Below the pieces are notes generated by a model. It was not told the origin of the DNA, did not search any database, and worked only from the letters and a program-made list of their open reading frames with translations. Position numbers and translations under genes: made by a program. A stretch of DNA of 64,000 bases from Gemmatimonadota bacterium (GTDB taxonomy: Bacteria; JAAXHH01), in contig VXRC01000042.1 in the NCBI GenBank assembly GCA_009838645.1, positions 85,276 through 149,275 on the forward strand. The letters run 5' to 3'. This document shows positions 1 through 64,000 of this stretch, one piece after another (position 1 is the first letter of the stretch; each line of letters starts with the position of its first letter).

Positions 1-159
1 ACCCGGTCCGTTCTTCCCGATGAGGGCCTTGGAAAGCCGGCCCAGCCGAAATATCACACCCCGCTCGTATTCGCGGAGTATCTTGACCGCGTTGGTGAAG
101 AGTATGATGAGGATCAGGATGATTACAATCGTCGATAGCTGAAATCCGTCAAAGAACAT
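1..159 (-). CDS. Slipin / stomatin-like SPFH protein (N-terminal fragment)
   Basis: Only the first 53 codons are in the window; the gene runs off the left edge. The start is the ATG at 159. A hydrophobic membrane anchor occupies about residues 8-25 and is followed by EYERGVIFRLGR (residues 30-41), the signature opening of the slipin SPFH domain. Slipins form membrane-associated oligomers and are almost always encoded beside NfeD. Here the NfeD gene lies 14 bases upstream on the same strand, so the two form the classic NfeD-slipin pair. The call rests on a short stretch, but motif and context agree. Confidence 0.85.
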   Translation of the reverse strand, partial: MFFDGFQLSTIVIILILIILFTNAVKILREYERGVIFRLGRLSKALIGKNGPG

Positions 160-173
160 GGGCGTCCCCCTTG

Positions 174-1481
174 TTACGTTGCGTCCGTACCTGAGTCCAG
201 GCTTTCCACCTTGAGTCGCAGGCCATTGACCTCCACTACCCGTACCGGCGTTTCGGGCTCGATAGGCGCCTCGCTCGTGGCGAACCAATATTCACCGTGG
301 ACAAACACTTTGCCGCTCCGGCTGTCCACGTCCGTGTGCGCGCGGCCGGTCTCGCCAATCAGTCCCTGGCTGCCCGTGGTCGTGCGCCGCTTCTGGGCCT
401 TCAGCGCGTAGCCCACGGCGAAGAGCGTGAATGCCGCGGTCGCGATCACGGCCGGAATGATGGCATACAGGGAAATGCGGAGATAGGGATCGGGCGAATC
501 GATGAGCATCATCGAACCGATCGTGAAGGAAACAGCGCCGCCTAGGGTGAGGAGGCCCCCGCTGGCCACGAACAGTTCCGTGACGAACAATCCCAATCCG
601 AGCAGGAGCAGCAGGAGCCCCGCATAGTTGATGGGCAACGTCTGCAGGGCGAAGAGCCCGATTACAATGCACATGCCGCCCACGACGCCGGGGAAGATGG
701 CCCCGGGATTGATGAACTCGTAGATGAGCCCGTAGAACCCGAGCATCATCAGAAGATAGGCAATATTGGGATTGGAGAGCACGTTCAGCACCCGGTGATG
801 CCAGCTCATTTCACGAATGCTCACCTCGGCGTCCTTCGTGCGTAATACCCGGCTGCCTTCGCGGACCTCGACCACGGTGCCGTCGATCCTGACCAGCAGG
901 GAGTCCAGCGTGGCGACGTTCAGGTCCACGACGTTCTGCTCCACGGCTTCCCGGTCGGTCAGGGCCTCGGCCTTCCGTACCGCCTGTTCCGCCCAGTCCG
1001 CGTTACGGCCATGCTTGTCGGCGATGGACCGGATATAACTCACCGAGAAGTTTTCGATCTTCTCCTGCATGGTCGAGTCCGCGACCGCGCCGCCGATGCC
1101 CACCGGGCTGGCCGCGCCGATACTCGTGCCCGGCGCCATGGCCGCGACGTGGGCGCTCATGGTAATGAACACGCCCGCGGACCCGGCGCCCGCGCCGCTG
1201 GGCGCCACGTAGACCACGACCGGCACGTTGGACGCGAGCATGTCCTTGATGATCAACTGGGTGGACTCGAGGAGTCCGCCTGGCGTGTCGAGCATGATCA
1301 CCAGGCATTCCGACCGGTCGTCTTCCGCCCGTGCGATCGCGGCGGAAACGTGCTGGACGCTCACCGGACCGATCGGACCGGTCAGCGAGATGACGTCGAC
1401 CCGGGATGCCGCGGCGTCCGCTCCCGGCCAGGCCAGCCCGCAGGCCAGCAGGAGACATTGGAGGGTTCGTATCGGGTTCAT
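174..1481 (-). CDS. NfeD family membrane-bound ClpP-class serine protease
   Basis: 435 residues, the full-length NfeD architecture. A signal peptide (about residues 1-24) precedes a ClpP-like domain with LDTPGG at 64-69 and a candidate nucleophile serine at 101 in a GSAG motif. Several transmembrane helices follow (about 240-365), then a C-terminal soluble OB-fold NfeD domain (about 375-430). In characterised relatives the protease domain uses a Ser-Lys dyad and cleaves slipin-type partners. The next gene downstream is a slipin, so a membrane quality-control role is likely. Upstream is an unrelated acyltransferase-like gene after 43 bases. Confidence 0.88.
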   Translation of the reverse strand: MNPIRTLQCLLLACGLAWPGADAAASRVDVISLTGPIGPVSVQHVSAAIARAEDDRSECLVIMLDTPGGLLESTQLIIKDMLASNVPVVVYVAPSGAGAGSAGVFITMSAHVAAMAPGTSIGAASPVGIGGAVADSTMQEKIENFSVSYIRSIADKHGRNADWAEQAVRKAEALTDREAVEQNVVDLNVATLDSLLVRIDGTVVEVREGSRVLRTKDAEVSIREMSWHHRVLNVLSNPNIAYLLMMLGFYGLIYEFINPGAIFPGVVGGMCIVIGLFALQTLPINYAGLLLLLLGLGLFVTELFVASGGLLTLGGAVSFTIGSMMLIDSPDPYLRISLYAIIPAVIATAAFTLFAVGYALKAQKRRTTTGSQGLIGETGRAHTDVDSRSGKVFVHGEYWFATSEAPIEPETPVRVVEVNGLRLKVESLDSGTDAT

Positions 1482-1524
1482 GATAGGTTTGCCCGGTTGT
1501 TTCGTGAAAGGATTTGAGCGGCGG

Positions 1525-3564
1525 CTAGGGCCGGTGATTCGGATTGAGCAGGTGAACGAGTTGCACGGCCTGGAACAGCGCCGCCGGTTCGATCTGGGGC
1601 CTGAGGGACCGGCGCCGCGGGAACAGCGTGGTCTCTCCCATCATGGGCGGCGCCACCACGACTTCGACCTGGCCCGGGTTGATGCGGATGTTCCGCCTCG
1701 GACACTTGGGCCAGATGGAATGAATGCCCCTGAAGGCCATGGGAATGATGACCACATCGGGCGGAATCTTGCTGAACAGTCCGTGCTGCAAAGGTATGGA
1801 CTGGATGTCGAAAGCCGCCGTGGTCCCCGCGGCGTAGATGATGCCCGGTCGTTTCTCCAGCAGTCCGGCGAATCGCTGGGTCGCGTTGTTGGTGTCTCCC
1901 GCGCGGGGCAGGACCACGTAACCATCGACTTCCTCGAGCAGCCGGTCGAATTCCGCGGCGTTGACGCCGAACAGGGTCGTGCTCCAGGATCCCAGGCGCA
2001 ACGTCACGTACTCCGTCAGTCCCGACCGGGACAGGATGGTACAGGGACGGGAGTCTTCCCAGCCCAGGGCGTCCAGCAGGACGCGGGACTGAAGCACCTT
2101 GTACATGACGGGATGGTCGAAGACGCTCTGGTGGGTCGGAAAGAAGAGGACCTTGTACCGCCCCTCGTGCAGCTTGAGCACACGGGCCAGTTCGCCGACC
2201 ATCGGATCGACGTGGACCTTGACCGTAATGCCGAAGATCTTCAGGGTCCGGTCGGCCCAGGTGAGACTGTTGTGCCAGGCCGCCTCGAGCTGCTCCCGTT
2301 CGCCCAGGTTCTCCTCCTCGATGGCGAGTTTGTTCCTGACGTACCGCCATGAGGCGCCGATCCACCGGGTGAGCTTTGTGGCGCGCTTGACGGGAGAATA
2401 CCGGGCGTTGCGTCCCACGTGCGGATACTCCAGGAAATGGCCCGCGGCGGCCCGGTCCAGCAGGGGCGGCACCACCATAGGTTCCAGCATGGAGGCGAGT
2501 TCGTCCGGGATTTTCGCCCTCTCCTCCTCGTTGTCCTTCAGGTGCTGGTTGATCCGGTAGACGACCAGGTTGCACTTGTCCATCAGGGCATGGGTCAGGT
2601 CGATCATGTCCCGGGTCAGGCTCGTATAGTGATGGCCGTACCAGTATCCGGTAGGCTTGAGCTGCGCGGGGTTCTCCTGGTGCGCCTGGAAGAACTCCAC
2701 CATCATGGCCTGGCCGAGCAGGATATCCTCCTGAATGCCGTCGATCTTGCGCTGGATATACTTGCTGGGGACGTGCCGGCGGCAGAACTCGGCCAACAGT
2801 TCGGCGTCGCTGATGATCTTCCATACCGCGCAGCCGAACCACGCGAAGTTGGTATAGGTATTGTAGCGGACGGCGAGCAGTTCGCCGGCGGCCAGGTATT
2901 CGAGCGTTTTCTCCGCGGTGTTGTGGAAGATGTCCCGCAGCGAGGAGCGGGTTTCCTTGCCGTCGAGCGTGCAGGGATAGGTAGCCTGCCAGATGGGGTC
3001 GTCCTCTGGCACAATGTCCTTGAGCTTCTCCGCGACAGGTTGGGCGTGAGACAGGGGCACGCGGGACAGCCTGGCCCCGGCCAGGGCGGCCTCGCCTTCG
3101 TCGGGGGTAAACACGTTGCTCGCCCGGAGCGCCTCGACGTAGACCGTCTGGTACAGTTCGAGGAACTGGGCGGTGGCGTCCGGGTCCTGCTGCAGGAACT
3201 GCTCCCTCACGCGGGCGTACAACTGAACCGATTGGTAATAGTCGGGGGCGACCCGCCGGAACTGGTCGTAGGCCTCGCCCATCCGCTGGTCGCGAAGGAG
3301 GGGAACCCCTTCGTATATCGCGCCGATCAGCTTCGCGCGGTAGCCCAGTCCCTCCAGTCCTATCGTTCCACCGGGTGTCCGAGACGGCGGCCATTTCAGC
3401 AGTTCCGGATCGACGCCTTCGAAATAACCCTCGCTGTTCGCCAGGTCCAGCACACCCTGCGCGGCCTGGTCGTAGACCGTGAGCAGGACGTCCACGTTCC
3501 TGATCAGCGTCTGGTGATCGAACCAGATCGAAGCGGTATCGATTTTCTGGGTCGCGGTGTTCAT
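1525..3564 (-). CDS. Putative PlsC/PlsB-like acyltransferase with long unassigned N-terminal region
   Basis: 679 residues. The C-terminal third carries HQSVFD, matching the H-x4-D catalytic motif of glycerolipid acyltransferases, and later VVIIPMAFRG, resembling the family's motif IV. The usual FPEGTRS motif III is replaced by a sequence around AAGTTAAFD, so the substrate-binding glutamate appears to be missing. About 400 N-terminal residues, helical in character and without membrane segments, match nothing I recognise. Lipid acylation is therefore inferred, and the changed motif leaves activity uncertain. It is probably co-oriented with, but not coupled to, the NfeD gene. Confidence 0.55.
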   Translation of the reverse strand: MNTATQKIDTASIWFDHQTLIRNVDVLLTVYDQAAQGVLDLANSEGYFEGVDPELLKWPPSRTPGGTIGLEGLGYRAKLIGAIYEGVPLLRDQRMGEAYDQFRRVAPDYYQSVQLYARVREQFLQQDPDATAQFLELYQTVYVEALRASNVFTPDEGEAALAGARLSRVPLSHAQPVAEKLKDIVPEDDPIWQATYPCTLDGKETRSSLRDIFHNTAEKTLEYLAAGELLAVRYNTYTNFAWFGCAVWKIISDAELLAEFCRRHVPSKYIQRKIDGIQEDILLGQAMMVEFFQAHQENPAQLKPTGYWYGHHYTSLTRDMIDLTHALMDKCNLVVYRINQHLKDNEEERAKIPDELASMLEPMVVPPLLDRAAAGHFLEYPHVGRNARYSPVKRATKLTRWIGASWRYVRNKLAIEEENLGEREQLEAAWHNSLTWADRTLKIFGITVKVHVDPMVGELARVLKLHEGRYKVLFFPTHQSVFDHPVMYKVLQSRVLLDALGWEDSRPCTILSRSGLTEYVTLRLGSWSTTLFGVNAAEFDRLLEEVDGYVVLPRAGDTNNATQRFAGLLEKRPGIIYAAGTTAAFDIQSIPLQHGLFSKIPPDVVIIPMAFRGIHSIWPKCPRRNIRINPGQVEVVVAPPMMGETTLFPRRRSLRPQIEPAALFQAVQLVHLLNPNHRP

Positions 3565-3624
3565 GTCGGGTTCCGTAAGGGGCCAGCCCTTGGTGCGCGC
3601 TGTCGGTCCGCCGGTATCGCTGCG

Positions 3625-5088
3625 CTATCCCTGCGCGCCGTCGAGCGGATAGAGTTTCCTGCCGAGGCGGTGATAGGTGACCACGCCGGCGTCATGGACG
3701 CCCGGTTCCGTAACCACGTGGATCGCGCCCGCCCACGGTTCGAATCCGGCCCGGAAGTGGGCCGACGACTTGACGCCGATGTAACGCATTGCCCTGGGGT
3801 CCAGGCCGAGCGATTCCGAAAACGCCGTATCGAAGGGTTGTTCGCGCTCGTTCACCAGTATGACGTGTACGCCTTCCTGCCGGATATGGGCTGATGGTCC
3901 CATCGTACCCTCCAGGCCGGCGAGCATGGGGCCGTGGTACCGGAACCTACCGTCCGACAGGGCCAGCACCTCCGCCGTCATGGTCACCGGCTCGCCCTGC
4001 AACGGCGTGGATTTCCCCCCGACGTCCAGCGTAACCGTGGCGCCCACACCGGCGTCCATGCACCGGTCCACCGCCTCGGGGTCAACCATGTACAGGACGC
4101 AGGCGTCTTCAAGTCCGGCGTCGATGAACGTGCGCAGCATGGCGGTGCTGTCTCCCGGCGACCCGCCGCCCGTGTTGTCGTTGCGGTCCGCCAGCACGAC
4201 GGGAAAAAGGTCCTCCTCATGGACCCGTTCCAGCGTCTCCTTCGTCGACGGCATGTGGTAATGCCAGTCCGCCCGACGGTCGTACAACCAGGCGCCCAGT
4301 TCGTCGGCGTAACGCTGGGCCGTCTCCCGGTCGTCGTCCGTCACGATGTACACGGACGCGCCCATGTGGGGTATATCCGCCAGCGGGAAACAGGTGGCGA
4401 TCGATCCGCAGACGACCCCGGGCCTCGATTCGATTTCATGCAGGTAGTCGATCGCCTCCTTCATGGGCGAATGGGCCGTCACCTGGTTCATGCCCCAGGC
4501 CATGGGGATCTGGTGCAGTGCCATGGTGGGCCGCAGTCCCTCCTTGAGGATCCGTACGAGTACGTCGGCGCATTCCCGCCCCCGGGGCGCCATGTCCACC
4601 TCCGGGTAGGACTCCCGGCCGATCAGCACGTCGGCCTGCTCGATCATCAGCGGGGTCATGTTGGAGTGGATATCGAGCTGCCCCACGATGGGCAGGTCGC
4701 CGACGAGGTCCCGGACGGCGGAGAGGATGTACCCTTCGCCATCGTCGATGCCTTCGGCCACCATGGCGCCGTGCAGTTCGAGCAGCACGCCGTCTATGGG
4801 CCCCGCGTTGCGAAAACCCTCCAGCATTTCTTCGACGATCTCTTCGAATAGCACCCGTGGTGTGGGACCGCTCGGATGGGGTTCGGCCACGATCGTGGGG
4901 ATCAGTTCGAACCCGTGTGCTTCCGCGCCTTCGATGAAGCCGCCCGTGGGCTTGTTCGCGCCCTTGAACGCCTTGAGGATCTCGCCGCCCCGCAGGCCGC
5001 CGTACCGTTCCTCGTAATTCCTCCGGGTGGTTTCCACGGTCGTGAACGTGCTCGTTTCGTGGGCGATGATTCCGGTTACGACGCGCAT
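3625..5088 (-). CDS. M81 family metallopeptidase (microcystinase MlrC-like)
   Basis: 487 residues, typical of MlrC-type proteins. It opens MRVVTGIIAHETSTFT, the family N-terminus. Metal-ligand regions are visible: ELHGAM near residue 120, LDIHSN near 150, and GRESYPEVD shortly after. The DNTGGGSPGDST segment starts the C-terminal M81 domain near residue 300. Characterised members hydrolyse small cyclic or linear peptides; many environmental relatives lack known substrates. The gene is followed 16 bases upstream by a DUF423 gene. An 11-bp imperfect repeat touches its stop codon (3615-3636). Confidence 0.88.
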   Translation of the reverse strand: MRVVTGIIAHETSTFTTVETTRRNYEERYGGLRGGEILKAFKGANKPTGGFIEGAEAHGFELIPTIVAEPHPSGPTPRVLFEEIVEEMLEGFRNAGPIDGVLLELHGAMVAEGIDDGEGYILSAVRDLVGDLPIVGQLDIHSNMTPLMIEQADVLIGRESYPEVDMAPRGRECADVLVRILKEGLRPTMALHQIPMAWGMNQVTAHSPMKEAIDYLHEIESRPGVVCGSIATCFPLADIPHMGASVYIVTDDDRETAQRYADELGAWLYDRRADWHYHMPSTKETLERVHEEDLFPVVLADRNDNTGGGSPGDSTAMLRTFIDAGLEDACVLYMVDPEAVDRCMDAGVGATVTLDVGGKSTPLQGEPVTMTAEVLALSDGRFRYHGPMLAGLEGTMGPSAHIRQEGVHVILVNEREQPFDTAFSESLGLDPRAMRYIGVKSSAHFRAGFEPWAGAIHVVTEPGVHDAGVVTYHRLGRKLYPLDGAQG

Positions 5089-5104
5089 ACGACTCCCTGC
5101 CGAT

Positions 5105-5473
5105 TCAAGCCCTATATATGCCGTAGACCAGGAGCAGCCAGCCGACGATGAACGCCACGCCGCCCAGCGGAGTCACGGCGCCCAGCCACCGGATGCCCGT
5201 GAGACTCAATACGTACAGGCTGCCGGAGAACAGCACCGTGCCCGCGATGAACGACCATCCCGCAGCCGGCGGGATCGCACCCGGCCAGCGCGAGACCGCC
5301 CAGGCCGTGAAGAGCAGGCCGAAGGCGTGATACATCTGGTACCGGACGGCGGTCTCGAAGATCTCCAGCATCTCCGGCGAGATCCTATCCTTCAGCCCAT
5401 GGGCGCCGAAGGCCCCTGCGACCACGCCCAGGAGCGCCGAGATACCGCCGGTTATGGCAAAAAGCTTATCCAT
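5105..5473 (-). CDS. DUF423 small membrane protein
   Basis: 122 residues with four hydrophobic segments, the normal size and topology of DUF423 proteins. The N-terminus (ITGGISALLGVVAGAFGAHG) contains the conserved GAFGAHGL motif, followed by the Y-H-A-F-G segment typical of the family. These are inner-membrane proteins of unknown function. It lies between the M81 peptidase and the SDR gene on the same strand; nothing links it functionally to either. Confidence 0.88.
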   Translation of the reverse strand: MDKLFAITGGISALLGVVAGAFGAHGLKDRISPEMLEIFETAVRYQMYHAFGLLFTAWAVSRWPGAIPPAAGWSFIAGTVLFSGSLYVLSLTGIRWLGAVTPLGGVAFIVGWLLLVYGIYRA

Positions 5474-5496
5474 CTAGAACCAGGTCCTGTTCGGCC

Positions 5497-5556
5497 GCCT
5501 ACCAGATCGGGGCCAGCCAGCTGACCCGTCAGCCTACCAGATCGGGGTCAGCCAGC
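5497..5556. repeat. 25-bp tandem duplication of the SDR gene 3' end, including its stop codon
   Basis: Two copies, 5497-5521 and 5532-5556, match at 24 of 25 bases (period 35). The copy at 5532 holds the last SDR codons (WLTPIW) and the stop. The other copy lies just downstream of the stop and would read WLAPIW-stop. Confidence 0.9.
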
Positions 5557-6310
5557 CGCCGTCCACGGGCAGGGCCGTTCCGGTGATCCACTCGGCGTCG
5601 TCCGACGCGAAGAACACGCAGGCCCGGCCGATGTCCTTCGGCAATCCCAGGCGGGGCAGGGGGGTCTTCTCCAGCGCCTCGGCGACCTGGTCTTCGGTCA
5701 GGTAGTCCTGGATGGGCGTCTCGATATAGCCCGGGCAGATCGTATTGGCGGTTATGCCGTGCGACGCCAGTTCGACCGCCGTATCCCGCGTGAGGTTGAC
5801 GACACCGGCCTTGGCAGGCGCGTACGCCGGACCGCCGCCGCCGTGAAAGGCGTGCACGGAAGCGATGTTGATGATCCGTCCGGCGCGAGATGCCTTCAGG
5901 TGCGGCACGGCGGCACGCGTAGTCAGGAACAGGGCCCGCAGGTTCACGCCCATGATGCGGTCCCACGTCTCGACCGGGGTCGTCTGGCTGTCGCCGAGGG
6001 CAAAAATGCCCGCGTTGTTGACCAGGATGTCCAGGCCGCCAAAGGCTTCCAGCGTCTGGTCGACCAACCGGTTGACGGCCGTTTCGTCCGACACGTCGGC
6101 CTGCACGAAGAGGCCTTCGGAACCCATCCCGGTCAAGGCCTCCACGGTCGGCGTCGTCACGTCCTGGTCATGGTACTTGCCCGGCCTCGGACGCTCGACG
6201 AGGTCGCACACCACGACGCGGGCCCCTTCCCTGGCCAGTTCGATGGATATACCCCGGCCAATACCGGAACTGCCGCCCGTGACGATAGCGACCCGACCTT
6301 CGAGTTTCAA
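5534..6310 (-). CDS. SDR family NAD(P)-dependent oxidoreductase
   Basis: 258 residues, standard classical-SDR length. The cofactor motif TGGSSGIG is at residues 11-18, NNAG at about 93-96, and the catalytic Ser with YAPAK (Tyr-x3-Lys) at about 155-172. The C-terminal PVDGGWLTPIW is the usual FabG-like ending. The closest named relatives are 3-oxoacyl-ACP reductase and glucose/sorbitol dehydrogenase types, but the substrate cannot be told from sequence. The gene is divergent from the enolase-superfamily gene at 6492, which may point to sugar or sugar-acid metabolism. Its 3' end, with stop codon, is duplicated downstream. Confidence 0.9.
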   Translation of the reverse strand: MKLEGRVAIVTGGSSGIGRGISIELAREGARVVVCDLVERPRPGKYHDQDVTTPTVEALTGMGSEGLFVQADVSDETAVNRLVDQTLEAFGGLDILVNNAGIFALGDSQTTPVETWDRIMGVNLRALFLTTRAAVPHLKASRAGRIINIASVHAFHGGGGPAYAPAKAGVVNLTRDTAVELASHGITANTICPGYIETPIQDYLTEDQVAEALEKTPLPRLGLPKDIGRACVFFASDDAEWITGTALPVDGGWLTPIW

Positions 6311-6370
6311 ATGGTCCTCTGTCTAACCTGGTAAGCGATCTGGAGCCTTCCTGAATGGAATGTAAACAGA

Positions 6371-6420
6371 TCGAAAAACCGAGGCAAGGCAAGTGTTCAT
6401 AAATGGATTGCGTTTTTCGA
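6371..6420. other. Perfect 9-bp inverted repeat in divergent intergenic region
   Basis: TCGAAAAAC at 6371-6379 is the exact reverse complement of GTTTTTCGA at 6412-6420, with a 32-base spacer. It sits between the divergent SDR and enolase-superfamily genes and could be a regulator site. No clear sigma-70 promoter could be placed around it. The 180-base gap otherwise shows only the AGGAGG ribosome site at 6481. Confidence 0.35.
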
Positions 6421-6491
6421 ATCCCGCCTTAGTTATATAGATTTCACGCCCGTCCCGACCCTACCGTCCCATACCAACTCAGGAGGAATCC

Positions 6492-7751
6492 ATGAAGATC
6501 ACGCACGCCGAACGAACGGCCCTGAACGTGCCGTTCTACGCCCCGCACGTCGATCACGCCATGGCCCGGGCGAACACCCATAACGAGCGCGTCTGGGTGT
6601 ACCGGCTGGAGACCGACAACGGACTGGTCAGCATCACCGACGGCCACGGCGCCTCGGATACCGCCGGCCTGGTCGGCAAGGACCCCTGGACCATCATGTG
6701 GGACGACGATATCGGTTTCGGACCGCAGATCGCCGTATTCGACCTGTGCGGGAAGGACGCCGGGGTGCCCGTGCATGCCCTGCTGGGCAACAAGCTGCGG
6801 GACCGCTGCCCCCTTTCCTGGTGGGATATCGACATGGCTCCCGAAGACTGGGTCAAGGAGGCGGAGGAGTCCCTGCGGCGTGGCTACACGTCCTTCAAGA
6901 TGAAGGCGCGGCCCTGGCGCGACATCATCGCCCAGATCGACACGGTGAGCGAGGTCGTTCCGGCCGACTACCGGTTCGACGTGGACTTCAACGGTTTCCT
7001 GCTCACCCAGGCGAAAGCGGAACAGATCCTGTCCCAGCTCGACCAGCGGGTGAACGTGGGCATGTACGAGAGTCCCTTCTACCTGCGGAAAGACCTCAAA
7101 GGCGCGCAAATGCTCCGGGAACGCATCCAGAAGCCCATCGTGGAACACTTCGGCGACGACGTCTGGCACGCGGAGGTCAGCGACGGGTTCGTGGTCGGCG
7201 GCGGCGCCTCGGGGACGATGCGGCAGGGCATCATGGCGGCCGCGTTGAACAAGCCCTTCTGGCTCCAGATGGTGGGTGCCGGACTGACCACGACTTTTGC
7301 CGCCCACATCGGCTCGGTGCTGTCCCACGCCCAGCTGCCCTACATCACCTGCCACGAACTCTGGCAGGCCGACCTGCTGACCGAACGGATCAAGGTGGTG
7401 GACGGGTACATGGATGTGCCGGACGAGCCCGGTCTCGGCGTGGAGGTCGACGAGAAGGCCATCGAAACCTACGCCGTCGACGACGATGAACCCACGGCGG
7501 TGCAGCGCTACCGGAGCAAGAAGCGGATCCTGCGCGTGGTCTGGCCGGGCCATGCCGGCGGGCAGCGCGTCTGGGAATTTACCGACGAGAGCATCTACCA
7601 ACCCGAGTTCTACAAGGGGAACCTGCCCGGATTCGAATCGGGGGTGCACCTCGAGGTGATCGAAGACGACCACAGTTCCGCCTTCGAAAAGCGGCACGCG
7701 GAACTGGCGCGGCGGGAGGCCGCCGTAGCCCGGGCGCCCAAGGGGATCTAG
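6492..7751 (+). CDS. Enolase-superfamily protein (mandelate racemase/muconate lactonizing type)
   Basis: 419 residues. The N-terminal capping domain starts MKITHAERTALNVPFY. The barrel shows FKMKARP (K-x-K), DVDFNG (first metal-ligand Asp) and MYESPF (second ligand Glu), matching the enolase-superfamily order. The C-terminal 60 residues beyond the barrel are an extension I do not recognise. A strong AGGAGG ribosome site lies 6 bases before the ATG. Family members abstract an alpha proton from a carboxylate, for example in sugar-acid dehydration or racemisation. The exact substrate is not readable. It stands alone on the plus strand between two minus-strand blocks. Confidence 0.82.
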   Translation: MKITHAERTALNVPFYAPHVDHAMARANTHNERVWVYRLETDNGLVSITDGHGASDTAGLVGKDPWTIMWDDDIGFGPQIAVFDLCGKDAGVPVHALLGNKLRDRCPLSWWDIDMAPEDWVKEAEESLRRGYTSFKMKARPWRDIIAQIDTVSEVVPADYRFDVDFNGFLLTQAKAEQILSQLDQRVNVGMYESPFYLRKDLKGAQMLRERIQKPIVEHFGDDVWHAEVSDGFVVGGGASGTMRQGIMAAALNKPFWLQMVGAGLTTTFAAHIGSVLSHAQLPYITCHELWQADLLTERIKVVDGYMDVPDEPGLGVEVDEKAIETYAVDDDEPTAVQRYRSKKRILRVVWPGHAGGQRVWEFTDESIYQPEFYKGNLPGFESGVHLEVIEDDHSSAFEKRHAELARREAAVARAPKGI

Positions 7752-7768
7752 TACAGGACCTGGCCGGG

Positions 7769-7809
7769 AAGCGCGCGGCCTCAGCCACGGCCGAAGCGCA
7801 CGGCCTCAG
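7769..7809. repeat. 16-bp duplication spanning the ceramidase-like gene stop codon
   Basis: Copies at 7769-7784 and 7794-7809 match at 15 of 16 bases (period 25). The stop of the minus-strand gene (7806-7808) lies in the second copy, and its duplicate with an equivalent TGA lies 25 bases further downstream. Confidence 0.8.
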
Positions 7810-9089
7810 ATTCTGTTCTTCCCGGACCGCCTGAATGTCTCCGGAATGACCCGCTGCGCCGCTTCGACGACGCGTTCTTCCACGTCGCCAGCGAAGCGAT
7901 TGGGCAATCCGAAATACACCGTGGCGTCGCCGCCTTCGTACCCGTCCTCCTTCCAGATCCGCCGGGAGGGTATGTAGCCGGGAAAGTCGTTGGCGTACGC
8001 GCCGATCCACAGCCTGGCGGAATCGTACATGCGCCTCAGTCTGAAGGCGTAGTCCGCAACGACCTCCCCCGCCAGGAAGACGATGGCGAGTTCGTCACCG
8101 AACGACCAGCCCTGCACCGGATAGTTGAGTGCTTCCGGGACGGTTTCGCCGTTGTCCATCCGGGCGATCCACTTCCGGGCGTGGTAGCCCGAGGCGCCTG
8201 TTTCCTTCGCCGCGGCCATCCAGGCCTCGCGCGAAGGCAAGGTGTCGTAGGGCAGCGAGGCGTGGACCAGGCGGCACCGGATCCGTCCCGTCAGGGGGCG
8301 TCCGGGGATCCCGAGCAAGCGGTCCACTTCCCATGCGATGTCTCCACCGTGACGCCGGGAAAAGGAAAGGCCCGTGCGGGGAAAGGGATTCGCGTTGGCG
8401 GCGCACCCGATGGTGACCAGGGCAACGGCACCCGGGTGGTTCCGCCTGATCCTGTCGGCCGCGAATCCCGCCCAGTCGCCGCACATGAAGTTGTCCGCGG
8501 GGCCAAAGGTCGTGCAGTGGCAGGCGTAGCTGACCCATACCGCCCTCAGGTTTCCATCCGGGTCATCTACCCGTATCATGGGCATCACGTGATCCACGGG
8601 CCCGATCTGCGCGCGTCGGTTCACCGCGAAACCGGCGTGTCCCTCGCTGTAATTCAACCGGGACGATTTCCGGTCCGACAAGGCACGCAGTCCCACCTCC
8701 ACGAGCCTTTTCGTCACTTCCCCGGTATAGCGGTCGATATGCCGCTGGTGTGCCGCCGGGATATCCGTGCTGAACAGCATGGGCGCCGCGCCCGACAGCA
8801 TGGGCGCGTTGTGGGTGTGAGTATAGCACAGGACGATGCGCTCCCTTTCCATCCCCGCCTGCATGCCCAGCTCCCGTGCGACGGACGCCGTCATGGATTC
8901 GGTCACGCCGCAGTTCTCCAGGGCCAGCACCAGGACCGGCCGCTCCGCGCCGATGGCCAGGGCGCGGGCGAACAGGGGCGACTTGATCTTCGCCGTTTCT
9001 TCCCTGCGCGCGCCGTAACCGCTCAGGCGCACCGGGTAGTCGGGGGTTACGTCGACTTCGGAAACGCCGATCGGAATCAGTTCGCTCAT
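7806..9089 (-). CDS. Neutral/alkaline non-lysosomal ceramidase N-terminal-domain protein
   Basis: 427 residues from the ATG at 9089, chosen because AGGGAGGA lies just before it; an earlier ATG at 9116 has no such site. The start GVSEVDVTPDYPVRLSGYGARR and the THTHNAP segment (zinc-ligand histidines) match the N-terminal domain of neutral ceramidases, as does YACHCTTFG. The length is about two thirds of a true ceramidase, and no secretion signal is seen. Such short relatives are common in environmental genomes and their substrates are unknown. It overlaps nothing and sits just downstream of the DUF6785 membrane protein gene. Confidence 0.8.
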   Translation of the reverse strand: MSELIPIGVSEVDVTPDYPVRLSGYGARREETAKIKSPLFARALAIGAERPVLVLALENCGVTESMTASVARELGMQAGMERERIVLCYTHTHNAPMLSGAAPMLFSTDIPAAHQRHIDRYTGEVTKRLVEVGLRALSDRKSSRLNYSEGHAGFAVNRRAQIGPVDHVMPMIRVDDPDGNLRAVWVSYACHCTTFGPADNFMCGDWAGFAADRIRRNHPGAVALVTIGCAANANPFPRTGLSFSRRHGGDIAWEVDRLLGIPGRPLTGRIRCRLVHASLPYDTLPSREAWMAAAKETGASGYHARKWIARMDNGETVPEALNYPVQGWSFGDELAIVFLAGEVVADYAFRLRRMYDSARLWIGAYANDFPGYIPSRRIWKEDGYEGGDATVYFGLPNRFAGDVEERVVEAAQRVIPETFRRSGKNRI

Positions 9090-9116
9090 CAGTCCTCCCT
9101 GCCTTTTACGTGCCAA

Positions 9117-10946
9117 CTAGTACCATTCCGTCCTGTGGGGGGTACCCGGGAAGAAGACCGCGTCAACCACCAGGGACAAGACGACGCCCAGGAGAAACCC
9201 AAGGATCGCTCCGGTGAAAAACGGTTGGGCGGCGCGGTACATGCGCACGCCGCCGATGCGAATCAATACGATCTGCAGGAACCAGGCGAGGAAAATCGGC
9301 AGAAAGGCGTTCCTCACCACGCCGCCCACGTCCCCGACGGCCATGCCGACGGGATGCAGGGGCCACCACGTGAAAAATGCCCTGCCGGCGATGACCAGGC
9401 CGTTGATCAGTATCCCCGATAGCAGGAACAGCGCTTCGAGGACCCCGATCTGGGCGGCGTTGGTCGCCCAGACGATGGTGCGACCGAAGAAGAACGTACC
9501 CAGGCCGCCGGGCTGGGTATAGAGGTTGTTGGCGCCCACCGTATGGGCGGAATGGACCAGGGAGACGATCGAGACCACGGCGCTTACGCCGATCGCCAGG
9601 CAAATCCAGCCGAACAACCCGCGGCCGCGCCCTTCCAGCCGGTTCTTCAGCCACGCGATGTGCGAAAACCCGACCAGGGTGAAAGTCCGCCAGTTCCGCG
9701 CGAAACCGTTGGCCATGCCCATCACGTTGATGTCCCGCATGGACAGGGAGGCCGTTCCGATCAGGCCGACCGTGAAGTAGTTGGGTTTCACGGTGAGTTC
9801 CGCCATGACCAGCCCCGATTCGGCCACCACCCTGGCGAGTACCAGGTAGAAGGTGAACATGACGGCGAGGAAGAGCACGCCCACCGCAATGGAGAGCCCG
9901 GCGCTGTACAGCCACAGCACCGCGAACGCCGAACCACCCGCGAGCCCGATGAGCGCCCACCTGTAGGAGAACAGTTCCCGCGCCTCGCCGTCGTCCCGGA
10001 CGGGCCGCCATGCGGCGCGCCACACCGAAGCCAGGTGGCGCCTTGCGATCCAGACCAGCCATGCCGCAAAGACGATAACGCCGCCCATGTACTGCATGCC
10101 GGTCAGTCCCCCCTGCACCACGCTGCCGCTCGTGGAAAACATGCCCATCCGGCTCAGCAGCCCCTGTTCGAGCACCCCGAACAGCTGGAAGAACCAGAGA
10201 CTGAAGAGGATCTCCGCGGGCGCGAAGAAAGCGAAGCACAGGGCGTAGACGTTCAGGTACAGGGGTATGCCCGGGAAGTAAGGGGAGATTTCCAGGGTGG
10301 CCACCGCCCCCGGATGAATGGGCAGCATGGGCAGCGCGCCCGAGTATGCCGCGCAGTTCCAGGCCATGGCGGAGAAGGTGAGGAGCAGCCCCGCCAGAAA
10401 AAGCCGGTTGCCGCCGCGTCCGGGACGCGATGAAGCCCGGTCCTCCCCGGATTCCCCGATGAGCCGCAGGGCCGCTTCCGCCAGGGGGAAACGAAGGCGT
10501 TCGTACTCCATCCACTGCCTGCGGAAGATCACCACGATGCAGGCGCCGATCAGCAGGAGGGCGGCGAACAGGCAGAGCCACCAGAACACGGGAGTCATCC
10601 AGACCGACCACGGGATCCCCTGGCCCGGCTGCAGGCCTTCGTAGAATCGCCGGGCCGATTCGGAATCGCTCAGATAAACCCAGTGGGGCAGGTGGGGAAG
10701 GATGAGTTCGTCCCACCGGTTTTCGGGGGAGGCGAAGTAGGCGGGCGCCGCGATGGCGGAAACCATGTAGCGGGTGACCCCCAGGTCGGGCATCATGGAC
10801 GCCGCCCAGCCCATGGCGAAGACCGTGAACAGCTCGGTCCGGGTTAACGCTATGACCGGGCAGCAGGTCCGGCAGATCAGGTTGGGCAGCAGAACGAGGG
10901 CCAGAAAAGGGATCAGGAAGCCGGAGGGCAGGTGGGCGAACAGCAT
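9117..10946 (-). CDS. DUF6785/DUF6784 polytopic membrane protein
   Basis: At least 609 residues with about twelve or more hydrophobic segments, resembling the large DUF6785 proteins (distantly OPT-transporter-like) frequent in Planctomycetes- and Latescibacteria-type genomes. A conserved feature is the aromatic W-W-L-hydrophobic stretch followed by RRQWMEYERLRFPLAEA. The frame stays open upstream of the ATG at 10946 and encodes another likely membrane helix (around RAAGIGLLLSALIGLGTQYL). The true N-terminus is therefore probably near 11040-11110, using a non-ATG start. Function is unknown; transport is a guess. The upstream extension carries DGP repeats. Confidence 0.75.
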   Translation of the reverse strand: MLFAHLPSGFLIPFLALVLLPNLICRTCCPVIALTRTELFTVFAMGWAASMMPDLGVTRYMVSAIAAPAYFASPENRWDELILPHLPHWVYLSDSESARRFYEGLQPGQGIPWSVWMTPVFWWLCLFAALLLIGACIVVIFRRQWMEYERLRFPLAEAALRLIGESGEDRASSRPGRGGNRLFLAGLLLTFSAMAWNCAAYSGALPMLPIHPGAVATLEISPYFPGIPLYLNVYALCFAFFAPAEILFSLWFFQLFGVLEQGLLSRMGMFSTSGSVVQGGLTGMQYMGGVIVFAAWLVWIARRHLASVWRAAWRPVRDDGEARELFSYRWALIGLAGGSAFAVLWLYSAGLSIAVGVLFLAVMFTFYLVLARVVAESGLVMAELTVKPNYFTVGLIGTASLSMRDINVMGMANGFARNWRTFTLVGFSHIAWLKNRLEGRGRGLFGWICLAIGVSAVVSIVSLVHSAHTVGANNLYTQPGGLGTFFFGRTIVWATNAAQIGVLEALFLLSGILINGLVIAGRAFFTWWPLHPVGMAVGDVGGVVRNAFLPIFLAWFLQIVLIRIGGVRMYRAAQPFFTGAILGFLLGVVLSLVVDAVFFPGTPHRTEWY

Positions 10947-11048
10947 GAAATCGTATCCGCCCCGGTCGGCCAGGTATTGCGTACCGAGCCCGATGAGGGC
11001 CGACAGGAGGAGGCCGATGCCGGCCGCCCTCAGCGTTACGGGCTGGCG

Positions 11049-11075
11049 GTCCGGGCCGTCCGGGCCGTCCGGGTC
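11049..11075. repeat. Three 9-bp repeats (DGP codons) at the 5' edge of the DUF6785 gene
   Basis: GTCCGGGCC, GTCCGGGCC and GTCCGGGTC are consecutive. Read on the minus strand in the extended DUF6785 frame they encode PDGPDGPDG-like residues. The period keeps frame. Confidence 0.8.
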
Positions 11076-11103
11076 GACCGGAAGATTCGCAGATTTGCCG
11101 TCC

Positions 11104-12543
11104 CTAGGGTTCAGGCGCTGTATCCAGCATCTCCTTGTAGATGTCCGCGTAGATCTTGTCCCGTGGCACGCATCCGACGGCGAACTGGCCGAGTTCGTTG
11201 TGCTTCCCGCGCATCAGGGCGGTGCAGTAACTGACCGTGATACAACTCTTCTTTCGGATCATTTCGCCGTGCTCGGCCACGTCCTTCGCGAAATCGGGAT
11301 AGGCCAACGCGCCTCTGCCCGATCCCATGACGGTGACCCGGCCGTCGCGAATATTCGCCGCACCCGCGTTGATCATGTACTTCTGCAGCCAGCTGTACCC
11401 GGTACCCACGATGTGGAGTTCCGGATGCGCCGCGCAGAGGGCGGCGGCCGCGCGGAAGTGCCGCGCAACACCGAACAGGGGATGTTCGGGGGCATCGTAG
11501 CCGTCCACCGGCGATCGCTCGGCCGGACGGCCCACGTGGGGATTGTAGTAGGGACTTCCCATGGTGGCGTTGATCATCCGGATCCCCGCCTCCTTGAGCA
11601 GGCCGGCCGCCACGACCGGTTCCGACAGGTCCTCCCGCAGCGGATCGTCCACGTCCACGCCGAATCCGGAGAGGTAGGGTACGGGGTACGGTGCGCGGGG
11701 CGTGCCCGTGCCGGTATCCGGGTCGGTGGTGTACGGTATGCCGTCGTATACGTTCATCCGGGTTGCCAACGGCAGTTCGTCCTTCGTTTCTTCGCGAATG
11801 CGTCCGATCACGTTCCGGACCAGCCGCGTCCGATTCTCCAGACTCCCGCCGTAGTCGCCTTCCCGTAGCCGCGCGGCCAGGAGTTCGGAGAGGAGGTAGC
11901 GATGGCACTGCTTGATGTCTACAAAGTCGAATCCCAGTTTCCAGGCCAGGACCGCGGTATTTACGAGGGCATCTTCCACCCGGCCGAGTTCGGCGTCCGT
12001 CAGCACCGGGTAGTCCGTTGTGACCGGTATCTTGCGCTTCTTGTCCACGAGGGTGACCGGATCGGCGGCGGGATCGTGGAAGGCGATCAGCGGTTTCCGG
12101 TAACTGTAACGACCCGAGTGGGTCAGTTGCAGCCCGATCACCAGGTCGTCATCGCGGCCATGGACGGCCCGGTGGGCCTCGCGGGTCTGCGCGAGCAGCG
12201 CCTCGAAGGACGCGGCGTTGCCATCGTGCAGCCAGAGCTGGCGGGTATTCGCCCGGGCTTCCTCCGTCACGGCCGTGGCTTCGCCCCAGATCAGTTTGGC
12301 CCCGCCCTCCCCGAAAAGCCGCCACCTGCGGAATACCAGCTCGTCGGGCGAGCCGTCCAGGTGCCCGTCGCATCCCTCCATGGGGTGCACGGCCATGGAG
12401 TTTCCGATCGTGCGGTTCCCAAACCGGATGGGGCGCCAGAGCGGATCGAGGTCCTCGGTCAGCGGAATATCGTCGTGCAAACCGAGGCGGTCGATATCCA
12501 GTTGCAGATCCTCGAGCGAACGGTAACGAAAGTGCTTCGGCAT
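11104..12543 (-). CDS. NADH:flavin oxidoreductase / Old Yellow Enzyme family protein
   Basis: 479 residues, a single OYE barrel with an extended N-terminus and no C-terminal dehydrogenase domain. Visible family features are RFGNRTIGNSMAVHPME (FMN region, residues about 41-57), WGEATAVTEEARAN, QLTHSGR (active-site histidine region) and FVDIKQCHRYLLSEL, which aligns with the CHGYLL motif. It should be a cytoplasmic FMN enzyme reducing enals, enones or dienes with NAD(P)H. The insert DTGTGTPRAPYPVPYLSGFG is family-specific and uninformative. It lies just upstream of the DUF6785 gene, with any extended DUF6785 start touching its stop. Confidence 0.87.
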   Translation of the reverse strand: MPKHFRYRSLEDLQLDIDRLGLHDDIPLTEDLDPLWRPIRFGNRTIGNSMAVHPMEGCDGHLDGSPDELVFRRWRLFGEGGAKLIWGEATAVTEEARANTRQLWLHDGNAASFEALLAQTREAHRAVHGRDDDLVIGLQLTHSGRYSYRKPLIAFHDPAADPVTLVDKKRKIPVTTDYPVLTDAELGRVEDALVNTAVLAWKLGFDFVDIKQCHRYLLSELLAARLREGDYGGSLENRTRLVRNVIGRIREETKDELPLATRMNVYDGIPYTTDPDTGTGTPRAPYPVPYLSGFGVDVDDPLREDLSEPVVAAGLLKEAGIRMINATMGSPYYNPHVGRPAERSPVDGYDAPEHPLFGVARHFRAAAALCAAHPELHIVGTGYSWLQKYMINAGAANIRDGRVTVMGSGRGALAYPDFAKDVAEHGEMIRKKSCITVSYCTALMRGKHNELGQFAVGCVPRDKIYADIYKEMLDTAPEP

Positions 12544-12617
12544 GTCGTCATCCTGTTCCGGTTGAAATCCAGGGCGTCACGAGGTGCGCGTGCCGCCGGT
12601 GGCCTTTATCATGCGAT

Positions 12618-12653
12618 CATCACGGGACGGCGTACCATCACGGGACGGCGTAC
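12618..12653. repeat. Perfect 18-bp tandem duplication of the GH113-like gene 3' end
   Basis: CATCACGGGACGGCGTAC occurs twice without mismatch (12618-12635, 12636-12653). On the minus strand each copy spells the terminal W-Y-A-V-P codons and TGA stop, so the gene is followed by an exact copy of its own ending. Confidence 0.95.
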
Positions 12654-13714
12654 CATCGTCGCAGCACCCGTTCCGCTTCCTTGTTCTGAGGACTGAATTC
12701 TATCCTGTCCTCAGTTACGCGGCTCGCGTCCGGGTACCACTTCCAGATGAACAGTCCCCGGAACCAGGGCATTCTGCCGACGGTCCGGAACAGGGCTTCG
12801 TAAGCGTTGACCTGCTCGACCGGATCGACCTGGTGGACTTCCGGGTTGATTTCCCCACGCCGGTTCCTTCTTCTCGGCGGCCATTCCCAGGGTCGGATAG
12901 TCGACCCAGGTGAGTTCTTGTAACCTACTTCCGTGAAAAGTACGGGTTTTCGGTGCGTATCGGCCAGCCGGCCGATGTTCTCGATATGGGGTTCCCACCC
13001 GGACATGATTTCGGTGACGCTCGGTCCATGCCGTTCGGTCAGGGGGAAATAGGCGTTGACGCCGATGTAGTCGAGGTGGGGCCACAACTCGACGACGTCG
13101 TAGTCCCCGTGCCAGTTCGCCGCGTAGGTGAGCTTCCCATTGTAGACCGTCCTGATTTCCGCGATGAGCGACTTCCAGAATCGTGGACGGGACCGCACCG
13201 GATTCGAAAGTTCCGTGGCAATGCAGAGGATGTCCATGCCTTCCGCTTGCGCCAGTTCGGCATAGTGCAGGATGAACGTCCGGTAATCCGCCTCCCACTG
13301 GCGCCACTCCGCCTCCGTAGTGAAGTCGATCACGCCGATCCAGCCGTCGTCCACAGGCCGGGTCAGCCAGAGGTGGGGCTTGAGCATCAAATGGAATCCC
13401 AGTTCCCTGGCCTTTCTGGCCGTCGTCCGCAGTCCCTGGTCGGTCTCTCCCCAGAATCGTCCGCGCCGGTTCAACCGCACGGACGGCGTAGTGTGGTTCT
13501 CCATCCATCCGAAGGGCGTAAGCGCCAGCCATTCGATGCCCAGTTCGCGCGCCTCGGGCAGGGCGTCTTCCGGCATCTCCCAACGGCCGCCCACCCAGGA
13601 TACGCCCTTGTAGAAGTTCTCCAGCGCGAAGGACGGTTCCTGTGCCGCAGCGCGGTCGCACCACAGGACGGCGCCTACCAACATCAGAAGACTGAGGTGA
13701 CGGATTGGCGTCAT
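12638..13714 (-). CDS. Secreted GH113-like glycoside hydrolase
   Basis: 358 residues from the ATG at 13714 (MTPIRHLSLLML). This start gives a normal signal peptide ending near AAAQ at residue 25. Three more in-frame ATGs upstream belong to a 21-bp repeat and probably arose by duplication of the start. The mature protein is a TIM barrel with YKGVSWVGG at the N-terminus, CIATELSN (candidate acid/base Glu) and VLFTEVGYK (candidate nucleophile Glu), the spacing expected of GH113 beta-mannanase relatives. Export to the periplasm or beyond is likely. The substrate is not certain. Confidence 0.78.
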   Translation of the reverse strand: MTPIRHLSLLMLVGAVLWCDRAAAQEPSFALENFYKGVSWVGGRWEMPEDALPEARELGIEWLALTPFGWMENHTTPSVRLNRRGRFWGETDQGLRTTARKARELGFHLMLKPHLWLTRPVDDGWIGVIDFTTEAEWRQWEADYRTFILHYAELAQAEGMDILCIATELSNPVRSRPRFWKSLIAEIRTVYNGKLTYAANWHGDYDVVELWPHLDYIGVNAYFPLTERHGPSVTEIMSGWEPHIENIGRLADTHRKPVLFTEVGYKNSPGSTIRPWEWPPRRRNRRGEINPEVHQVDPVEQVNAYEALFRTVGRMPWFRGLFIWKWYPDASRVTEDRIEFSPQNKEAERVLRRWYAVP

Positions 13715-13790
13715 GGCGATGGACTGGGGCGTCATGTCGATGGACCGGGGCGTCATGGCGATGGACTGGAGCGTCATGTCGACGAAATGG
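13707..13790. repeat. Four 21-bp repeats duplicating a start codon
   Basis: Units at 13707-13727, 13728-13748, 13749-13769 and a diverged 13770-13790. On the minus strand they encode seven-residue blocks of the form M-T-P/L-R/Q-S-I-A/D, each opening with ATG and all in frame with the GH113-like gene. Confidence 0.92.
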
Positions 13791-13796
13791 TCGCAG

Positions 13797-14528
13797 TCAG
13801 GCGAACTGGTCCGCCCCCCTTGTGATGAGGCTGCCGAGGTCCTCGCCCCGGCAGATTCGTTCCATGGCGCCGGGCGAGGCGAAGTCGAAAACGTGAATCG
13901 GCAACCGGTTGTCGCGGGCCAGCAGCACGGCCGTCTGGTCCATGACCTTGAGATCGTGCTGGATGACCGAATCGTAGCTGATGACCTTGTACCTGCGGGC
14001 GTCCGGGTTTTCCCGGGGATCGCTCGTATAGATCCCGTCGGTGCCGTTCTTGGCCGAAAGCAGGACTTCGGTCCGAAGTTCCAGGGCGCGCAATACGGAC
14101 GGATAGTCCGTGGTCACGTACGGATTCCCGGTGCCGGCGGCGAGGAGGACGATGCAGCCGTGCTCCAGGTGCCGGACCGCCCGGAGCCGGATGTAGGGTT
14201 CGGCCACGGTATTGATGGGGATGGCCGTCATGACCCGCACGTCGCCCGCCCCGCGTGAAGTCAGTGCGCCCCGGAGCATCATGCTGTTGATCACGGTCGC
14301 GATCATGCCGATGTTGTCGGCCTCCGCCCGCTCGATACCCCAATCCTGGCCCAGTTCGCCCTTGAATATGTTGCCACCGCCCGCCACGATACCCACCTCG
14401 ACCCCCGCGGCATGAAGCTTCATGACCTCGCTGGCAATGTACTCGATGGCGGTAGGATCGAATCCCCAGGGACTTTGACCCGAAAGCGCACCGCCGCTGA
14501 GTTTGACCAATACTCGTTTGTAACGCAC
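13797..14528 (-). CDS. pyrH: UMP kinase
   Basis: 243 residues, matching bacterial UMP kinase, which phosphorylates UMP to UDP as a cytoplasmic hexamer. Motifs: KLSGGAL (residues 9-15; most PyrH have KLSGEAL), GGGNIFKG, ADNIGMIATVINS, AGTGNPYVTTD, KNGTDGIYTSDP and LKVMDQTAVLLARD. The usual tsf-pyrH-frr context is absent; instead it follows the nicotinate phosphoribosyltransferase gene by 9 bases. It may be the only pyrH or a second copy. The Glu-to-Gly change in the first motif makes a paralogue worth considering. Confidence 0.92.
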   Translation of the reverse strand: MRYKRVLVKLSGGALSGQSPWGFDPTAIEYIASEVMKLHAAGVEVGIVAGGGNIFKGELGQDWGIERAEADNIGMIATVINSMMLRGALTSRGAGDVRVMTAIPINTVAEPYIRLRAVRHLEHGCIVLLAAGTGNPYVTTDYPSVLRALELRTEVLLSAKNGTDGIYTSDPRENPDARRYKVISYDSVIQHDLKVMDQTAVLLARDNRLPIHVFDFASPGAMERICRGEDLGSLITRGADQFA

Positions 14529-14537
14529 GGGTCCTCC

Positions 14538-15881
14538 TTATCGATTGGCAGAAAGTTGGGCGCTGAAACGGACGGGATAGGCCGCCGCGTTTTCCATTCG
14601 TTTATAGCGCGCGGGAAGGCTGTCCAATTGCGACGCCCTCCTTCGGTCGGCCGCGGACAGGTCCGGCATCGGTCCGTCAAGGTGGCCGCAGCGCATGACG
14701 CGGCTGAGCAGGGGTTCCCACTCCGGGGATCCGGCCGGTTCACCCTCCCGGGTTACCCGGTCCTCCACGAACTCCCCGTGCCCGTCGCGACGCCGCCACA
14801 CCTGCTTGGCATAGGGCCGGGTCTGCTTCCCCTCGCTCAGCTTGAAAACCGGCCGCGTACCGGAAGGCGTTTCCAGCGCGCACAGCTTGTAAACGCCGCT
14901 CAGGGACGGCGCGTCCGGCGAGTTGACCAGTTCGTTGCCGACGCCGAAGAGATCCACGGGTACCCCGGATTCGACCAGCGAAGCGATTCGGAATTCGTTC
15001 AGGTCCCCGCTCAGCATGATCCTCGTTTCCGACATTCCGGCCTCGTCCAGGATGGTGCGGACGCGCCTCGCCTGGCCGGCCAGGTCGCCGCTGTCGAGCC
15101 GCACCCCCTTTAATGAGGGGCCTATCCTGGTCGCCAGCCTGGCGGCCTCGACGGGGTCAAAGGTGTCCAGCAACAGCGTGGTGCTCCCGGGAAAAACGCG
15201 ATGATAGGCGCGGAAGGCCTCCAACTCGCTTTCGAACGTCATGATCCAGGAGTGGGCGGCGGTCCCGTAGACGGTGATGCCGAACTGCCGTCCCGCCTCC
15301 ACGTTGGACGTCCCGATGCACCCTCCGATAGCGGCGGCCCGGGCCGCCATCAGTCCCGCCTCCGGCCCGTGGGCCCGGCGGCTGCCAAATTCCACCACGC
15401 CCCTGCCCGTCGCGGCTTCGACGATACGCGCCGCCTTCGTGGCCACCAGGGTCTGGTGGTTTACCGTGGCCAGCAGGAAAGTCTCGACGATCTGGGCTTC
15501 GATAATCGGCGCCGTAATCCGAATCAGCGGCTCGCCGGCGAAAACCACGGTCCCTTCGGGTACGGCCCAGAGATCTCCCGTAAACCGGAACGAAGACAGG
15601 AAATCGAAAAACGCGTCCGGAATACTTTGAAACGGCGGCAACGTCTTCAAATGGTCGATGTCGTCCGCGGAAAACCTGAGTGCCGACAGATAATCAACGG
15701 CCTGCCGCAACCCGGCCGCGACGAGCCAGGACCGTCGTGCCGGCAGGTTCCTGACGAACAACTCGAAGGTGGCTCTTTCCCGGCGTTCGTTCACGAAATA
15801 GCCGGCCGCCATCGTGAGTTCGTACAGATCGGTTGCCAGCGAAGGCGACCAGTGAATCGGGCAGGAACCTTTCTGGCCCAT
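14538..15881 (-). CDS. pncB: Nicotinate phosphoribosyltransferase
   Basis: 447 residues. It begins with the family pattern LATDLYELTMAAGYF and contains FELFVRNLP, EFGSRRAHG, GTSNVEAG and a phosphate-binding segment VRLDSGDLAG, all typical of NAPRTase. The enzyme makes nicotinate mononucleotide from nicotinate and PRPP in the NAD salvage (Preiss-Handler) pathway. It is packed tightly between fabV (9 bases upstream) and pyrH (9 bases downstream), so the three are probably co-transcribed. Confidence 0.93.
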   Translation of the reverse strand: MGQKGSCPIHWSPSLATDLYELTMAAGYFVNERRERATFELFVRNLPARRSWLVAAGLRQAVDYLSALRFSADDIDHLKTLPPFQSIPDAFFDFLSSFRFTGDLWAVPEGTVVFAGEPLIRITAPIIEAQIVETFLLATVNHQTLVATKAARIVEAATGRGVVEFGSRRAHGPEAGLMAARAAAIGGCIGTSNVEAGRQFGITVYGTAAHSWIMTFESELEAFRAYHRVFPGSTTLLLDTFDPVEAARLATRIGPSLKGVRLDSGDLAGQARRVRTILDEAGMSETRIMLSGDLNEFRIASLVESGVPVDLFGVGNELVNSPDAPSLSGVYKLCALETPSGTRPVFKLSEGKQTRPYAKQVWRRRDGHGEFVEDRVTREGEPAGSPEWEPLLSRVMRCGHLDGPMPDLSAADRRRASQLDSLPARYKRMENAAAYPVRFSAQLSANR

Positions 15882-15890
15882 GCAGATCCG

Positions 15891-17138
15891 CTATATCTCC
15901 GCTTCCAGCTCGACCGGTTCGTCGTACGCCACGCCGTCCACTTCGAAACCGAACAGCTGCCGGAAACCCCGCTTGTAGGCATCGTAGTCGGTCAGGGCGC
16001 GGAAGTTGTCCGTCGTAATCGTCGGCCACACCGAATCGATTTCCCCCTGGACCGGCCCGCCCAGTTCCAGGTCATCGAGGCGGATCCGGTCCTCCCCGTC
16101 GAGCGCCGGCGTCCTGCCCGGGCCGATATGGTCGTTGAACAACCGGACCATCTGGTGGATCGGATCCTCGTGCAGACTTCGTTCCCGCATAATACGGTAC
16201 AGCAGGCTGATGTATAGGGGAACGACCGGGATCGCGGCCGAAGCCTGGGTGATCACGGCCTTGTTCACCGACACCATGGCCCTGCCCCCGACGGCTGACT
16301 GTAACTGGCCGTCGATCGCTTTCGTGATCTGTTCCAGGTGTTCCTTCGCACGGCCGATGGTGCCGCTCCGGTAGATGGGCCAGGTCAGGGCCGGTCCGAT
16401 GTACGAGAACGTAACGATCCGGGCGCCGTCCGCCAGCAACCCGGCGTCGAGCAGCGCCTCGCTCCACCGGCCCAGGTCGTCGCCGCCCATGACGCCCACC
16501 GTCCCTCGGATGCCTTCGTCCGACGCCGGATCCACGGTGACCTCGTTGATGACCTCGCGGTTCAGATCGACGGTCTTTCCCACGTAGGTCTCTCCGATGG
16601 GACTGAGCACGGACTGGTAAGTCTCGCCCGTGTCCGGATCCGTGCGTTTCGGGGAGGCCAGGCTGTAGACGACCAGGTCCACCTGACCCAGCCGGGACGC
16701 GACCAGTTCCACGGTCTTCCGCTTGATCTCGTGGGAGTAGGCGTCCCCGTTGACATTGGCCGAGACCAGTCCGCTTTCTGTCGCGTACCGGTGGTAAGCC
16801 GCGGTGTTATAGAATCCCGGCGTGCCGCATCGGGTACCGCTGCTTTCGCGTTCGAAAAAAACACCTACCGTGCCGGCGTCGTACATCGCGCCCGCCGCGA
16901 TGCGCGCCGCCAGGCCGTATCCCGTCGAAGCGCCGATCACCAGTACACGAAGCGGTCCGGCGCCGTTCTTTTGGTCCGCCTGGCCGGCCTGAACGGCCTG
17001 GTCCGCCTGGCCGGCCTGAACGGACCGGGCGGACCGGGCGACCTGGATCTGGTCGTTGACGTTCGAAGCGCAACCGGCGGGATGCGCCGTGGTACAGATA
17101 AAGCCTCGGATGCGTGGCTCGACGACGACCGTGGCCAT
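15891..17138 (-). CDS. fabV: Trans-2-enoyl-ACP/CoA reductase FabV
   Basis: 415 residues, the FabV type of enoyl reductase that completes fatty-acid elongation and is often triclosan-insensitive. The start VEPRIRGFICTTAHPAGC is diagnostic. The NADH-binding motif GASTGYGLAARIAAG follows, and the active-site Tyr-x8-Lys is seen in IYRSGTIGRAK. Between residues about 30 and 56, where other FabV proteins have a short loop, there is an insertion made of repeated V-Q-A-G-Q-A-D-Q-A. It sits before the NAD-binding loop and probably forms a flexible surface segment. Confidence 0.94.
   Translation of the reverse strand: MATVVVEPRIRGFICTTAHPAGCASNVNDQIQVARSARSVQAGQADQAVQAGQADQKNGAGPLRVLVIGASTGYGLAARIAAGAMYDAGTVGVFFERESSGTRCGTPGFYNTAAYHRYATESGLVSANVNGDAYSHEIKRKTVELVASRLGQVDLVVYSLASPKRTDPDTGETYQSVLSPIGETYVGKTVDLNREVINEVTVDPASDEGIRGTVGVMGGDDLGRWSEALLDAGLLADGARIVTFSYIGPALTWPIYRSGTIGRAKEHLEQITKAIDGQLQSAVGGRAMVSVNKAVITQASAAIPVVPLYISLLYRIMRERSLHEDPIHQMVRLFNDHIGPGRTPALDGEDRIRLDDLELGGPVQGEIDSVWPTITTDNFRALTDYDAYKRGFRQLFGFEVDGVAYDEPVELEAEI
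16972..17023. repeat. 25-bp in-frame direct repeat inside fabV
   Basis: Copies at 16972-16996 and 16999-17023 are identical (period 27, nine codons). They encode VQAGQADQA twice in the N-terminal insertion of FabV. Adjacent bases (17024-17041) show a further GGACCGGGC duplication. Confidence 0.92.
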
Positions 17139-17167
17139 AGGTTCTTTTCCCTTCCCGTTTTAAATGC

Positions 17168-18013
17168 CTATTCAATGGGTACCGGCGTCGCGCGCCGGCC
17201 GTCAAAGGACATGGCTTCCCTGTACCCGCAGGATGCCGCGTGCGTCCTGACCCGGTCGAAATCACGGCCGATGTCTTCCAGGACGTGGGCGTCTGAAGCC
17301 GTCGTGATGGAGATCCCGCGACGGGCGCAGGCCTCCAGCAGGGGGCGCTCCGGGTAGATCCTGCCCACGGGTTTGCGAAAACCGGCCGAGCTGATCTCCA
17401 CGCAGAGGCCCTCCTGACCGCTCACCTGCTCGGCAAAGGCTTCGTACAGATCCGAGATGTCGCCGTCGGGCATATGTCCCATCACCTTGATCAGATCCGG
17501 ATGGGACATGGAATTGAAACATCCGGTCTGTACGGCCTGTCCCAGCAGGCGGAAGTAGTCCCGGTAGGCCTGGTCCACCGATCTCCGGTCCCACTCGTCC
17601 GCGAAAAGGGGCATGTCGAATCCCCAGTCGCCGATCCAGTGCACCGAACCCAGCACGAAATCCCAGGGATACCCCTCGACGATCCGTTCGATGACCAGTT
17701 CCTTGCCTTCGATGTAATCCATCTCGATGCCGGTCTTGATGGGCAACCCCTCCCGGCGCGCGGACTGGAGCAGGTCCACGTAATCGTCCATATCATAGAA
17801 GCACTTGTCCACGGCCCAGGGCTTGTCCACGATTTCCCGTGCCTGGACGAAGTGGTACACGTGCTCGGTGATGGCGATTTCCCGCACGCCGTGTTCGGCT
17901 GCCGAGGCGGCAAAAAGGCGCATGGTCTCCATCGGATCCGTGCCGTCCGGGCGGGTGTCCTCCGTCCTGCCGAAGGGATAGTAATTCTCCACGTGCATGT
18001 GGTAGTCGAGCAT
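17168..18013 (-). CDS. PHP-domain phosphoesterase (histidinol-phosphatase-like)
   Basis: 281 residues, the length of HisK-type histidinol-phosphatases. The PHP metal ligands are visible: DYHMHVE (H-x-H) at the N-terminus, ITEHVYHF near residue 47, MSHPDLIK mid-protein and SDAHVLEDIGRD near the C-terminus. It is likely a cytoplasmic metal-dependent phosphatase; histidinol phosphate is the best-known substrate for this shape, but no his genes are nearby. It lies 29 bases upstream of fabV and divergently from trmB. Confidence 0.82.
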   Translation of the reverse strand: MLDYHMHVENYYPFGRTEDTRPDGTDPMETMRLFAASAAEHGVREIAITEHVYHFVQAREIVDKPWAVDKCFYDMDDYVDLLQSARREGLPIKTGIEMDYIEGKELVIERIVEGYPWDFVLGSVHWIGDWGFDMPLFADEWDRRSVDQAYRDYFRLLGQAVQTGCFNSMSHPDLIKVMGHMPDGDISDLYEAFAEQVSGQEGLCVEISSAGFRKPVGRIYPERPLLEACARRGISITTASDAHVLEDIGRDFDRVRTHAASCGYREAMSFDGRRATPVPIE

Positions 18014-18127
18014 GGTTCAGCCTCGTGCCGCAGGAGGAATCAGCCGCGGGGATGCCAGCCGTCAGTGCTGGTAATGATAACCAGTGACCGGTCTAAAATC
18101 AAACCAATTCTGGGCGGTCCGTATCGC

Positions 18128-18156
18128 TTGACAGGGCACCGCCGGATTCCTAATTT
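18128..18156 (+). promoter_or_regulatory. Sigma-70-like promoter for trmB
   Basis: A perfect TTGACA -35 (18128-18133) is followed by a 17-base spacer and TAATTT (18151-18156). The predicted start of transcription is about 40 bases before the trmB ATG. Confidence 0.45.
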
Positions 18157-18203
18157 GCCCGGTGGAACGTCCAGGTGGCCACCCCTGTACCCAGCGCCTT
18201 TCC

Positions 18204-18848
18204 ATGGAAAAAACAACCCTTTCCCCAGCACCACGTCGGACGGCGGACGTGACCCGGGACGTGGAATTCCGCATACGCGAGAACGAGGACCAGGTCCAGT
18301 GGGACCGGTTTTTCGAAAACAGCGGTCCGGTGGAAGTCGAAATCGGGTGCGGCAAGGGACGCTTCATCATCAATTCGGCCATGGCCTATCCGCATATCAA
18401 TTACATCGGCATAGAACGGGCCCTGCGCTATTTCCGCATCATGAAGGAACGGGTGGTCCGGCGGGAACTGGCCAATGTCCGCCTGCTGCGGGACGACGCC
18501 GTGTATTTCGTAGAGCGGTTCATACCCGACGAGGCGGTCTCGGCCTATCATATCTACTTCCCCGATCCCTGGCCGAAGAAACGGCACAGGAAACGCCGCC
18601 TGTTCAATCCACGGTTTCTGGAAGAGATCGTGCGCACACTGGCGGCGGGGGGCACCCTCGATTTCGCCACGGACTATGTCGAATACTACGAGGAGATCCA
18701 GGCCCTGCTCGAAGGGTCGGACCGACTGGACGCGCTAGAGGAAATCCCTGAAAGGGTAAGGGAACTGGGCCGCGACCTGACCAATTTCGAGACGAAGTAT
18801 ACCGCGGAGGGCCGGGCGATTCACCGCGGGGCGTACGTGAAATCCTGA
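18204..18848 (+). CDS. trmB: tRNA (guanine-N7-)-methyltransferase
   Basis: 214 residues from the ATG at 18204. Upstream in-frame codons exist but the alignment with TrmB starts after this point. Motifs: VEIGCGKGRFI (SAM binding), HIYFPDPWPKKRHRKRRL (catalytic and tRNA-binding Asp-Pro-Trp region) and DFATDYVEYYEE. It methylates G46 in the tRNA variable loop, using SAM. Its last codons and TGA stop are repeated immediately downstream. The bcp gene follows after 34 bases on the same strand. Confidence 0.94.
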   Translation: MEKTTLSPAPRRTADVTRDVEFRIRENEDQVQWDRFFENSGPVEVEIGCGKGRFIINSAMAYPHINYIGIERALRYFRIMKERVVRRELANVRLLRDDAVYFVERFIPDEAVSAYHIYFPDPWPKKRHRKRRLFNPRFLEEIVRTLAAGGTLDFATDYVEYYEEIQALLEGSDRLDALEEIPERVRELGRDLTNFETKYTAEGRAIHRGAYVKS

Positions 18849-18865
18849 CGTACGTGAAACCCTGA
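18832..18865. repeat. 17-bp tandem duplication spanning the trmB stop codon
   Basis: CGTACGTGAAATCCTGA (18832-18848) and CGTACGTGAAACCCTGA (18849-18865) are directly adjacent, with one transition between them. The first ends exactly at the trmB stop. Confidence 0.95.
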
Positions 18866-18882
18866 ATAGAAAGGAATCCGTT

Positions 18883-19341
18883 ATGCTGCAGGCAGGCGAT
18901 CCCGCACCCGACTTCACGATGGAGGCCGACAAGGGCGGCCCCGTTTCGCTCAAGGACCTGAAGGGCAAGACGGTGGTGTTGTATTTCTACCCGAAGGACG
19001 ACACCCCCGGCTGCACCCGGGAGTCCTGCGCCTTCAGGGATCACTTCCCGTCGTTTCAGGGCCAGGATGTACTGATTTACGGCGTCAGTTGCGACGATAT
19101 TCCTTCCCACGAGAAGTTCGCAGCGAAGTATGACCTGCCCTTCCCGTTGCTGAGCGACCCGGACACCTCCGTATCCACGGCGTACGGCGTGTACAAGGAG
19201 AAGACGAATTACGGCCGGAAGTACATGGGGATCGAGCGATCAACCTTCGTCATCGACGGGGACGGCCGGATTTCCAGGATCTTCCGTAACGTCAAGGTGG
19301 ACGGCCACGTGGAGAAAGTGCTGAACGAAGTGTCCGGCTGA
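18883..19341 (+). CDS. bcp: Thioredoxin-dependent thiol peroxidase (Bcp/PrxQ type)
   Basis: 152 residues, standard for Bcp. Start LQAGDPAPDFTMEAD, then YFYPKDDTPGCTRESCAFRD, holding the peroxidatic cysteine and, five residues on, the resolving cysteine of PrxQ. The C-terminal half has YGRKYMGIERSTFVID as in other Bcp proteins. It reduces hydrogen and organic peroxides in the cytoplasm with thioredoxin. An AAAGGAA ribosome site precedes the ATG. It probably shares the trmB promoter. Confidence 0.94.
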   Translation: MLQAGDPAPDFTMEADKGGPVSLKDLKGKTVVLYFYPKDDTPGCTRESCAFRDHFPSFQGQDVLIYGVSCDDIPSHEKFAAKYDLPFPLLSDPDTSVSTAYGVYKEKTNYGRKYMGIERSTFVIDGDGRISRIFRNVKVDGHVEKVLNEVSG

Positions 19342-19347
19342 AGGGCC

Positions 19348-19400
19348 GTGACCCGGTGACCCGGTGCGGACGGGCGCGGCCAGCGCGGCCAGTGCGGCCG
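19348..19400. repeat. Cluster of 8-bp and 9-bp tandem repeats downstream of bcp
   Basis: GTGACCCG is repeated at 19348 and 19356. Then GCGCGGCCA, GCGCGGCCA and GTGCGGCCG run from 19374 to 19400. This is the 96-base gap between the convergent bcp and isomerase genes, and nothing else is seen in it. Confidence 0.75.
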
Positions 19401-19437
19401 GGCGCGGCCGGAGGCGCCGCGACGTCTGCCGAGGGCG

Positions 19438-20304
19438 CTACACCAGGTACCGTCTCAGGTGCGCCCGCGCGCGGACGAAGCCTTCTTCTTCCAGCTCCCA
19501 CGAACCATAATACCGGCCGTCCTCGTGCTCGATGCTCAGTATGCCGTCGTAGCCGAAATCCTCGAGCCGTTTCACGATGAGCGCCCAGTCCGCCAGGCCC
19601 TCGCCGGGGATGCAGTAACGCCAGTAGCCTTCGCCAAAGGCGACCGGGGAACCGAAGGAGGGCTTGATTCTGCCGTACAGGTAAAGGGCTTCCTCGTCAA
19701 ATACGGTGTCCTTAGCGTGCACGTGGTGGGCGCGGTGGCCGAACTCCTTCAGGAATCGCATCGGATCGACGCCCAGCCGGATCAGATGTGAGGGATCGTA
19801 GTTGATGCCGAAGGCGGGTGACGGGCAGGCCTCGAACATGGCCCGTAGCATCTCGGGCGTGGCGCCGATCCGCTCGTGGTGGGTCGACCCCCCGGGCCAG
19901 CCTTCGAGGGCGATGGTCGCCCCGCGGGACTCGGCGAAGTCCACGATGTCGGGCATCGTGCGCTTCCACTGCCGGAAGGTCGCCTCGCGGCCCTGGGCGG
20001 GATCCTCGGGGGCCGGCGCGACGTAGAACAGGTTGGTTATGCCATGGTCGACCGCGCGCTGTATGGAATCCCTGGAGGCGTTCAGCGCCTGTGTCCGTTG
20101 ACCGGCGTCGTCACTCAGCAGTTCCGTGCCAGCGACGAGGTCCACCTGGCCGATGGCCACGCCGTGCGCTTCGGCGGTCCGGATCATGTCACCGTCGATC
20201 CGGGACACGTCGATCGTATCGAACCCCTTTTCGGCCATCCACGCGCACACTTCTTCGAAGGGCACTGCGTTCAAACGGCCCGTAGTGCGGATCCCCACTC
20301 TCAT
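19438..20304 (-). CDS. Sugar phosphate isomerase/epimerase family TIM-barrel protein
   Basis: 288 residues of the xylose-isomerase-like/AP-endonuclease-2 fold. Metal-ligand segments are visible in order: TIALEGWPG (Glu), GINYDPSHLIRLG (Asp-His), HHVHAKDTV (His) and ILSIEHEDGRY (Glu). Relatives interconvert ketoses or inositols; the substrate here is unknown. It is divergent from bioY and has no coupled neighbour. Confidence 0.86.
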   Translation of the reverse strand: MRVGIRTTGRLNAVPFEEVCAWMAEKGFDTIDVSRIDGDMIRTAEAHGVAIGQVDLVAGTELLSDDAGQRTQALNASRDSIQRAVDHGITNLFYVAPAPEDPAQGREATFRQWKRTMPDIVDFAESRGATIALEGWPGGSTHHERIGATPEMLRAMFEACPSPAFGINYDPSHLIRLGVDPMRFLKEFGHRAHHVHAKDTVFDEEALYLYGRIKPSFGSPVAFGEGYWRYCIPGEGLADWALIVKRLEDFGYDGILSIEHEDGRYYGSWELEEEGFVRARAHLRRYLV

Positions 20305-20335
20305 CGCGATACTCCTTTGCCTTTAGAAAACGTCG

Positions 20336-20365
20336 TTGACACAACCGCCCGCCAATGTATATGAA
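20336..20365 (+). promoter_or_regulatory. Sigma-70-like promoter for bioY
   Basis: Perfect TTGACA at 20336-20341, an 18-base spacer and TATGAA at 20360-20365; TATATG with a 16-base spacer is an alternative. The start of transcription would be about 30 bases before bioY. No BirA-like operator was recognised. Confidence 0.45.
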
Positions 20366-20404
20366 CCTGCGTGAGGTGGCAAGGCAAAGCAGCCCCCCTT
20401 GAGC

Positions 20405-21001
20405 ATGCGGAAGGAACCCGGTTCGGCCGGAACGACAGGAAGGGACATTTTGTCCAGGAACGTGCGATTGGCCACGGCCTCCCTGATGGCGGCGCTGACG
20501 GCGGTGAGCGCCTATATCAACATACCGATCGGGCCCGTGCCCATCACGATGCAGACCTTCTTCGTCCTGCTTTCCGGCGCCGTGCTCGGAGGCCGCTGGG
20601 GCGCCGGCAGCCAGGCCGTCTACGTATGCCTCGGCCTGGCCGGAATCCCGGTTTTCGCCGGCGGCATGACCGGGCCGGCGGTCGTGCTCTCGCCCACCTT
20701 CGGCTACCTCGTCGGGTTCGTCCTCTGTGCCTTCCTGACCGGAAGTTACCTGGACCGTTTCACCCGGAGCAGCATCCCCCATCTTGTCGCCGGAATGCTG
20801 CTCGGCCATGTCGCCATCTTCGGATGCGGCCTTCTGTACCTCTACGCCTACTTCAACTTCTATGCGGGCGTGGAGTCCACCTGGCCCGCTACGCTGGCCG
20901 TCGGCCTGATCCCCTTCCTCCCCTTCGGACTGGTCAAGCTCGTCCTCGCGGTTTCCGTCGCCCGTACCCTGTCGAAGTATGTCCGGATCGAATGCCCGTG
21001 A
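20405..21001 (+). CDS. bioY: Biotin transporter BioY (ECF substrate-binding component)
   Basis: 198 residues from the ATG at 20405; a TTG two codons earlier is possible. Six hydrophobic segments and the conserved IGPVPITMQTFFVLLSGAVLG region identify BioY, the membrane S-component that binds biotin. BioY usually works with the EcfA ATPases and EcfT. None is adjacent, but a fused EcfA pair and an EcfT are encoded at 56.8-59.4 kb, so this may be one of the S-components served by that shared module. Confidence 0.92.
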   Translation: MRKEPGSAGTTGRDILSRNVRLATASLMAALTAVSAYINIPIGPVPITMQTFFVLLSGAVLGGRWGAGSQAVYVCLGLAGIPVFAGGMTGPAVVLSPTFGYLVGFVLCAFLTGSYLDRFTRSSIPHLVAGMLLGHVAIFGCGLLYLYAYFNFYAGVESTWPATLAVGLIPFLPFGLVKLVLAVSVARTLSKYVRIECP

Positions 21002-21055
21002 GCCGACCGTCCGGGTGCGCACCTGTGTGTACGCGCCGGACACCGTAGCCTGCTG

Positions 21056-21084
21056 TTGACACGCCATCTTCCGTATTGTATAGT
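21056..21084 (+). promoter_or_regulatory. Strong sigma-70-like promoter for the peptide-binding protein gene
   Basis: TTGACA (21056-21061), 17 bases, TATAGT (21079-21084): 11 of 12 consensus bases at optimal spacing. The predicted leader is about 60 bases to the ATG at 21153. Confidence 0.7.
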
Positions 21085-21152
21085 CTTTAGTCTGCTGGAA
21101 TCCTGCGTTCCGCGCCGATTCCATCATGCACACGACAGCCACGGGAACAGGT

Positions 21153-22916
21153 ATGAAGAAGGGGACACGATCGTTCCGGTCCGCAAGTGCGCGCGGCGCG
21201 GCCTTGTCCGCACGGGGACGTCTCGCCGCCGTAAGGGCCTTGTCCGCACGAGGACGTCTCGTCGCCGGCGCGGCTGTCCTTGTAGGGTTATTCTGCTGCT
21301 TCATGCCAGCCGCCGTTTTGACCGGCGCCGTCCCGCTGGTCAACTCCATCGGCAAGGAGATGCCGCCGGACGCGGCGCCGCTGGAACAGCAGGTGTTCCG
21401 CTACACGCTGGTCGAGCCGCTGACCTTCGATGTCAGTATCAACATTTACGAGGGCCAGGGGGCGCTGACCCTGTTCGAACGCCTGGTCATGCTCGACAAG
21501 AACCTGGAACTCGTCGGGGCGGCGGCTTCCTCGTGGGAGCAGTCGGCCGACGGGCTGCGCTGGACGTTCAAACTCCGTCCCGATGGTAGATGGAGCGACG
21601 GACGCGTTGTGACAGCCCACGACTTCGAATACACTTACAAGCGATTCCTCGATCCGGCCGTAGCGAGTCCCTACGCCTTCTTCTACTACGAAATAAAGGG
21701 CGCCCGTCCGTTCAACCAGGGCAGTGTGACCGACCCGGCGACCGTGGGCGTGCGGGCATTGGACGATTTCACGCTGGAGATCGAAACGGAGAAGCCCTGT
21801 CCCTATCTGCCCTTTATCGTTGCGTTCACCGGGTCGGGACCCGTGCCCCGTTGGCAGGTCGAAAAACACGGGGTACGATGGAGCGAGGCGGGGAACCTGG
21901 TAGCCAATGCGAGCTACACCCTCTCCGAATGGCAGAAGGGCAGGCAGGCCACGCTGACTCTCAATCCCTACTATACCGGTCCCCACAAAGGGTATCTCGA
22001 GAAGATCGTCCAGATCTTCACCACGGGACACCCGGGCACCCCACCGTACGAGAACGACGAGATCGACTATCTCAGGGTCCTGCTGACCGACCTGCCCTTC
22101 ATCGAAAACCATCCGACCCTGAAATCCGAACTGTCGTACTACGCCTTTCCTGAGACCTGGTACCTCTTCTTCAAGACCCGCGAGCCGCCCTTCGACGATG
22201 TCCGCGTGAGGAGCGCGATCAGCCACGCCATCGACCGCGAGGTGTTGTGCAACGTCGTTCTGCGCAACACGGGCGTGCCCGCCTACTCCATGCTCCCACC
22301 CAAGTTTCCCGGAAGTGCGGACGCGTCGATACAGTCCGTCCAGGCCTACGATCCAGAACGTGCCAGGGACCTGATGGCCGAAGCGGGATTTCCGGGCGGC
22401 AAGGGGTTTCCAACGATCGATTTCTGGATCGGCAAGACCAATCCCCAGATCAGTTACACCGCCCAGGCCATACAGGCGATGCTGGCCAATACCCTGGGAC
22501 TGAGACTCCGCATGCGGGGATCGGAAGACAAGGTATACAGGGACAATATGTACGAATGGAACATTCCCATGGGCCTGGGAGGATTCAATGCCGACTATCC
22601 CGATCCGAACAACCTGCTCGGTATGGTTTGGCGGTCGCAGCCGCGGGGATTCGGGAGGCAGGACTGGCGCAACGACGACTTCGACCGGCTGATCGACGCG
22701 GCGGCGCATGAAATGGATCACGACAATCGCATGGGCATGTACCGAGATGCGGAGCGTCTGCTCGTGGAAGACGTGGGCGGCGCGTTTCTGTATCACAATC
22801 TGACGGTGGATCTGCGGAAACCCTACCTGAAAGGGCTCGAAGTCAACAAGTTCGGGTACGCAATGTTTTCGTGGATCGGCGTCATGCACACCAGGATGTA
22901 CATCGCCAGGCACTGA
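21153..22916 (+). CDS. Peptide ABC transporter substrate-binding protein (OppA/DppA family)
   Basis: 587 residues from the ATG at 21153 (MKKGTRSF), chosen for the purine-rich GGGAACAGGT before it. A basic, repeat-containing N-terminus precedes a hydrophobic secretion segment (around VLVGLFCCFMPAAVL). The mature protein shows family 5 solute-binding features: LTLFERLVMLDKNLELVGAAA, WEQSADGLRWTFKLRPDGRWSDG split across the first lobe, and SHAIDREVLCNVV later. It should bind oligopeptides in the periplasm. No permease or ATPase genes are nearby, so it is an orphan. Its 3' end is followed by 15-bp repeats. Confidence 0.88.
   Translation: MKKGTRSFRSASARGAALSARGRLAAVRALSARGRLVAGAAVLVGLFCCFMPAAVLTGAVPLVNSIGKEMPPDAAPLEQQVFRYTLVEPLTFDVSINIYEGQGALTLFERLVMLDKNLELVGAAASSWEQSADGLRWTFKLRPDGRWSDGRVVTAHDFEYTYKRFLDPAVASPYAFFYYEIKGARPFNQGSVTDPATVGVRALDDFTLEIETEKPCPYLPFIVAFTGSGPVPRWQVEKHGVRWSEAGNLVANASYTLSEWQKGRQATLTLNPYYTGPHKGYLEKIVQIFTTGHPGTPPYENDEIDYLRVLLTDLPFIENHPTLKSELSYYAFPETWYLFFKTREPPFDDVRVRSAISHAIDREVLCNVVLRNTGVPAYSMLPPKFPGSADASIQSVQAYDPERARDLMAEAGFPGGKGFPTIDFWIGKTNPQISYTAQAIQAMLANTLGLRLRMRGSEDKVYRDNMYEWNIPMGLGGFNADYPDPNNLLGMVWRSQPRGFGRQDWRNDDFDRLIDAAAHEMDHDNRMGMYRDAERLLVEDVGGAFLYHNLTVDLRKPYLKGLEVNKFGYAMFSWIGVMHTRMYIARH
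21200..21266. repeat. 31-bp in-frame repeat in the N-terminus of the peptide-binding protein
   Basis: Copies at 21200-21230 and 21236-21266 differ at two positions (period 36, twelve codons). They encode ALSARGRLAA and ALSARGRLVA ahead of the secretion helix. Confidence 0.92.
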
Positions 22917-22949
22917 AGACGTCGGCACTCAAGGCGCCGGCACTGAGCA
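22905..22949. repeat. Three imperfect 15-bp repeats spanning a stop codon
   Basis: Units start at 22905, 22920 and 22935 and share a GGCACTGA/GGCACTCA core. The first includes the TGA stop of the peptide-binding protein gene. Confidence 0.75.
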
Positions 22950-22976
22950 AGTTCGATCAGAAGGAGCGCGCGGAAC

Positions 22977-23819
22977 TTGAACGGTGAAGAGGTTGTAACC
23001 GAAGACATCGTACGGCAGTTTCAGGAAGACGGCGCGGTATGCATACGGCAGGCCTTTGATTCGCACTGGGTGTCCATCGTGGAAGCCGGCGTGTCCCGTA
23101 ACCTCGCCGAACCCAGCGATTACGCGGGCACCCTGAAGGCGGGCGAGGAAGACCGGGGCGGTTTCGTCGACGATTACTGCAACTGGCAGCGGATTCCCGA
23201 GTACCGCGACTTCGTGTTCCACTCGCCCGCGGGCGCCATGACGGCGCGGCTCATGGGATCGCGGAGTTCCGTTTTCTATCATGAACACCTCCTGGTCAAG
23301 TGGCCCGGCACGCTCAAACGGACGCCCTGGCACCACGACCAGCCCTATTACCCGGTAAACGGCCGCCAGAACGTATCCCTGTGGATGCCGCTGGACCCTG
23401 TTTCAAAAGCGTCCTGCGTACAGTTCGTCCGGGGTTCCCACGACTGGAACCGCTGGTTCGTACCCCGCAAGTTCGCCACGGAAAGCAATTACGCCATCGA
23501 GGACGCATCCGCCAAACCCATGCTCGAAGATCGGCCCTTCGAGGACGTGCCGCCCATCGACGAACACCCGGAAGACTACGAGATCCTGGCGTGGGACATG
23601 GAACCCGGCGACGTCATCGCATTCCACATGTGTACGCTGCACGGCGCGGCGGGCAACCAGTCCCTCACCGATGCGCGCCGGGTCCTGGCCACCCGCTGGC
23701 TCGGAGACGACGCCCGGTTCGCGATCCGGCCCTGGGAGATTTCCCCCATGGAAACCGGAGGGCTCGCCCCGGGAGACCCCATGGCCTGCGACCTGTTTCC
23801 CCGGGTCTGGTCCGCATGA
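22977..23819 (+). CDS. Phytanoyl-CoA dioxygenase (PhyH) family protein 1
   Basis: 280 residues, starting at a TTG at 22977 preceded by AGAAGGAG. The cupin-type double-stranded helix carries TPWHHDQPYY (His and Asp iron ligands) near residue 118 and HMCTLHGAAGN (distal His) near 220, followed by ARRVLATRW with the 2-oxoglutarate-binding Arg. It is expected to be a soluble Fe(II)/2-oxoglutarate hydroxylase. Substrates of environmental PhyH proteins are mostly unknown. A second PhyH gene follows after 13 bases. Confidence 0.88.
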   Translation: MNGEEVVTEDIVRQFQEDGAVCIRQAFDSHWVSIVEAGVSRNLAEPSDYAGTLKAGEEDRGGFVDDYCNWQRIPEYRDFVFHSPAGAMTARLMGSRSSVFYHEHLLVKWPGTLKRTPWHHDQPYYPVNGRQNVSLWMPLDPVSKASCVQFVRGSHDWNRWFVPRKFATESNYAIEDASAKPMLEDRPFEDVPPIDEHPEDYEILAWDMEPGDVIAFHMCTLHGAAGNQSLTDARRVLATRWLGDDARFAIRPWEISPMETGGLAPGDPMACDLFPRVWSA

Positions 23820-23832
23820 CGGAGCGCGTGCA

Positions 23833-24642
23833 ATGAACCATCGAGTGTCGAGCGAACAGATTGCCTCCTACCGGGAAAACGGCTTTCTCATCCTGGAAGA
23901 CTTCCTGAACGAATCAGAACTGGAGACCTGGCGGTCCGCGGTGGATGAGGCGGTCTCGCTACGGGACCGGAACAGGCTGCCCGAAGGGTCCTACCACCTG
24001 GCCAGAAAGGTAACGGCGGACGACGAATCCGTATTCCGGCAGCGGATCAACCTGTGGATGGATCACGAAGGCGTACGCGCGCTGATGCTGGACGGTCGGC
24101 TGGGTAAAATGGCGGCCGACCTGGAGGGGGTCGACGGGATCCGGATCTGGCACGACCAGGTCCTGACCAAGCTGCCCTGGGCCAATCCCACCACGTGGCA
24201 CCAGGACAATACCAAGTGGTCCTTCGCGTCGGAGCACGCCATCACCATCTGGGTCGCCCTGGATGAAGTCACCGTTCAGAACGGCTGCATGTTCTTCATG
24301 CCCGGTTCACACAGGAAGCGGCGCGACGACTTCCCGGCGGCGGGGAAACAGGTGGGGGCCATGTTCGACGCCTATCCGGATCTCGGCCGGATGGACCCCG
24401 TGCCCGTCGTCATGCCGGCGGGCGGATGTTCCTTTCACAACGGGCTGATCGTGCACGCCGCCGCCGCGAACATGACGCCCCATCCGCGCCGCGCCTTCAC
24501 CTGCGCCTACATGCCCGACCACAGTACGTTCAACGGCATCCCCAACGTGCTTCCGAACCGGATCCTGGATACGATCGAATTCGGCGACCCGCTGGATGAC
24601 GATACACAGAACCCGCTCATTTACTCCAATGAAGTTTCCTGA
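23833..24642 (+). CDS. Phytanoyl-CoA dioxygenase (PhyH) family protein 2
   Basis: 269 residues from the ATG at 23833 (MNHRVSSEQIASYREN), with GGAGCG upstream. Motifs: TTWHQDNTKWSF (His-x-Asp ligands), a central MFFMPGSHRKR segment, and GLIVHAAAANMTPHPRRAFT (distal His and co-substrate Arg). It is not a close copy of the first PhyH protein, so the pair is more likely two steps of one pathway than a recent duplication. Tight spacing suggests co-translation with the gene before it. Confidence 0.9.
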   Translation: MNHRVSSEQIASYRENGFLILEDFLNESELETWRSAVDEAVSLRDRNRLPEGSYHLARKVTADDESVFRQRINLWMDHEGVRALMLDGRLGKMAADLEGVDGIRIWHDQVLTKLPWANPTTWHQDNTKWSFASEHAITIWVALDEVTVQNGCMFFMPGSHRKRRDDFPAAGKQVGAMFDAYPDLGRMDPVPVVMPAGGCSFHNGLIVHAAAANMTPHPRRAFTCAYMPDHSTFNGIPNVLPNRILDTIEFGDPLDDDTQNPLIYSNEVS

Positions 24643-24660
24643 ATGAACCGCCCAGACTGT

Positions 24661-24696
24661 GTGTGAGGAGGAACATTTGTGTGAGGAGGTATATCG
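24661..24696. repeat. Duplicated Shine-Dalgarno region before the M14 peptidase gene
   Basis: GTGTGAGGAGGAACATTT (24661-24678) and GTGTGAGGAGGTATATCG (24679-24696) are consecutive 18-bp units, the second ending right at the ATG. Each contains a full GAGGAGG ribosome site. Confidence 0.92.
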
Positions 24697-27408
24697 ATGA
24701 ACAGGCTCACCGTCCTGCCGCTTTTTTTCCTGGTTCTACTCGCCGGGATGATTCCCCGGGCAGCTGCAGCGCAGGACTTCGAATACTGGCCCGGTACCGA
24801 GTACGATCCCGCGGTGCCCACCGCTGAGGAGATCCTGGGCTACCGGATCGGGGACCGGATCACGCCCCACTCGGGCCTGATGAAGTACCTGGAAGCGCTT
24901 GAAACGGCCTTGCCCGGCCAGGTGCGCGTGCTCGAGTACGCCCGGTCGTGGGAAGGGCGAAAGCTGGTGTACGCTTTCGTGGGTTCGCCGGAACGGATCG
25001 GCGCGCTGGTGGAAGTCAGCGCGGGCATGAAACGGCTGGCCGACCCGAGAATAACGCCCCGTGCGAGTGCCGACAGCCTGATCGCTTCGCTGCCGGTGAT
25101 CGTCAACCTGAGCTACGCCGTCCACGGCAACGAGATTTCCCCCGGGGATGCCGCGCTGCTCACGGCCTACCACCTGCTGGCGGCCCGCAACGACCCGGTC
25201 GTGGACCGTATCCTCGAGGAGACGATCGTGATGATCGACCCGGTCCAGAATCCGGACGGACGGGACCGGTTCGTCCATAATTACGAGATCGCCGAAGGCC
25301 TGGAACCGAACGCCAGTCCGCTTGCGGCCGAGCACAACGAACCCTGGCCCGGGGGGCGGACTAACCACTACTACTTCGACCTGAACCGCGACTGGATTTC
25401 GCTGAACCATCCCGAAACCCTGGGCCGGGTGAAGGTCCTGCAGGACTATTACCCGCCCGTATTCGTCGACCTGCACGAGATGGGTTCCAACTCGACCTAC
25501 TACTTCGCGCCGGAGGCGATACCCTACAATCCGCACCTGGCCAGGGACCAGCGCGAGAATCTCCAGCTCTTCGGCAGGAACAACGCGAAGTGGTTCGATC
25601 ACTACGGGTTCTCCTACTTTACCCGGGAGATCTTCGACGCCTTCTACCCGGGTTACGGCGCGAGCTGGCCGTCATACTACGGCAGCGTGGCCATGACTTA
25701 CGAGCAGGCGTCGGCCCGGGGACTCGTCGTCCGGAGAAGCGATGCGTCGGTGATGCACTTCAGGGACACGGTCCGGCACCACTTCGTCGCGTCCATCGCC
25801 ACCAGCGAGACGGCCGCGATCCACCGGGAGAAACTCCTGACGGACTTCTACGCCTACCAGCTGTCCGCGATCGAGGAAGGCCGCAGCGAAGACATCAGGT
25901 CCTACATCCTTCCGCGCAGTCCGGACGGCAACACCTCGGGCGTGGACAAGCTGGCGTGGCTGATGGCCTATCACGGCGCGGAGGTGCAGCAGGCCGGGTC
26001 GGACTTCCGGTCCGGCGGCGAGACCTATCCCGCGGACAGTTACGTCATTTCCCTCGCCCAGCCGGCCAAGCGCCTGATCCGTACGCTCCTGGACAGGCAC
26101 GTTCCCATGGCTGACGACTTCATCGAGGAACAGGAGCGCCGGCGGAGCAAGGGCATGGGCGACCAGATCTACGACGTGACCGCATGGTCGTTCCCGCTGA
26201 TGTACAACGTGGAGGCCGTGGCCGTGGATCGGACGGTCGAAGGCGACCTCGCCCTGGTCGATCCCGCCATGATCCCTCCGGGTTCGATCGAGGGAGGCCG
26301 GGCGGAAGTCGCCTACCTGGTTCCCTGGGGCACCCAGGCCGCCGGCCGCCTGCTGGCCGCGTCGCACCGGGCCGGGCTCCGGATATTCAGCACCGACCTG
26401 GCCTTCGTGCAGGGAGACCGGCGCTATCCGTCCGGCACGTTGATCTTCAAGGTCAAGGACAACCCGGATCACCTGCACGAGACACTGTCGCGCATCGCCG
26501 CTTCGTCGGGGGCGGAGGTCATCGCGACGGACACCGGCTGGGTCGATGAAGGACCCAACTTCGGCAGCAACAACGTGGTCTTCATGCGCAAGCCGCGTAT
26601 CGCCCTTGCGTGGGACCGGCCCACCCGCGCGTACAACGCGGGCGCCACCCGTTTCGTCGTCGAACGCCAGATCGGGTACCCGGTAACGGCCATCCGGACG
26701 CGCCAGCTCGCCACGGCCGACCTGAGAGACTTCGACGTGCTGCTGCTGCCGGATCCCGGATTCGGCGGCACCTACGGCACTGTGCTCGGCGAACGGGGAG
26801 CCCGTCGTATCAGGGAATGGGTGCGCGCCGGCGGCACGGTGGTCGGACTGGGGGCCGGCGCCACGGCTTACCTGGCGTCGGAATCGGCCGGCCTGCTCTC
26901 GACGACCAGGGAGGACGAAGCCGAAGAAGACGGCGACGGCGGCGATGGCGATTCCGGTGACGGAAGTGCTTCCGGACGCATTTTCGAGACGGAAGACGAA
27001 TACCTTCGGTCATTGAATCCCGATGATTCCGTACCGCCGTCCACGCAGGGCGTGCTCCTCAAGGCCGGGCTCGATCCGGACCACTGGCTGGCCGCCGGCA
27101 GGGACCGCACCGTGAACGCCCTGGTCAGCGGCAGCTCGATCTTTACGCCGCTCAAGATCGACGCGGGCAATAACGTGGCCGTCTACCTGGGTCCCGACGA
27201 AGTCCTCGCCAGCGGTTTCGCCTGGGAAGGGAGTACGGCTCAGTTGGCCTACAAGCCCCTGCTCATGGAAGAGCGGCACGGACGCGGCCTGGCCATCGGA
27301 TTCACGGCAGACCCGAACTTCAGGGCCTACATGGACGGTCTGAACATCCTGTTTATGAATGCGATATTCCGCGGTCCGGCCCACGCGGGGGCGGCCGTGA
27401 CGGAGTAG
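24697..27408 (+). CDS. Secreted M14 family zinc carboxypeptidase, large
   Basis: 903 residues. A signal peptide (1-26, ending AAAAQ) leads into the peptidase domain, with zinc ligands in VHGNE (H143, E146) and VFVDLHEMG (H260), and DLNRDWISLNHPET between them. About 550 residues follow, probably a beta-rich accessory region, with an acidic Asp/Glu/Gly linker near residues 742-762. M14 enzymes of this size are typically exported and remove C-terminal residues from peptides. A peptide-binding protein lies 1.8 kb upstream, which would fit peptide scavenging. The gene has a duplicated ribosome site. Confidence 0.87.
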   Translation: MNRLTVLPLFFLVLLAGMIPRAAAAQDFEYWPGTEYDPAVPTAEEILGYRIGDRITPHSGLMKYLEALETALPGQVRVLEYARSWEGRKLVYAFVGSPERIGALVEVSAGMKRLADPRITPRASADSLIASLPVIVNLSYAVHGNEISPGDAALLTAYHLLAARNDPVVDRILEETIVMIDPVQNPDGRDRFVHNYEIAEGLEPNASPLAAEHNEPWPGGRTNHYYFDLNRDWISLNHPETLGRVKVLQDYYPPVFVDLHEMGSNSTYYFAPEAIPYNPHLARDQRENLQLFGRNNAKWFDHYGFSYFTREIFDAFYPGYGASWPSYYGSVAMTYEQASARGLVVRRSDASVMHFRDTVRHHFVASIATSETAAIHREKLLTDFYAYQLSAIEEGRSEDIRSYILPRSPDGNTSGVDKLAWLMAYHGAEVQQAGSDFRSGGETYPADSYVISLAQPAKRLIRTLLDRHVPMADDFIEEQERRRSKGMGDQIYDVTAWSFPLMYNVEAVAVDRTVEGDLALVDPAMIPPGSIEGGRAEVAYLVPWGTQAAGRLLAASHRAGLRIFSTDLAFVQGDRRYPSGTLIFKVKDNPDHLHETLSRIAASSGAEVIATDTGWVDEGPNFGSNNVVFMRKPRIALAWDRPTRAYNAGATRFVVERQIGYPVTAIRTRQLATADLRDFDVLLLPDPGFGGTYGTVLGERGARRIREWVRAGGTVVGLGAGATAYLASESAGLLSTTREDEAEEDGDGGDGDSGDGSASGRIFETEDEYLRSLNPDDSVPPSTQGVLLKAGLDPDHWLAAGRDRTVNALVSGSSIFTPLKIDAGNNVAVYLGPDEVLASGFAWEGSTAQLAYKPLLMEERHGRGLAIGFTADPNFRAYMDGLNILFMNAIFRGPAHAGAAVTE

Positions 27409-27453
27409 CACAAAAGGGACGAACGCGGCTGCAACAGAAAGGCGGTACGAAGC

Positions 27454-28461
27454 ATGACCCCCATTCCCATGCGCAATACCCCGCCGGACCATGGCATAAG
27501 GATACCGTACAAAACCCATGCGGCATTCATCGTGGAGCTTTTCGTTTCGGCCGGCATGGGCGTCGATGAAGCGGGCCTGATGGCCAGGATACTCGCCACG
27601 GCCGACAAGCGCTGCGTGTACAGTCACGGCACGCAGCAGGCGCTCGGGTACCTGCCGAAGCTCCGCGACGGCGACGTGAACCCCCGTCCCGACGTGACGA
27701 CGGTACGCGAATCGGAGACGGTACTGGTACTCGACGGGGACGGGGGCATGGGGTACGGCCCGTCCCACCGGGGCATGGAGACCGCCATCGAAAAGGCGCT
27801 GGCCCATGGCCTCGGTGCGGCAACCACGCGCAACCACTACCACTTCGGCGCGGCCGGAAACTACTCGCGCATGGCACTCGAGCACGGGTGCGTGGGATGG
27901 GCGCTGTCCACCCACCGCGTCGCCCTCGACCCCGATAACGTGATCATGTCCGCAAGCGGCGGATCGCCCATGAGCCTGGCCTTCCCCACGCGGAACCAGC
28001 CTCCCCTGGTGCTCGACATGGCCGCGGTATTCATGAGGTACAAAGACGAACTTTTCCAGGAACACTTTGCGCTGTTCGCCAAGAGCCTGGGCCTCGCGGT
28101 CGCCCTGCAGACCCTCGGCGGCATACTGGCCGGCATCTGGAAGCCCGAATTCCAACCGCCCCGTTCAAAATGGGAATCCAACCAGGGCGCCTTCCTGCTG
28201 GCCATGAAGATCGATCACTTCATGGATCTGGACGAGTTCGAGCAGACCTTGGACGACTTCGTTTCGAAGGCGAGGAAAATGAGACCCTTCCCAGGCATGC
28301 CCCACGCGGAACTGCCCGGCGGCATGGAGTGGCGGTGGGAAAGGGAGAACGAGGCGAAGGGCGTGCCGCTGAGTGACGATCACCGCAAGAAACTGGAAGA
28401 TATCGCACGCGAATTCGACGTAGACCCACCCTACGGGGCGTTCGAATCCACGCGGTTCTGA
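27454..28461 (+). CDS. Ldh-family malate/L-lactate-type dehydrogenase
   Basis: 335 residues of the YlbC/ComC-type Ldh family, which is unrelated to classical lactate dehydrogenase. The catalytic His is in RCVYSHGTQQ near residue 58. HYHFGAAGNYSRMALEHG and the later QGAFLLAMKID are conserved NAD-binding and dimer segments. Relatives reduce 2-oxo acids such as oxaloacetate, 2,3-diketogulonate or sulfopyruvate; which one is unclear. It lies 45 bases after the M14 gene. Its terminal codons F-E-S-T-R-F-stop are repeated immediately downstream as I-E-F-T-R-F-stop. Confidence 0.9.
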   Translation: MTPIPMRNTPPDHGIRIPYKTHAAFIVELFVSAGMGVDEAGLMARILATADKRCVYSHGTQQALGYLPKLRDGDVNPRPDVTTVRESETVLVLDGDGGMGYGPSHRGMETAIEKALAHGLGAATTRNHYHFGAAGNYSRMALEHGCVGWALSTHRVALDPDNVIMSASGGSPMSLAFPTRNQPPLVLDMAAVFMRYKDELFQEHFALFAKSLGLAVALQTLGGILAGIWKPEFQPPRSKWESNQGAFLLAMKIDHFMDLDEFEQTLDDFVSKARKMRPFPGMPHAELPGGMEWRWERENEAKGVPLSDDHRKKLEDIAREFDVDPPYGAFESTRF

Positions 28462-28482
28462 ATCGAATTCACGCGATTTTAA
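28441..28482. repeat. 21-bp tandem duplication of the Ldh-family gene 3' end with stop codon
   Basis: 28441-28461 and 28462-28482 are adjacent and match at 16 of 21 bases; four of the five differences are transitions. Both copies end in a stop (TGA, TAA) and encode a six-residue tail in the same frame. Confidence 0.88.
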
Positions 28483-28529
28483 CAGTGAACTCGAAACGTC
28501 GCTTTCCGGTGACGGATATTCAAGGAAAG

Positions 28530-28946
28530 TCAGGCAGGCCGGCGGTCGAACCAGGTTTCGTGCACACGTAGCCATTCCAGGCCGTTCGGCTTCTCATCAT
28601 TGCGGCGGAAGACCGCGGTGCTGTGCCTCGAAGTCGTCTCCCCGCCCTCCGTCTGCCATTCCTCGTATTCCGCGACGACGAGCGCCCGGTCTTCCTCCAG
28701 CACCCGAACGTTTTCAATCCAGATCCGGATGCCCGGCCGGCCGGTGTGGGCGTCATAGAGGCCTTTCAAAAGCGGTCCGCGTTCCACTTTACTGCCCTGC
28801 GGCATGACGATTACGAAGGCCTCGCCGAGGGCCGTATCGATTCGGCCGAAGACCTCCGCGGTCCTGGGGACGCGGCCGTTGAACCAGTCTTCGAAACACC
28901 GGTGCAACACGTCGATTTCGTTTCTGCACGCTTCTTGAATCTGCAT
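28530..28946 (-). CDS. NTF2-like / SnoaL-type domain protein
   Basis: 138 residues from the ATG at 28946; a GTG at 28964 overlapping the upstream stop (GTGA) is an alternative start. The pattern fits an NTF2-like fold: an N-terminal helix (ACRNEIDVLHRCFEDWFNG), then strands ending in ALVVAEYEEWQTE and LEWLRVHETWFDRR. Such proteins are small enzymes or binding modules; no function can be assigned. It is probably translated together with the outer-membrane protein gene just upstream. Confidence 0.7.
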   Translation of the reverse strand: MQIQEACRNEIDVLHRCFEDWFNGRVPRTAEVFGRIDTALGEAFVIVMPQGSKVERGPLLKGLYDAHTGRPGIRIWIENVRVLEEDRALVVAEYEEWQTEGGETTSRHSTAVFRRNDEKPNGLEWLRVHETWFDRRPA

Positions 28947-28960
28947 GGATGATCCCGGAA

Positions 28961-29488
28961 TCACCGGCCTACCTTGAATCCGACCATGGCGTAGACCGCC
29001 GCCGTACTCACGCCTTTCTCCAGGTTGATGTACCTGCCCTCAATCCCCACGAAGGCGGGGCCGAGGGACGCCCCGATCAAAACACCCGGTTGCGCGTAGT
29101 AGGTATTCGTCGTCGTGGTGGTGGCCGTCCGCGTATCATCATTTCGGGTCACCGTCTGCTCCGAGTCCTGTGCCCTTCCCACGCCGATCATCGCGCGCAC
29201 CAGAATGGGAGACGAGACCAGCGTCACGCCCGCGTCCACTCCGTACAACAGCAGGGATTTCTCACCATCGTCCTCCGTTTTCGCCACATGATAGGTCGCC
29301 CGCGCCCCGACGTGAACGGTCCGGATGCCCGTCGGCAGGTTGACGACCAGGCTGCCGCCCCCACCCCGCTCGTATTCCTCGACGGCCTGACCGCCGTGAA
29401 AGGCGATTTCCGCACCCTGGCCATGGACGGAACCTGTAACCGCGGCAAAGACGACAACACACAGAATCAAGCCGATACTTCGAGACAT
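28961..29488 (-). CDS. Small outer-membrane beta-barrel-like protein, hypothetical
   Basis: 175 residues. A signal peptide (1-24, cleaved near VHGQ) is followed by alternating hydrophobic/polar strands with Gly and aromatic residues (LVVNLPTGIRTVHVGARATYHV, split by loops) and a terminal strand AAVYAMVGFKVGR. These features suggest an eight-stranded barrel of the OmpX/OmpW size. A run of threonines (TATTTTTNTYY) probably forms an exposed loop. No specific family was recognised. Confidence 0.6.
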   Translation of the reverse strand: MSRSIGLILCVVVFAAVTGSVHGQGAEIAFHGGQAVEEYERGGGGSLVVNLPTGIRTVHVGARATYHVAKTEDDGEKSLLLYGVDAGVTLVSSPILVRAMIGVGRAQDSEQTVTRNDDTRTATTTTTNTYYAQPGVLIGASLGPAFVGIEGRYINLEKGVSTAAVYAMVGFKVGR

Positions 29489-29591
29489 CCTAAAGTCCGT
29501 TTACTCCGGTGAAGGTTCCCCGCCGCCATGCCTGAGGACCCGCCGGGCTGTTGCGAATCAATCTGAACGAACGAGCCGAACAACGACCAGC

Positions 29592-29621
29592 AATATAACC
29601 CGGAATTGCCCAGCAAGTCCA
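29592..29621 (-). promoter_or_regulatory. Possible promoter for the outer-membrane protein gene
   Basis: On the minus strand TGGACT (29616-29621) and TATATT (29592-29597) are separated by 18 bases. The 221-base gap to the RraA-like gene otherwise shows nothing. Confidence 0.3.
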
Positions 29622-29709
29622 CCGGGATGTGACGGTCGGGTCGTATGCCGTGGCCGGCGCTCAGTTTGCCGTGACCGGGGACATGCATTCCGGATGGTCG
29701 GCCTATCGC

Positions 29710-30525
29710 CTAGAACTCGTATGCCGTCTCCAGCGACAGACCTTCTTCGATAGCCCGGCGCGAACGGGTTTCCTTCTCCTCGAGCTCGCCTATCTTCTGA
29801 ACCACTTCCGTCATCGCTTCAGCCGGAAAGGCCATTACGCCGTTCACGTCGGCGGCGACCACGTCACCGGGCGAGATTTTGATCCCGCCGCAGGTCACGG
29901 GCACGTTGGAGGCCACGGGACGAATGACCGAACCGGGGCCGTAAAGACAGGTGCCCGCCGCGTAGACGGGCAATCCGACTTCCTCCATCCCTTCGATGTC
30001 CCGGCAGCCGCCGTCGGTTACCAGCCCGGACAGGCCCTGCTGCATGCAGGAGAGCACGATCACGTCGCCGAACATGCTGAGGATTTCCGTGGTGCCGCTG
30101 GCTGTGACCCAGATCGACCCGGGCCCTGCCTCATCGACCGGCCGGAATACATGGGCCCGGATATCGTCCCATGTCGTCGGTATGTCGCTTTCTTCGTATT
30201 TCGTCGTCACCGCAGGACCGGCGATGGTGCCCCTGGCCGGAAACATCGGACGCACGGCGCGGGACATGGCCAGACGGGCGCGATCGAAACCTAGCCGGGT
30301 CAGCGCGTCCATGATGAGGGGCGTGGGTGTGTTCCGGAGGGACTGGTAGGGGTTTTCGTCGCTGACCGGACCGCGGTTCCCCTGGTCAGCCTGGCCAGCC
30401 TTGGTGGCATGGGCGTCCTGGGCGTCGTGGGCGCTATGCAAACCTGCGAGGCCTCCCACGGCCGTCGCGGCCATTCCGGTTTTCATGAACCCCCTGCGGG
30501 ACAGGCTGCGGTCGAATATCGTCAT
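29710..30525 (-). CDS. Tat-exported RraA family protein
   Basis: 271 residues. The N-terminus has a twin-arginine signal (SLSRRGFMKTGMAATAVGG) and then a repeat-rich linker (HDAQDAHA, AGQADQ). The rest is an RraA/HMG-aldolase-like domain with VTDGGCRDIEGMEEVGLPVYA (metal and oxyanion region; Arg-Asp visible) and GDVVAADVNGVMAFPAE. Most RraA-type proteins are cytoplasmic: RNase E regulators or 4-hydroxy-4-methyl-2-oxoglutarate aldolases. Export by Tat as a folded protein is therefore unusual. It is divergent from the LarA-like gene. Confidence 0.85.
   Translation of the reverse strand: MTIFDRSLSRRGFMKTGMAATAVGGLAGLHSAHDAQDAHATKAGQADQGNRGPVSDENPYQSLRNTPTPLIMDALTRLGFDRARLAMSRAVRPMFPARGTIAGPAVTTKYEESDIPTTWDDIRAHVFRPVDEAGPGSIWVTASGTTEILSMFGDVIVLSCMQQGLSGLVTDGGCRDIEGMEEVGLPVYAAGTCLYGPGSVIRPVASNVPVTCGGIKISPGDVVAADVNGVMAFPAEAMTEVVQKIGELEEKETRSRRAIEEGLSLETAYEF
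30381..30437. repeat. 9-bp repeats in the RraA-like gene linker
   Basis: CCTGGTCAG and CCTGGCCAG (30381-30398), then GGGCGTCCT, GGGCGTCGT and GGGCGCTAT (30411-30437). They encode the AGQADQ and HDAQDA segments just after the Tat signal, in frame. Confidence 0.78.
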
Positions 30526-30611
30526 TTTGTACTCCCAAGCGTTGAGGATGTGGGCCGAAAACCGGTACTGGTCACGGCGTATGCGTTCGCATCGAACGCG
30601 CGATTAATCGG

Positions 30612-30640
30612 TTGATACCACGAATATCCGCGTCTATAAT
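30612..30640 (+). promoter_or_regulatory. Strong sigma-70-like promoter for the LarA-like gene
   Basis: TTGATA (30612-30617), exactly 17 bases, TATAAT (30635-30640): 11 of 12 consensus bases. The leader to the ATG at 30768 would be about 120 bases. Confidence 0.7.
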
Positions 30641-30642
30641 GA

Positions 30643-30674
30643 ATGAACCCGGCTATAAATGAACCCGACCGTAG
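30643..30674. repeat. 16-bp tandem repeat beside the LarA-like promoter
   Basis: ATGAACCCGGCTATAA (30643-30658) and ATGAACCCGACCGTAG (30659-30674) are adjacent, with 12 of 16 matches. They lie at and just after the predicted transcription start. Confidence 0.7.
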
Positions 30675-30767
30675 ACCCAACTGCTATCAGGCCGGGAGGA
30701 AGGCCGCAGTACTGTCCTTTCTGATCCCCTGCGGACTACAGGATGTTCCCGAAACGCGGAGTGCGCG

Positions 30768-32330
30768 ATGAAATACCTTACCTATTCCGGAAACAACATC
30801 ATACACGCCGAACTGCCTGACGAGGGGTCGGTTTTCTTTCCGCCGCCGCCGCTGCCGGGCATTCCGAACAAAGACATTCCGGACCGGGTCAGGGCGGCCT
30901 TCGAATCCCCCCTGGACATGCCGCCCCTCGAAGAACTCGTCGACGCGAACAGCCGGATCCTGATCGCCTTCGACGACAACTGCCAGCCCTTTCCGGCTAC
31001 CGCGCCGCCCGACATCCGCCAGCTCGCCATCGAGACCCTGCTGGAAATGCTCTACGGCTACGGGGTAAAGCAGGAGAATGTCGAGCTCATGTGCGCGGTC
31101 GCGCTGCACCGCAAGATGAAAACCCACGAAATGGCCGCCATGCTGGGCAAGCGGATCATGAAGGCCTTCCACCCCAGCCAACTGGTCAATTTCGACGCCG
31201 AAGACCCGGACGACATCGTCGTGCTGGGCACCACCGACCACGACGAGCCGGTGGAGACCAGCCGAAAGGTCATCGAGAGCGACCTGGTAATCTACGTGGA
31301 CTCCATCCAGATCCCCTTGAACGGCGGACACAAGTCCGTGGCCGTCGGACTGGGCACTTACAACAGCATCGCGCCGCACCACGCGCCGCAGATGACCGCG
31401 GAGAAGCCTCACGTCATGCAGCCCGAAGGATCCGAAATGCACGGTTCCATCGAGCGCATCAGCCGCGTCATCCTGAAGCACACCCGCATCATGGTCCTCG
31501 AGGCGGCCATGAACAACGCGTCCTATCCCCCCATGATGCGCTACTTAAGCAAACCGTCGGAGCGATGCAACCTGTTCGAGAAGATCCTGAAGGCCACGAC
31601 GCCCGCGTCCATGAGCATGCTTCCCGAATCGGTGCGCTTCCGGGTTTTCAAGGGCATCCAGAGCGCTTACCTGCCCGTTGAAATCAACGCGGGTTCCATA
31701 GACGCCGTGCACGAACCGACCCTGCAGACCCTGAAGGACCAGCTGCTGGTGACCACCGACCATCAGCACGATACGCTGGTCTTCGGCCTGCCCGACCTGA
31801 GTCCCTATTCCGTCGGCACGCGGATCAACCCGGTGCTGGTACTGAGCGACGTGCTCGGCTACGTCTTCAACTGGTTCTACAACAAGCCCTTCGTCAAGCC
31901 GGGCGGCGTGGTCATCATCCTGAACCCGGTCTTCGAATTCTTTCATCCCGAGTACCACGTCGCCTACGAGAAGTTCTGGAACGAAGTGCTGCCCGAGACC
32001 CAGGACCCCTTCGAGATGCAGTCGGGGTTCCAGGAGCAGTTCGCCCGGGATCCGCACCTGGTCGACTGCTACCGGAACCGCTTCGGCCACCACGGGTTCC
32101 ACCCCTTCACGGTGTGGTACTGGGCGACCTATCCGCTGAATTACCTGTCCCGGGTAATCCTGGCCGGACCGAAGACCGATTTCGCGGCCAAGAGGCTGGG
32201 GGTTTCCTGGGCGCCCGACCTGGAACACGCCCTGGGACAGGCCCGCGAAGTCACCGGCGGAAACGACGTGGTGGCCCTGACCATTCCGCCCTTCATGTAC
32301 ATGCAGGTGAACGACGGAACGACCGGCTAG
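30768..32330 (+). CDS. LarA-like (lactate racemase domain, DUF2088) protein
   Basis: 520 residues, somewhat longer than LarA. The N-terminal domain has IAFDDNCQPFPATAPPD (residues 66-82), aligning with the DD-x-T-R-P motif, and VALHRKMKTHE (111-121), aligning with the G-T-H-R-P-M motif. LarA racemises lactate using a nickel-pincer cofactor; homologues act on other 2-hydroxy acids. No larB, larC or larE is present here. The stop codon is shared in CTAG with the convergent Gfo/Idh gene. Confidence 0.78.
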   Translation: MKYLTYSGNNIIHAELPDEGSVFFPPPPLPGIPNKDIPDRVRAAFESPLDMPPLEELVDANSRILIAFDDNCQPFPATAPPDIRQLAIETLLEMLYGYGVKQENVELMCAVALHRKMKTHEMAAMLGKRIMKAFHPSQLVNFDAEDPDDIVVLGTTDHDEPVETSRKVIESDLVIYVDSIQIPLNGGHKSVAVGLGTYNSIAPHHAPQMTAEKPHVMQPEGSEMHGSIERISRVILKHTRIMVLEAAMNNASYPPMMRYLSKPSERCNLFEKILKATTPASMSMLPESVRFRVFKGIQSAYLPVEINAGSIDAVHEPTLQTLKDQLLVTTDHQHDTLVFGLPDLSPYSVGTRINPVLVLSDVLGYVFNWFYNKPFVKPGGVVIILNPVFEFFHPEYHVAYEKFWNEVLPETQDPFEMQSGFQEQFARDPHLVDCYRNRFGHHGFHPFTVWYWATYPLNYLSRVILAGPKTDFAAKRLGVSWAPDLEHALGQAREVTGGNDVVALTIPPFMYMQVNDGTTG

Positions 32331-33352
32331 CCCAACGTGGCGCGCAGTTTTCCCACCAGGTCCGGCGACGGCGTAAAGGGCAGCGAAACGACCGCCCGGT
32401 TCAGCGCGCTTTCGTATATCCCCAGTATCACGCTGAAGTCGCTCAGCGCCGAGTCGATGTTCAGCGGGTGAACGGCCGCGTCGTCTTCGAGCCAGTCGAT
32501 CATGGCCTCGGTCATGGCCGCCTGGCCCAGGATGTCTTCCTCGGCATAGACGTGTTCCCCGCGCTCGTAGACGTCGTCGATCCTGGACTCCCAGCCGTGC
32601 ATGGTCCAGTGCGCGAAGCCCCGGTCCCCGTACACGGCGATCCGCTTGTGGACGTTAGTGGAACCGCCCGGGATGACGCGGGGGGCGACGGCGCCGCAGC
32701 GCAGCAAAGCGCTCACGCCGTTGTCGAAGTCGATGATCCCGGTGCATTCGTCCGGCGCGTAGTGGTGCCTGGGGGTTTCGGCAAGCCCGTCCGCGCCCGA
32801 GGCCTGCCCGAAGACGGCGATCGGCGCCGCACCGGGATTGAAAGCGCTGATGGCCTGCATCGCGTGCGTCCCCTGGTAGGCCGGGTTCATGCCCGCACTG
32901 GCCTCGATAAAGCGCAGGTTCCCGATCGCGCCATCGTGCACCTGCCGTTGCAACCGGCCGCGATGCGGGTGGAAGTGCAACTGGTGGTTGACGGCGATCT
33001 TGACCCGGGCCGACCGCGCAAATGCCTGTATAGTCAGGAAGTCCTCTCCCTGTATGGCCAGGGGCTTTTCGACCAGCACGGCCGGGACACCCGCCGACTC
33101 CGCCGATTCGAAGATCTCCAGGCGTACCGAGGGCGGCGTATTCACGTGGACCAGGTCGGGTTTCTCCCGTTCGAACATCTCGCGGTAGTCCGTGTACCTT
33201 GCGGGCACGCCGAATTCGGCTGCGAAGGCGTCAAGCCTGTCCCGCCGGCGGGTCGAAACGGCGGCCAGCCGGCCCCGGGTTACGTGTCCGTAGGCTTCGG
33301 CCAGCCCACGGGCCCGCCCGCCGCCGACGCCGATGATAACGCATTTGATCAT
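32327..33352 (-). CDS. Gfo/Idh/MocA family oxidoreductase 1
   Basis: 341 residues from the ATG at 33352 (MIKCVIIGVGGGRARG), which overlaps the upstream dehydrogenase stop as ATGA. The Rossmann domain ends with LVEKPLAIQG, the family EKP motif. The C-terminal domain includes AGMNPAYQGTHAMQAISAF, where the catalytic His is expected. Relatives oxidise sugars or inositols with NAD(P). Translational coupling to a zinc alcohol dehydrogenase suggests successive steps on one substrate. Confidence 0.9.
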   Translation of the reverse strand: MIKCVIIGVGGGRARGLAEAYGHVTRGRLAAVSTRRRDRLDAFAAEFGVPARYTDYREMFEREKPDLVHVNTPPSVRLEIFESAESAGVPAVLVEKPLAIQGEDFLTIQAFARSARVKIAVNHQLHFHPHRGRLQRQVHDGAIGNLRFIEASAGMNPAYQGTHAMQAISAFNPGAAPIAVFGQASGADGLAETPRHHYAPDECTGIIDFDNGVSALLRCGAVAPRVIPGGSTNVHKRIAVYGDRGFAHWTMHGWESRIDDVYERGEHVYAEEDILGQAAMTEAMIDWLEDDAAVHPLNIDSALSDFSVILGIYESALNRAVVSLPFTPSPDLVGKLRATLG

Positions 33353-34374
33353 GTTGATGCCCAGGGCTGGATGACAACCTTCGCGCATGCGCCCGATACC
33401 TGCGTTTCCCATGCGCGCTGGATTTCATCTATGGGATAGAGGTGGGTGATGAAGCGGTCAAGTTTCTCCCGGTTTTTAGCGATGACGCCCATGATGTCGA
33501 GGGCGCCCTTCATGTTGTAATGCCAGGATCCCTTCAGATCGATGCCCTTGCGCAACATGTCGGGACTCACGACCAGCCGCGTGTCCGCCCCACTCTCGCC
33601 GACGAAGGCGAGGCTACCTCTCCGGCGGAGCGCGTCGATACAGAGCCTGTGGGCCGCCGGCGACCCCGAGCAGTCCACGGCCCGGTCCACGCCGATCCCG
33701 CCGGTCAGCTCGCGTATCCGTTCCAGCGCGTCCTCATCCCCCGGATCGATGACGTGAGCCGCGCCCAGTTCCATGGCCTTCGCCTTTCGGTAGGGATGGG
33801 ACTCCACGGCGATGACTTCGGCGCCGAGATGAGACGCGCCGATCACCCCGCCGAGGCCCACCGGGCCCATGCCGGTAATCAGCACGGTGTCGCCGCCCCG
33901 GACCCGAAGTCGGTCGAAGGCGCCGTAGGTCGGCCCCAGTCCGCAGCAGGCCATGGCCCCGTGCTCATAGGTCATGTCATCGGGAATCGGCGTCAACAGC
34001 CAGTCCGGTTTGAGCATGTACTGCGCGACGGTCGCCCTGCCTTCGGCTGATCCGGTGAATGCCACGAAGTCCACGTTGTTTTCGCAGTGGATGTAGTCCC
34101 CGGACCGGCACAAGGCGCAACCGCCGCAGGGATACCCGGGCATGACAACTACCCGGTCTCCTTCCTCGACCCGGCAGGGCTGCGCAACCTCGACCACTTC
34201 GCCGGACGCTTCGTGGCCCAGGTAGTCTTCCTTGCGGCCTGCCGCGAATCCCTTGTATTCGTTGCAGAGCGGAGCCGCGTGGATCTTGATCAGTGCCCAG
34301 TTTTCCCGTGGCTTCGGAACGTCGGCCTCCACGACGCCGCCCTGGTTTCGACCGAGTATCACTGCCCGCTTCAT
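33349..34374 (-). CDS. Zinc-binding medium-chain alcohol dehydrogenase
   Basis: 341 residues from the ATG at 34374 (MKRAVILGRNQ). Catalytic zinc ligands are suggested by APLCNEYKG (Cys) and GHEASGEV (His-Glu). The structural-zinc cysteines are in PCGGCALCRSGDYIHC, and the NAD-binding turn is GMGPVGLGG. The protein resembles sorbitol/threonine-dehydrogenase-type MDR enzymes; the substrate is unknown. A 4-base overlap couples it to the Gfo/Idh gene downstream. A plausible promoter lies about 90 bases upstream. Confidence 0.9.
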   Translation of the reverse strand: MKRAVILGRNQGGVVEADVPKPRENWALIKIHAAPLCNEYKGFAAGRKEDYLGHEASGEVVEVAQPCRVEEGDRVVVMPGYPCGGCALCRSGDYIHCENNVDFVAFTGSAEGRATVAQYMLKPDWLLTPIPDDMTYEHGAMACCGLGPTYGAFDRLRVRGGDTVLITGMGPVGLGGVIGASHLGAEVIAVESHPYRKAKAMELGAAHVIDPGDEDALERIRELTGGIGVDRAVDCSGSPAAHRLCIDALRRRGSLAFVGESGADTRLVVSPDMLRKGIDLKGSWHYNMKGALDIMGVIAKNREKLDRFITHLYPIDEIQRAWETQVSGACAKVVIQPWAST

Positions 34375-34463
34375 AGAGGGATTCCTGTAGGAAATTCCTG
34401 AGGCCACGATCTTTAGTGAGGCTGAAGAAAGGCTATGCGCCGGGCATGCATATTCCAAGCCGC

Positions 34464-34492
34464 AATATAACGTCCGTCCGATCTTGACGCAA
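34464..34492 (-). promoter_or_regulatory. Possible promoter for the dehydrogenase-Gfo/Idh pair
   Basis: Minus-strand TTGCGT (34487-34492), a 17-base spacer and TATATT (34464-34469). It lies in the 147-base divergent gap, with a leader of about 80 bases. Confidence 0.45.
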
Positions 34493-34521
34493 CATACCGC
34501 AGGCTGTTACTTGGTAAGTCA

Positions 34522-35769
34522 ATGAGCAGACTCTACCACAACGAATCCGGTCGTGTCATCCCTTCCCTGTGCGAGGAACTCACGCGGTTCCGGCGCGTCC
34601 GCGTCATCCTTAATCTCCCGGCCACCGGATCCAACGCAACCCTGTACCTGCTCGCCCGGCCCCACCGGGTCGGCGACAACCCACTGCACTGGTCCGTCAA
34701 CGGGATCGGCCAGGAAACGATCCGGACCGGGGAGGATCTCCACTACAGATGGTACGAACGTACCGTTAAGTCAGGCGACTTGCGCGACGGGGACAACACG
34801 GTGGAGCTGTGGGCCGATGACGCCGCGATGACGGGATGGTCGCTCGCGCTGGAGGCGGGCGGCGCCCCGTCGAACAGCACACTGACCGACAACGGCGGCG
34901 CAACCTGGCGTTCGCACCGTATGGGCTACCTGAATGCAATTAGTGGAAACTACTGCGTGCGCGTTCGGCTGGAGGAAGGCCGGGACGACCCGCCGCCGGA
35001 CATGGTCTGGGAATCCGCAGGCCACCCCAGGGCACAGTCGATGCGTGACCGGATTCCCCGCCGTATCGCGAACGGCAGCGATCTACTGACCCGGGTGCGG
35101 GCGCTTTCCGCGTGGATTTCGACAAGCTGGGAGCATTCTGGATCCCGCCGCGGGACGGCATACGCGCCGTGGGACGCGGAGACCATACTCGCATGGGGCG
35201 AAAGCCGGCAAGGCCACAACGGCGAAAGTTCCATCACCATGTGCGTCCACTATGCGGTGGCCTTCGCCAGTGCCTGTCAGGCGCTGGGCATCCCTGCGCG
35301 CTGCTCGGCGCTGATGGGAACGCCGAATAGCTATGAAGGCCATTTCGTGGCCGAAGTCTGGTTCGACGATTACCGGAAATGGGTGATGGTGGACCCGAAC
35401 ATCGACGCGATAATGTTTCGCGGCGGAGAACCCCTCTCCATCCCGGAGATCCAGGAGCTGGACGGCGGACTGGCCTCTTATGTTGAATGGGGCAGCGGAT
35501 CGAAATTCCAGCGGACGTTCTCCCACATGCGGAGTTTCATCCGAAACAGCCTGCTCCGGGGTGTATGCTTCCGCCACCGAAGCATCTGGCCTCGGATCGA
35601 TTTTTTCTCCCATCCCGAACTGACGCCGCCGGGACATGGTTCCGTGTCCTACTGCGAGACCGACCTGGTCTGGTCGGAACCGGACCGGGAGTCGGGTTTC
35701 GGCATGTTCAAGTACTTCGCGCCGGCCGCTTACTTTACGGCGCCACCCGACGGAGCGGCCTATGCCTGA
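34522..35769 (+). CDS. Transglutaminase-like domain protein
   Basis: 415 residues without a clear signal peptide. The papain-like triad is visible in ITMCVHYAVAFASACQALG (Cys), YEGHFVAEVWFDDYRKW (His) and VMVDPNIDA (Asp), at about residues 240-300, the standard transglutaminase-like order. The N-terminal 150 residues look like a beta-sandwich (LPATGSNATLYLLARP). Bacterial members are often peptidases or amidases rather than cross-linkers. Its end overlaps the next gene by 8 bases, implying coupled translation. Confidence 0.85.
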   Translation: MSRLYHNESGRVIPSLCEELTRFRRVRVILNLPATGSNATLYLLARPHRVGDNPLHWSVNGIGQETIRTGEDLHYRWYERTVKSGDLRDGDNTVELWADDAAMTGWSLALEAGGAPSNSTLTDNGGATWRSHRMGYLNAISGNYCVRVRLEEGRDDPPPDMVWESAGHPRAQSMRDRIPRRIANGSDLLTRVRALSAWISTSWEHSGSRRGTAYAPWDAETILAWGESRQGHNGESSITMCVHYAVAFASACQALGIPARCSALMGTPNSYEGHFVAEVWFDDYRKWVMVDPNIDAIMFRGGEPLSIPEIQELDGGLASYVEWGSGSKFQRTFSHMRSFIRNSLLRGVCFRHRSIWPRIDFFSHPELTPPGHGSVSYCETDLVWSEPDRESGFGMFKYFAPAAYFTAPPDGAAYA

Positions 35770-36775
35770 TCTGATCACGAGCGAGGAGATGCTGATCGAC
35801 CGGATGACGGCCCCGTCGACGGCCGTCGTCGAAGCCGTATCGGAACTGGAAGGCGACGTGGTGATCCTGGGCGCCGGCGGGAAGATGGGGCCGACCCTGA
35901 CGGAACTCCTCGTGCGGGCCGGCGCGAAGCGCGTGATCGGTGTCTCACGGTTCAGCGACGCACGGGTAGGTGCTTATCTCGAACAAGCCGGCGTCGAAAT
36001 CGTTCGGGCGGACCTGCTCGACGAAAAGGACCTGGCCCGCCTGCCGGATGCGCCGAATGTCCTCTTTCTCGCGGGGTTCAAGTTCGGCGCCACGGGCAAC
36101 TCGCCGATGACCTGGGCGATGAACGCCTGGCTGCCGGGCCGGATCATGCGCAGGTACGCCGGATCCCGCGTCATCTACGTGAGTTCGGGCAACGTGTATG
36201 CCTATACCCCGGTTGCGGAGGGCGGCGCGGACGAGGACGGCGAAATCGGACCGGTGGGTGAATATGCCCAGTCTCGTCTGGGCGGGGAACGCATCGCGGA
36301 ACACCTGTGCCTGGAACAGGGAACGCCCCTGCTGATCGTCCGGCTATTCTACGCCACGGAACTGCGGTACGGCATCATCCACGACCTCGGCAGAAAGATC
36401 CACGACGGCGTGCCGATCGACCTGGACATGGGCCATGTGAACCAGATCTGGCAGGGAGACGCCAACCGTTACCTGGCGCGGCTGTTCCCCCTGTGCAGCA
36501 GTCCCGCCACGATCCTGAACCTGACGGGGCCGGACGTCCTCTCCGTCCGGTCGATGTCCGGAATGCTCGGCCGCCGGTTGGCAATGGAGCCGGATTTTAC
36601 CGGCCGTGAAAGCGATACGGCGCTGCTTGGCAACGCCCGCAGGTTGTTTGACCGGCTGGGTGAGCCGGAGGTCCCGCCGGAAAGGATCGCGGACTGGGTC
36701 GCCCACTGGATCCGCATCGGTGGCCGCAGCCTGGACAAACCGACCGGGTACGAGTCGCGTACCGGACGTTTCTGA
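35762..36775 (+). CDS. NAD-dependent epimerase/dehydratase family protein
   Basis: 337 residues from the ATG at 35762. The Rossmann motif VVILGAGGKMGPTL is near residue 31. VIYVSSGNVYAY holds the serine region, and EYAQSRLGGER takes the place of Y-x3-K, with Arg (YAQSR) where Lys is expected, so the catalytic Lys may be substituted. Extended SDRs of this kind act on nucleotide sugars or sugar derivatives. It overlaps the transglutaminase gene and precedes a DapA-like gene by 29 bases. Confidence 0.82.
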   Translation: MPDLITSEEMLIDRMTAPSTAVVEAVSELEGDVVILGAGGKMGPTLTELLVRAGAKRVIGVSRFSDARVGAYLEQAGVEIVRADLLDEKDLARLPDAPNVLFLAGFKFGATGNSPMTWAMNAWLPGRIMRRYAGSRVIYVSSGNVYAYTPVAEGGADEDGEIGPVGEYAQSRLGGERIAEHLCLEQGTPLLIVRLFYATELRYGIIHDLGRKIHDGVPIDLDMGHVNQIWQGDANRYLARLFPLCSSPATILNLTGPDVLSVRSMSGMLGRRLAMEPDFTGRESDTALLGNARRLFDRLGEPEVPPERIADWVAHWIRIGGRSLDKPTGYESRTGRF

Positions 36776-36804
36776 TCGAAGTATACCAACGCTGGAGAGT
36801 AACC

Positions 36805-37866
36805 ATGCAGGACGCAATGCCCCCGCCAGTCCGATCGGCCATGGGGCGAGGTGTGGTCATCCCGGCCCATCCGCTGGCCGTAACGGCGGACCGGCGACTG
36901 GATGAACGGCGCCAGCGTGCCCTTACGCGTTACTACATCGCGGCCGGGGCCGGTGGACTCGCCGTAGGCGTCCACACGACCCAGTTCGAGATCCGGGACC
37001 CCGCCCACGGTCTCTACGAACCGGTACTCGGCCTGGCCGCGGAAGTCATGAACCGGGAGGCGGCGGCGGACTTCATCCGGATCGCGGGTATTTGCGGACG
37101 GACGGACCAGGCGACCGGCGAGGCGGATGCGGCGCAGTCGATCGGATACCATGCCGGCCTGCTCAGCCTGACCGCCATGAGCGGCGCCTCGGAGGACGAA
37201 CTCATCGCGCACTGCCGCGCCGTGGCCGACGTCATTCCCGTCATGGGATTCTACCTGCAGCCCGCGGTCGGCGGCCTCGTGCTTCCCTACCGTTTCTGGC
37301 GGCGGTTCGTCGAACTGGAAGGGGTGGTGGCCATCAAGATCGCGGCGTTCAACAGGTACCACACGCTCGACGTGCTGCGGGCCCTGGCGGAGTCCGGACG
37401 GCAGGAGGAAATCACGCTTTACACCGGAAACGACGACAACATCGTGATGGACCTCCTTACCGAACACGTTTTCCGGTGCGGAGACGGAAGCCGGTCCGTG
37501 CGATTCAAAGGCGGGCTGCTGGGACACTGGGCCGTCTGGACCCGGGGCGCGGTCGCGTTGCTGCGGGAATGCCAGGACGCCTCGTCGTCCGGCGAGCCCG
37601 TACCCCAACACCTGCTGACCCGATCGATCGAGGTCACGGACTGCAACGCGGCTTTCTTCGATCCGGCCCACGGTTTTGCCGGGTGCATCCCCGGGATTCA
37701 CGAGGTACTGCGCAGGCAGGGCCTGATCGAGGGCACCTGGTGCCTCAATCCCGATGAGACGCTGTCGCCCGGCCAGTACGAAGAAATCAACCGGGTATAC
37801 TCGGCCTATCCCCATCTCAACGACGACCACTTCGTCGCCGAACACCGGGACGACTGGCTCCGGTAA
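36805..37866 (+). CDS. DapA/NAL family aldolase-like protein
   Basis: 353 residues of the dihydrodipicolinate synthase/N-acetylneuraminate lyase superfamily, longer than DapA (about 290). GRGVVIPAHPLAVT begins the barrel, and the Schiff-base lysine is in VVAIKIAAFNRY near residue 178. GAGGLAVGVHTTQFE replaces the usual GTTGE loop, so the carboxylate-binding residues differ from DapA. It probably cleaves or forms a 2-oxo acid. A GGAGAG ribosome site precedes the ATG. It belongs to the plus-strand block 34.5-43.9 kb. Confidence 0.83.
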   Translation: MQDAMPPPVRSAMGRGVVIPAHPLAVTADRRLDERRQRALTRYYIAAGAGGLAVGVHTTQFEIRDPAHGLYEPVLGLAAEVMNREAAADFIRIAGICGRTDQATGEADAAQSIGYHAGLLSLTAMSGASEDELIAHCRAVADVIPVMGFYLQPAVGGLVLPYRFWRRFVELEGVVAIKIAAFNRYHTLDVLRALAESGRQEEITLYTGNDDNIVMDLLTEHVFRCGDGSRSVRFKGGLLGHWAVWTRGAVALLRECQDASSSGEPVPQHLLTRSIEVTDCNAAFFDPAHGFAGCIPGIHEVLRRQGLIEGTWCLNPDETLSPGQYEEINRVYSAYPHLNDDHFVAEHRDDWLR

Positions 37867-37903
37867 GCGCAGCGGAGAAGATCATCCGAAAACGGAGCGG
37901 AAC

Positions 37904-39019
37904 ATGAAGATCACCCGCATCGAAGCCATCCCCATCGAGGTGCCCCTCAAGCAGGGCATGACCACGAAGACCGCCCATGGCGAACACATCGTCTCCCCCT
38001 ATGTCATCCTCCGGGTCCATACGGACGAGGGGTTGACCGGGCTGGGAGAGGCCACGGTCGCGCCGCGCTGGAGCGGGGAAACGTCCGCCTCGTGCGCCGC
38101 CGCGGTCCGGGACCTGGTGGACCCCGCGCTCAAGGGCGAGGACCCGGCGGACGTGAACCGGCTTTGTGGGCTCATGGACGAGGTCATCAAGCTGAACCCC
38201 TTTACGAAGGCGGCCGTGGAGATGGCTTTGTGGGACCTGGCGGGGAAGCGCGCGGGTGTGCCGCTCTACCAGTTGCTGGGCGGCAAGGTCCGGCAGGAGA
38301 TCCCCATGAAGATGGTGGTCGGCGCCTTCGACGTGCCGACTTCCGTCGCCCTGGCGGAGAAGTTCCTTCAGTGGGGCGTGCAATGTCTCAAGGTCAAGGT
38401 CGGACTGGACCCCGGGGAGGACCTCGAGCGCGTCCGCGCAATCCGCGCCCTGGCCGGTCCCGGCATCCGGATGAGCATCGATGCGAACTGTGGGTGGCCG
38501 CCGGCGGTGGCCCGCCGCATGCTTCGTCTCCTGGAGCCGTTGGACATCCTGTTCGCCGAGCAACCCTCGGCGCCGCAGTTCGACGATGAAGCGGCCCTGA
38601 TTCGCACCGGCACGACCATCCCCATCATGGCCGACGAGAGCGTATTCACGGTACACGACGCCATGCAGACGGTACTGCGGCGGTCCGCGGACATCATCAG
38701 CGTCTATCCTGGAAAGAACGGAGGCATCGGCCAGACGCTGGCCATCTCGCACGTGGCCCGGGCGGCGGGACTGCGCTGTCACATGGGCAGCAATCTCGAA
38801 CTGGGGATCGGCACGGCGGCCATGCTCCACGTGGCGGCCAGTGTGGAAGCCATCGACAGCGATACCTATCCCGGTGACCTGCTCGGACCGCTGTACCACG
38901 AAGGCGATATGATCGAGACGCCGCTGGAACTCGGGCCGGTCACCGCGAAGGTAACCGACGGACCCGGTCTCGGCGTCACCCTGGATGAAGCACAGGTCGC
39001 GCGTTGGAAGGACGCGTAG
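37904..39019 (+). CDS. Enolase-superfamily muconate cycloisomerase/dipeptide epimerase-like enzyme
   Basis: 371 residues from the ATG at 37904. The N-terminal cap MKITRIEAIPIEVPLK is followed by a barrel with CLKVKVGLDP (K-x-K, catalytic bases), SIDANCGW (Asp), LFAEQP (Glu), IMADES (Asp) and VYPGKNGG (second-side Lys). All residues of the muconate-lactonizing subgroup are present, so it should be active. The substrate may be a lactone, N-acyl amino acid or dipeptide. The Gfo/Idh and DapA-like neighbours suggest carboxylate catabolism. Confidence 0.9.
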   Translation: MKITRIEAIPIEVPLKQGMTTKTAHGEHIVSPYVILRVHTDEGLTGLGEATVAPRWSGETSASCAAAVRDLVDPALKGEDPADVNRLCGLMDEVIKLNPFTKAAVEMALWDLAGKRAGVPLYQLLGGKVRQEIPMKMVVGAFDVPTSVALAEKFLQWGVQCLKVKVGLDPGEDLERVRAIRALAGPGIRMSIDANCGWPPAVARRMLRLLEPLDILFAEQPSAPQFDDEAALIRTGTTIPIMADESVFTVHDAMQTVLRRSADIISVYPGKNGGIGQTLAISHVARAAGLRCHMGSNLELGIGTAAMLHVAASVEAIDSDTYPGDLLGPLYHEGDMIETPLELGPVTAKVTDGPGLGVTLDEAQVARWKDA

Positions 39020-39060
39020 CACCTTCCCTGGAGTTTTACCAACCTTAAGAGAGGACAGCC

Positions 39061-40119
39061 ATGGCTGACGGAAGGACCTACAGGGCCTGCGTGGTGGGCT
39101 TGAGCGGTATTGGGGCGGGAAGCCCCCCGGTCGACGGCGACCACGGAATGGGCCATGAGATGCCCAACCGCCATGTACCGGCCTATGCCCTCCTGCCGAA
39201 TACAGAGGTGGTCGGTGTCTGCGACCTGAAGGAAGACCTCCTGCAGGACACACTAAGGGATTGGTCGGGTACTTTCCCGGGCCTGCGGGGATTCACGGAC
39301 TACCGGGAGATGCTGGAAGCGTGCAGGCCCGACATCCTGAGCGTGGTGACCTCAGACCACCGTCACGCGGATATCGTCGTGGACGGCGTTGCGGCGGGCG
39401 TCCGTGGTATTTACTGCGAAAAACCGATCGCGACATCCCTCGCCGATGCCGACCGCATGATCGCCGCGGTGGAAAGCCGGAACGTGCCCATGAACATCAA
39501 CCACACCCGTCGCTGGAGTCCGGTATACCGGGAGGTCAAGCAACTGCTCGAAGATGGTGCGATCGGCGCGTTGCAACGCATCGTCCTCAACTTCGGCGGC
39601 CCCCGGGCCATTCTCTTCCGTAACGGCACGCACATGATCGACATGACCTGCTTCCTCGCTGGATCGGAACCCGCGTGGGTATTCGCCGAACTCGACGAAG
39701 GCTACGAGGACTACTGGCCCTACGGGGGCGACGGAGGCCGGAACGCGGACCTGGAACCGGGCTGCTCCGGTTTCATCCATTTCAAGAATGGCGTGCGGGC
39801 TTTCTACAACGGTTCCAAGGGCAGGGAATGCCGGGGAGGATACCAGCTCGACGGCACCGACGGATGGATGTTCGTCCACGAGGACTACTACGAACTCGAT
39901 ACGGGAAACGGCGTCCAGATCGTCACCCCCAAGGGGCCGACCCATTACTACTCCGCGGCGGCCATCCGGGATCTCGTCCACGTCATGGAAAACGGCGGCG
40001 AGACGGTTTCCCCGCCGCGTGCAGCCCGGAGTACACTGGAGATCATCCTGGGGTTTCTCGCGTCGCAGAAGCACGGCAACGTGCGCATCGACTTCCCGCT
40101 GGACGAAAACACCGTCTGA
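39061..40119 (+). CDS. Gfo/Idh/MocA family oxidoreductase 2
   Basis: 352 residues. The Rossmann domain begins VVGLSGIGAGSPPVDG, an unusually long insertion of acidic and glycine residues in the dinucleotide loop (GDHGMGHEMPNRH follows). IYCEKPIATSLADADRM is the EKP motif, and FRNGTHMIDMTCFL holds the expected catalytic His. It is an NAD(P)-dependent dehydrogenase of unknown sugar-like substrate. The gene sits 41 bases after the muconate-type gene with a GAGAGGA ribosome site, and 6 bases before hyuA. Confidence 0.88.
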   Translation: MADGRTYRACVVGLSGIGAGSPPVDGDHGMGHEMPNRHVPAYALLPNTEVVGVCDLKEDLLQDTLRDWSGTFPGLRGFTDYREMLEACRPDILSVVTSDHRHADIVVDGVAAGVRGIYCEKPIATSLADADRMIAAVESRNVPMNINHTRRWSPVYREVKQLLEDGAIGALQRIVLNFGGPRAILFRNGTHMIDMTCFLAGSEPAWVFAELDEGYEDYWPYGGDGGRNADLEPGCSGFIHFKNGVRAFYNGSKGRECRGGYQLDGTDGWMFVHEDYYELDTGNGVQIVTPKGPTHYYSAAAIRDLVHVMENGGETVSPPRAARSTLEIILGFLASQKHGNVRIDFPLDENTV

Positions 40120-40125
40120 CCCGCC

Positions 40126-42168
40126 ATGAACGTTCGCATCGCCATAGACACGGGCGGCACGTTTACCGATCTCGTTCTGTCCGACCCCGACACGGGCCGC
40201 CTGGTCTTCCACAAGGTGCCGAGTACGCCGTCCGATCCGAGCCGGGCGCTGGTGGAAGGCGTCAGCGAACTCGTCGCTCAGGCCGGATACGCACGTGGGG
40301 ATATTCGGTTCCTGATCCACGGCACTACGGTGGCCACCAACACCATCCTGCAGCGAAAGGGCGCCCGTACCGCCTTCATTACGACCGAAGGGTTCCGGGA
40401 CGTACTCCACATTCAGCGGCAGGACCGGCCCCATCTGTACAACATGCGCATCCGCCGGACGCCGGCTCTCGTACCACGCTCTCTGCGGTATGAGCTTCCG
40501 GAACGAACGTTGCACGACGGATCGGAAGCCCTGCCCGTCGACCGGGATCGGCTGAACGAACTGATCGAATCGCTCAGTAAGGAAGGCATCGAGGCGGTCG
40601 GCGTGGGGTTGCTGCACAGCCACATCGATCCCGGCCACGAGCGGGCAGTCGGCGATGCGCTGCAACATGCACTGCCGGAGACCACGGTCTGTCTTTCTTC
40701 CGATATGAGCCGTGAAGAGGGCGAATACGAACGGTTCAGCACCTGCGCCATGAACGCTTACGTGCAGCCGGTCATGACGAACTACCTTGACCGGGTGAAC
40801 GACGCCCTGTCGGACACCGCCGTCGAAGCGCCGCTCTACGTCATGAAATCCAACGGTGGAGTCACCTCGGCCCGGGACGCCGCGGATCAATGCGTGCATA
40901 CGATCCTGTCCGGACCGGCCGGCGGCGTGGTGGCCGGCGACGAGATCGGCCGGCGGCTCGACCGGTCCAATGTGATAACGGCCGACATGGGCGGTACGAG
41001 TTTCGACGTGGCCATGATTCACGAAGGCGCCATCGCCTTCGCGAAGAACGCGGAAATCGACGGCCTGGCCCTGAAAGCACCCATGATGGACATCCACACG
41101 ATCGGCGCGGGGGGCGGGAGCATAGCGTGGATCGATTCGGGTGGTGCCCTGCGGGTGGGCCCGCAGTCCGCGGGGGCCGTGCCCGGTCCCGCCTGCTACC
41201 AGACCGGCGGTACCGAACCCACCGTAACGGACGCGAACCTGGTCCTGGGCCGACTCTCGACGGACAGCCTTCTGGGCGGAGCCATCACCCTGGACCCGGC
41301 GGCCGCGCGGAGTGTGATAGAGGAGAAGATAGCCTCCCATTTGGGGTGTGCGGTCGAGGATGCCGCCGAAGGGATCATCCGGGTGATCAACGCCTCTATG
41401 ACGGCGGCCATCCGCAAGCTCACCGTGGAACGCGGGTACGATCCGCGCCCTTTCACCCTGGTACCCTTCGGCGGTGCGGGACCGCTTCACGGCGTCGAGC
41501 TTGCCCGGGAACTGGGAATACGCGACGTGGTCATACCGCTCGCTCCAGGGGTCGCCTCCGCCGAGGGCCTGGTGTTTTCAAACCTGCGTACGGACCGGAT
41601 CCAGACCCACGTGGAACTGCTGGATCGAATCGGCGCTGCGGAATTCGAAGAGATGCTGGACAACCTGACCGCGCAGGCGATTAAGGATCTGGCCATCTCT
41701 TCGGAGAGTAGCGATCCCGTCATCAGCCGGCGCGTCGGGCTGCGGTATTCAGGGCAGGGTTACGACATCCCCATCGACCTGCCCGAGGGCGCTGTCGACC
41801 TGGCCTCGCTCGAATCGGCCTTCCATCTCGAACACGAGCGGCAATACGGATACGCGCGGCGCGACCAGCGCGTTCAACTCGTCAACGTGTGGGTTTCCGC
41901 GGAGCTGCCCATTTCGGATGACCGGCGGAAGCCCGCGGAACGGAGCGTATCCGACCGGGCCGGTCCCCTCGCTTCTCGCCCGGTCTATTTCTCAGGAGAC
42001 TGGGTGGACACGCCGGTCTTCCGCAGGACCTGCCTGTGCCCCGGGCAGCGGATCGACGGTCCTGCCATTATCGAGCAACTCGATTCCACGACGCTGATCG
42101 GACCCGGGCAAAACGCATGCGTCGACGAATGGGAACAGATCACCATATTCGGACTGGACTCGGCATGA
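40126..42168 (+). CDS. Hydantoinase/oxoprolinase subunit A (HyuA family)
   Basis: 680 residues. RIAIDTGGTFTDLVLSD is the ATP-binding opening of the actin-fold HyuA domain. HGTTVATNTILQRKGARTA, ILSGPAGGVVAGDEIG and TADMGGTSFDVAMI follow in the family order. With HyuB it forms an ATP-dependent hydrolase of cyclic amides (5-oxoproline, N-methylhydantoin) or, in related carboxylases, acts on acetone or acetophenone. The first two are hydrolases and this length fits them. It overlaps hyuB by ATGA. Confidence 0.9.
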   Translation: MNVRIAIDTGGTFTDLVLSDPDTGRLVFHKVPSTPSDPSRALVEGVSELVAQAGYARGDIRFLIHGTTVATNTILQRKGARTAFITTEGFRDVLHIQRQDRPHLYNMRIRRTPALVPRSLRYELPERTLHDGSEALPVDRDRLNELIESLSKEGIEAVGVGLLHSHIDPGHERAVGDALQHALPETTVCLSSDMSREEGEYERFSTCAMNAYVQPVMTNYLDRVNDALSDTAVEAPLYVMKSNGGVTSARDAADQCVHTILSGPAGGVVAGDEIGRRLDRSNVITADMGGTSFDVAMIHEGAIAFAKNAEIDGLALKAPMMDIHTIGAGGGSIAWIDSGGALRVGPQSAGAVPGPACYQTGGTEPTVTDANLVLGRLSTDSLLGGAITLDPAAARSVIEEKIASHLGCAVEDAAEGIIRVINASMTAAIRKLTVERGYDPRPFTLVPFGGAGPLHGVELARELGIRDVVIPLAPGVASAEGLVFSNLRTDRIQTHVELLDRIGAAEFEEMLDNLTAQAIKDLAISSESSDPVISRRVGLRYSGQGYDIPIDLPEGAVDLASLESAFHLEHERQYGYARRDQRVQLVNVWVSAELPISDDRRKPAERSVSDRAGPLASRPVYFSGDWVDTPVFRRTCLCPGQRIDGPAIIEQLDSTTLIGPGQNACVDEWEQITIFGLDSA

Positions 42169-43856
42169 AGACCGACCCCATCACCCTGGAACTGATGCGC
42201 AACCGGTGGACCGGCATCGCGGAAGAAATGTGCGCCGCCCTGATCCGCACCAGCTACTCCACCAATATCAAGGACCGGCGCGACTGCTCCGCGGCCATCG
42301 TGCAACCCTCCGGGGAGATCCTGGCCCAGGCGGAATCGGGCGTCCCCCTGCACCTGGGCGTGATGCCCGGCGTGGTCCGGTCCATCCTTGAAACCTATCC
42401 CGTGTCGTCCATGAAACCCGGCGACGTCTACATCACGAACCTGCCCTATCCCGAGGGACCGGGTCATCTGCCGGATGTTTCCCTGGTATCCGCCATTTTC
42501 CACGAGCATCGCCCGGTCGCACTGGCGGCATCCACCGCCCATCACGTGGACATGGGCGGGTTCGCGCCGGGCAGCATGCCCTTCGGGGTGACGGAGATCT
42601 ACCAGGAGGGCCTGCAGATCCCGCCGCTTCCCATTTTCAAGGGGGGACGGCTCGACGAAGAGATCTACCGGCTGATCAACCAGAACGTACGGACCCAGTA
42701 CGAGGTAAGGGGCGACCTCATGGCGCAGTTCGCCTGTGCCCAGATCGGCCAGCAGCGCGTGAGCGATCTCATGTCCCGGGAGTCTCCCGATGAAGTCGTT
42801 CGTTACATGGACGAGATCCAGGACTACGCCGAACGGCGGATGCGCGCGGGCATCCGGTCGCTGCCCGACGGCGAGTACGCTTTCGAAGACTACCTGGACG
42901 ACGACGGGGTCACCGATGCGCCGGTGAAGATCGCGGTCACCCTGACCATCTCGGGGGACGAGCTGCGCGCGGATTTCTCGGGGTGCAGCGACCAGGTCCT
43001 GGGACCGTTGAACGCCAGGTTGCCGGCGGCCGCTTCCTGCATCAGCTACGTGTGTAAGGCGGTGATCGACCCGGACCTGCCGGCGTGCGCCGGGGCGTAC
43101 CGGCCCCTGGACATCTTCGCGCCCGAGGGCTCCATCCTGCAGGCCACCTACCCGGCGGCCATCGGGAACGCCAACATCCTGACGGACCAGCGGGTCGTGG
43201 ACGTACTCATGGGCGCGCTGTACCAGGCCGCGCCCGACCGGGTGTGCGCGGCCTGCAGCGGGGAGATGAACCTGGTCAACATCGGCGGGATCGATCCGGT
43301 CACTGGCGATTACTACAACTACGTGGAAACCTACGCGGGCGGGCAGGGCGCCATGTCCGACCTCGACGGCGAGGACGGCGTGCACACCCACCTCACCAAC
43401 ACCCGGAACGCGCCGGTCGAGATCATGGAACGCACCTATCCGCTCCGGGTCGAGCGGTACGGCCTGATCCCGGACACCGAGGGGCCGGGACGCCAGCGCG
43501 GCGGCTGCGGGATGATGCGGGAACTGAAGTGCCTGGGAAAACGCACTATCATCACCCTGGGTTCCGACCGCCGCAAATTCACGCCCTGGGGACTCGAAGG
43601 CGGCGGGAACGCCACGGGGGCCCACTGTTACGTGATCGACACCGAAGGGCGCGAAAAGGAGATCCCGACCAAGACCCATACCGAACTGTACCGGAACGAG
43701 ATCCTGCGGATCGAGACGCCCGGCGGCGGAGGTTGGGGCGACCCGGCGGAGCGAGACGGAAAGAAGGTGGAAGAGGACGTCCGGAACGGACTCGTAAGCC
43801 CGGAAAGGGCGGACGCACACTACCGCTGCGCGAAGGATCGGAAACCGGCAGACTGA
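42165..43856 (+). CDS. Hydantoinase/oxoprolinase subunit B (HyuB family)
   Basis: 563 residues from the ATG at 42165, overlapping the hyuA stop by 4 bases. The family start DPITLELMRNRWTGIAEEM and the segments IVQPSGEILAQAESG, NLPYPEGPGHLPDVSLV and GGGGWGDPAERD near the end are all present. It is the partner of HyuA and needs it for activity. The pair closes the plus-strand catabolic block; the next gene belongs to the putative sterol locus. Confidence 0.9.
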   Translation: MKTDPITLELMRNRWTGIAEEMCAALIRTSYSTNIKDRRDCSAAIVQPSGEILAQAESGVPLHLGVMPGVVRSILETYPVSSMKPGDVYITNLPYPEGPGHLPDVSLVSAIFHEHRPVALAASTAHHVDMGGFAPGSMPFGVTEIYQEGLQIPPLPIFKGGRLDEEIYRLINQNVRTQYEVRGDLMAQFACAQIGQQRVSDLMSRESPDEVVRYMDEIQDYAERRMRAGIRSLPDGEYAFEDYLDDDGVTDAPVKIAVTLTISGDELRADFSGCSDQVLGPLNARLPAAASCISYVCKAVIDPDLPACAGAYRPLDIFAPEGSILQATYPAAIGNANILTDQRVVDVLMGALYQAAPDRVCAACSGEMNLVNIGGIDPVTGDYYNYVETYAGGQGAMSDLDGEDGVHTHLTNTRNAPVEIMERTYPLRVERYGLIPDTEGPGRQRGGCGMMRELKCLGKRTIITLGSDRRKFTPWGLEGGGNATGAHCYVIDTEGREKEIPTKTHTELYRNEILRIETPGGGGWGDPAERDGKKVEEDVRNGLVSPERADAHYRCAKDRKPAD

Positions 43857-43875
43857 CGGGTTCGGGATGGGACGC

Positions 43876-43905
43876 GATCGTCCAGTTTCAGATCGTCCGG
43901 TTCCA
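43876..43905. repeat. 15-bp tandem repeat before the flavoprotein gene
   Basis: GATCGTCCAGTTTCA and GATCGTCCGGTTCCA are adjacent, with 13 of 15 matches. If translation began at the ATG at 43867, the repeat would encode DRPVSDRPVP in frame. Confidence 0.85.
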
Positions 43906-43935
43906 GGTGCAGCCAATGAAGAGGATGCGGAGATC

Positions 43936-45324
43936 ATGGCAGCCGGACGGAATGGCACTAATCCAAAGCGAATCGCCATAATCGGCGGCGGGGTATCCGG
44001 GCTCGGGGCCGCATGGGCGCTGCATCGCCACCCGGACCGGTTTGACTTCCGGCTGTACGAGGCCCGGGACCAGGTGGGCGGGAACGCCATCACCGCCGAC
44101 ATGCCGCAGCATGATGGCAGCACCATACCGTTCGACATATCCGTCACCGCGCTGATACCGTCCGTATACCACCACATCCTGTTGTTGATGCGGCAGTTCG
44201 GTATCGAACTGCTCGACACCCGGTTCAACTACAGCGTGAAATACCACGGCCGGGTTTACGCCCACGATTTCGACTCCGACATCCGGCGACAGCTTCAGCC
44301 CGAGATCGCCCGGTTTCAAAGGGTCCTGAAGCGTCTGCACCGGTTCGGCCGGCTGACCCGCTCCCGGTCGAGGCTGATGAACGCCCTCAACCCGTTCAAT
44401 TACATCACGATGCGGACGGTGCTCAACCTGGGCGGATTTTCCGGAGACTTCAGATACAAGATCCTGAAGCCCATGTTCGTCAATTTCCTGATGGCCACGA
44501 ACGTGTTCGACATGCCGGCGGCCCTCTTCGCACGGTACCTGGAGTTCTTCGACATCGAACGCGCGACGCCCATGCAGACGTGGGACCAGGGCACGCGCCG
44601 GATCTACGAAAACCTGACGGCCGGATTCCGGGACAGGATACACCTCAACCGGCCGGTGCGAAAAGTGCACCGCCGGTCCGACTGCGTCGTGATCGAGGAC
44701 TCCGACGGCGTGGAGGAGACGTTCGACGAGGTGGTCTTCGCGTGCAATGCGAACCAGACCCTGATGATGCTCGTCCGGCCCACGTTCCTGGAGCGCTACC
44801 TTCTGTCGTCTATACGCTACGAGAGCGAACTCCACAACCACACGGTCGTGCACTCGGACGCATCCGTCCTTCCGGATAACGAAGTGAGACCATTGGAAAC
44901 GCGGAGCAATCATATCGAACAGTACGGCGCCAGGCCGGACAACTACGAAATCACCTACATCATGCACAACCAGCAGCCGTGGGCCAGCCGGTCCGACAGG
45001 CCCTGTCTGGTGACCTATAATCCCGTCAGTCCGATCGATGAGCGGAAGGTCGTAAGGAAGTACTGGTTCCAGCACATCGTGCACGACGTGCGCCACGTCG
45101 CCTGGCTCGTCCAACTGTTCCGGTTCATCCAGGGCAGGCGACGGACCTGGCACTGCGGCGCTCACACCCTGGTGAACAGCCAGGAGACCTGCTTCGTGAC
45201 CGGCCTCGCCGCCGCCCGGCAGATCGGGGCGGACTATCCCTTTGACGACCCCGAGGCCAGGCGGATGTTCAACTACTACGGCCGGATTCTGCACGGCGGT
45301 CGGTTCAGGAAGGCGAAGGGCTGA
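43936..45324 (+). CDS. FAD-dependent amine-oxidase-fold oxidoreductase
   Basis: 462 residues from the ATG at 43936; an ATG at 43867 is also in frame. KRIAIIGGGVSGLGAAWALH is the FAD-binding beta-alpha-beta motif, and YEARDQVGGNAITADM completes it. ETCFVTGLAAARQIGADYP near the C-terminus is the second FAD-contact motif. It resembles the predicted NAD/FAD proteins of COG2907 and, more distantly, carotenoid or protoporphyrinogen oxidases. COG2907 genes often accompany cyclopropane-type lipid methyltransferases. Here the nearest SAM enzyme is the sterol methyltransferase 2 kb away, so a lipid or isoprenoid substrate is plausible. Confidence 0.82.
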   Translation: MAAGRNGTNPKRIAIIGGGVSGLGAAWALHRHPDRFDFRLYEARDQVGGNAITADMPQHDGSTIPFDISVTALIPSVYHHILLLMRQFGIELLDTRFNYSVKYHGRVYAHDFDSDIRRQLQPEIARFQRVLKRLHRFGRLTRSRSRLMNALNPFNYITMRTVLNLGGFSGDFRYKILKPMFVNFLMATNVFDMPAALFARYLEFFDIERATPMQTWDQGTRRIYENLTAGFRDRIHLNRPVRKVHRRSDCVVIEDSDGVEETFDEVVFACNANQTLMMLVRPTFLERYLLSSIRYESELHNHTVVHSDASVLPDNEVRPLETRSNHIEQYGARPDNYEITYIMHNQQPWASRSDRPCLVTYNPVSPIDERKVVRKYWFQHIVHDVRHVAWLVQLFRFIQGRRRTWHCGAHTLVNSQETCFVTGLAAARQIGADYPFDDPEARRMFNYYGRILHGGRFRKAKG

Positions 45325-45354
45325 CACGGCCCCGTTTCGACCGGCTTCAATGTC

Positions 45355-45414
45355 CTGTCGGCGCACGTCCTGCCTGCGCACGTCGGACCATCGGAAGCCG
45401 GACCACGGGAAACC
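45355..45414. repeat. Two consecutive pairs of 15-bp tandem repeats
   Basis: CTGTCGGCGCACGTC/CTGCCTGCGCACGTC (45355-45384), then GGACCATCGGAAGCC/GGACCACGGGAAACC (45385-45414). They fill the start of the 201-base gap before the Rieske gene. Confidence 0.8.
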
Positions 45415-45468
45415 CGTCCGGATTACGCCTGCTCCAACCTCTCGCCAGCGGCTCGAGCCAAATCCTGC

Positions 45469-45497
45469 TTGTCGCGTTAACGCCTTGTAGTTATAAT
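45469..45497 (+). promoter_or_regulatory. Sigma-70-like promoter for the Rieske oxygenase gene
   Basis: TTGTCG (45469-45474), a 17-base spacer and a perfect TATAAT (45492-45497). A GGAGG ribosome site at 45514-45518 serves the TTG start at 45526. This separates the oxygenase from the flavoprotein gene. Confidence 0.68.
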
Positions 45498-45525
45498 ACT
45501 TACGTGGCACACTGGAGGATAGGCC

Positions 45526-46602
45526 TTGCATACAAACGATACGATCCCAACGCCGGCGGCCGACGCGGATACGGGACTCACCGACCGCCGCGACACGGAA
45601 GGGCTTCATCCCTTCCCGGAAGGCTGGTACCTGGTCACGACCCGCGATACGCTGCGGCGGGAGAAACTGATCGAGAAAAAGTGGATGGGAGAGGATATCG
45701 TCGCGTGGTGCGACGAGGAAGGCCGGGTCTGCGTGGCCGAAGCCGTGTGTCCGCACCTGGGTTCCGACCTGGGACCGAAAGTCGGCGGCAAGGTGTGCGG
45801 CGGCCGCCTGGTCTGCCCGTTCCACGGGTTCGAGTTCGATACGACCGGGCAGTGCGTCGCTACGCCCAACGCCCCGGCGCCGAGAGCCGCCCGGCTGGCC
45901 GTGTACGAGACCAGGGAGATCTTCGGCCTGGTCTTCGCCTGGTATGGACTCGGCGGGCGGCCCGCGCACTGGTTCCTGCCGGACGAACCGCCGGCCGGAA
46001 GCGAGTGGGGCGAGCTGGGTTACCGGACCCTCCGGTTTCGCAGCCATCCCCAGGAAACCGCGGAGAACTCCGTGGACATCGGCCACCTGCGTTACGTGCA
46101 CGGCTACGACAACGTGAACGCGGTCGGATCTGTCACGGTGGAAGGCGCCTACCTGAAGAGCTGTTTCGACTTCAGGCGCGTCCGCAGGGCTTTGGGCGTC
46201 AAGGAGCTCGTCTACGAGGTCTCGGCCGTCACGCACATCCACGGCCTGGGGTACTCCCTCGTGGAGATCCACGAAAAGACCATCGATATGCACGCCAGGC
46301 TCTGGGTTCTCCCGACCCCAATCGACGGCAAGTACATCGATCTCGTGCTGGCCGGCCAGCTGCGGGAGATCCGGAAGCCGCGGCGGTTCGTCTCCGGCTT
46401 GGGATTCCTGCCGTCGAAGCTGCGCCGGCGGTTGATGAACCAGATTCTCCTGTCTCAGCAAAAACGGGATGTGCTGCAGGACGTGGTGATTTGGGAACGG
46501 AAGCGGTTCCGCACGCCGCCCCGGCTGTGCAGGGCAGACGGTCCCATCGGTCTGTACCGGCGCTATTGCCGACAGTTCTACTCGGAACAGCCCCCATCCT
46601 GA
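45526..46602 (+). CDS. Rieske oxygenase, KshA/Neverland-like
   Basis: 358 residues, starting at a TTG with GGAGG 7 bases before it. The Rieske [2Fe-2S] ligands are CPH (C75, H77) and CPFH (C97, H100). The mononuclear iron site is ENSVDIGHLRYVH, with D184, H187 and H192. The C-terminal half is like the sterol- and steroid-active group (3-ketosteroid 9-alpha-hydroxylase; cholesterol 7-desaturase DAF-36/Neverland) rather than the aromatic-ring dioxygenases. A separate ferredoxin reductase would be needed; none is adjacent. It converges on the operon holding the sterol methyltransferase. The substrate is inferred. Confidence 0.83.
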   Translation: MHTNDTIPTPAADADTGLTDRRDTEGLHPFPEGWYLVTTRDTLRREKLIEKKWMGEDIVAWCDEEGRVCVAEAVCPHLGSDLGPKVGGKVCGGRLVCPFHGFEFDTTGQCVATPNAPAPRAARLAVYETREIFGLVFAWYGLGGRPAHWFLPDEPPAGSEWGELGYRTLRFRSHPQETAENSVDIGHLRYVHGYDNVNAVGSVTVEGAYLKSCFDFRRVRRALGVKELVYEVSAVTHIHGLGYSLVEIHEKTIDMHARLWVLPTPIDGKYIDLVLAGQLREIRKPRRFVSGLGFLPSKLRRRLMNQILLSQQKRDVLQDVVIWERKRFRTPPRLCRADGPIGLYRRYCRQFYSEQPPS

Positions 46603-47469
46603 TCAGGGCGGCCCCTCCAGTTCCGCCAGGGCCTCGAGAACGTCCTGCTGGATGAACGACTCGAAGGCGTCCCGTGCCGGGAGTCCGGCCGCCTTCGACA
46701 GCAATGCCACGGCCCGCTCCCGGCCACCCTCTCTATCGAGTTCGGGTAAATTGAGCGCGTATTCCAGCAGGACGATCATCGAATCCGGCGCGAGTTCCAG
46801 CGCCCGCTCGAAATGGATGACCGCGCTCTCGCGGTTTCCCTTGTACAGGAACCGGGCTACGCGCCCGGCCCGGGCGATACCGGCATGCCAGCCCCCGAAG
46901 GCCATGTGCGCATCGGCGAAGTCGGGATCCATGGCAAGCGCGTTCTCGAGCAGTCCGCGGACCCTTCCGGCCAGGCCCCGGCGAAGCGCCGTAAACGTGC
47001 CGACGGTCAGCGCATATCGGCCAACGGCGTGCGCGGACTGGTAATACGCTTCTTGATTGGTCGAATCGGCGCGTACCGCCTCTTCGCCGAGTTTCATCGC
47101 ACGTTCAAAGAACCCCTTCCGATCATCACTGGCCGCAACGTAGTGGCCGTGCACCGCGAGCGATTGCGCCGCCAGGGCGTAGCCCACGGAGGTCCCGAGG
47201 GCTTCCGCCAGGTCTGCCGCCTCGAGAAAGCGGCCCTCCTCAAAAGCAATCCGAGCGTCGTCGATCGACCGGGCGTCCGCGCCGGACTGGGCGTCCACGC
47301 TGGACTGGGTGTCCGCATCGGACCGGGCGTTCGCATCGGACTGGGCGTCGTCGATCGACCGGGCGTCCGCGCGGGACTGGGCGTCCGCGCCGGCCACGAC
47401 GGCTATACCGGCCGCCAGGAGTAAAAACCCCCCGACCACCGTGAGATGTACAAATCGCGTAAGGATCAT
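46603..47469 (-). CDS. Exported TPR-type repeat protein with hexapeptide-repeat linker
   Basis: 288 residues. A signal peptide (1-30) is followed by about seven hexapeptides of the form A/T-Q/R-S-x-x-D/N (residues 30-72), rich in Asp, Ala and Ser. The rest is helical with TPR-like units (ARIAFEEGRFLEAADLAEAL, ESAVIHFERALELAPDSMIVLLEYA split across helices). It is probably a periplasmic scaffold. It ends one base after the convergent Rieske gene and lies 24 bases downstream of the sterol methyltransferase gene, so it is likely the last gene of that operon. Confidence 0.72.
   Translation of the reverse strand: MILTRFVHLTVVGGFLLLAAGIAVVAGADAQSRADARSIDDAQSDANARSDADTQSSVDAQSGADARSIDDARIAFEEGRFLEAADLAEALGTSVGYALAAQSLAVHGHYVAASDDRKGFFERAMKLGEEAVRADSTNQEAYYQSAHAVGRYALTVGTFTALRRGLAGRVRGLLENALAMDPDFADAHMAFGGWHAGIARAGRVARFLYKGNRESAVIHFERALELAPDSMIVLLEYALNLPELDREGGRERAVALLSKAAGLPARDAFESFIQQDVLEALAELEGPP
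47253..47396. repeat. Eight-unit 18-bp tandem array in the TPR protein gene
   Basis: Consecutive 18-bp units from 47253, most beginning GGGCGTCC or GGGCGTCG and ending GGACT, GACC or similar. They encode the acidic hexapeptide linker behind the signal peptide. Units at 47253 and 47343 are nearly identical, suggesting block duplication. Confidence 0.92.
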
Positions 47470-47493
47470 CTCGACACCTTTATTCAGTCGAAT

Positions 47494-48528
47494 CTAAAGA
47501 GGTTTACGAGCCAGGAAACAATACAGCGGGGTAAAGATACCCGTCTTGCCGCCCGAGACATAAGCGTCCGCGGTGCGATCAAGAAGCCGGACGACTTCCG
47601 ATGAACCCTTGGGGAGCAGACGCAACACTTCGGCCATCTTCGATCCTGCGATGATGGCTTTACGGCCCCATGGAAGCCTGCGCAGCATGTTCCCCAACAT
47701 GCCGCGACTACTCTCCATGGAACGGTACCAGGGCGTGGATGGTCCTTTCCGGTTGTCGCGGTCCATCCCTTCGATGACGTGGAATCCCGCCGCTTCAAGT
47801 GCGCGATTAACTTCCCCGAACGTCGCGATGTCGTTCAGTGCAATGCCTCGCTTTAGGTTCTGCTCAATGACACGGTGTCCGGCGTCTTCCGGATCGAACT
47901 TGTCGGTCAGGCACATTTCCTGACCCCAGAACAGCGCTCCTGGTTTGAGTACTCGGAATATCTCCTCGAACGCGCGTACCTTGTCAGGCGCGTGGCACGT
48001 CGACTCGATGGCATAGCCCCTGTCGAACGTCTCATCTTCGAAGGCGCCCATATCCATAAAGCTGCACGCCTCGTAATCGACCATGTGATCGAGCCCCGCT
48101 TCCGCGTTCAACTTTCTTGCCTTTTCCAGTTGGACTTCACTGATGTTGATACCGACGACCTTGACACCGGCCTCACGGACGACGCGGCGCATTGGGCCGC
48201 CGATTCCGCAACCAACGTCCACCACCGTCATACCCGGTTTCATGTCCAGCTTCGAGATCATCAACCGCTGATGACGTGCTATGGATTCTTCCAGACTCTC
48301 ATCGGGTGTGAGTGGTACGAAATGCAGGGATTCGTTCCAACCCCATACCATGAACCCGCTGCAAAGGTCATAGTACTCTTTCACCGTTGCCGCGTGGTCG
48401 TACCCGCTTGCGCCATCGGCTTGCGGAGCCGCCCGCGCGATCCAGCCATCGAAGTGCCGGACACGACCCTTGACGCCCGTTCCCTGGTACGCCTCCCGTA
48501 ATTCTCTGGACAGTTTACCCAGTTGCAA
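47494..48528 (-). CDS. Sterol C-24 methyltransferase homologue (SMT/Erg6 type)
   Basis: 344 residues, the length of eukaryotic SMT. All diagnostic regions are present in order: WGWNESLHF (62-70; sterol-binding aromatic region), VVDVGCGIGGP (102-112; SAM motif I), YAIESTCHAP (162-171; the SMT-specific motif, usually YAIEATCHAP), FRVLKPG, and a C-terminal Sterol_MT_C domain (about 275-343) with LLPKGSSEV and SGGKTGIFTPLY. The enzyme family transfers methyl from SAM to C-24 of delta-24 sterols. Bacterial SMTs are rare. The gene lies 38 bases after the GPP34-P450 gene. Sterol identity of the substrate is inferred from family and neighbours. Confidence 0.92.
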   Translation of the reverse strand: MQLGKLSRELREAYQGTGVKGRVRHFDGWIARAAPQADGASGYDHAATVKEYYDLCSGFMVWGWNESLHFVPLTPDESLEESIARHQRLMISKLDMKPGMTVVDVGCGIGGPMRRVVREAGVKVVGINISEVQLEKARKLNAEAGLDHMVDYEACSFMDMGAFEDETFDRGYAIESTCHAPDKVRAFEEIFRVLKPGALFWGQEMCLTDKFDPEDAGHRVIEQNLKRGIALNDIATFGEVNRALEAAGFHVIEGMDRDNRKGPSTPWYRSMESSRGMLGNMLRRLPWGRKAIIAGSKMAEVLRLLPKGSSEVVRLLDRTADAYVSGGKTGIFTPLYCFLARKPL

Positions 48529-48566
48529 TGCTTAGGCCTCTCCTCTGGTGTTTCGTCTTCACGGCT

Positions 48567-50594
48567 TCAGACCTGTAGCTCGCGTCTCTGCTCGGAGATG
48601 ACGAACTTCAGCTTCTTGCTCGGTTTCAAAGACGGAAACGGATTGAACCGCAGTTTATAGTTCGCGGGCGACATTTCGATCCTGAAGTAGTGCGTCAGCA
48701 TCAGCAAGTTGACGGCCAGTTGCAGTTCCATCCAACGGGTGCCGAGACACATGTGCGTGCCCAGGCCGTACGGCGCGTACCCGGGGCTGCGATGTTCATT
48801 GCGCGACGGCAGGTAGCGGTCGATGTCGAAGGTGTACGGGTCGGGAAAGACATCGCTCATGTAATGCGTGGCAGTCGGCGCGATATGGAGTCGTTCTCCC
48901 AGGGGCAGTTCGTAACCCTCGAACACAAACGTATTCATTACATTTCGAATCGACATGGGAACGATCGGGTACATGCGCATGCACTCCATGAGAAAGCGGT
49001 GCGTGACGTCCATCGCGGATGGTGTGAAGGCCTCGACATCCGGATCGCCATTCGCGAATATGGCGTCGGCTTCATTTCGTATTTTCTCATAGAGCGCGGG
49101 CCGCGACGCCATGGCGTATACGACCAGGCTGAACGTATCGCCAAGGTACACGCTGGCAATCAAAGCAGCGGAAAAGGCGAACCGAAGGTTGGACTCCGGC
49201 AGGAACTGCGGGTCGCTCGCGTGCAGGCTGAGGTAGTCGTCCACCAGGTCCCGTGGACATTCGGCCCGCTGGGCAGGGGTATGGACCTTCTCGATTCGTT
49301 CCATCAGGGTATCCAGGGTTTTCGCCCGTCGTTTCATACCCGGTGTGTTCAGCATGAATTTGGGCAGAATCCTGGCGACATGCACGCTGAGCGCCCTTTC
49401 CTTGAACTTCATCAGATCGTCCATGACGTCCTGAGTATCGACGCCGATGAACAGGGGCGAGAGTTGTGCGTTGATCATCCGACGGCACATGGTCGTAGCG
49501 GAATAGGATTCTCCGACGTTCCAGCTTGCCATGTAACTCCGCGCCTGGTCGTAGAGCTTTTCCAACTGCCCGCCCAGTCTGCCGCGGGAATACGCCGGCG
49601 ACAGGTTCTTGCGCAGCCGGAAGTGATCGGCGCCGTCCAGTGAGGGCAACAGGCCGGACGCGCCGTAGACCTTCTCAAACTCGCTGAAGTAGTCCCTGGC
49701 TCTCAGATACATGCGCCCGTGTTTATGCACCCAGCGGTTTGCCTCGAGGCCGGCCAGGAAGGTCATGGGTTGGGCGAACGGAGGATGGACCTTGAACACC
49801 GGGCCGTACTCCTGCGCAAGGTTCCCGAAGAGCGCGTTGAGGTTGCCGTCCCGAATATGCCGGTTCAGCAGCAGCTTGCTCAGCGAAACCGTCGGAATCT
49901 TCTTGACGAAAGCGGGACGGCGAAGCGTCGGACCGGCGAGATTGTGCGAGACCGCTTCGGTTATGGACCGACCGATCAGATCCATCTGGCAGATGGCCTG
50001 AATGCGCGCCTCCGTTTCTTCGTCAAGCTGGAACATGAACCGGAAAACATCGCACGTGTTGATGAGGCTTATAACGATTACGTCCCTCGGGTCCGGGATC
50101 TCGTTCATGAAGATCGCCCGGCTGATCCGCGTCCTTACGAATTGACTCGCCGTACTGGTCTCGACGTCGCTGTACAACTCCATCTTCCAGTCGGTGCGGG
50201 CCAGCGTCCAGAACTCGCCGTCGTGGTGCTCCAGGATACTCATTTCGACCAGGCGGTCCAGCACCGAATCGATGATCGTCTCCGCGCGAGGCGCGAGATG
50301 TTCGATCCAGTACCGGGTGTTATGCCGGTTCGTATCGCTCGCGATTTCATCCAGAATGGGGTCGATCGAAGGGTTGCCCGTTTTCGTGGCGTCGAGCAGG
50401 AACAGGGATTCCATGTCCGTGTCGATGCGGGATCTGAGTGAAAGCTCTGCAAGCACGGCGCCGACCACGGCGCAGTTCAGGTCCCATCCGGGTACCTGGT
50501 GGAAGTAGCCGGTCTCCTCGTTGAGGAGCATCAGGATGAGTTCCTGGGTCAAAGTGAGAGGCTGGGGTTTCACGCCCCTTTTAGTATCAGTCAT
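48567..50594 (-). CDS. GPP34 (GOLPH3)-cytochrome P450 fusion protein
   Basis: 675 residues from the ATG at 50594, which shares its A with the RND stop codon (TAATG). Residues 13-216 match the GPP34/GOLPH3 fold: LTLTQELILMLLNEETGYF, GAVLAELSLRSRI, ILDEIA, and the C-terminal PDPRDVIVISLIN and EARIQAICQMDLIG segments. Residues about 225-670 are a P450: HFRLRKNLSPAYS (helix C), GDT in helix I, ExxR at 537-540 (ECMR) and heme Cys 616 in YGLGTHMCLG. GPP34 proteins bind acidic lipid headgroups and are normally stand-alone, so this may hold the P450 at a membrane. I know of no described GPP34-P450 fusion. Confidence 0.88.
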   Translation of the reverse strand: MTDTKRGVKPQPLTLTQELILMLLNEETGYFHQVPGWDLNCAVVGAVLAELSLRSRIDTDMESLFLLDATKTGNPSIDPILDEIASDTNRHNTRYWIEHLAPRAETIIDSVLDRLVEMSILEHHDGEFWTLARTDWKMELYSDVETSTASQFVRTRISRAIFMNEIPDPRDVIVISLINTCDVFRFMFQLDEETEARIQAICQMDLIGRSITEAVSHNLAGPTLRRPAFVKKIPTVSLSKLLLNRHIRDGNLNALFGNLAQEYGPVFKVHPPFAQPMTFLAGLEANRWVHKHGRMYLRARDYFSEFEKVYGASGLLPSLDGADHFRLRKNLSPAYSRGRLGGQLEKLYDQARSYMASWNVGESYSATTMCRRMINAQLSPLFIGVDTQDVMDDLMKFKERALSVHVARILPKFMLNTPGMKRRAKTLDTLMERIEKVHTPAQRAECPRDLVDDYLSLHASDPQFLPESNLRFAFSAALIASVYLGDTFSLVVYAMASRPALYEKIRNEADAIFANGDPDVEAFTPSAMDVTHRFLMECMRMYPIVPMSIRNVMNTFVFEGYELPLGERLHIAPTATHYMSDVFPDPYTFDIDRYLPSRNEHRSPGYAPYGLGTHMCLGTRWMELQLAVNLLMLTHYFRIEMSPANYKLRFNPFPSLKPSKKLKFVISEQRRELQV

Positions 50595-53500
50595 TATATT
50601 TGCCCTCCCGTCATCAGACGCAGATGAATGGTGGAAAGCGCGGGAACGATCATCATGAGAATGGCCGTGACGAAGATAATGCCGCAACCAAGCGATGCGG
50701 CAAAAGGAATCAGGAACTGCGCTTGAATGGCGGTTTCCAGAATCAGCGGTGTGAATCCGAGAAACGTCGTCAGGGAAGTGAGCATAATCGGACGAAAACG
50801 GCCCTTTGCGCCCTCTATGATCGCAGTCTGTACCGGGTTGCCTTCCTTAAGTTTCTGATCGATGAAATCAATCATGACCAGGGAATCGTTCACGACCACG
50901 CCGCTAAGGCCGAAGATACCCAGAAAGGACACGGCGCTCAGTGCTACCCCGAGGACCCAGTGGCCCAGGATCACTCCGATGAATCCGAAAGGGATAACCG
51001 CCATGATAATGAACGGTTTGGTATAGGATCGCAAGGGGATGGCGAGCAGTGCGAAAATCATGATCAGCGCGATCGCGAACCCGCGGTACAGCGCATCCAG
51101 GGAATCGAGCTGCTGCTGTTGTTCACCTCCGAACGTGTAGGTCAGATCCGGGTACACGGCGGTCAATGCGGCGAGGATCGAACCCTCCAGGATGCTGTTG
51201 GCCTGGTCGCCGGAGATCACCGCGGCGTCCACGTCCGCGGAGACCGTGACGACGCGCTGACCATCCTTCCGCCGAACGGACGGCGGCGAAACGCCCGGTT
51301 TCAGCGTGGCCACGCTGACGACCGGGACCTCGGCCCCACCCGGTGTGCGGACCAGGTACCTTTCGATATCGGTGATGGAACTCCGCGCATCGGCGGGCAG
51401 ACGCACGTAGACGCGGACCTCTTCCCGGCCGCGCTGGACCCGGACGGCATCCGCGCCAAAAAACGCCGCGCGCGTTTGTCCGGCCAACGCCTCCAGCGTC
51501 AGATCCAGGGTACGCGCTTCCGGCCGTAGTTCAAGCTGCATTTCCGGAATGCCAGGGGTGTGATCCGACCGGATGTCGTGGACGCCCGCCACTTCACGAA
51601 GACCGTCGACCACGGCGTTCGCAATCCGGGCGAGGATCTCCGGATCCGGATGCGACAGTAAGGCCTCGACCGGGTTGCCCAGGTCAAAGACCGCGCCACT
51701 GAAGGTGAGGCCACGCACGTAGGGAAGCACCCCCACCTCTTCCCGCCATGCCTGCACGACTTCTCCGGATGAGATCTGCCTTTGCTGCGCACTCAGGAGT
51801 TTGAATTCAATGGTAGCGATGTTGGCCTGGGGATTGAGGGTAGGGGTCGGATTAAGCCCGCCTTCGCGTCTCGATCCCATACCGACGGTCACCGTTACGC
51901 CGCTCAGCAGCGGTGGCGCATCCTCGGGCCGGCCACTAGAAAGCCGTTCCATGACCCGATGACCCGCGGCCTCCAGTTCCCGTGCCACCTCGTATGTCCT
52001 CGGGGCGGTCGTCCCATCAGGCATCTCCAGGACGACCGTCGCGAAGTCCCCCTCGATGTCAGCGGCCAGCGTAGTGGGTACGATGCCCGCCGGCAACAGC
52101 GAGATACTGAGCACGAGCATGCCCACGGCGCCTCCCATCGTGATCGCGGGTTGATCCGTCGCGAACCGCAGTGCTCGGTCCAACGGGCCCTGCACGAACC
52201 GGTTCAGCAACCCGTCTACCCGGCCCTGGATTCGTGTGAAGAAACGTTCGAATGCATTTACCGGCACCCAATCCGGACCCTTCAAATGGGACAGGTGGTT
52301 GGGTAACACCAGCAGCGATTCGACCAGGGAGACCAATAGCATGGCGATGATGATGACCGGCAGTGCCCGCCATACGTCACCGATGCCGCCGGGGATGAAC
52401 AGCAGCGGGACGAAAGCGACGACCGAAGTGAGGACCGCGAAAGTCAACGGCACCTTTATCCGTCGTACACCACGGATCGCGGCTGTAACGCCGGGCGTTC
52501 CCCGACTGCGTTCGTATTGAATGTGCTCGGCTACGACGATGGCGTCGTCGACGACGATCCCTATGGCGAGTACGAAGGAAAACAGGCTGATTTCGTTGAT
52601 CGACACACCGAACGCATTCATGACGGCCAACGCGCCTATACCCGAAACGGCGAGGCCGACGGCGACCCATACCGCAAGCCGGATCTGGAGAAACAGGCTG
52701 AGCGCGATCAACACCAGCAACAGCCCCAGGATGCCATTCTTGATCAGGAGATCGGCGCGTTCCTCATAGACCTGGGATTCGTCATTCCACATGGTGACGG
52801 CCACGCCGTCCGGCAATGCCGGGATCACCTCGTTTTCCAGATGATCCCGGACAGTTGTTGCGACGTCCATCACCTGTTCGCCATCAGCCCGGAACACCTC
52901 GACGAATACCGCGGGATGGTTCTGATGCCGGACGATAAGGTCGGATTCCTGAAAACCGTCGTGGACCTCGGCGATATCTCCGAGACGAACGACGGTTCCG
53001 TCACTCCTGCTGAGCAGGACGATATCTTCGAAATCCTGCTGGTCGTAGTTCTGTCCGAGGGTCCGGATTCGTACCTGGGATTCCCGGGTATCGATACTGC
53101 CGGCAGACAGGTTCAAGGAACTGCGACGGATGGTACCGGCGACGTCGGTGAGGGTCAGTCCAAGGGCGCCCAGCCGATGAAGCGGTACCTCGACGGAGAT
53201 TTCGTATTTGCGAACGCCGCTGACGTCGACTTGGGACACGGACGGAAGTGCCGCGAGCTCGTCCTCGATCTGATACGCCAATTCCTTCAGCGAGCGTTCG
53301 GACACGTCGCCGTAGACGATGAGCCGCATCAAGCTCATGCGGTTGTCCATCTCCCGGAAACTGGGACGATCGGCGCCGGCCGGGAAAGACTGAATGCGAT
53401 TGACCGCTGACTCGATATCGTTCAACGCCTGCGCCATGTCCGTACCGGAATCCATTTGAACCCGCACGGACGCTATTCCCGGGGCCGCCACGGACTTGAC

Positions 53501-53770
53501 CGCCTTCACGTCATCCAGTCCGCTGACCTGATCCTCGATCTTGACGACGATCGACTCCTCGATCTCCTCCGGCGTGGCGCCTGGATAGGCCATCGACACT
53601 TCAATGTGATAGAAGGGCGTGGTGGGCCAAGCTTCCCGGTCGAGGCCGGTCAGCGAAACCAAGCCCGCGGCTACGATGGCCCACATCAACAGATTGGCGG
53701 CCACGCTGTTGCCCGCCATGTAGGCGATCGGACCGGACGCTTCTTTATGATTGCCGTTATCCATGCTCAT
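50594..53770 (-). CDS. RND family efflux permease (HAE1-like)
   Basis: 1058 residues with twelve expected membrane helices and two large periplasmic loops, the standard RND shape. Motifs: AYPGATPEEIEESIVVKIED near the N-terminus, IGIVVDDAIVVAEH in helix 4 (the two proton-relay aspartates), and FGLSGVVVNDSLVMIDFI in helix 10. It exports amphipathic or lipophilic substrates through a TolC-type channel using the proton gradient. It overlaps the membrane-fusion gene by ATGA and the P450 gene by TAATG, so pump and enzymes are translationally linked. Confidence 0.93.
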   Translation of the reverse strand: MSMDNGNHKEASGPIAYMAGNSVAANLLMWAIVAAGLVSLTGLDREAWPTTPFYHIEVSMAYPGATPEEIEESIVVKIEDQVSGLDDVKAVKSVAAPGIASVRVQMDSGTDMAQALNDIESAVNRIQSFPAGADRPSFREMDNRMSLMRLIVYGDVSERSLKELAYQIEDELAALPSVSQVDVSGVRKYEISVEVPLHRLGALGLTLTDVAGTIRRSSLNLSAGSIDTRESQVRIRTLGQNYDQQDFEDIVLLSRSDGTVVRLGDIAEVHDGFQESDLIVRHQNHPAVFVEVFRADGEQVMDVATTVRDHLENEVIPALPDGVAVTMWNDESQVYEERADLLIKNGILGLLLVLIALSLFLQIRLAVWVAVGLAVSGIGALAVMNAFGVSINEISLFSFVLAIGIVVDDAIVVAEHIQYERSRGTPGVTAAIRGVRRIKVPLTFAVLTSVVAFVPLLFIPGGIGDVWRALPVIIIAMLLVSLVESLLVLPNHLSHLKGPDWVPVNAFERFFTRIQGRVDGLLNRFVQGPLDRALRFATDQPAITMGGAVGMLVLSISLLPAGIVPTTLAADIEGDFATVVLEMPDGTTAPRTYEVARELEAAGHRVMERLSSGRPEDAPPLLSGVTVTVGMGSRREGGLNPTPTLNPQANIATIEFKLLSAQQRQISSGEVVQAWREEVGVLPYVRGLTFSGAVFDLGNPVEALLSHPDPEILARIANAVVDGLREVAGVHDIRSDHTPGIPEMQLELRPEARTLDLTLEALAGQTRAAFFGADAVRVQRGREEVRVYVRLPADARSSITDIERYLVRTPGGAEVPVVSVATLKPGVSPPSVRRKDGQRVVTVSADVDAAVISGDQANSILEGSILAALTAVYPDLTYTFGGEQQQQLDSLDALYRGFAIALIMIFALLAIPLRSYTKPFIIMAVIPFGFIGVILGHWVLGVALSAVSFLGIFGLSGVVVNDSLVMIDFIDQKLKEGNPVQTAIIEGAKGRFRPIMLTSLTTFLGFTPLILETAIQAQFLIPFAASLGCGIIFVTAILMMIVPALSTIHLRLMTGGQI

Positions 53771-54981
53771 GGGGTCTGGCCGGTCTCAGTCTGGACGCGC
53801 ATGCCTTCCGTCGTAAACCGGATCCCGCCGGTGACGGCGGCCTGGCCGTCTTCGAGATCACCCGTCACATACGCTCTATCGCCGTTACGCTGCAGTACCT
53901 GCACCGGAACGATATGCACTGCGCCGGCATCACGCACGATCCAGATCTCGTTGCCTGATTGCAGCGCCGCTCGCGGAACCAGATAATAATCATCCCGCTC
54001 AAGACCGTTGATTTCCACCTCGACGTATTTACCAACCAGCAGGGGGGGACTGCCGCCAGGACGAGCCGTGCCGTCCAAGGGCTGCCCCGATCGAAAGGGA
54101 TCCGGTACGCGTACGATCACGTCGATGGTGCGCGTTTGCCGGTCTAGGTATGGCTCGCTTCGGTCCACGTAACCGGTCCAGGCATAGGATCCTTCACCGA
54201 AACGGGCCACCACGCGCGCACCGATGCTCCGGTTCCCGTCGCCCGCCGAAAGCGACCACAACCCAGGTATTAATGCGGCATCGGAATCGGATAGCGGCAC
54301 GACGACTTCCACGGCATCGGCGGCGAAAACGCTTGCGACCGGCTGGCCGGCGGCAACGATCTGCCCCACATCCACGGATTCTTCCTGTACGAAGCCGTCG
54401 AAGGGTGCGGTTACGTGGGTTCTGGACAGGGCGAGATTGGCCTCGGCGAGTCGGGCTTCATCGCGATCCAGTGCGGCTCGGGCCGCCTTCAGCTGCGGAT
54501 CCCTCAACGCGAGTGGATTTGCGTTGTCGTCCGAAGACGCATTCCCTTTGCGCGCGGTGTAGAGATCGTGCTGCGCACGGGCAATCGACGCCTGTTCCTC
54601 CTCCCGCAGCAAGGCCAGTTGACTGGCCGCGAGACTGGCCTCCGCTTCCCGCACCCGGTACCGGTAGTCGACCTCCTCGATGCGGAAGAGCGTATCCCCC
54701 GCCGCGATCCGGCCGCCACTCAGGAACCCCGGGTCTACCCACGCGATTCTGCCGCCTACCTGCGTAACGACATCGATCTCCGCGCTCGGTCTGACCGTGC
54801 CGGAACCGAACACCGGAACGGGTCCGGATCCCGCGGTGACCAGGCCGGTCTGAACGAAGGGAATCTGGGGCGGTTGTTCGGTGCGCTTCGGCTCCGGGGC
54901 CAGCGAAATCAACAGGGCGGCCAATGCCAGGGAAACGCCGAGTATGCCGCCGGCAACGAGAAAACTGGTTAAACGCGACAT
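53767..54981 (-). CDS. RND membrane-fusion (periplasmic adaptor) protein
   Basis: 404 residues. An N-terminal anchor helix (about 6-28) is followed by the lipoyl/hairpin pattern: GGRIAWVDPGFLSGGRIAAGD, a long coiled coil around residues 95-190 (EASLAASQLALLREEE and AARAALDRDEARLAEANLAL), and THVTAPFDGFVQEESVDVGQ. The C-terminal beta-barrel and membrane-proximal domains follow. It links the RND permease to the TolC-type channel. It lies 6 bases from the tolC-type gene and overlaps the RND gene by 4. Confidence 0.9.
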   Translation of the reverse strand: MSRLTSFLVAGGILGVSLALAALLISLAPEPKRTEQPPQIPFVQTGLVTAGSGPVPVFGSGTVRPSAEIDVVTQVGGRIAWVDPGFLSGGRIAAGDTLFRIEEVDYRYRVREAEASLAASQLALLREEEQASIARAQHDLYTARKGNASSDDNANPLALRDPQLKAARAALDRDEARLAEANLALSRTHVTAPFDGFVQEESVDVGQIVAAGQPVASVFAADAVEVVVPLSDSDAALIPGLWSLSAGDGNRSIGARVVARFGEGSYAWTGYVDRSEPYLDRQTRTIDVIVRVPDPFRSGQPLDGTARPGGSPPLLVGKYVEVEINGLERDDYYLVPRAALQSGNEIWIVRDAGAVHIVPVQVLQRNGDRAYVTGDLEDGQAAVTGGIRFTTEGMRVQTETGQTP

Positions 54982-54987
54982 GGCTAA

Positions 54988-56517
54988 TCACTCCGTTGGA
55001 GGACGGGCAGGGAGACGCCCGTCCGGCTGGGTCTGCCGCAGCATGAGGCGCTCACTGTCGTTGGCGGTCCAGGTGCCGCCCAGTGCACGATGCAGGGCGA
55101 GACGGGCGTAACCCAGGTCACGTTCCGCCGCCGCAAGCATGGACTGCGCGGCCAATCGGGACTGTTCCGCCGCCAGGAACGATTCGTAAGCACCCACACC
55201 CGATACGTATCTCTGCTCCTGCAGTGCCGATTCGGACCGGGATTCATCGGAGATGGCGGCCAGCAGCGCATGTCTGCGGCGGCTGGCGTCGAGTCCCACC
55301 AGGGCCGATTCGACTTCGTTTACCGCGGTGACCACGGAGCGTCCGTAAGCGGCCGCGGCCACGTTCAGCCGTGCCTCCGCGATTGCTATATTGTTCCGGA
55401 TCCGGGAGCCTTGGAATACGGGACCCAGCAGGTTCGCGGTGAGGTTCCTGAACCACTGATTGGGGTCGAACCATTCGCTCGATTCGGTGCTCTGCAGGCC
55501 GATCGCGCCCTGCAGAGACAACCTCGGCAGCAGGTCGGCGCGCCGAGCGCCGACGGAAAACCGCGCCGCCTCCACCCGCTGCAATGCCGCGAGCACATCG
55601 GGCCGCTGGACCATGAGATCGGCCGGAATGCCCGCGGGGACGGGGTCGAGTGAAGGCGAAGGACCGGCGGAATCGGACAGCGTATGTGCCAGGTCGGCCC
55701 GGAAGCCGCCCATGAGTATCCAAAGGCGCCCCTCGGCGTCCGCACGCAGCGCTTCGATCTGCGGCAGTTCAGCCTGGGCTTCGCGCAGTCTGCGCCTCGC
55801 CGCATGGAGATCCCCTAATTCGATCAGTCCCCGCTCGTACCGGGACTCGGCAAGCGATTCCTGTTGTTGCAGGACGGCCACGATCTCGCCGGCCAGCCCC
55901 TGTTGCCGGCGCAGACTGGAAATCTCCAGATAGGTACGGACGGTCTCGGCCAGCACCCCCATGCGCGCACTGAGATAGTCCGCCTCGGTGGCCGCCAGTT
56001 CGGCCTCGGCGGATCGCGTATCGTTGCCGTTGCGGCCCCAGAAATCGAGTTCGTAGGCGAATTCCATGCTTAGAGTATAGGTGGTGAGTCCCAGACGGTC
56101 GGGAATCTCCACGCCCGCCGCGCTCAGGGCTTCCGGATCCAGACCGACTTCCTCCAGCTGCGCGCCGATGCCCGCGTTCGTAGGACCGTCGAATTCGTTC
56201 ACGCTCACCGAAGGCTGAAGCAGGGGAAACGCCGAAGCCCGCGCGACGCCTGCCCGGCTCCGGGCCTGCTGTACCCGGGCGACCGCTCCGGCCAGGTCGA
56301 AATTCGAAGAGAGCACCTCCTCGACTACCCGGTCGAGTACCGGATCTTCAAATGACTTCCACCACGCCAGGGGCCTGTATGCACCCGAATCCGCCACGCC
56401 GGCGGCAAACGCGCCGGGCGTCTCCGGTACCGATTCGAGCACCGGAAAGTTTCGGTTCGGCGCCAGGGAACAGGCCGAGAGGAGCAAGATGGAGGCGAGA
56501 ACGGAACAACGCACCAT
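54988..56517 (-). CDS. TolC/NodT-type outer-membrane efflux lipoprotein
   Basis: 509 residues from the ATG at 56517 (MVRCSVLASILLLSACSLAP), which gives a perfect lipoprotein signal with lipobox LSAC. The frame is open further upstream, but that stretch holds a 20-bp repeat whose period breaks frame, supporting the downstream start. Two outer-membrane-efflux repeats are seen, each with the coiled-coil pattern (VARVQQARSRAGVARASAFPLL and ALQRVEAARFSVGARRADLLPR, each with interruptions). It is the first gene of the export operon and should form the trimeric exit duct. Confidence 0.9.
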   Translation of the reverse strand: MVRCSVLASILLLSACSLAPNRNFPVLESVPETPGAFAAGVADSGAYRPLAWWKSFEDPVLDRVVEEVLSSNFDLAGAVARVQQARSRAGVARASAFPLLQPSVSVNEFDGPTNAGIGAQLEEVGLDPEALSAAGVEIPDRLGLTTYTLSMEFAYELDFWGRNGNDTRSAEAELAATEADYLSARMGVLAETVRTYLEISSLRRQQGLAGEIVAVLQQQESLAESRYERGLIELGDLHAARRRLREAQAELPQIEALRADAEGRLWILMGGFRADLAHTLSDSAGPSPSLDPVPAGIPADLMVQRPDVLAALQRVEAARFSVGARRADLLPRLSLQGAIGLQSTESSEWFDPNQWFRNLTANLLGPVFQGSRIRNNIAIAEARLNVAAAAYGRSVVTAVNEVESALVGLDASRRRHALLAAISDESRSESALQEQRYVSGVGAYESFLAAEQSRLAAQSMLAAAERDLGYARLALHRALGGTWTANDSERLMLRQTQPDGRLPARPPTE

Positions 56518-56532
56518 GTCGATTCCATGCCC

Positions 56533-56572
56533 GGGGCCGTGATCGACTGCCTGGGGCCACGATCGACTGTCC
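56533..56572. repeat. 20-bp tandem repeat upstream of the tolC-type gene
   Basis: GGGGCCGTGATCGACTGCCT (56533-56552) and GGGGCCACGATCGACTGTCC (56553-56572) are adjacent, with 16 of 20 matches. It lies in the leader of the export operon. Confidence 0.85.
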
Positions 56573-56630
56573 GGCCCCTGCGATGACAACCCGCATGCGA
56601 TATTCAAATAAGTCTGAAAGATTCTGGATG

Positions 56631-56672
56631 CCTTGTTAACTTACTATATTGAAGCGATTTAACAAGGGTAAA
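56631..56672 (-). promoter_or_regulatory. Promoter with overlapping inverted-repeat operator for the export/sterol operon
   Basis: On the minus strand TTTACC (56667-56672) and TATAGT (56643-56648), 18 bases apart, form a sigma-70-like promoter. CCTTGTTAA (56631-56639) and TTAACAAGG (56659-56667) are a perfect 9-bp inverted repeat (19-base spacer) straddling the -10. A repressor bound here would block the promoter. No regulator gene is in the window. Confidence 0.5.
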
Positions 56673-56753
56673 GGTTCCATCGCGCTATCGCCAAAGGCGC
56701 TTCGATGATGCAGGCGATACGAGGAACGGCCTGCCGTCGAATCCATGCCGTTA

Positions 56754-56782
56754 TTGACAAACACCCGAACATCCGCTAACAT
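56754..56782 (+). promoter_or_regulatory. Sigma-70-like promoter for the ECF transporter genes
   Basis: Perfect TTGACA (56754-56759), a 17-base spacer and TAACAT (56777-56782). Transcription would start about 23 bases before the GTG at 56812. No riboswitch-like structure was recognised in the leader. Confidence 0.55.
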
Positions 56783-56811
56783 CCCGCGGTTTCCAATCAC
56801 GGCCATACACG

Positions 56812-58578
56812 GTGCAATCCCTCCATGAATCAAGTCTCTTGAACCAGCCGATCCTCACGCTCAGCGACCTCGCGTTCACCTACCGGGACGCTGCGAAGCC
56901 CGCGCTCGATCAGATCGACTACCGTCATCGCCGCGGCGAGTTCACAGTGATCGTCGGCGAGACCGGCGCGGGGAAATCCACCCTGTGCCGCTGCCTGAAC
57001 GGGCTGATACCCTCCTTTACAAAGGGCAGGCTCGACGGAAGCCTGCAGGTAGCCGGCCACCGGGAATCCGAACGTCCGCAGGTCTACGAACTGGCGCGGA
57101 TCGTCGGCCTGGTCTTCCAGGACTTCGAGGCGCAGCTGTTCTCCACCAACGTGGAACTGGAGACGGCTTTCGCGCTCGAGAACTTCGCCGTGGAACGCGA
57201 TCAGATGAAAACCCGCGTCGAACGGGCGCTGAACCGGGTCGGCCTGTCGGGTTTCGAACAGCGGGACCCCGCCAGCCTGTCGGGGGGCGAGAAGCAGCGG
57301 CTGGCCATCGCCTCGGTGCTCGCGGGCAGTCCCTCGGTGGTGGTCATGGACGAACCGACGACCGACCTGGATCCCGTCGGCAAGCGAGACATCTTCAAGC
57401 TCGCCCAGATCCTGCGGAACGAGATTGAGGGCATCATCCTGGTGGAGCACGAGACCGAACACGTCCTGAGCGCGGACCGGATCCTGTTGATGCACGAGGG
57501 TCGTATCGTCCAGGAGGGGCCGCCCGGCGAGATCCTGGCCGATCCCCGGAACGTGGAACGGCATGGCGTCCGGCCGCTCCAGACCACGGTGCTGTTGTCC
57601 GAATTGGGCCTGGAGACCGATGCGCTGACCATACAGGACGCGGTGGCCCGAATCCGTTCGGCCGGATGGCGCGTCGGGGAGTCTGCCCGGGAAAGCCTGG
57701 AAGACGCGCGCCGGAGCGAACCGCCGGGTGAACCGCCGGGTGAACCGCCCTGTGAATCTCCGGGTGAGTCGCGCCAGTCTGTCGTGCACATAGAAAACCT
57801 GGTCTACAGGTACGGCGAAGCACCGCCGGCCGTGGACGGGGTCAGCCTGGACATCTCGGCCGGCGAATTTGTTGCACTGGTCGGGCAGAACGGCTGCGGA
57901 AAGACGACACTCGCCAAGCATCTCAACGGACTGCACGCCCCGACGGAGGGCGAGGTCCGGGTCCTGGACAAGTCCACCACCGACTGGACCCTGCCCGAAC
58001 TGGGACGGCGCGTCGGATACGTATTCCAGAATCCGGACCATCAGATCTTCGCCAATACCGTGCGGGACGAAGTCGCCTTCGGCGCCCTGAACTACGGGTT
58101 CTCCGAAGAAAAGGTCGTCGAGAAAGTGGACGCGGCCCTGGCCGAGACCGGCCTGTCCGGCCGGGATTTCGAGGACCCCTTCAACCTGACCCGGGGAGAA
58201 AGACAGCAGCTGGCCGTGGCGTCGGTGCTGGCCACGGACCCCGAGATCCTCGTCCTGGATGAACCGACCACCGGGCTGGACTATCACGGCCAGGTCGCCA
58301 TACTGAACCTGGTCCGGCGGCTCAACGAATCGGGCCGTACCGTGGTCATGATCACCCATTCCATGTGGGTCGTCGCCGAATACGCCGACCGCTGCGTCAT
58401 CATGTCGGGCGGGCGCGTCGTCCAGGACGGAGACGTGCGGTCGTGTTTCAGCAATCCCGAATTGCTGGAATCGCTGTACCTGGAAGCGCCCGAGGCCGTC
58501 CGTCTCGGTTATGAATTCGGACTCGTGGCACGTTCCGTCAAAGAGATTGCCGGCTGCCTGGAACGCGTGGAGGAATAG
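56812..58578 (+). CDS. Fused energy-coupling factor ATPase (EcfA-EcfA')
   Basis: 588 residues, two ABC ATPase domains in one chain. It starts at a GTG; a TTG at 56839 is an alternative, and neither has a clear ribosome site. Domain 1: Walker A GETGAGKST (49-57), signature LSGGE (156-160), Walker B VVVMDEP. Domain 2: GQNGCGKTT (about 358-366), a degenerate signature LTRGE (459-463), Walker B LVLDEP. In most systems EcfA and EcfA' are separate. The linker (303-318) is built of Pro-Gly-Glu repeats. It powers vitamin uptake with the EcfT encoded next and an S-component such as BioY. Confidence 0.88.
   Translation: MQSLHESSLLNQPILTLSDLAFTYRDAAKPALDQIDYRHRRGEFTVIVGETGAGKSTLCRCLNGLIPSFTKGRLDGSLQVAGHRESERPQVYELARIVGLVFQDFEAQLFSTNVELETAFALENFAVERDQMKTRVERALNRVGLSGFEQRDPASLSGGEKQRLAIASVLAGSPSVVVMDEPTTDLDPVGKRDIFKLAQILRNEIEGIILVEHETEHVLSADRILLMHEGRIVQEGPPGEILADPRNVERHGVRPLQTTVLLSELGLETDALTIQDAVARIRSAGWRVGESARESLEDARRSEPPGEPPGEPPCESPGESRQSVVHIENLVYRYGEAPPAVDGVSLDISAGEFVALVGQNGCGKTTLAKHLNGLHAPTEGEVRVLDKSTTDWTLPELGRRVGYVFQNPDHQIFANTVRDEVAFGALNYGFSEEKVVEKVDAALAETGLSGRDFEDPFNLTRGERQQLAVASVLATDPEILVLDEPTTGLDYHGQVAILNLVRRLNESGRTVVMITHSMWVVAEYADRCVIMSGGRVVQDGDVRSCFSNPELLESLYLEAPEAVRLGYEFGLVARSVKEIAGCLERVEE
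57718..57765. repeat. Four 12-bp repeats in the EcfA-EcfA' linker
   Basis: GAACCGCCGGGT twice, then GAACCGCCCTGT and GAATCTCCGGGT. They encode E-P-P-G-type tetrapeptides between the two ATPase domains, keeping frame. Confidence 0.9.
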
Positions 58579-58620
58579 TACCCGGCCGCACAGGCACAGG
58601 GCCTGCGGACCGGACCGCCC

Positions 58621-59376
58621 ATGGTGCTCTACATACCCTCGGATTCCCTGTTGCATCGGCTCCATCCCTCGACGAAGATCGTGGGACTGGCCCTGTTGCT
58701 GATCCTCACGGTGGCCTTCCAGTCACCCTGGTACCAGTTGGTAATCCTGTCGGGTGTCCTGTTGCTGGCCCGTTCGGCCGGCGCGTTCAGAAACCTACGC
58801 CGGATCCTGCCGCTCATGATCACCGTGCTCCTGTTCAGCGTCGTGTCATGGTCGCTGTTCAGACGCGTCGGCGATCCGTTCTGGTCCTTCGGACTGTTCA
58901 CGCTCTCGACGGAGTCCATACGGTTCGGGTTCGCCATGGGATTCAGGCTAGAGGCAATGCTCGTTTCCGGCATGGTCTTCGTTTCATGCACGAAAGTGGA
59001 AGAATTCGCCTACGGGCTCCGGGCTATCGGGCTGCCCTTCGCCGTCAGTTTCGCGCTCTCCCTTGCCTTTCGGCTCGTTCCCCTGTTTTTTACGCGTATC
59101 GGCACGGTCGTCCAGGCCCAGCAGGCACGGGGCCTCGATCTCAAGCGCGGGAACGTATTGCAGCGGGCCCGCAAGTACGTGCCGCTGCTGGTGCCCATAT
59201 TCGTGTACGCGATCAGGGATACCGACCTGCTTTCCATGGCCCTGGAATCCAAGGGTTTCGGCATGCGGGGCAGGAGAACGGAGTACCTTGCTTTCCCCTT
59301 CGTCTGGCGCGATTACGCCATACTGGGGTTGCTGCTGGTCCTGAATATCGCGGGCTGGATGATGGCGGCTCCGTGA
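58621..59376 (+). CDS. ecfT: Energy-coupling factor transmembrane protein EcfT
   Basis: 251 residues with about five membrane helices. The two ATPase-docking signatures are present: QAQQARGLDLKRG (A-R-G motif) near residue 170 and ALESKGFGMRG near 207. The N-terminal SLLHRLHPSTKIVGLALLL is the usual EcfT opening. It couples EcfA ATP hydrolysis to toppling of substrate-binding S-components. It lies 42 bases after the fused ATPase gene, with no S-component beside it, which is the group II (shared module) arrangement. Confidence 0.92.
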   Translation: MVLYIPSDSLLHRLHPSTKIVGLALLLILTVAFQSPWYQLVILSGVLLLARSAGAFRNLRRILPLMITVLLFSVVSWSLFRRVGDPFWSFGLFTLSTESIRFGFAMGFRLEAMLVSGMVFVSCTKVEEFAYGLRAIGLPFAVSFALSLAFRLVPLFFTRIGTVVQAQQARGLDLKRGNVLQRARKYVPLLVPIFVYAIRDTDLLSMALESKGFGMRGRRTEYLAFPFVWRDYAILGLLLVLNIAGWMMAAP

Positions 59377-59429
59377 GCGATCCACCGGGAGAGGCTTCCG
59401 GAATAGCGCCGATACCTCAGGAGCATCGA

Positions 59430-60548
59430 ATGGACCGACGATACAGGGCGGGGGTCATCGGACGCACCGGCCGGGGCAACTACGGCCATGGCCTGGACAC
59501 GGTGTACCTCGAAATGGATGACGTGGACATCATCGCCGTGGCCGACGACGATCCGGACGGTCTGCGGGAAGCGGGCCGGCGGCTCGGCGTGCGGAACCTG
59601 TATACGGATTACCGGGAGATGCTGCGCAACGAGTGGTTCGATATCGTCAGCATCTGTCCCCGCTGGCTCGACCAGCACGCCGCAATGACCCTGGCCGTCG
59701 CGGAAGCGGGCGCGTGTATATTCCTCGAAAAGCCCATGGCCCGCACGCTGTCCGAGGCCGACGCCATGATCGAAGCCTGCGAGAAGGCCGGAGTGATGAT
59801 GGGCATCGCCCACCAGGGCCGCATGCACGCGGCCGCGTGGCGTGCCCGTCAACTGCTCGCCGACGGCGCCATCGGGGATATCCTCCACGTCGGCATGAAC
59901 GGCAAGGAGGATCATCGCGGAGGCGGCGAGGACCTCATGGTGCTGGGCACCCACCTTTTCGACATGCTCAGGTTCCTCCTGGGCAGAAACCCCGCCTGGG
60001 TGCAGGCGTCGGTGACCATGGCCGGCGGCCGGCCCGCGACCCTGGAAGACGCCGTGGAGGGTCCGGAGGAACTGGGCCTCATCGCGGGCGACGCCATCCA
60101 CGCGATGTACGGTTTCGGCCACGGCGTGACGGCCACTTTCGAAACGCGCCGCAACCAGGCCCCTCACCCCCGGAGGTACGGGATGTGGGTGTATGGGTCG
60201 GAGGGCATCATGACCGTCCACGAATCTTCCCAGCAGATCAGGATCTACGAGTCCCCGGTCTGGCATCCGGACGACGACGCGTCGATTCGCGACGTTACCG
60301 CGGAAGCACTGGAACTTGAGCCTTCCGAGCAGCCTTCAATGAGCGCGCTTCAGGCGGCGGCCAACGCCGCCATCGTCCGCGACGTGTTCGAGGCGAGGCG
60401 GGACGGACGCAGGCCGGTGAACAGCGGATACGACGGGCGCTGGGCGCTGGAGATGATCCACGGCGTCTTTGCCGCCCACCTGGCGGAAAGCCGCATTGCC
60501 CTGCCGCTGGAAAACCGGGACCACCCGTTGTTGCCGAACCTGATTTAG
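59430..60548 (+). CDS. Gfo/Idh/MocA family oxidoreductase 3
   Basis: 372 residues from the ATG at 59430, with AGGAG 7 bases before it. The Rossmann start is YRAGVIGRTGRGNYGHGLD. IFLEKPMARTLSEADAM is the EKP motif, and DLMVLGTHLFDMLRFLLG carries the expected catalytic His. It is an NAD(P)-dependent enzyme for an unknown sugar- or inositol-like substrate. It follows ecfT by 53 bases but nothing suggests a role in transport. Confidence 0.88.
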   Translation: MDRRYRAGVIGRTGRGNYGHGLDTVYLEMDDVDIIAVADDDPDGLREAGRRLGVRNLYTDYREMLRNEWFDIVSICPRWLDQHAAMTLAVAEAGACIFLEKPMARTLSEADAMIEACEKAGVMMGIAHQGRMHAAAWRARQLLADGAIGDILHVGMNGKEDHRGGGEDLMVLGTHLFDMLRFLLGRNPAWVQASVTMAGGRPATLEDAVEGPEELGLIAGDAIHAMYGFGHGVTATFETRRNQAPHPRRYGMWVYGSEGIMTVHESSQQIRIYESPVWHPDDDASIRDVTAEALELEPSEQPSMSALQAAANAAIVRDVFEARRDGRRPVNSGYDGRWALEMIHGVFAAHLAESRIALPLENRDHPLLPNLI

Positions 60549-60566
60549 GATGAAGAACGCCGTCGG

Positions 60567-62267
60567 ATGACCGGCATGCGTACACGTACCGCCAGATCGG
60601 AGGCATCTTTGTCCGCAACATCTTTGTCCGCGACATCTTCATCAGCGGCGTCACCATCCGTGGCGGCTTCGTCCCCGGACGGGTCCTGCCGCGACCTGCT
60701 GGGCCGCATCGGCCTGCCCGAACCCGTGTCCTCGCTCGCGGGACGGGACTGGGACGCGGTCGTCGTGGGCGCCGGCCACAATGGCCTGGCCTGCGCGGCC
60801 TACCTCGCCCGTGCCGGGAAGCGGGTGCTGGTCCTGGAAGCCCGGGAACGCGTGGGTGGCGCCTGCACGCTCGAAGAGACCTGGCCGGGATACCGCGTGT
60901 CGCCCTGCGCCTACCTCGCCGGCCTGCTCCATCCCCTGGTGATCGAGGAATTGGATTTCGCACGCTACGGCTACCGATGGACGCCGGCCGAAGCGGGCAT
61001 GTTCGTACCCTTCGAGGACGGGTCGAGCGTACAGTTGTGGGAGGACGACGACCGCTGCCTGGAGGAGATCCGCCGCCTGTCGCCCCGGGACGTGAGGGGT
61101 TTCGAGGCCATGTACGCGCCCATGCGGCGCATCCGGGAGGCCCTTCGTCCGCCGGGCAAGGAAGACATCTGGATCGGGCGGGCGCCGACCCGGGAACAGA
61201 TCGAAGAACGTCTCAACGGCGACCGGGAGGCCATCGGTATGCTCTTCGAATGGTCCATGGTCGAATACGTCGAGCGGTACCTCGAAGACGAGCGGCTGCG
61301 GATGGCCCTGACCGGCCAGGGCGTGATCGGGACGAACGCCAGCCCCTGCGAGCCCGGGACCGCCTCCGTACACGTTTTCCACTCCACGGGCACCATGGGC
61401 GGCATGCCCGGCATGTGGGGGTACGTGCAGGGCGGCATGGGCATGGTGTCCTTCATGCTGTGCGATATTGCGCGCGACTCGGGCGCCGTGGTGGCCGCGG
61501 GCGTGCCCGTCGCCCGCATCGTGCCCGGAGAGGGCGTGGAGCTGGAGGGCGGCGAACGCGTCCGCGCGAAGGCGGTCGTATCGAACGCCGATCCCCGGGT
61601 CACGCTGCGACTCCTCGGCGACGCAGCCGACGGGGCGTGGAAGGACCGCGTGGAATCGGTGCCCCAAACCGGCGCGACCGTCAAGATCAACATGGCTCTC
61701 GCCGAATTGCCGGATTTCACCTGCCGGCCTGGGACGGACGAGGACCACCACCGGGGCCAGGTCAACATCCCCCTTACCGCACGGCAATGGCACGAATACC
61801 ACGGCATGGCCGGAGAAGGCCGGTTGCCCCCGCGCCTCTGGGAGGAACTCTACTTCCACACCGCCCACGACCCGAGCGTGGCGCCGGCGGGCCGTCACAC
61901 CATGAGCATCTTCGCCCAGTTCGTCCCCTACGACTTCGCCGAGGGTGACTGGGATTCCCGGAGGGAGGAGGTGGGGAGGCTGGCCCTGGCATCGCTCGGC
62001 CGCTTCTGCAGCAACATTCCCGACGCCGTCCTGCACATGGACGTCATGGGTCCGCCGGATATCGAGAAGAAGGTGGGACTGACCGGCGGCCATATCTTCC
62101 AGGGCGAGATCCTGCCTGCCTTCATGTGGGACAAGCGGCTCGAACCGCGGACGCCCATGCCCGGGGTCTACCTGTGCGGGGCTTGCACCCACCCGGGCGG
62201 CAGCGTGATTGCCGTCAACGGGCGCAACGCGGCGATGGAAGTGCTGGGGATGTACGGGGATCAGTAG
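60567..62267 (+). CDS. FAD-dependent oxidoreductase, phytoene-desaturase/PYROXD2-like
   Basis: 566 residues. The first 50 residues are a low-complexity Ser/Ala leader with five-residue repeats. The FAD motif follows at WDAVVVGAGHNGLACAAYLA and VLEARERVGGACT. The C-terminal PGVYLCGACTHPGGSVIAVNG, with its GG-x-V segment, is typical of the CrtI/PYROXD2 group. CrtI members desaturate carotenoids, but PYROXD2-like proteins have no settled bacterial function. It overlaps the convergent proS stop by 7 bases. Confidence 0.85.
   Translation: MTGMRTRTARSEASLSATSLSATSSSAASPSVAASSPDGSCRDLLGRIGLPEPVSSLAGRDWDAVVVGAGHNGLACAAYLARAGKRVLVLEARERVGGACTLEETWPGYRVSPCAYLAGLLHPLVIEELDFARYGYRWTPAEAGMFVPFEDGSSVQLWEDDDRCLEEIRRLSPRDVRGFEAMYAPMRRIREALRPPGKEDIWIGRAPTREQIEERLNGDREAIGMLFEWSMVEYVERYLEDERLRMALTGQGVIGTNASPCEPGTASVHVFHSTGTMGGMPGMWGYVQGGMGMVSFMLCDIARDSGAVVAAGVPVARIVPGEGVELEGGERVRAKAVVSNADPRVTLRLLGDAADGAWKDRVESVPQTGATVKINMALAELPDFTCRPGTDEDHHRGQVNIPLTARQWHEYHGMAGEGRLPPRLWEELYFHTAHDPSVAPAGRHTMSIFAQFVPYDFAEGDWDSRREEVGRLALASLGRFCSNIPDAVLHMDVMGPPDIEKKVGLTGGHIFQGEILPAFMWDKRLEPRTPMPGVYLCGACTHPGGSVIAVNGRNAAMEVLGMYGDQ
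60603..60662. repeat. Four 15-bp repeats at the 5' end of the PYROXD2-like gene
   Basis: Units GCATCTTTGTCCGCA, ACATCTTTGTCCGCG, ACATCTTCATCAGCG and GCGTCACCATCCGTG run from 60603 to 60662. They encode A/T-S-x-S-A/V pentapeptides in frame. Confidence 0.88.
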
Positions 62268-63688
62268 GCCTGGGCGTAGACGACCTTTCGTTCCGACGTC
62301 CCCCCGCAATACGCGCAGGCGCCCGGATCGGCCTCCCAGTCCATGGGGACGCACCGGATCGTGTTCCGGGTTTCGTCTTTGACCGCGGCTTCGCACGCCG
62401 GATCGCCGCACCAGTGCGCGTGGATGAACCCCCCGTCGCCGTTCGCGGCCGACATGAAGGCTTCCCGGTCCCGGATCTCCCGGGAACGGGCTTCGCGGAA
62501 ATCCAGGGCGCGCTGGAACATATCCTGCTGCACGGTCTCCAGCAGGTCCCCGATCCGCTTGCCCAGGGACTCGAGGGGAACGAAATCCTTTTCCCCCGTA
62601 TCCCTGCGCACGACCACCGCCTGGCCGGACGCGATGTCCCGCGGGCCGAGTTCCACACGCAGCGGCACCCCCTTCGTTTCCCACTCGGTGAACTTCCAGC
62701 CCAGGCCGAACTGCTCGCGGTTGTCGACCTTCACCCGCACGCCTTCCAGCGACGCAACCAGCTTGTCGACGGCTTCCCGCACGACGGACTGTTCCTCGTC
62801 GGACTTCGCGATGGGAATGACGACGACCTGGTGAGGCGCCAGGCGGGGTGGCAGTACCAGCCCCCTGTCGTCGCCATGGGCCATGATGATGGCGCCGACG
62901 GTCCGGGTGCTCATGCCCCAGCTTGTCTGGTAGACGTGTTCGCGCGACCCGTCCCGCGTCTGGAAATCGATGTTGAAGGCCCGGGAGAAGTTCTGCCCCA
63001 GGTCGTGCGAAGTGCCCATCTGCAGGGCCTTGCCGTCCTTCATCATGCCCTCGATGGCGTAGGTCTGAAGCGCGCCGGGGAACTTTTCGGCGTCGGTTTT
63101 CGGACCGTACAGCACCGGAATCGCCATGTAGTCTTCCGCGAAGGTGCGGTAGATGTCCAGGATGCGCAAGGTTTCCTCCTCGGCCTCCGCCGCCGTGGCG
63201 TGGGCCGTGTGGCCCTCCTGCCAGAGGAATTCGGTCGTCCGCAGGAAGGCCCTCGGCCGCAGTTCCCATCGGAAGACGTTGGCCCACTGGTTGATGAGCA
63301 GCGGCAGGTCGCGATAGGACTGGATCCACCTGGCGTACATGTCCGCAATGATGGTCTCGGACGTCGGACGGACCATGAGGCTTTCTTCGAGCTTCTTGCC
63401 CCCGCCGTGCGTCACCACGGCGCATTCGGGCGAGAATCCCTCCACGTGCTCCGCTTCTTTCTGGAAGAAGCTGTCGGGGATCAACAACGGGAAATAGGCG
63501 TTTACGTGACCGGTATCCTTGAACATCCGGTCCAGCACCGCCACCATGTTCTCCCAAAGCGCGAAACCGTATGGCCGGATGACCATGCAGCCGCGGGTCG
63601 GCGCGTTGTCGGCCAGTTCGGCCTTCGCGATCACTTCATTGTACCAGGCCGAGAAATCCTCCGCCTGCGCGGTCAGTTTTTTTGCCAT
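62261..63688 (-). CDS. proS: Proline--tRNA ligase, archaeal/eukaryote-like type
   Basis: 475 residues, the short ProS type without the bacterial editing insertion. Class II motifs: RPYGFALWENM near residue 38, VMVRPTSET, FRWELRPRAFLRTTEFLWQEGHTAH (motif 2, interrupted by no insertion) and HGDDRGLVLPP (motif 3). The C-terminal zinc-binding domain has Cys pairs in HWCGDPACE and CAYCGG, and the protein ends in Tyr, as in this type. It charges tRNA-Pro. It overlaps apaG by 16 bases upstream and the flavoprotein gene by 7 bases downstream (convergent). Confidence 0.96.
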   Translation of the reverse strand: MAKKLTAQAEDFSAWYNEVIAKAELADNAPTRGCMVIRPYGFALWENMVAVLDRMFKDTGHVNAYFPLLIPDSFFQKEAEHVEGFSPECAVVTHGGGKKLEESLMVRPTSETIIADMYARWIQSYRDLPLLINQWANVFRWELRPRAFLRTTEFLWQEGHTAHATAAEAEEETLRILDIYRTFAEDYMAIPVLYGPKTDAEKFPGALQTYAIEGMMKDGKALQMGTSHDLGQNFSRAFNIDFQTRDGSREHVYQTSWGMSTRTVGAIIMAHGDDRGLVLPPRLAPHQVVVIPIAKSDEEQSVVREAVDKLVASLEGVRVKVDNREQFGLGWKFTEWETKGVPLRVELGPRDIASGQAVVVRRDTGEKDFVPLESLGKRIGDLLETVQQDMFQRALDFREARSREIRDREAFMSAANGDGGFIHAHWCGDPACEAAVKDETRNTIRCVPMDWEADPGACAYCGGTSERKVVYAQAY

Positions 63689-64000
63689 GACTCCACCTTT
63701 TCGTCCGAGGATATCGCGAGATAGAACCGGCCGATCTCCACTTCGAAGTGACGGCCGTCCGCGTCCTGCATTTCATATTCGCCTTCCATGGTGCCCCACT
63801 CCGTGTCCAGGGGGCAAAGGCTCTGGTATTCGTGGTTTTCTCCAGGCTCGAGTTCGGGCTGCAGTCCCACGACGCCCGGACCCCTGACTTCGCTGCGCTT
63901 GCCGTCGGCGTTGATGATGACCCAGTGGCGGTTGATCAATTTCACCCACCGCTCGCTGTCATTGGTGATGACGATGCGGTATGCGAACACGTACTGGTTC
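63673..64000 (-). CDS. apaG: ApaG domain protein (5' end beyond the window)
   Basis: About 108 C-terminal residues are present; the frame continues past the right edge (NQYVFAYRIVITN), so the GTG at 63990 is not the start. ApaG hallmarks: LINRHWVIINADGKRSEVRGPGVVG, split over two strands, then PGENHEYQSLCPLDTEWGTMEGEYEM. ApaG is a small fibronectin-III-like protein of uncertain function, once linked to Co/Mg efflux. Its stop overlaps the proS start, suggesting coupled translation. Confidence 0.92.
   Translation of the reverse strand, partial: NQYVFAYRIVITNDSERWVKLINRHWVIINADGKRSEVRGPGVVGLQPELEPGENHEYQSLCPLDTEWGTMEGEYEMQDADGRHFEVEIGRFYLAISSDEKVESWQKN

Follow-up and report, generated by a model that had tools for sequence, protein, structure and literature searches.

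Sterol gene clusters of sponge bacteria, and the transfer of these clusters, are already known (Kelly et al. 2022, PMC9531527). Several sterol methyltransferases (SMTs) of bacterial sponge symbionts alkylate C-24 in vitro, and the enzyme that alkylates C-26 has been stated to be undiscovered (Brown et al. 2023, PMC10070321). Transport of bacterial sterols by BstABC is known from Methylococcus capsulatus (PMC10942540). To date, the modifying genes of sponge bacteria have mostly been studied together with a cyclase.

In this report, we examined a stretch of 64,000 nucleotides from a Gemmatimonadota bacterium (hereafter, the window), and compared its eight-gene locus at 43936-56517 with those of a set of 96 genomes, and of a wide scan of 84,980 species genomes. 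Our main finding is that a sterol-type enzyme set, accompanied by lineage-specific lipid transporters, is spread over about nine phyla of apparent sponge and coral bacteria, and occurs in genomes that have no cyclase. The reading that we favor, and hold to be probable rather than established, is that this cassette is a horizontally spread unit of sponge and coral symbionts for the tailoring and trafficking of sterols, acting here on sterols that the cell does not make.

An earlier note on this DNA had proposed that a minus-strand operon joins an RND pump to a GPP34-P450 fusion, an SMT and an exported TPR protein, and that plus-strand genes for a Rieske oxygenase and a flavoprotein converge on it. 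Both proposals were borne out, as a check of open reading frames and domain profiles recovered all eight genes with their domains (Table 1), and the minus-strand genes form a tight run, with gaps of 6 bp (OMF-MFP), 38 bp (P450-SMT) and 24 bp (SMT-TPR) besides the overlap given in the table. The fusion gene stood as to presence and domains but not as to its start: we place it at the ATG at 50594 rather than at the TTG at 50687, because this ATG overlaps the RND stop by one base (TAATG), and the resulting protein of 675 residues has a length like that of its relatives and retains both domains. The GC content over the P450 and RND genes is 58-60%, versus about 63-65% in the flanks, a dip that fits acquisition from elsewhere.

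Table 1. Genes of the locus, with positions in the window and the evidence for each assignment
Feature	Position	Strand	Evidence
OMF, NodT-type outer-membrane efflux lipoprotein, operon gene 1	54988..56517	-	OEP 139 bits; TIGR01845 267.6 bits, cut-off 210; lipobox LLSAC visible
MFP, RND periplasmic adaptor	53767..54981	-	TIGR01730 160 bits, cut-off 94.9; 4-bp overlap with RND gene
RND permease, HAE-1-type	50594..53770	-	ACR_tran 541 bits
GPP34-cytochrome P450 fusion (start corrected from 50687)	48567..50594	-	GPP34 98 bits; p450 131 bits
Cassette-type sterol methyltransferase (SMT)	47494..48528	-	Methyltransf_11 69 bits; Sterol_MT_C 61 bits, cut-off 21.7
Exported TPR protein, candidate periplasmic sterol carrier	46603..47469	-	Signal-peptide-like N-terminus; fold search
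Rieske oxygenase with KshA_C catalytic domain, convergent	45526..46602	+	Rieske 61.5 bits; KshA_C 80 bits
Amine-oxidase-fold flavoprotein, convergent	43936..45324	+	Amino_oxidase 69 bits

Both halves of the fusion protein are recognizable. The P450 motifs are conserved in the alignment of fusion sequences (ExxR in 65 of 67 rows, the heme cysteine loop in 66), and the GPP34 domain passes its cut-off of 29.1 bits. The best profile match among solved structures is the CYP51 of M. capsulatus (118.7 bits), which the fold search with the AF2 model (pLDDT 82.7) also retrieves, among other P450s. When compared for a PI4P-binding pocket, the GPP34 part aligned only weakly with Vps74 (E 0.07, N-terminal half covered), and its role as a membrane tether for the P450 is a proposal made by inference. 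In the literature searched, which did not extend to subscription papers, we found no description of GPP34 joined to a P450, and nothing relevant on fusions of squalene epoxidase (SE) with oxidosqualene cyclase (OSC).

The cassette SMT passes the domain test for both its methyltransferase and Sterol_MT_C domains, and is the only Sterol_MT_C gene found by family search of the source genome. It fails the motif test for region I, which reads MVWGWN as against the canonical sterol-binding YE(Y/F)GWG; YAIESTCHAPDK and PWY are retained. This change is a property of the whole group: every one of the 38 cassette SMTs in the tree has M at the first position of region I, versus YE or FE in canonical types, and the cassette SMTs form a single clade apart from the canonical YE-type enzymes (support 100). 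Mutation of region I in yeast and plant SMTs has been reported to alter their products. The alteration of the canonical sterol-binding motif is a point against a sterol substrate, as is the fact that non-sterol substrates are also known for the families of the P450, the Rieske protein and the flavoprotein. A 667-residue SMT fusion at one locus (L040) proved to be a gene-calling artefact, its N-terminus matching no family.

As for the convergent genes, the Rieske protein meets the criteria of the 3-ketosteroid 9alpha-hydroxylase/Neverland group (Rieske centre, mononuclear iron motif and KshA_C domain), and the motifs CxH...CxxH and DxxHxxxxH are present in 49 of 49 aligned rows. The strict Neverland-type pattern GGxVxG..CPFHG, found in 3 of these rows, was uninformative as a test. 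Identity as an SdmA C-4 demethylase was rejected, the score being 37.7 bits for a cut-off of 600. The flavoprotein, whose nearest PDB match is the amine oxidase LkcE, has relatives 74-95% identical in most of the 27 loci in which it occurs.

All 12 genomes of the genus contain the full-length fusion, which is split in two in G011 and divergent in G010; among the remainder of the 96 genomes, it was found only in the distant G086. Within the genus the fusion is of two types, about 81-92% and 57% identical to that of the window, and both lie in the same chromosomal region, between ECF/pump genes and HyuA/HyuB genes. The wide scan yielded 67 fusion loci, all of them in metagenome-assembled genomes (MAGs), from about nine phyla: Latescibacterota, Gemmatimonadota, Chloroflexota, Nitrospirota, Verrucomicrobiota, Binatota, Alpha- and Gammaproteobacteria, Acidimicrobiia and Bdellovibrionota. 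These MAGs all appear to be derived from sponges or corals, which we inferred from isolate names without checking every record. The names RHO, COS, IRC, APA and Plut point to demosponges (species in PMC8163846) and Porites.

Binning error does not explain this spread, because three loci (L034, L064 and L077) lie on records labelled whole chromosomes and five Acidimicrobiia loci share one conserved chromosomal context. One locus titled Chloroflexota (L046) is probably mis-binned, its fusion being almost identical to that of a Rhodospirillales locus (L045), and was left out of the transfer count. The tree of fusion proteins mixes phyla, with an Opitutales row grouped with Latescibacterota at support 100 and the Nitrospirota split. 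Horizontal spread of the cassette is supported by the phylum-mixed tree and the GC dip.

A survey of homologues for conserved co-occurrence, suggested in the earlier note as a check, revealed a strong association whose gene order and orientation are shuffled across phyla. Near the 67 fusion genes we found the Rieske gene in 49 loci, the SMT in 43 and the flavoprotein in 27. The SMT lies downstream of the fusion on the same strand (19 loci) or on the opposite strand (14), or upstream on the same (7) or opposite (1) strand; as all four placements occur, the association survives rearrangement. Chance juxtaposition of the cassette genes is ruled out by their conservation across about nine phyla.

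The link to sterols is most direct at five loci where the fusion, the flavoprotein or both are part of a de novo sterol cluster or adjoin one: L031 and L042 (Nitrospirota), L060 (Gammaproteobacteria), L081 (Opitutales, Verrucomicrobiota) and L087 (Binatia, Binatota). In Nitrospirota and Binatota, the flavoprotein adjoins both the fusion and such a cluster. All five loci encode an SE-OSC fusion protein and a CYP51-like P450, and most also an ERG24-type reductase (237 bits in L081), an SdmA-like Rieske protein (405 bits in L042) and an SdmB-like protein (189 bits in L031). The oxidosqualene cyclase model scores 724 bits in L081 and L087, and the SE and both cyclase domains are seen in L081. Judged from scores and frame lengths, an OSC-type cyclase is present in about 16 of 50 cassette genomes.

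Transporters of the RND superfamily are the other recurrent partner, being present in 49 of the 67 loci, and their share of genes falls from 20% directly adjacent to the fusion to 9% two or three genes away and about 1% beyond five genes. Three types were distinguished: a pump like that of the window, usually with MFP and OMF (22 loci); an MMPL protein bearing a sterol-sensing domain, which is chiefly a Chloroflexota type (14 loci); and an MMPL protein with a match to that domain, mainly in Proteobacteria (13 loci), often accompanied by a LolA-like lipoprotein and a porin-like protein. The proteobacterial and Chloroflexota versions include HpnN-like MMPL proteins, and some Chloroflexota loci have an LppX/LprG-type lipoprotein adjoining an MFS transporter.

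The window pump itself meets the criteria of an RND HAE-1 tripartite system, with an ACR_tran permease, an adaptor and an OEP channel in a single operon. It fails the test for HpnN-type architecture, with an HpnN score of only 18 bits versus that for ACR_tran in Table 1. The earlier note had held that its reading would be refuted by related genomes keeping the pump without the enzymes, or the reverse. Among relatives the reading stood: RND orthologues are present in all 12 P450-bearing genomes of the genus (82-100% identical where complete, and 82-96% in the congeners), and no close orthologue was found in family and order relatives that have no P450 (best 38% over long alignments). In other phyla the same enzymes occur without this pump, but mostly with another RND-superfamily transporter. 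HAE-1 pumps are usually drug exporters. This habit, and the independence of the enzymes from this exact pump elsewhere, are points against export of the product.

It is conceivable that the locus serves detoxification, that is, that harmful host lipids or steroidal defence compounds are oxidized and methylated, then expelled by the pump, the benefit being protection and not the supply of a product. The tripartite pump comes from a drug-export family, oxygenases adjoin efflux genes, and the cassette is found in host-associated MAGs. Linkage to de novo clusters in sterol-making cells, and pairing with MMPL transporters that bear sterol-sensing domains, nevertheless fit the building of a metabolite better, and C-methylation would be unusual for such a step. 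We regard detoxification as unlikely, but not to be set aside.

The origin of the substrate was examined in the source genome (3.8 Mb, 97% complete). The earlier note, which saw no squalene epoxidase or cyclase in the window, had suggested searching the rest of the genome, and its observation holds there as well: family searches detected neither squalene/oxidosqualene cyclase (PF13243) nor squalene epoxidase (PF08491), and the 11 congeners have no cyclase over the cut-off, G010 giving a sub-threshold match of 20 bits. The criterion for a de novo bacterial sterol pathway, a cyclase and an epoxidase in the genome, is therefore unmet, and a CYP51-like query found no P450 in this genome besides the fusion. 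With no cyclase or epoxidase over threshold here, and no cyclase in congeners, a sterol substrate would have to be supplied from outside. The absence of cyclase rests on MAGs. An unrecognized cyclase remains possible, because squalene genes (HpnC/D/E) are present in the source genome.

One ERG4/ERG24-type reductase (138 bits) lies in a second locus of the source genome. At a distance of 5 kb, this locus also encodes a membrane protein that matches no Pfam family and shares 61-64% identity with a protein of the Nitrospira and Binatia sterol loci. This membrane protein is found in 11 of the 96 genomes, namely ten of the genus and G086, and in the latter, where no cyclase was found, the ERG24-type gene directly adjoins the fusion. 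Within the genus, seven of the eight genomes with the first fusion type have an ERG24-type reductase over threshold (G005, which is fragmented, is the exception), whereas none was found over threshold in G001, G004 and G006, the three with the second type. As far as sequence can tell, the source genome is one that has sterol-type modifying genes without a recognizable route to the sterol skeleton.

The same squalene genes, together with the squalene-hopene-type cyclase present in about 18 of 50 cassette genomes, raise the question of whether the enzymes act on a hopanoid or linear triterpene instead of a sterol. We give this little credence, as searches of the window genus yielded no squalene-hopene cyclase above the threshold, and the Sterol_MT_C domain and the SdmA/SdmB, CYP51-like and ERG24-type partners are those of sterol enzymes. 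Still less credence is due to the idea that the KshA-like and P450 steps start the breakdown of host sterols for carbon. The Rieske protein does have a KshA_C domain, and P450s initiate the degradation of the cholesterol side chain in actinobacteria; however, no steroid-degradation gene was recognized beside the cassette in any of the 67 locus neighborhoods (genomes were not searched as a whole for these), and an alkylating SMT and an export pump fit catabolism poorly. Finally, the possibility that this genus merely has an efflux pump of general function next to an unrelated set of enzymes can scarcely be entertained: Nitrospirota (no nearby RND gene in any of the four loci) and some others do carry the enzymes alone, but the RND and P450 genes overlap translationally, pump and P450 occur together throughout the genus but not among its relatives, and a pump of the same type neighbors the fusion in several phyla, among them Gemmatimonadota, Latescibacterota and Binatota.

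Sterol tailoring is the most economical reading, because an SMT is present, true sterol pathways adjoin the cassette in some genomes, and cyclase-less genomes keep an ERG24-type gene; trafficking of the product is supported by the repeated pairing of the enzymes with different lipid-type RND transporter subfamilies. Of the tailoring and export locus proposed in the earlier note, the sterol part is thus well supported by comparison, with substrate and product unproven. Sterol export by the window pump has not been shown and relies on repeated association only, its cargo and direction being inferred. Under this reading, an exogenous sterol from the host, the diet or sterol-making neighbor bacteria would enter the cell envelope, where the membrane-tethered GPP34-P450 and the KshA-type Rieske protein may oxidize its ring or side chain. 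The SMT would use SAM to alkylate a double bond of the side chain, and the flavoprotein would change a double bond; for all four proteins, the enzyme class is assigned by sequence and the reaction is inferred. The tripartite pump and the exported TPR carrier could then carry the product as far as the outer membrane or release it outside.

If this is true, sterols are a shared currency of the holobiont, and bacteria without sterol synthesis of their own take part in modifying them. The cassette SMT clade is a defined candidate for the C-26 or repeated C-24 alkylations behind disputed sponge fossil biomarkers, and the cassette may bear on the origin of the unusual sterols that serve as markers of early sponges. 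A more specific proposal, to which we grant only a slim chance, is that the SMT with altered region I, the GPP34-P450, the Rieske protein and the flavoprotein make non-standard sponge sterols, for example with C-26-alkylated side chains, so that symbionts of many phyla, some incapable of sterol synthesis, would finish host or neighbor sterols by means of a common mobile cassette.

The closest described systems each share part of these features. The steroid gene clusters (CSGs) of Ircinia symbionts (Kelly et al. 2022, PMC9531527) likewise occur in sponge bacteria of about ten phyla with evidence of horizontal transfer, and combine ERG24, CYP51 and LSS with a flanking SMT; the five de novo clusters found here appear to be CSGs. 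The paper's text, as searched, contains no GPP34-P450 fusion, KshA-type Rieske protein, flavoprotein or pump cassette, and the window genus differs in having no recognized cyclase. The SMTs of Brown et al. 2023 (PMC10070321) share sponge-symbiont origin and the methyltransferase and Sterol_MT_C domains, but the window SMT lacks YE(Y/F)GWG and is only 35-41% identical to the canonical-type SMTs of the surveyed loci. The SdmA/SdmB C-4 demethylases have in common Rieske chemistry on sterols; the window protein matches SdmA at 38 bits, whereas another Rieske gene in de novo clusters reaches 405. CYP51 enzymes, that of M. capsulatus first, are the nearest solved relatives of the fusion by profile and by fold, but identity to the nearest CYP51 structure is ~20%, below the family level (about 40%), the fusion has an N-terminal GPP34, and in sterol clusters it adjoins a separate CYP51-like gene without replacing it.

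With BstABC of M. capsulatus (PMC10942540), the locus shares an RND transporter and a candidate TPR-like periplasmic carrier beside sterol genes. The analogy with BstA drawn in the earlier note is loose: BstA is HpnN-like, whereas the window pump is of the HAE-1 tripartite type and comes with a dedicated adaptor and outer-membrane channel. We saw no BstB-like protein. The exported TPR protein, which has cassette-adjacent homologues at 10 further loci from three or more phyla, comes nearer to the Bst system. Its AF2 model (pLDDT 82) is predicted to resemble BstC (7t1s; E 6e-5, TM 0.58/0.70, the latter by target) amid many TPR matches, including the PTPIP51 TPR and a TPAT T-component, and a sequence-profile search retrieved generic TPRs only; since TPR folds are common, this likeness of a model is weak evidence. 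The GPP34-P450 cassette, its transporters and its occurrence without a cyclase were not found in the literature searched. Bacterial sterol metabolism in sponges was therefore known; the new elements are the cassette for tailoring and export, the fusion enzyme that it encodes, and the fact that it occurs in cyclase-less genomes.

Within one genus, two types of the GPP34-cytochrome P450 fusion occupy the same chromosomal region, one in loci L065, L066 and L067 and the other in L021, L022 and L076. Compared with the fusion of the window, the two show identities of about 57% and 82-92%, and one is accompanied by a sterol methyltransferase gene while the other is accompanied by a 3beta-HSD-like gene, an apparent case of allele replacement. 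Locus L077 contains a second GPP34-P450 that adjoins another Rieske gene, also its second, and a protein of the fatty-acid desaturase family, suggesting that the GPP34-P450s form a wider family. The fusion genes of L045 and L046 are almost identical and lie in the same gene order, but the records are titled Rhodospirillales and Chloroflexota, respectively; this likeness probably reflects a binning error in one of the two MAGs.

Despite carrying HpnC, HpnD and HpnE, the source genome of the window (G000) has no detectable squalene or oxidosqualene cyclase. It does encode a membrane protein without a Pfam match (about 223-245 residues in size), which in Nitrospirota and Binatota also occurs in sterol or cassette loci (L031, L041, L042 and L087) and looks like a marker of the sterol system. 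Separately, the window holds a further flavoprotein, which at its start resembles flavoproteins of the phytoene desaturase/carotenoid isomerase type.

Coordinates of the features discussed
Feature	Locus	Position	Strand	Remark
HpnC, HpnD, HpnE (squalene synthesis)	L103 (G000, C47)	5656-9016		
Second GPP34-P450	L077	5261-7285	+	30% identical
	L077	8407-9792	+	reported with the second GPP34-P450
Membrane protein	L102 (G000)	14317-14985	-	5 kb from ERG24-type gene
Further flavoprotein	window	60660-62264	+	4 kb past the pump
Squalene epoxidase-oxidosqualene cyclase	L081	2614-6093	-	one protein
Squalene epoxidase-oxidosqualene cyclase	L087	8940-12326	-	one protein

In an Opitutales locus (L081) and a Binatia locus (L087), squalene epoxidase is fused to oxidosqualene cyclase in a single chain of 1129-1160 residues. 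The literature searched yielded no earlier description of this kind of fusion; comparably long frames are present in most other cassette genomes that bear an oxidosqualene cyclase.
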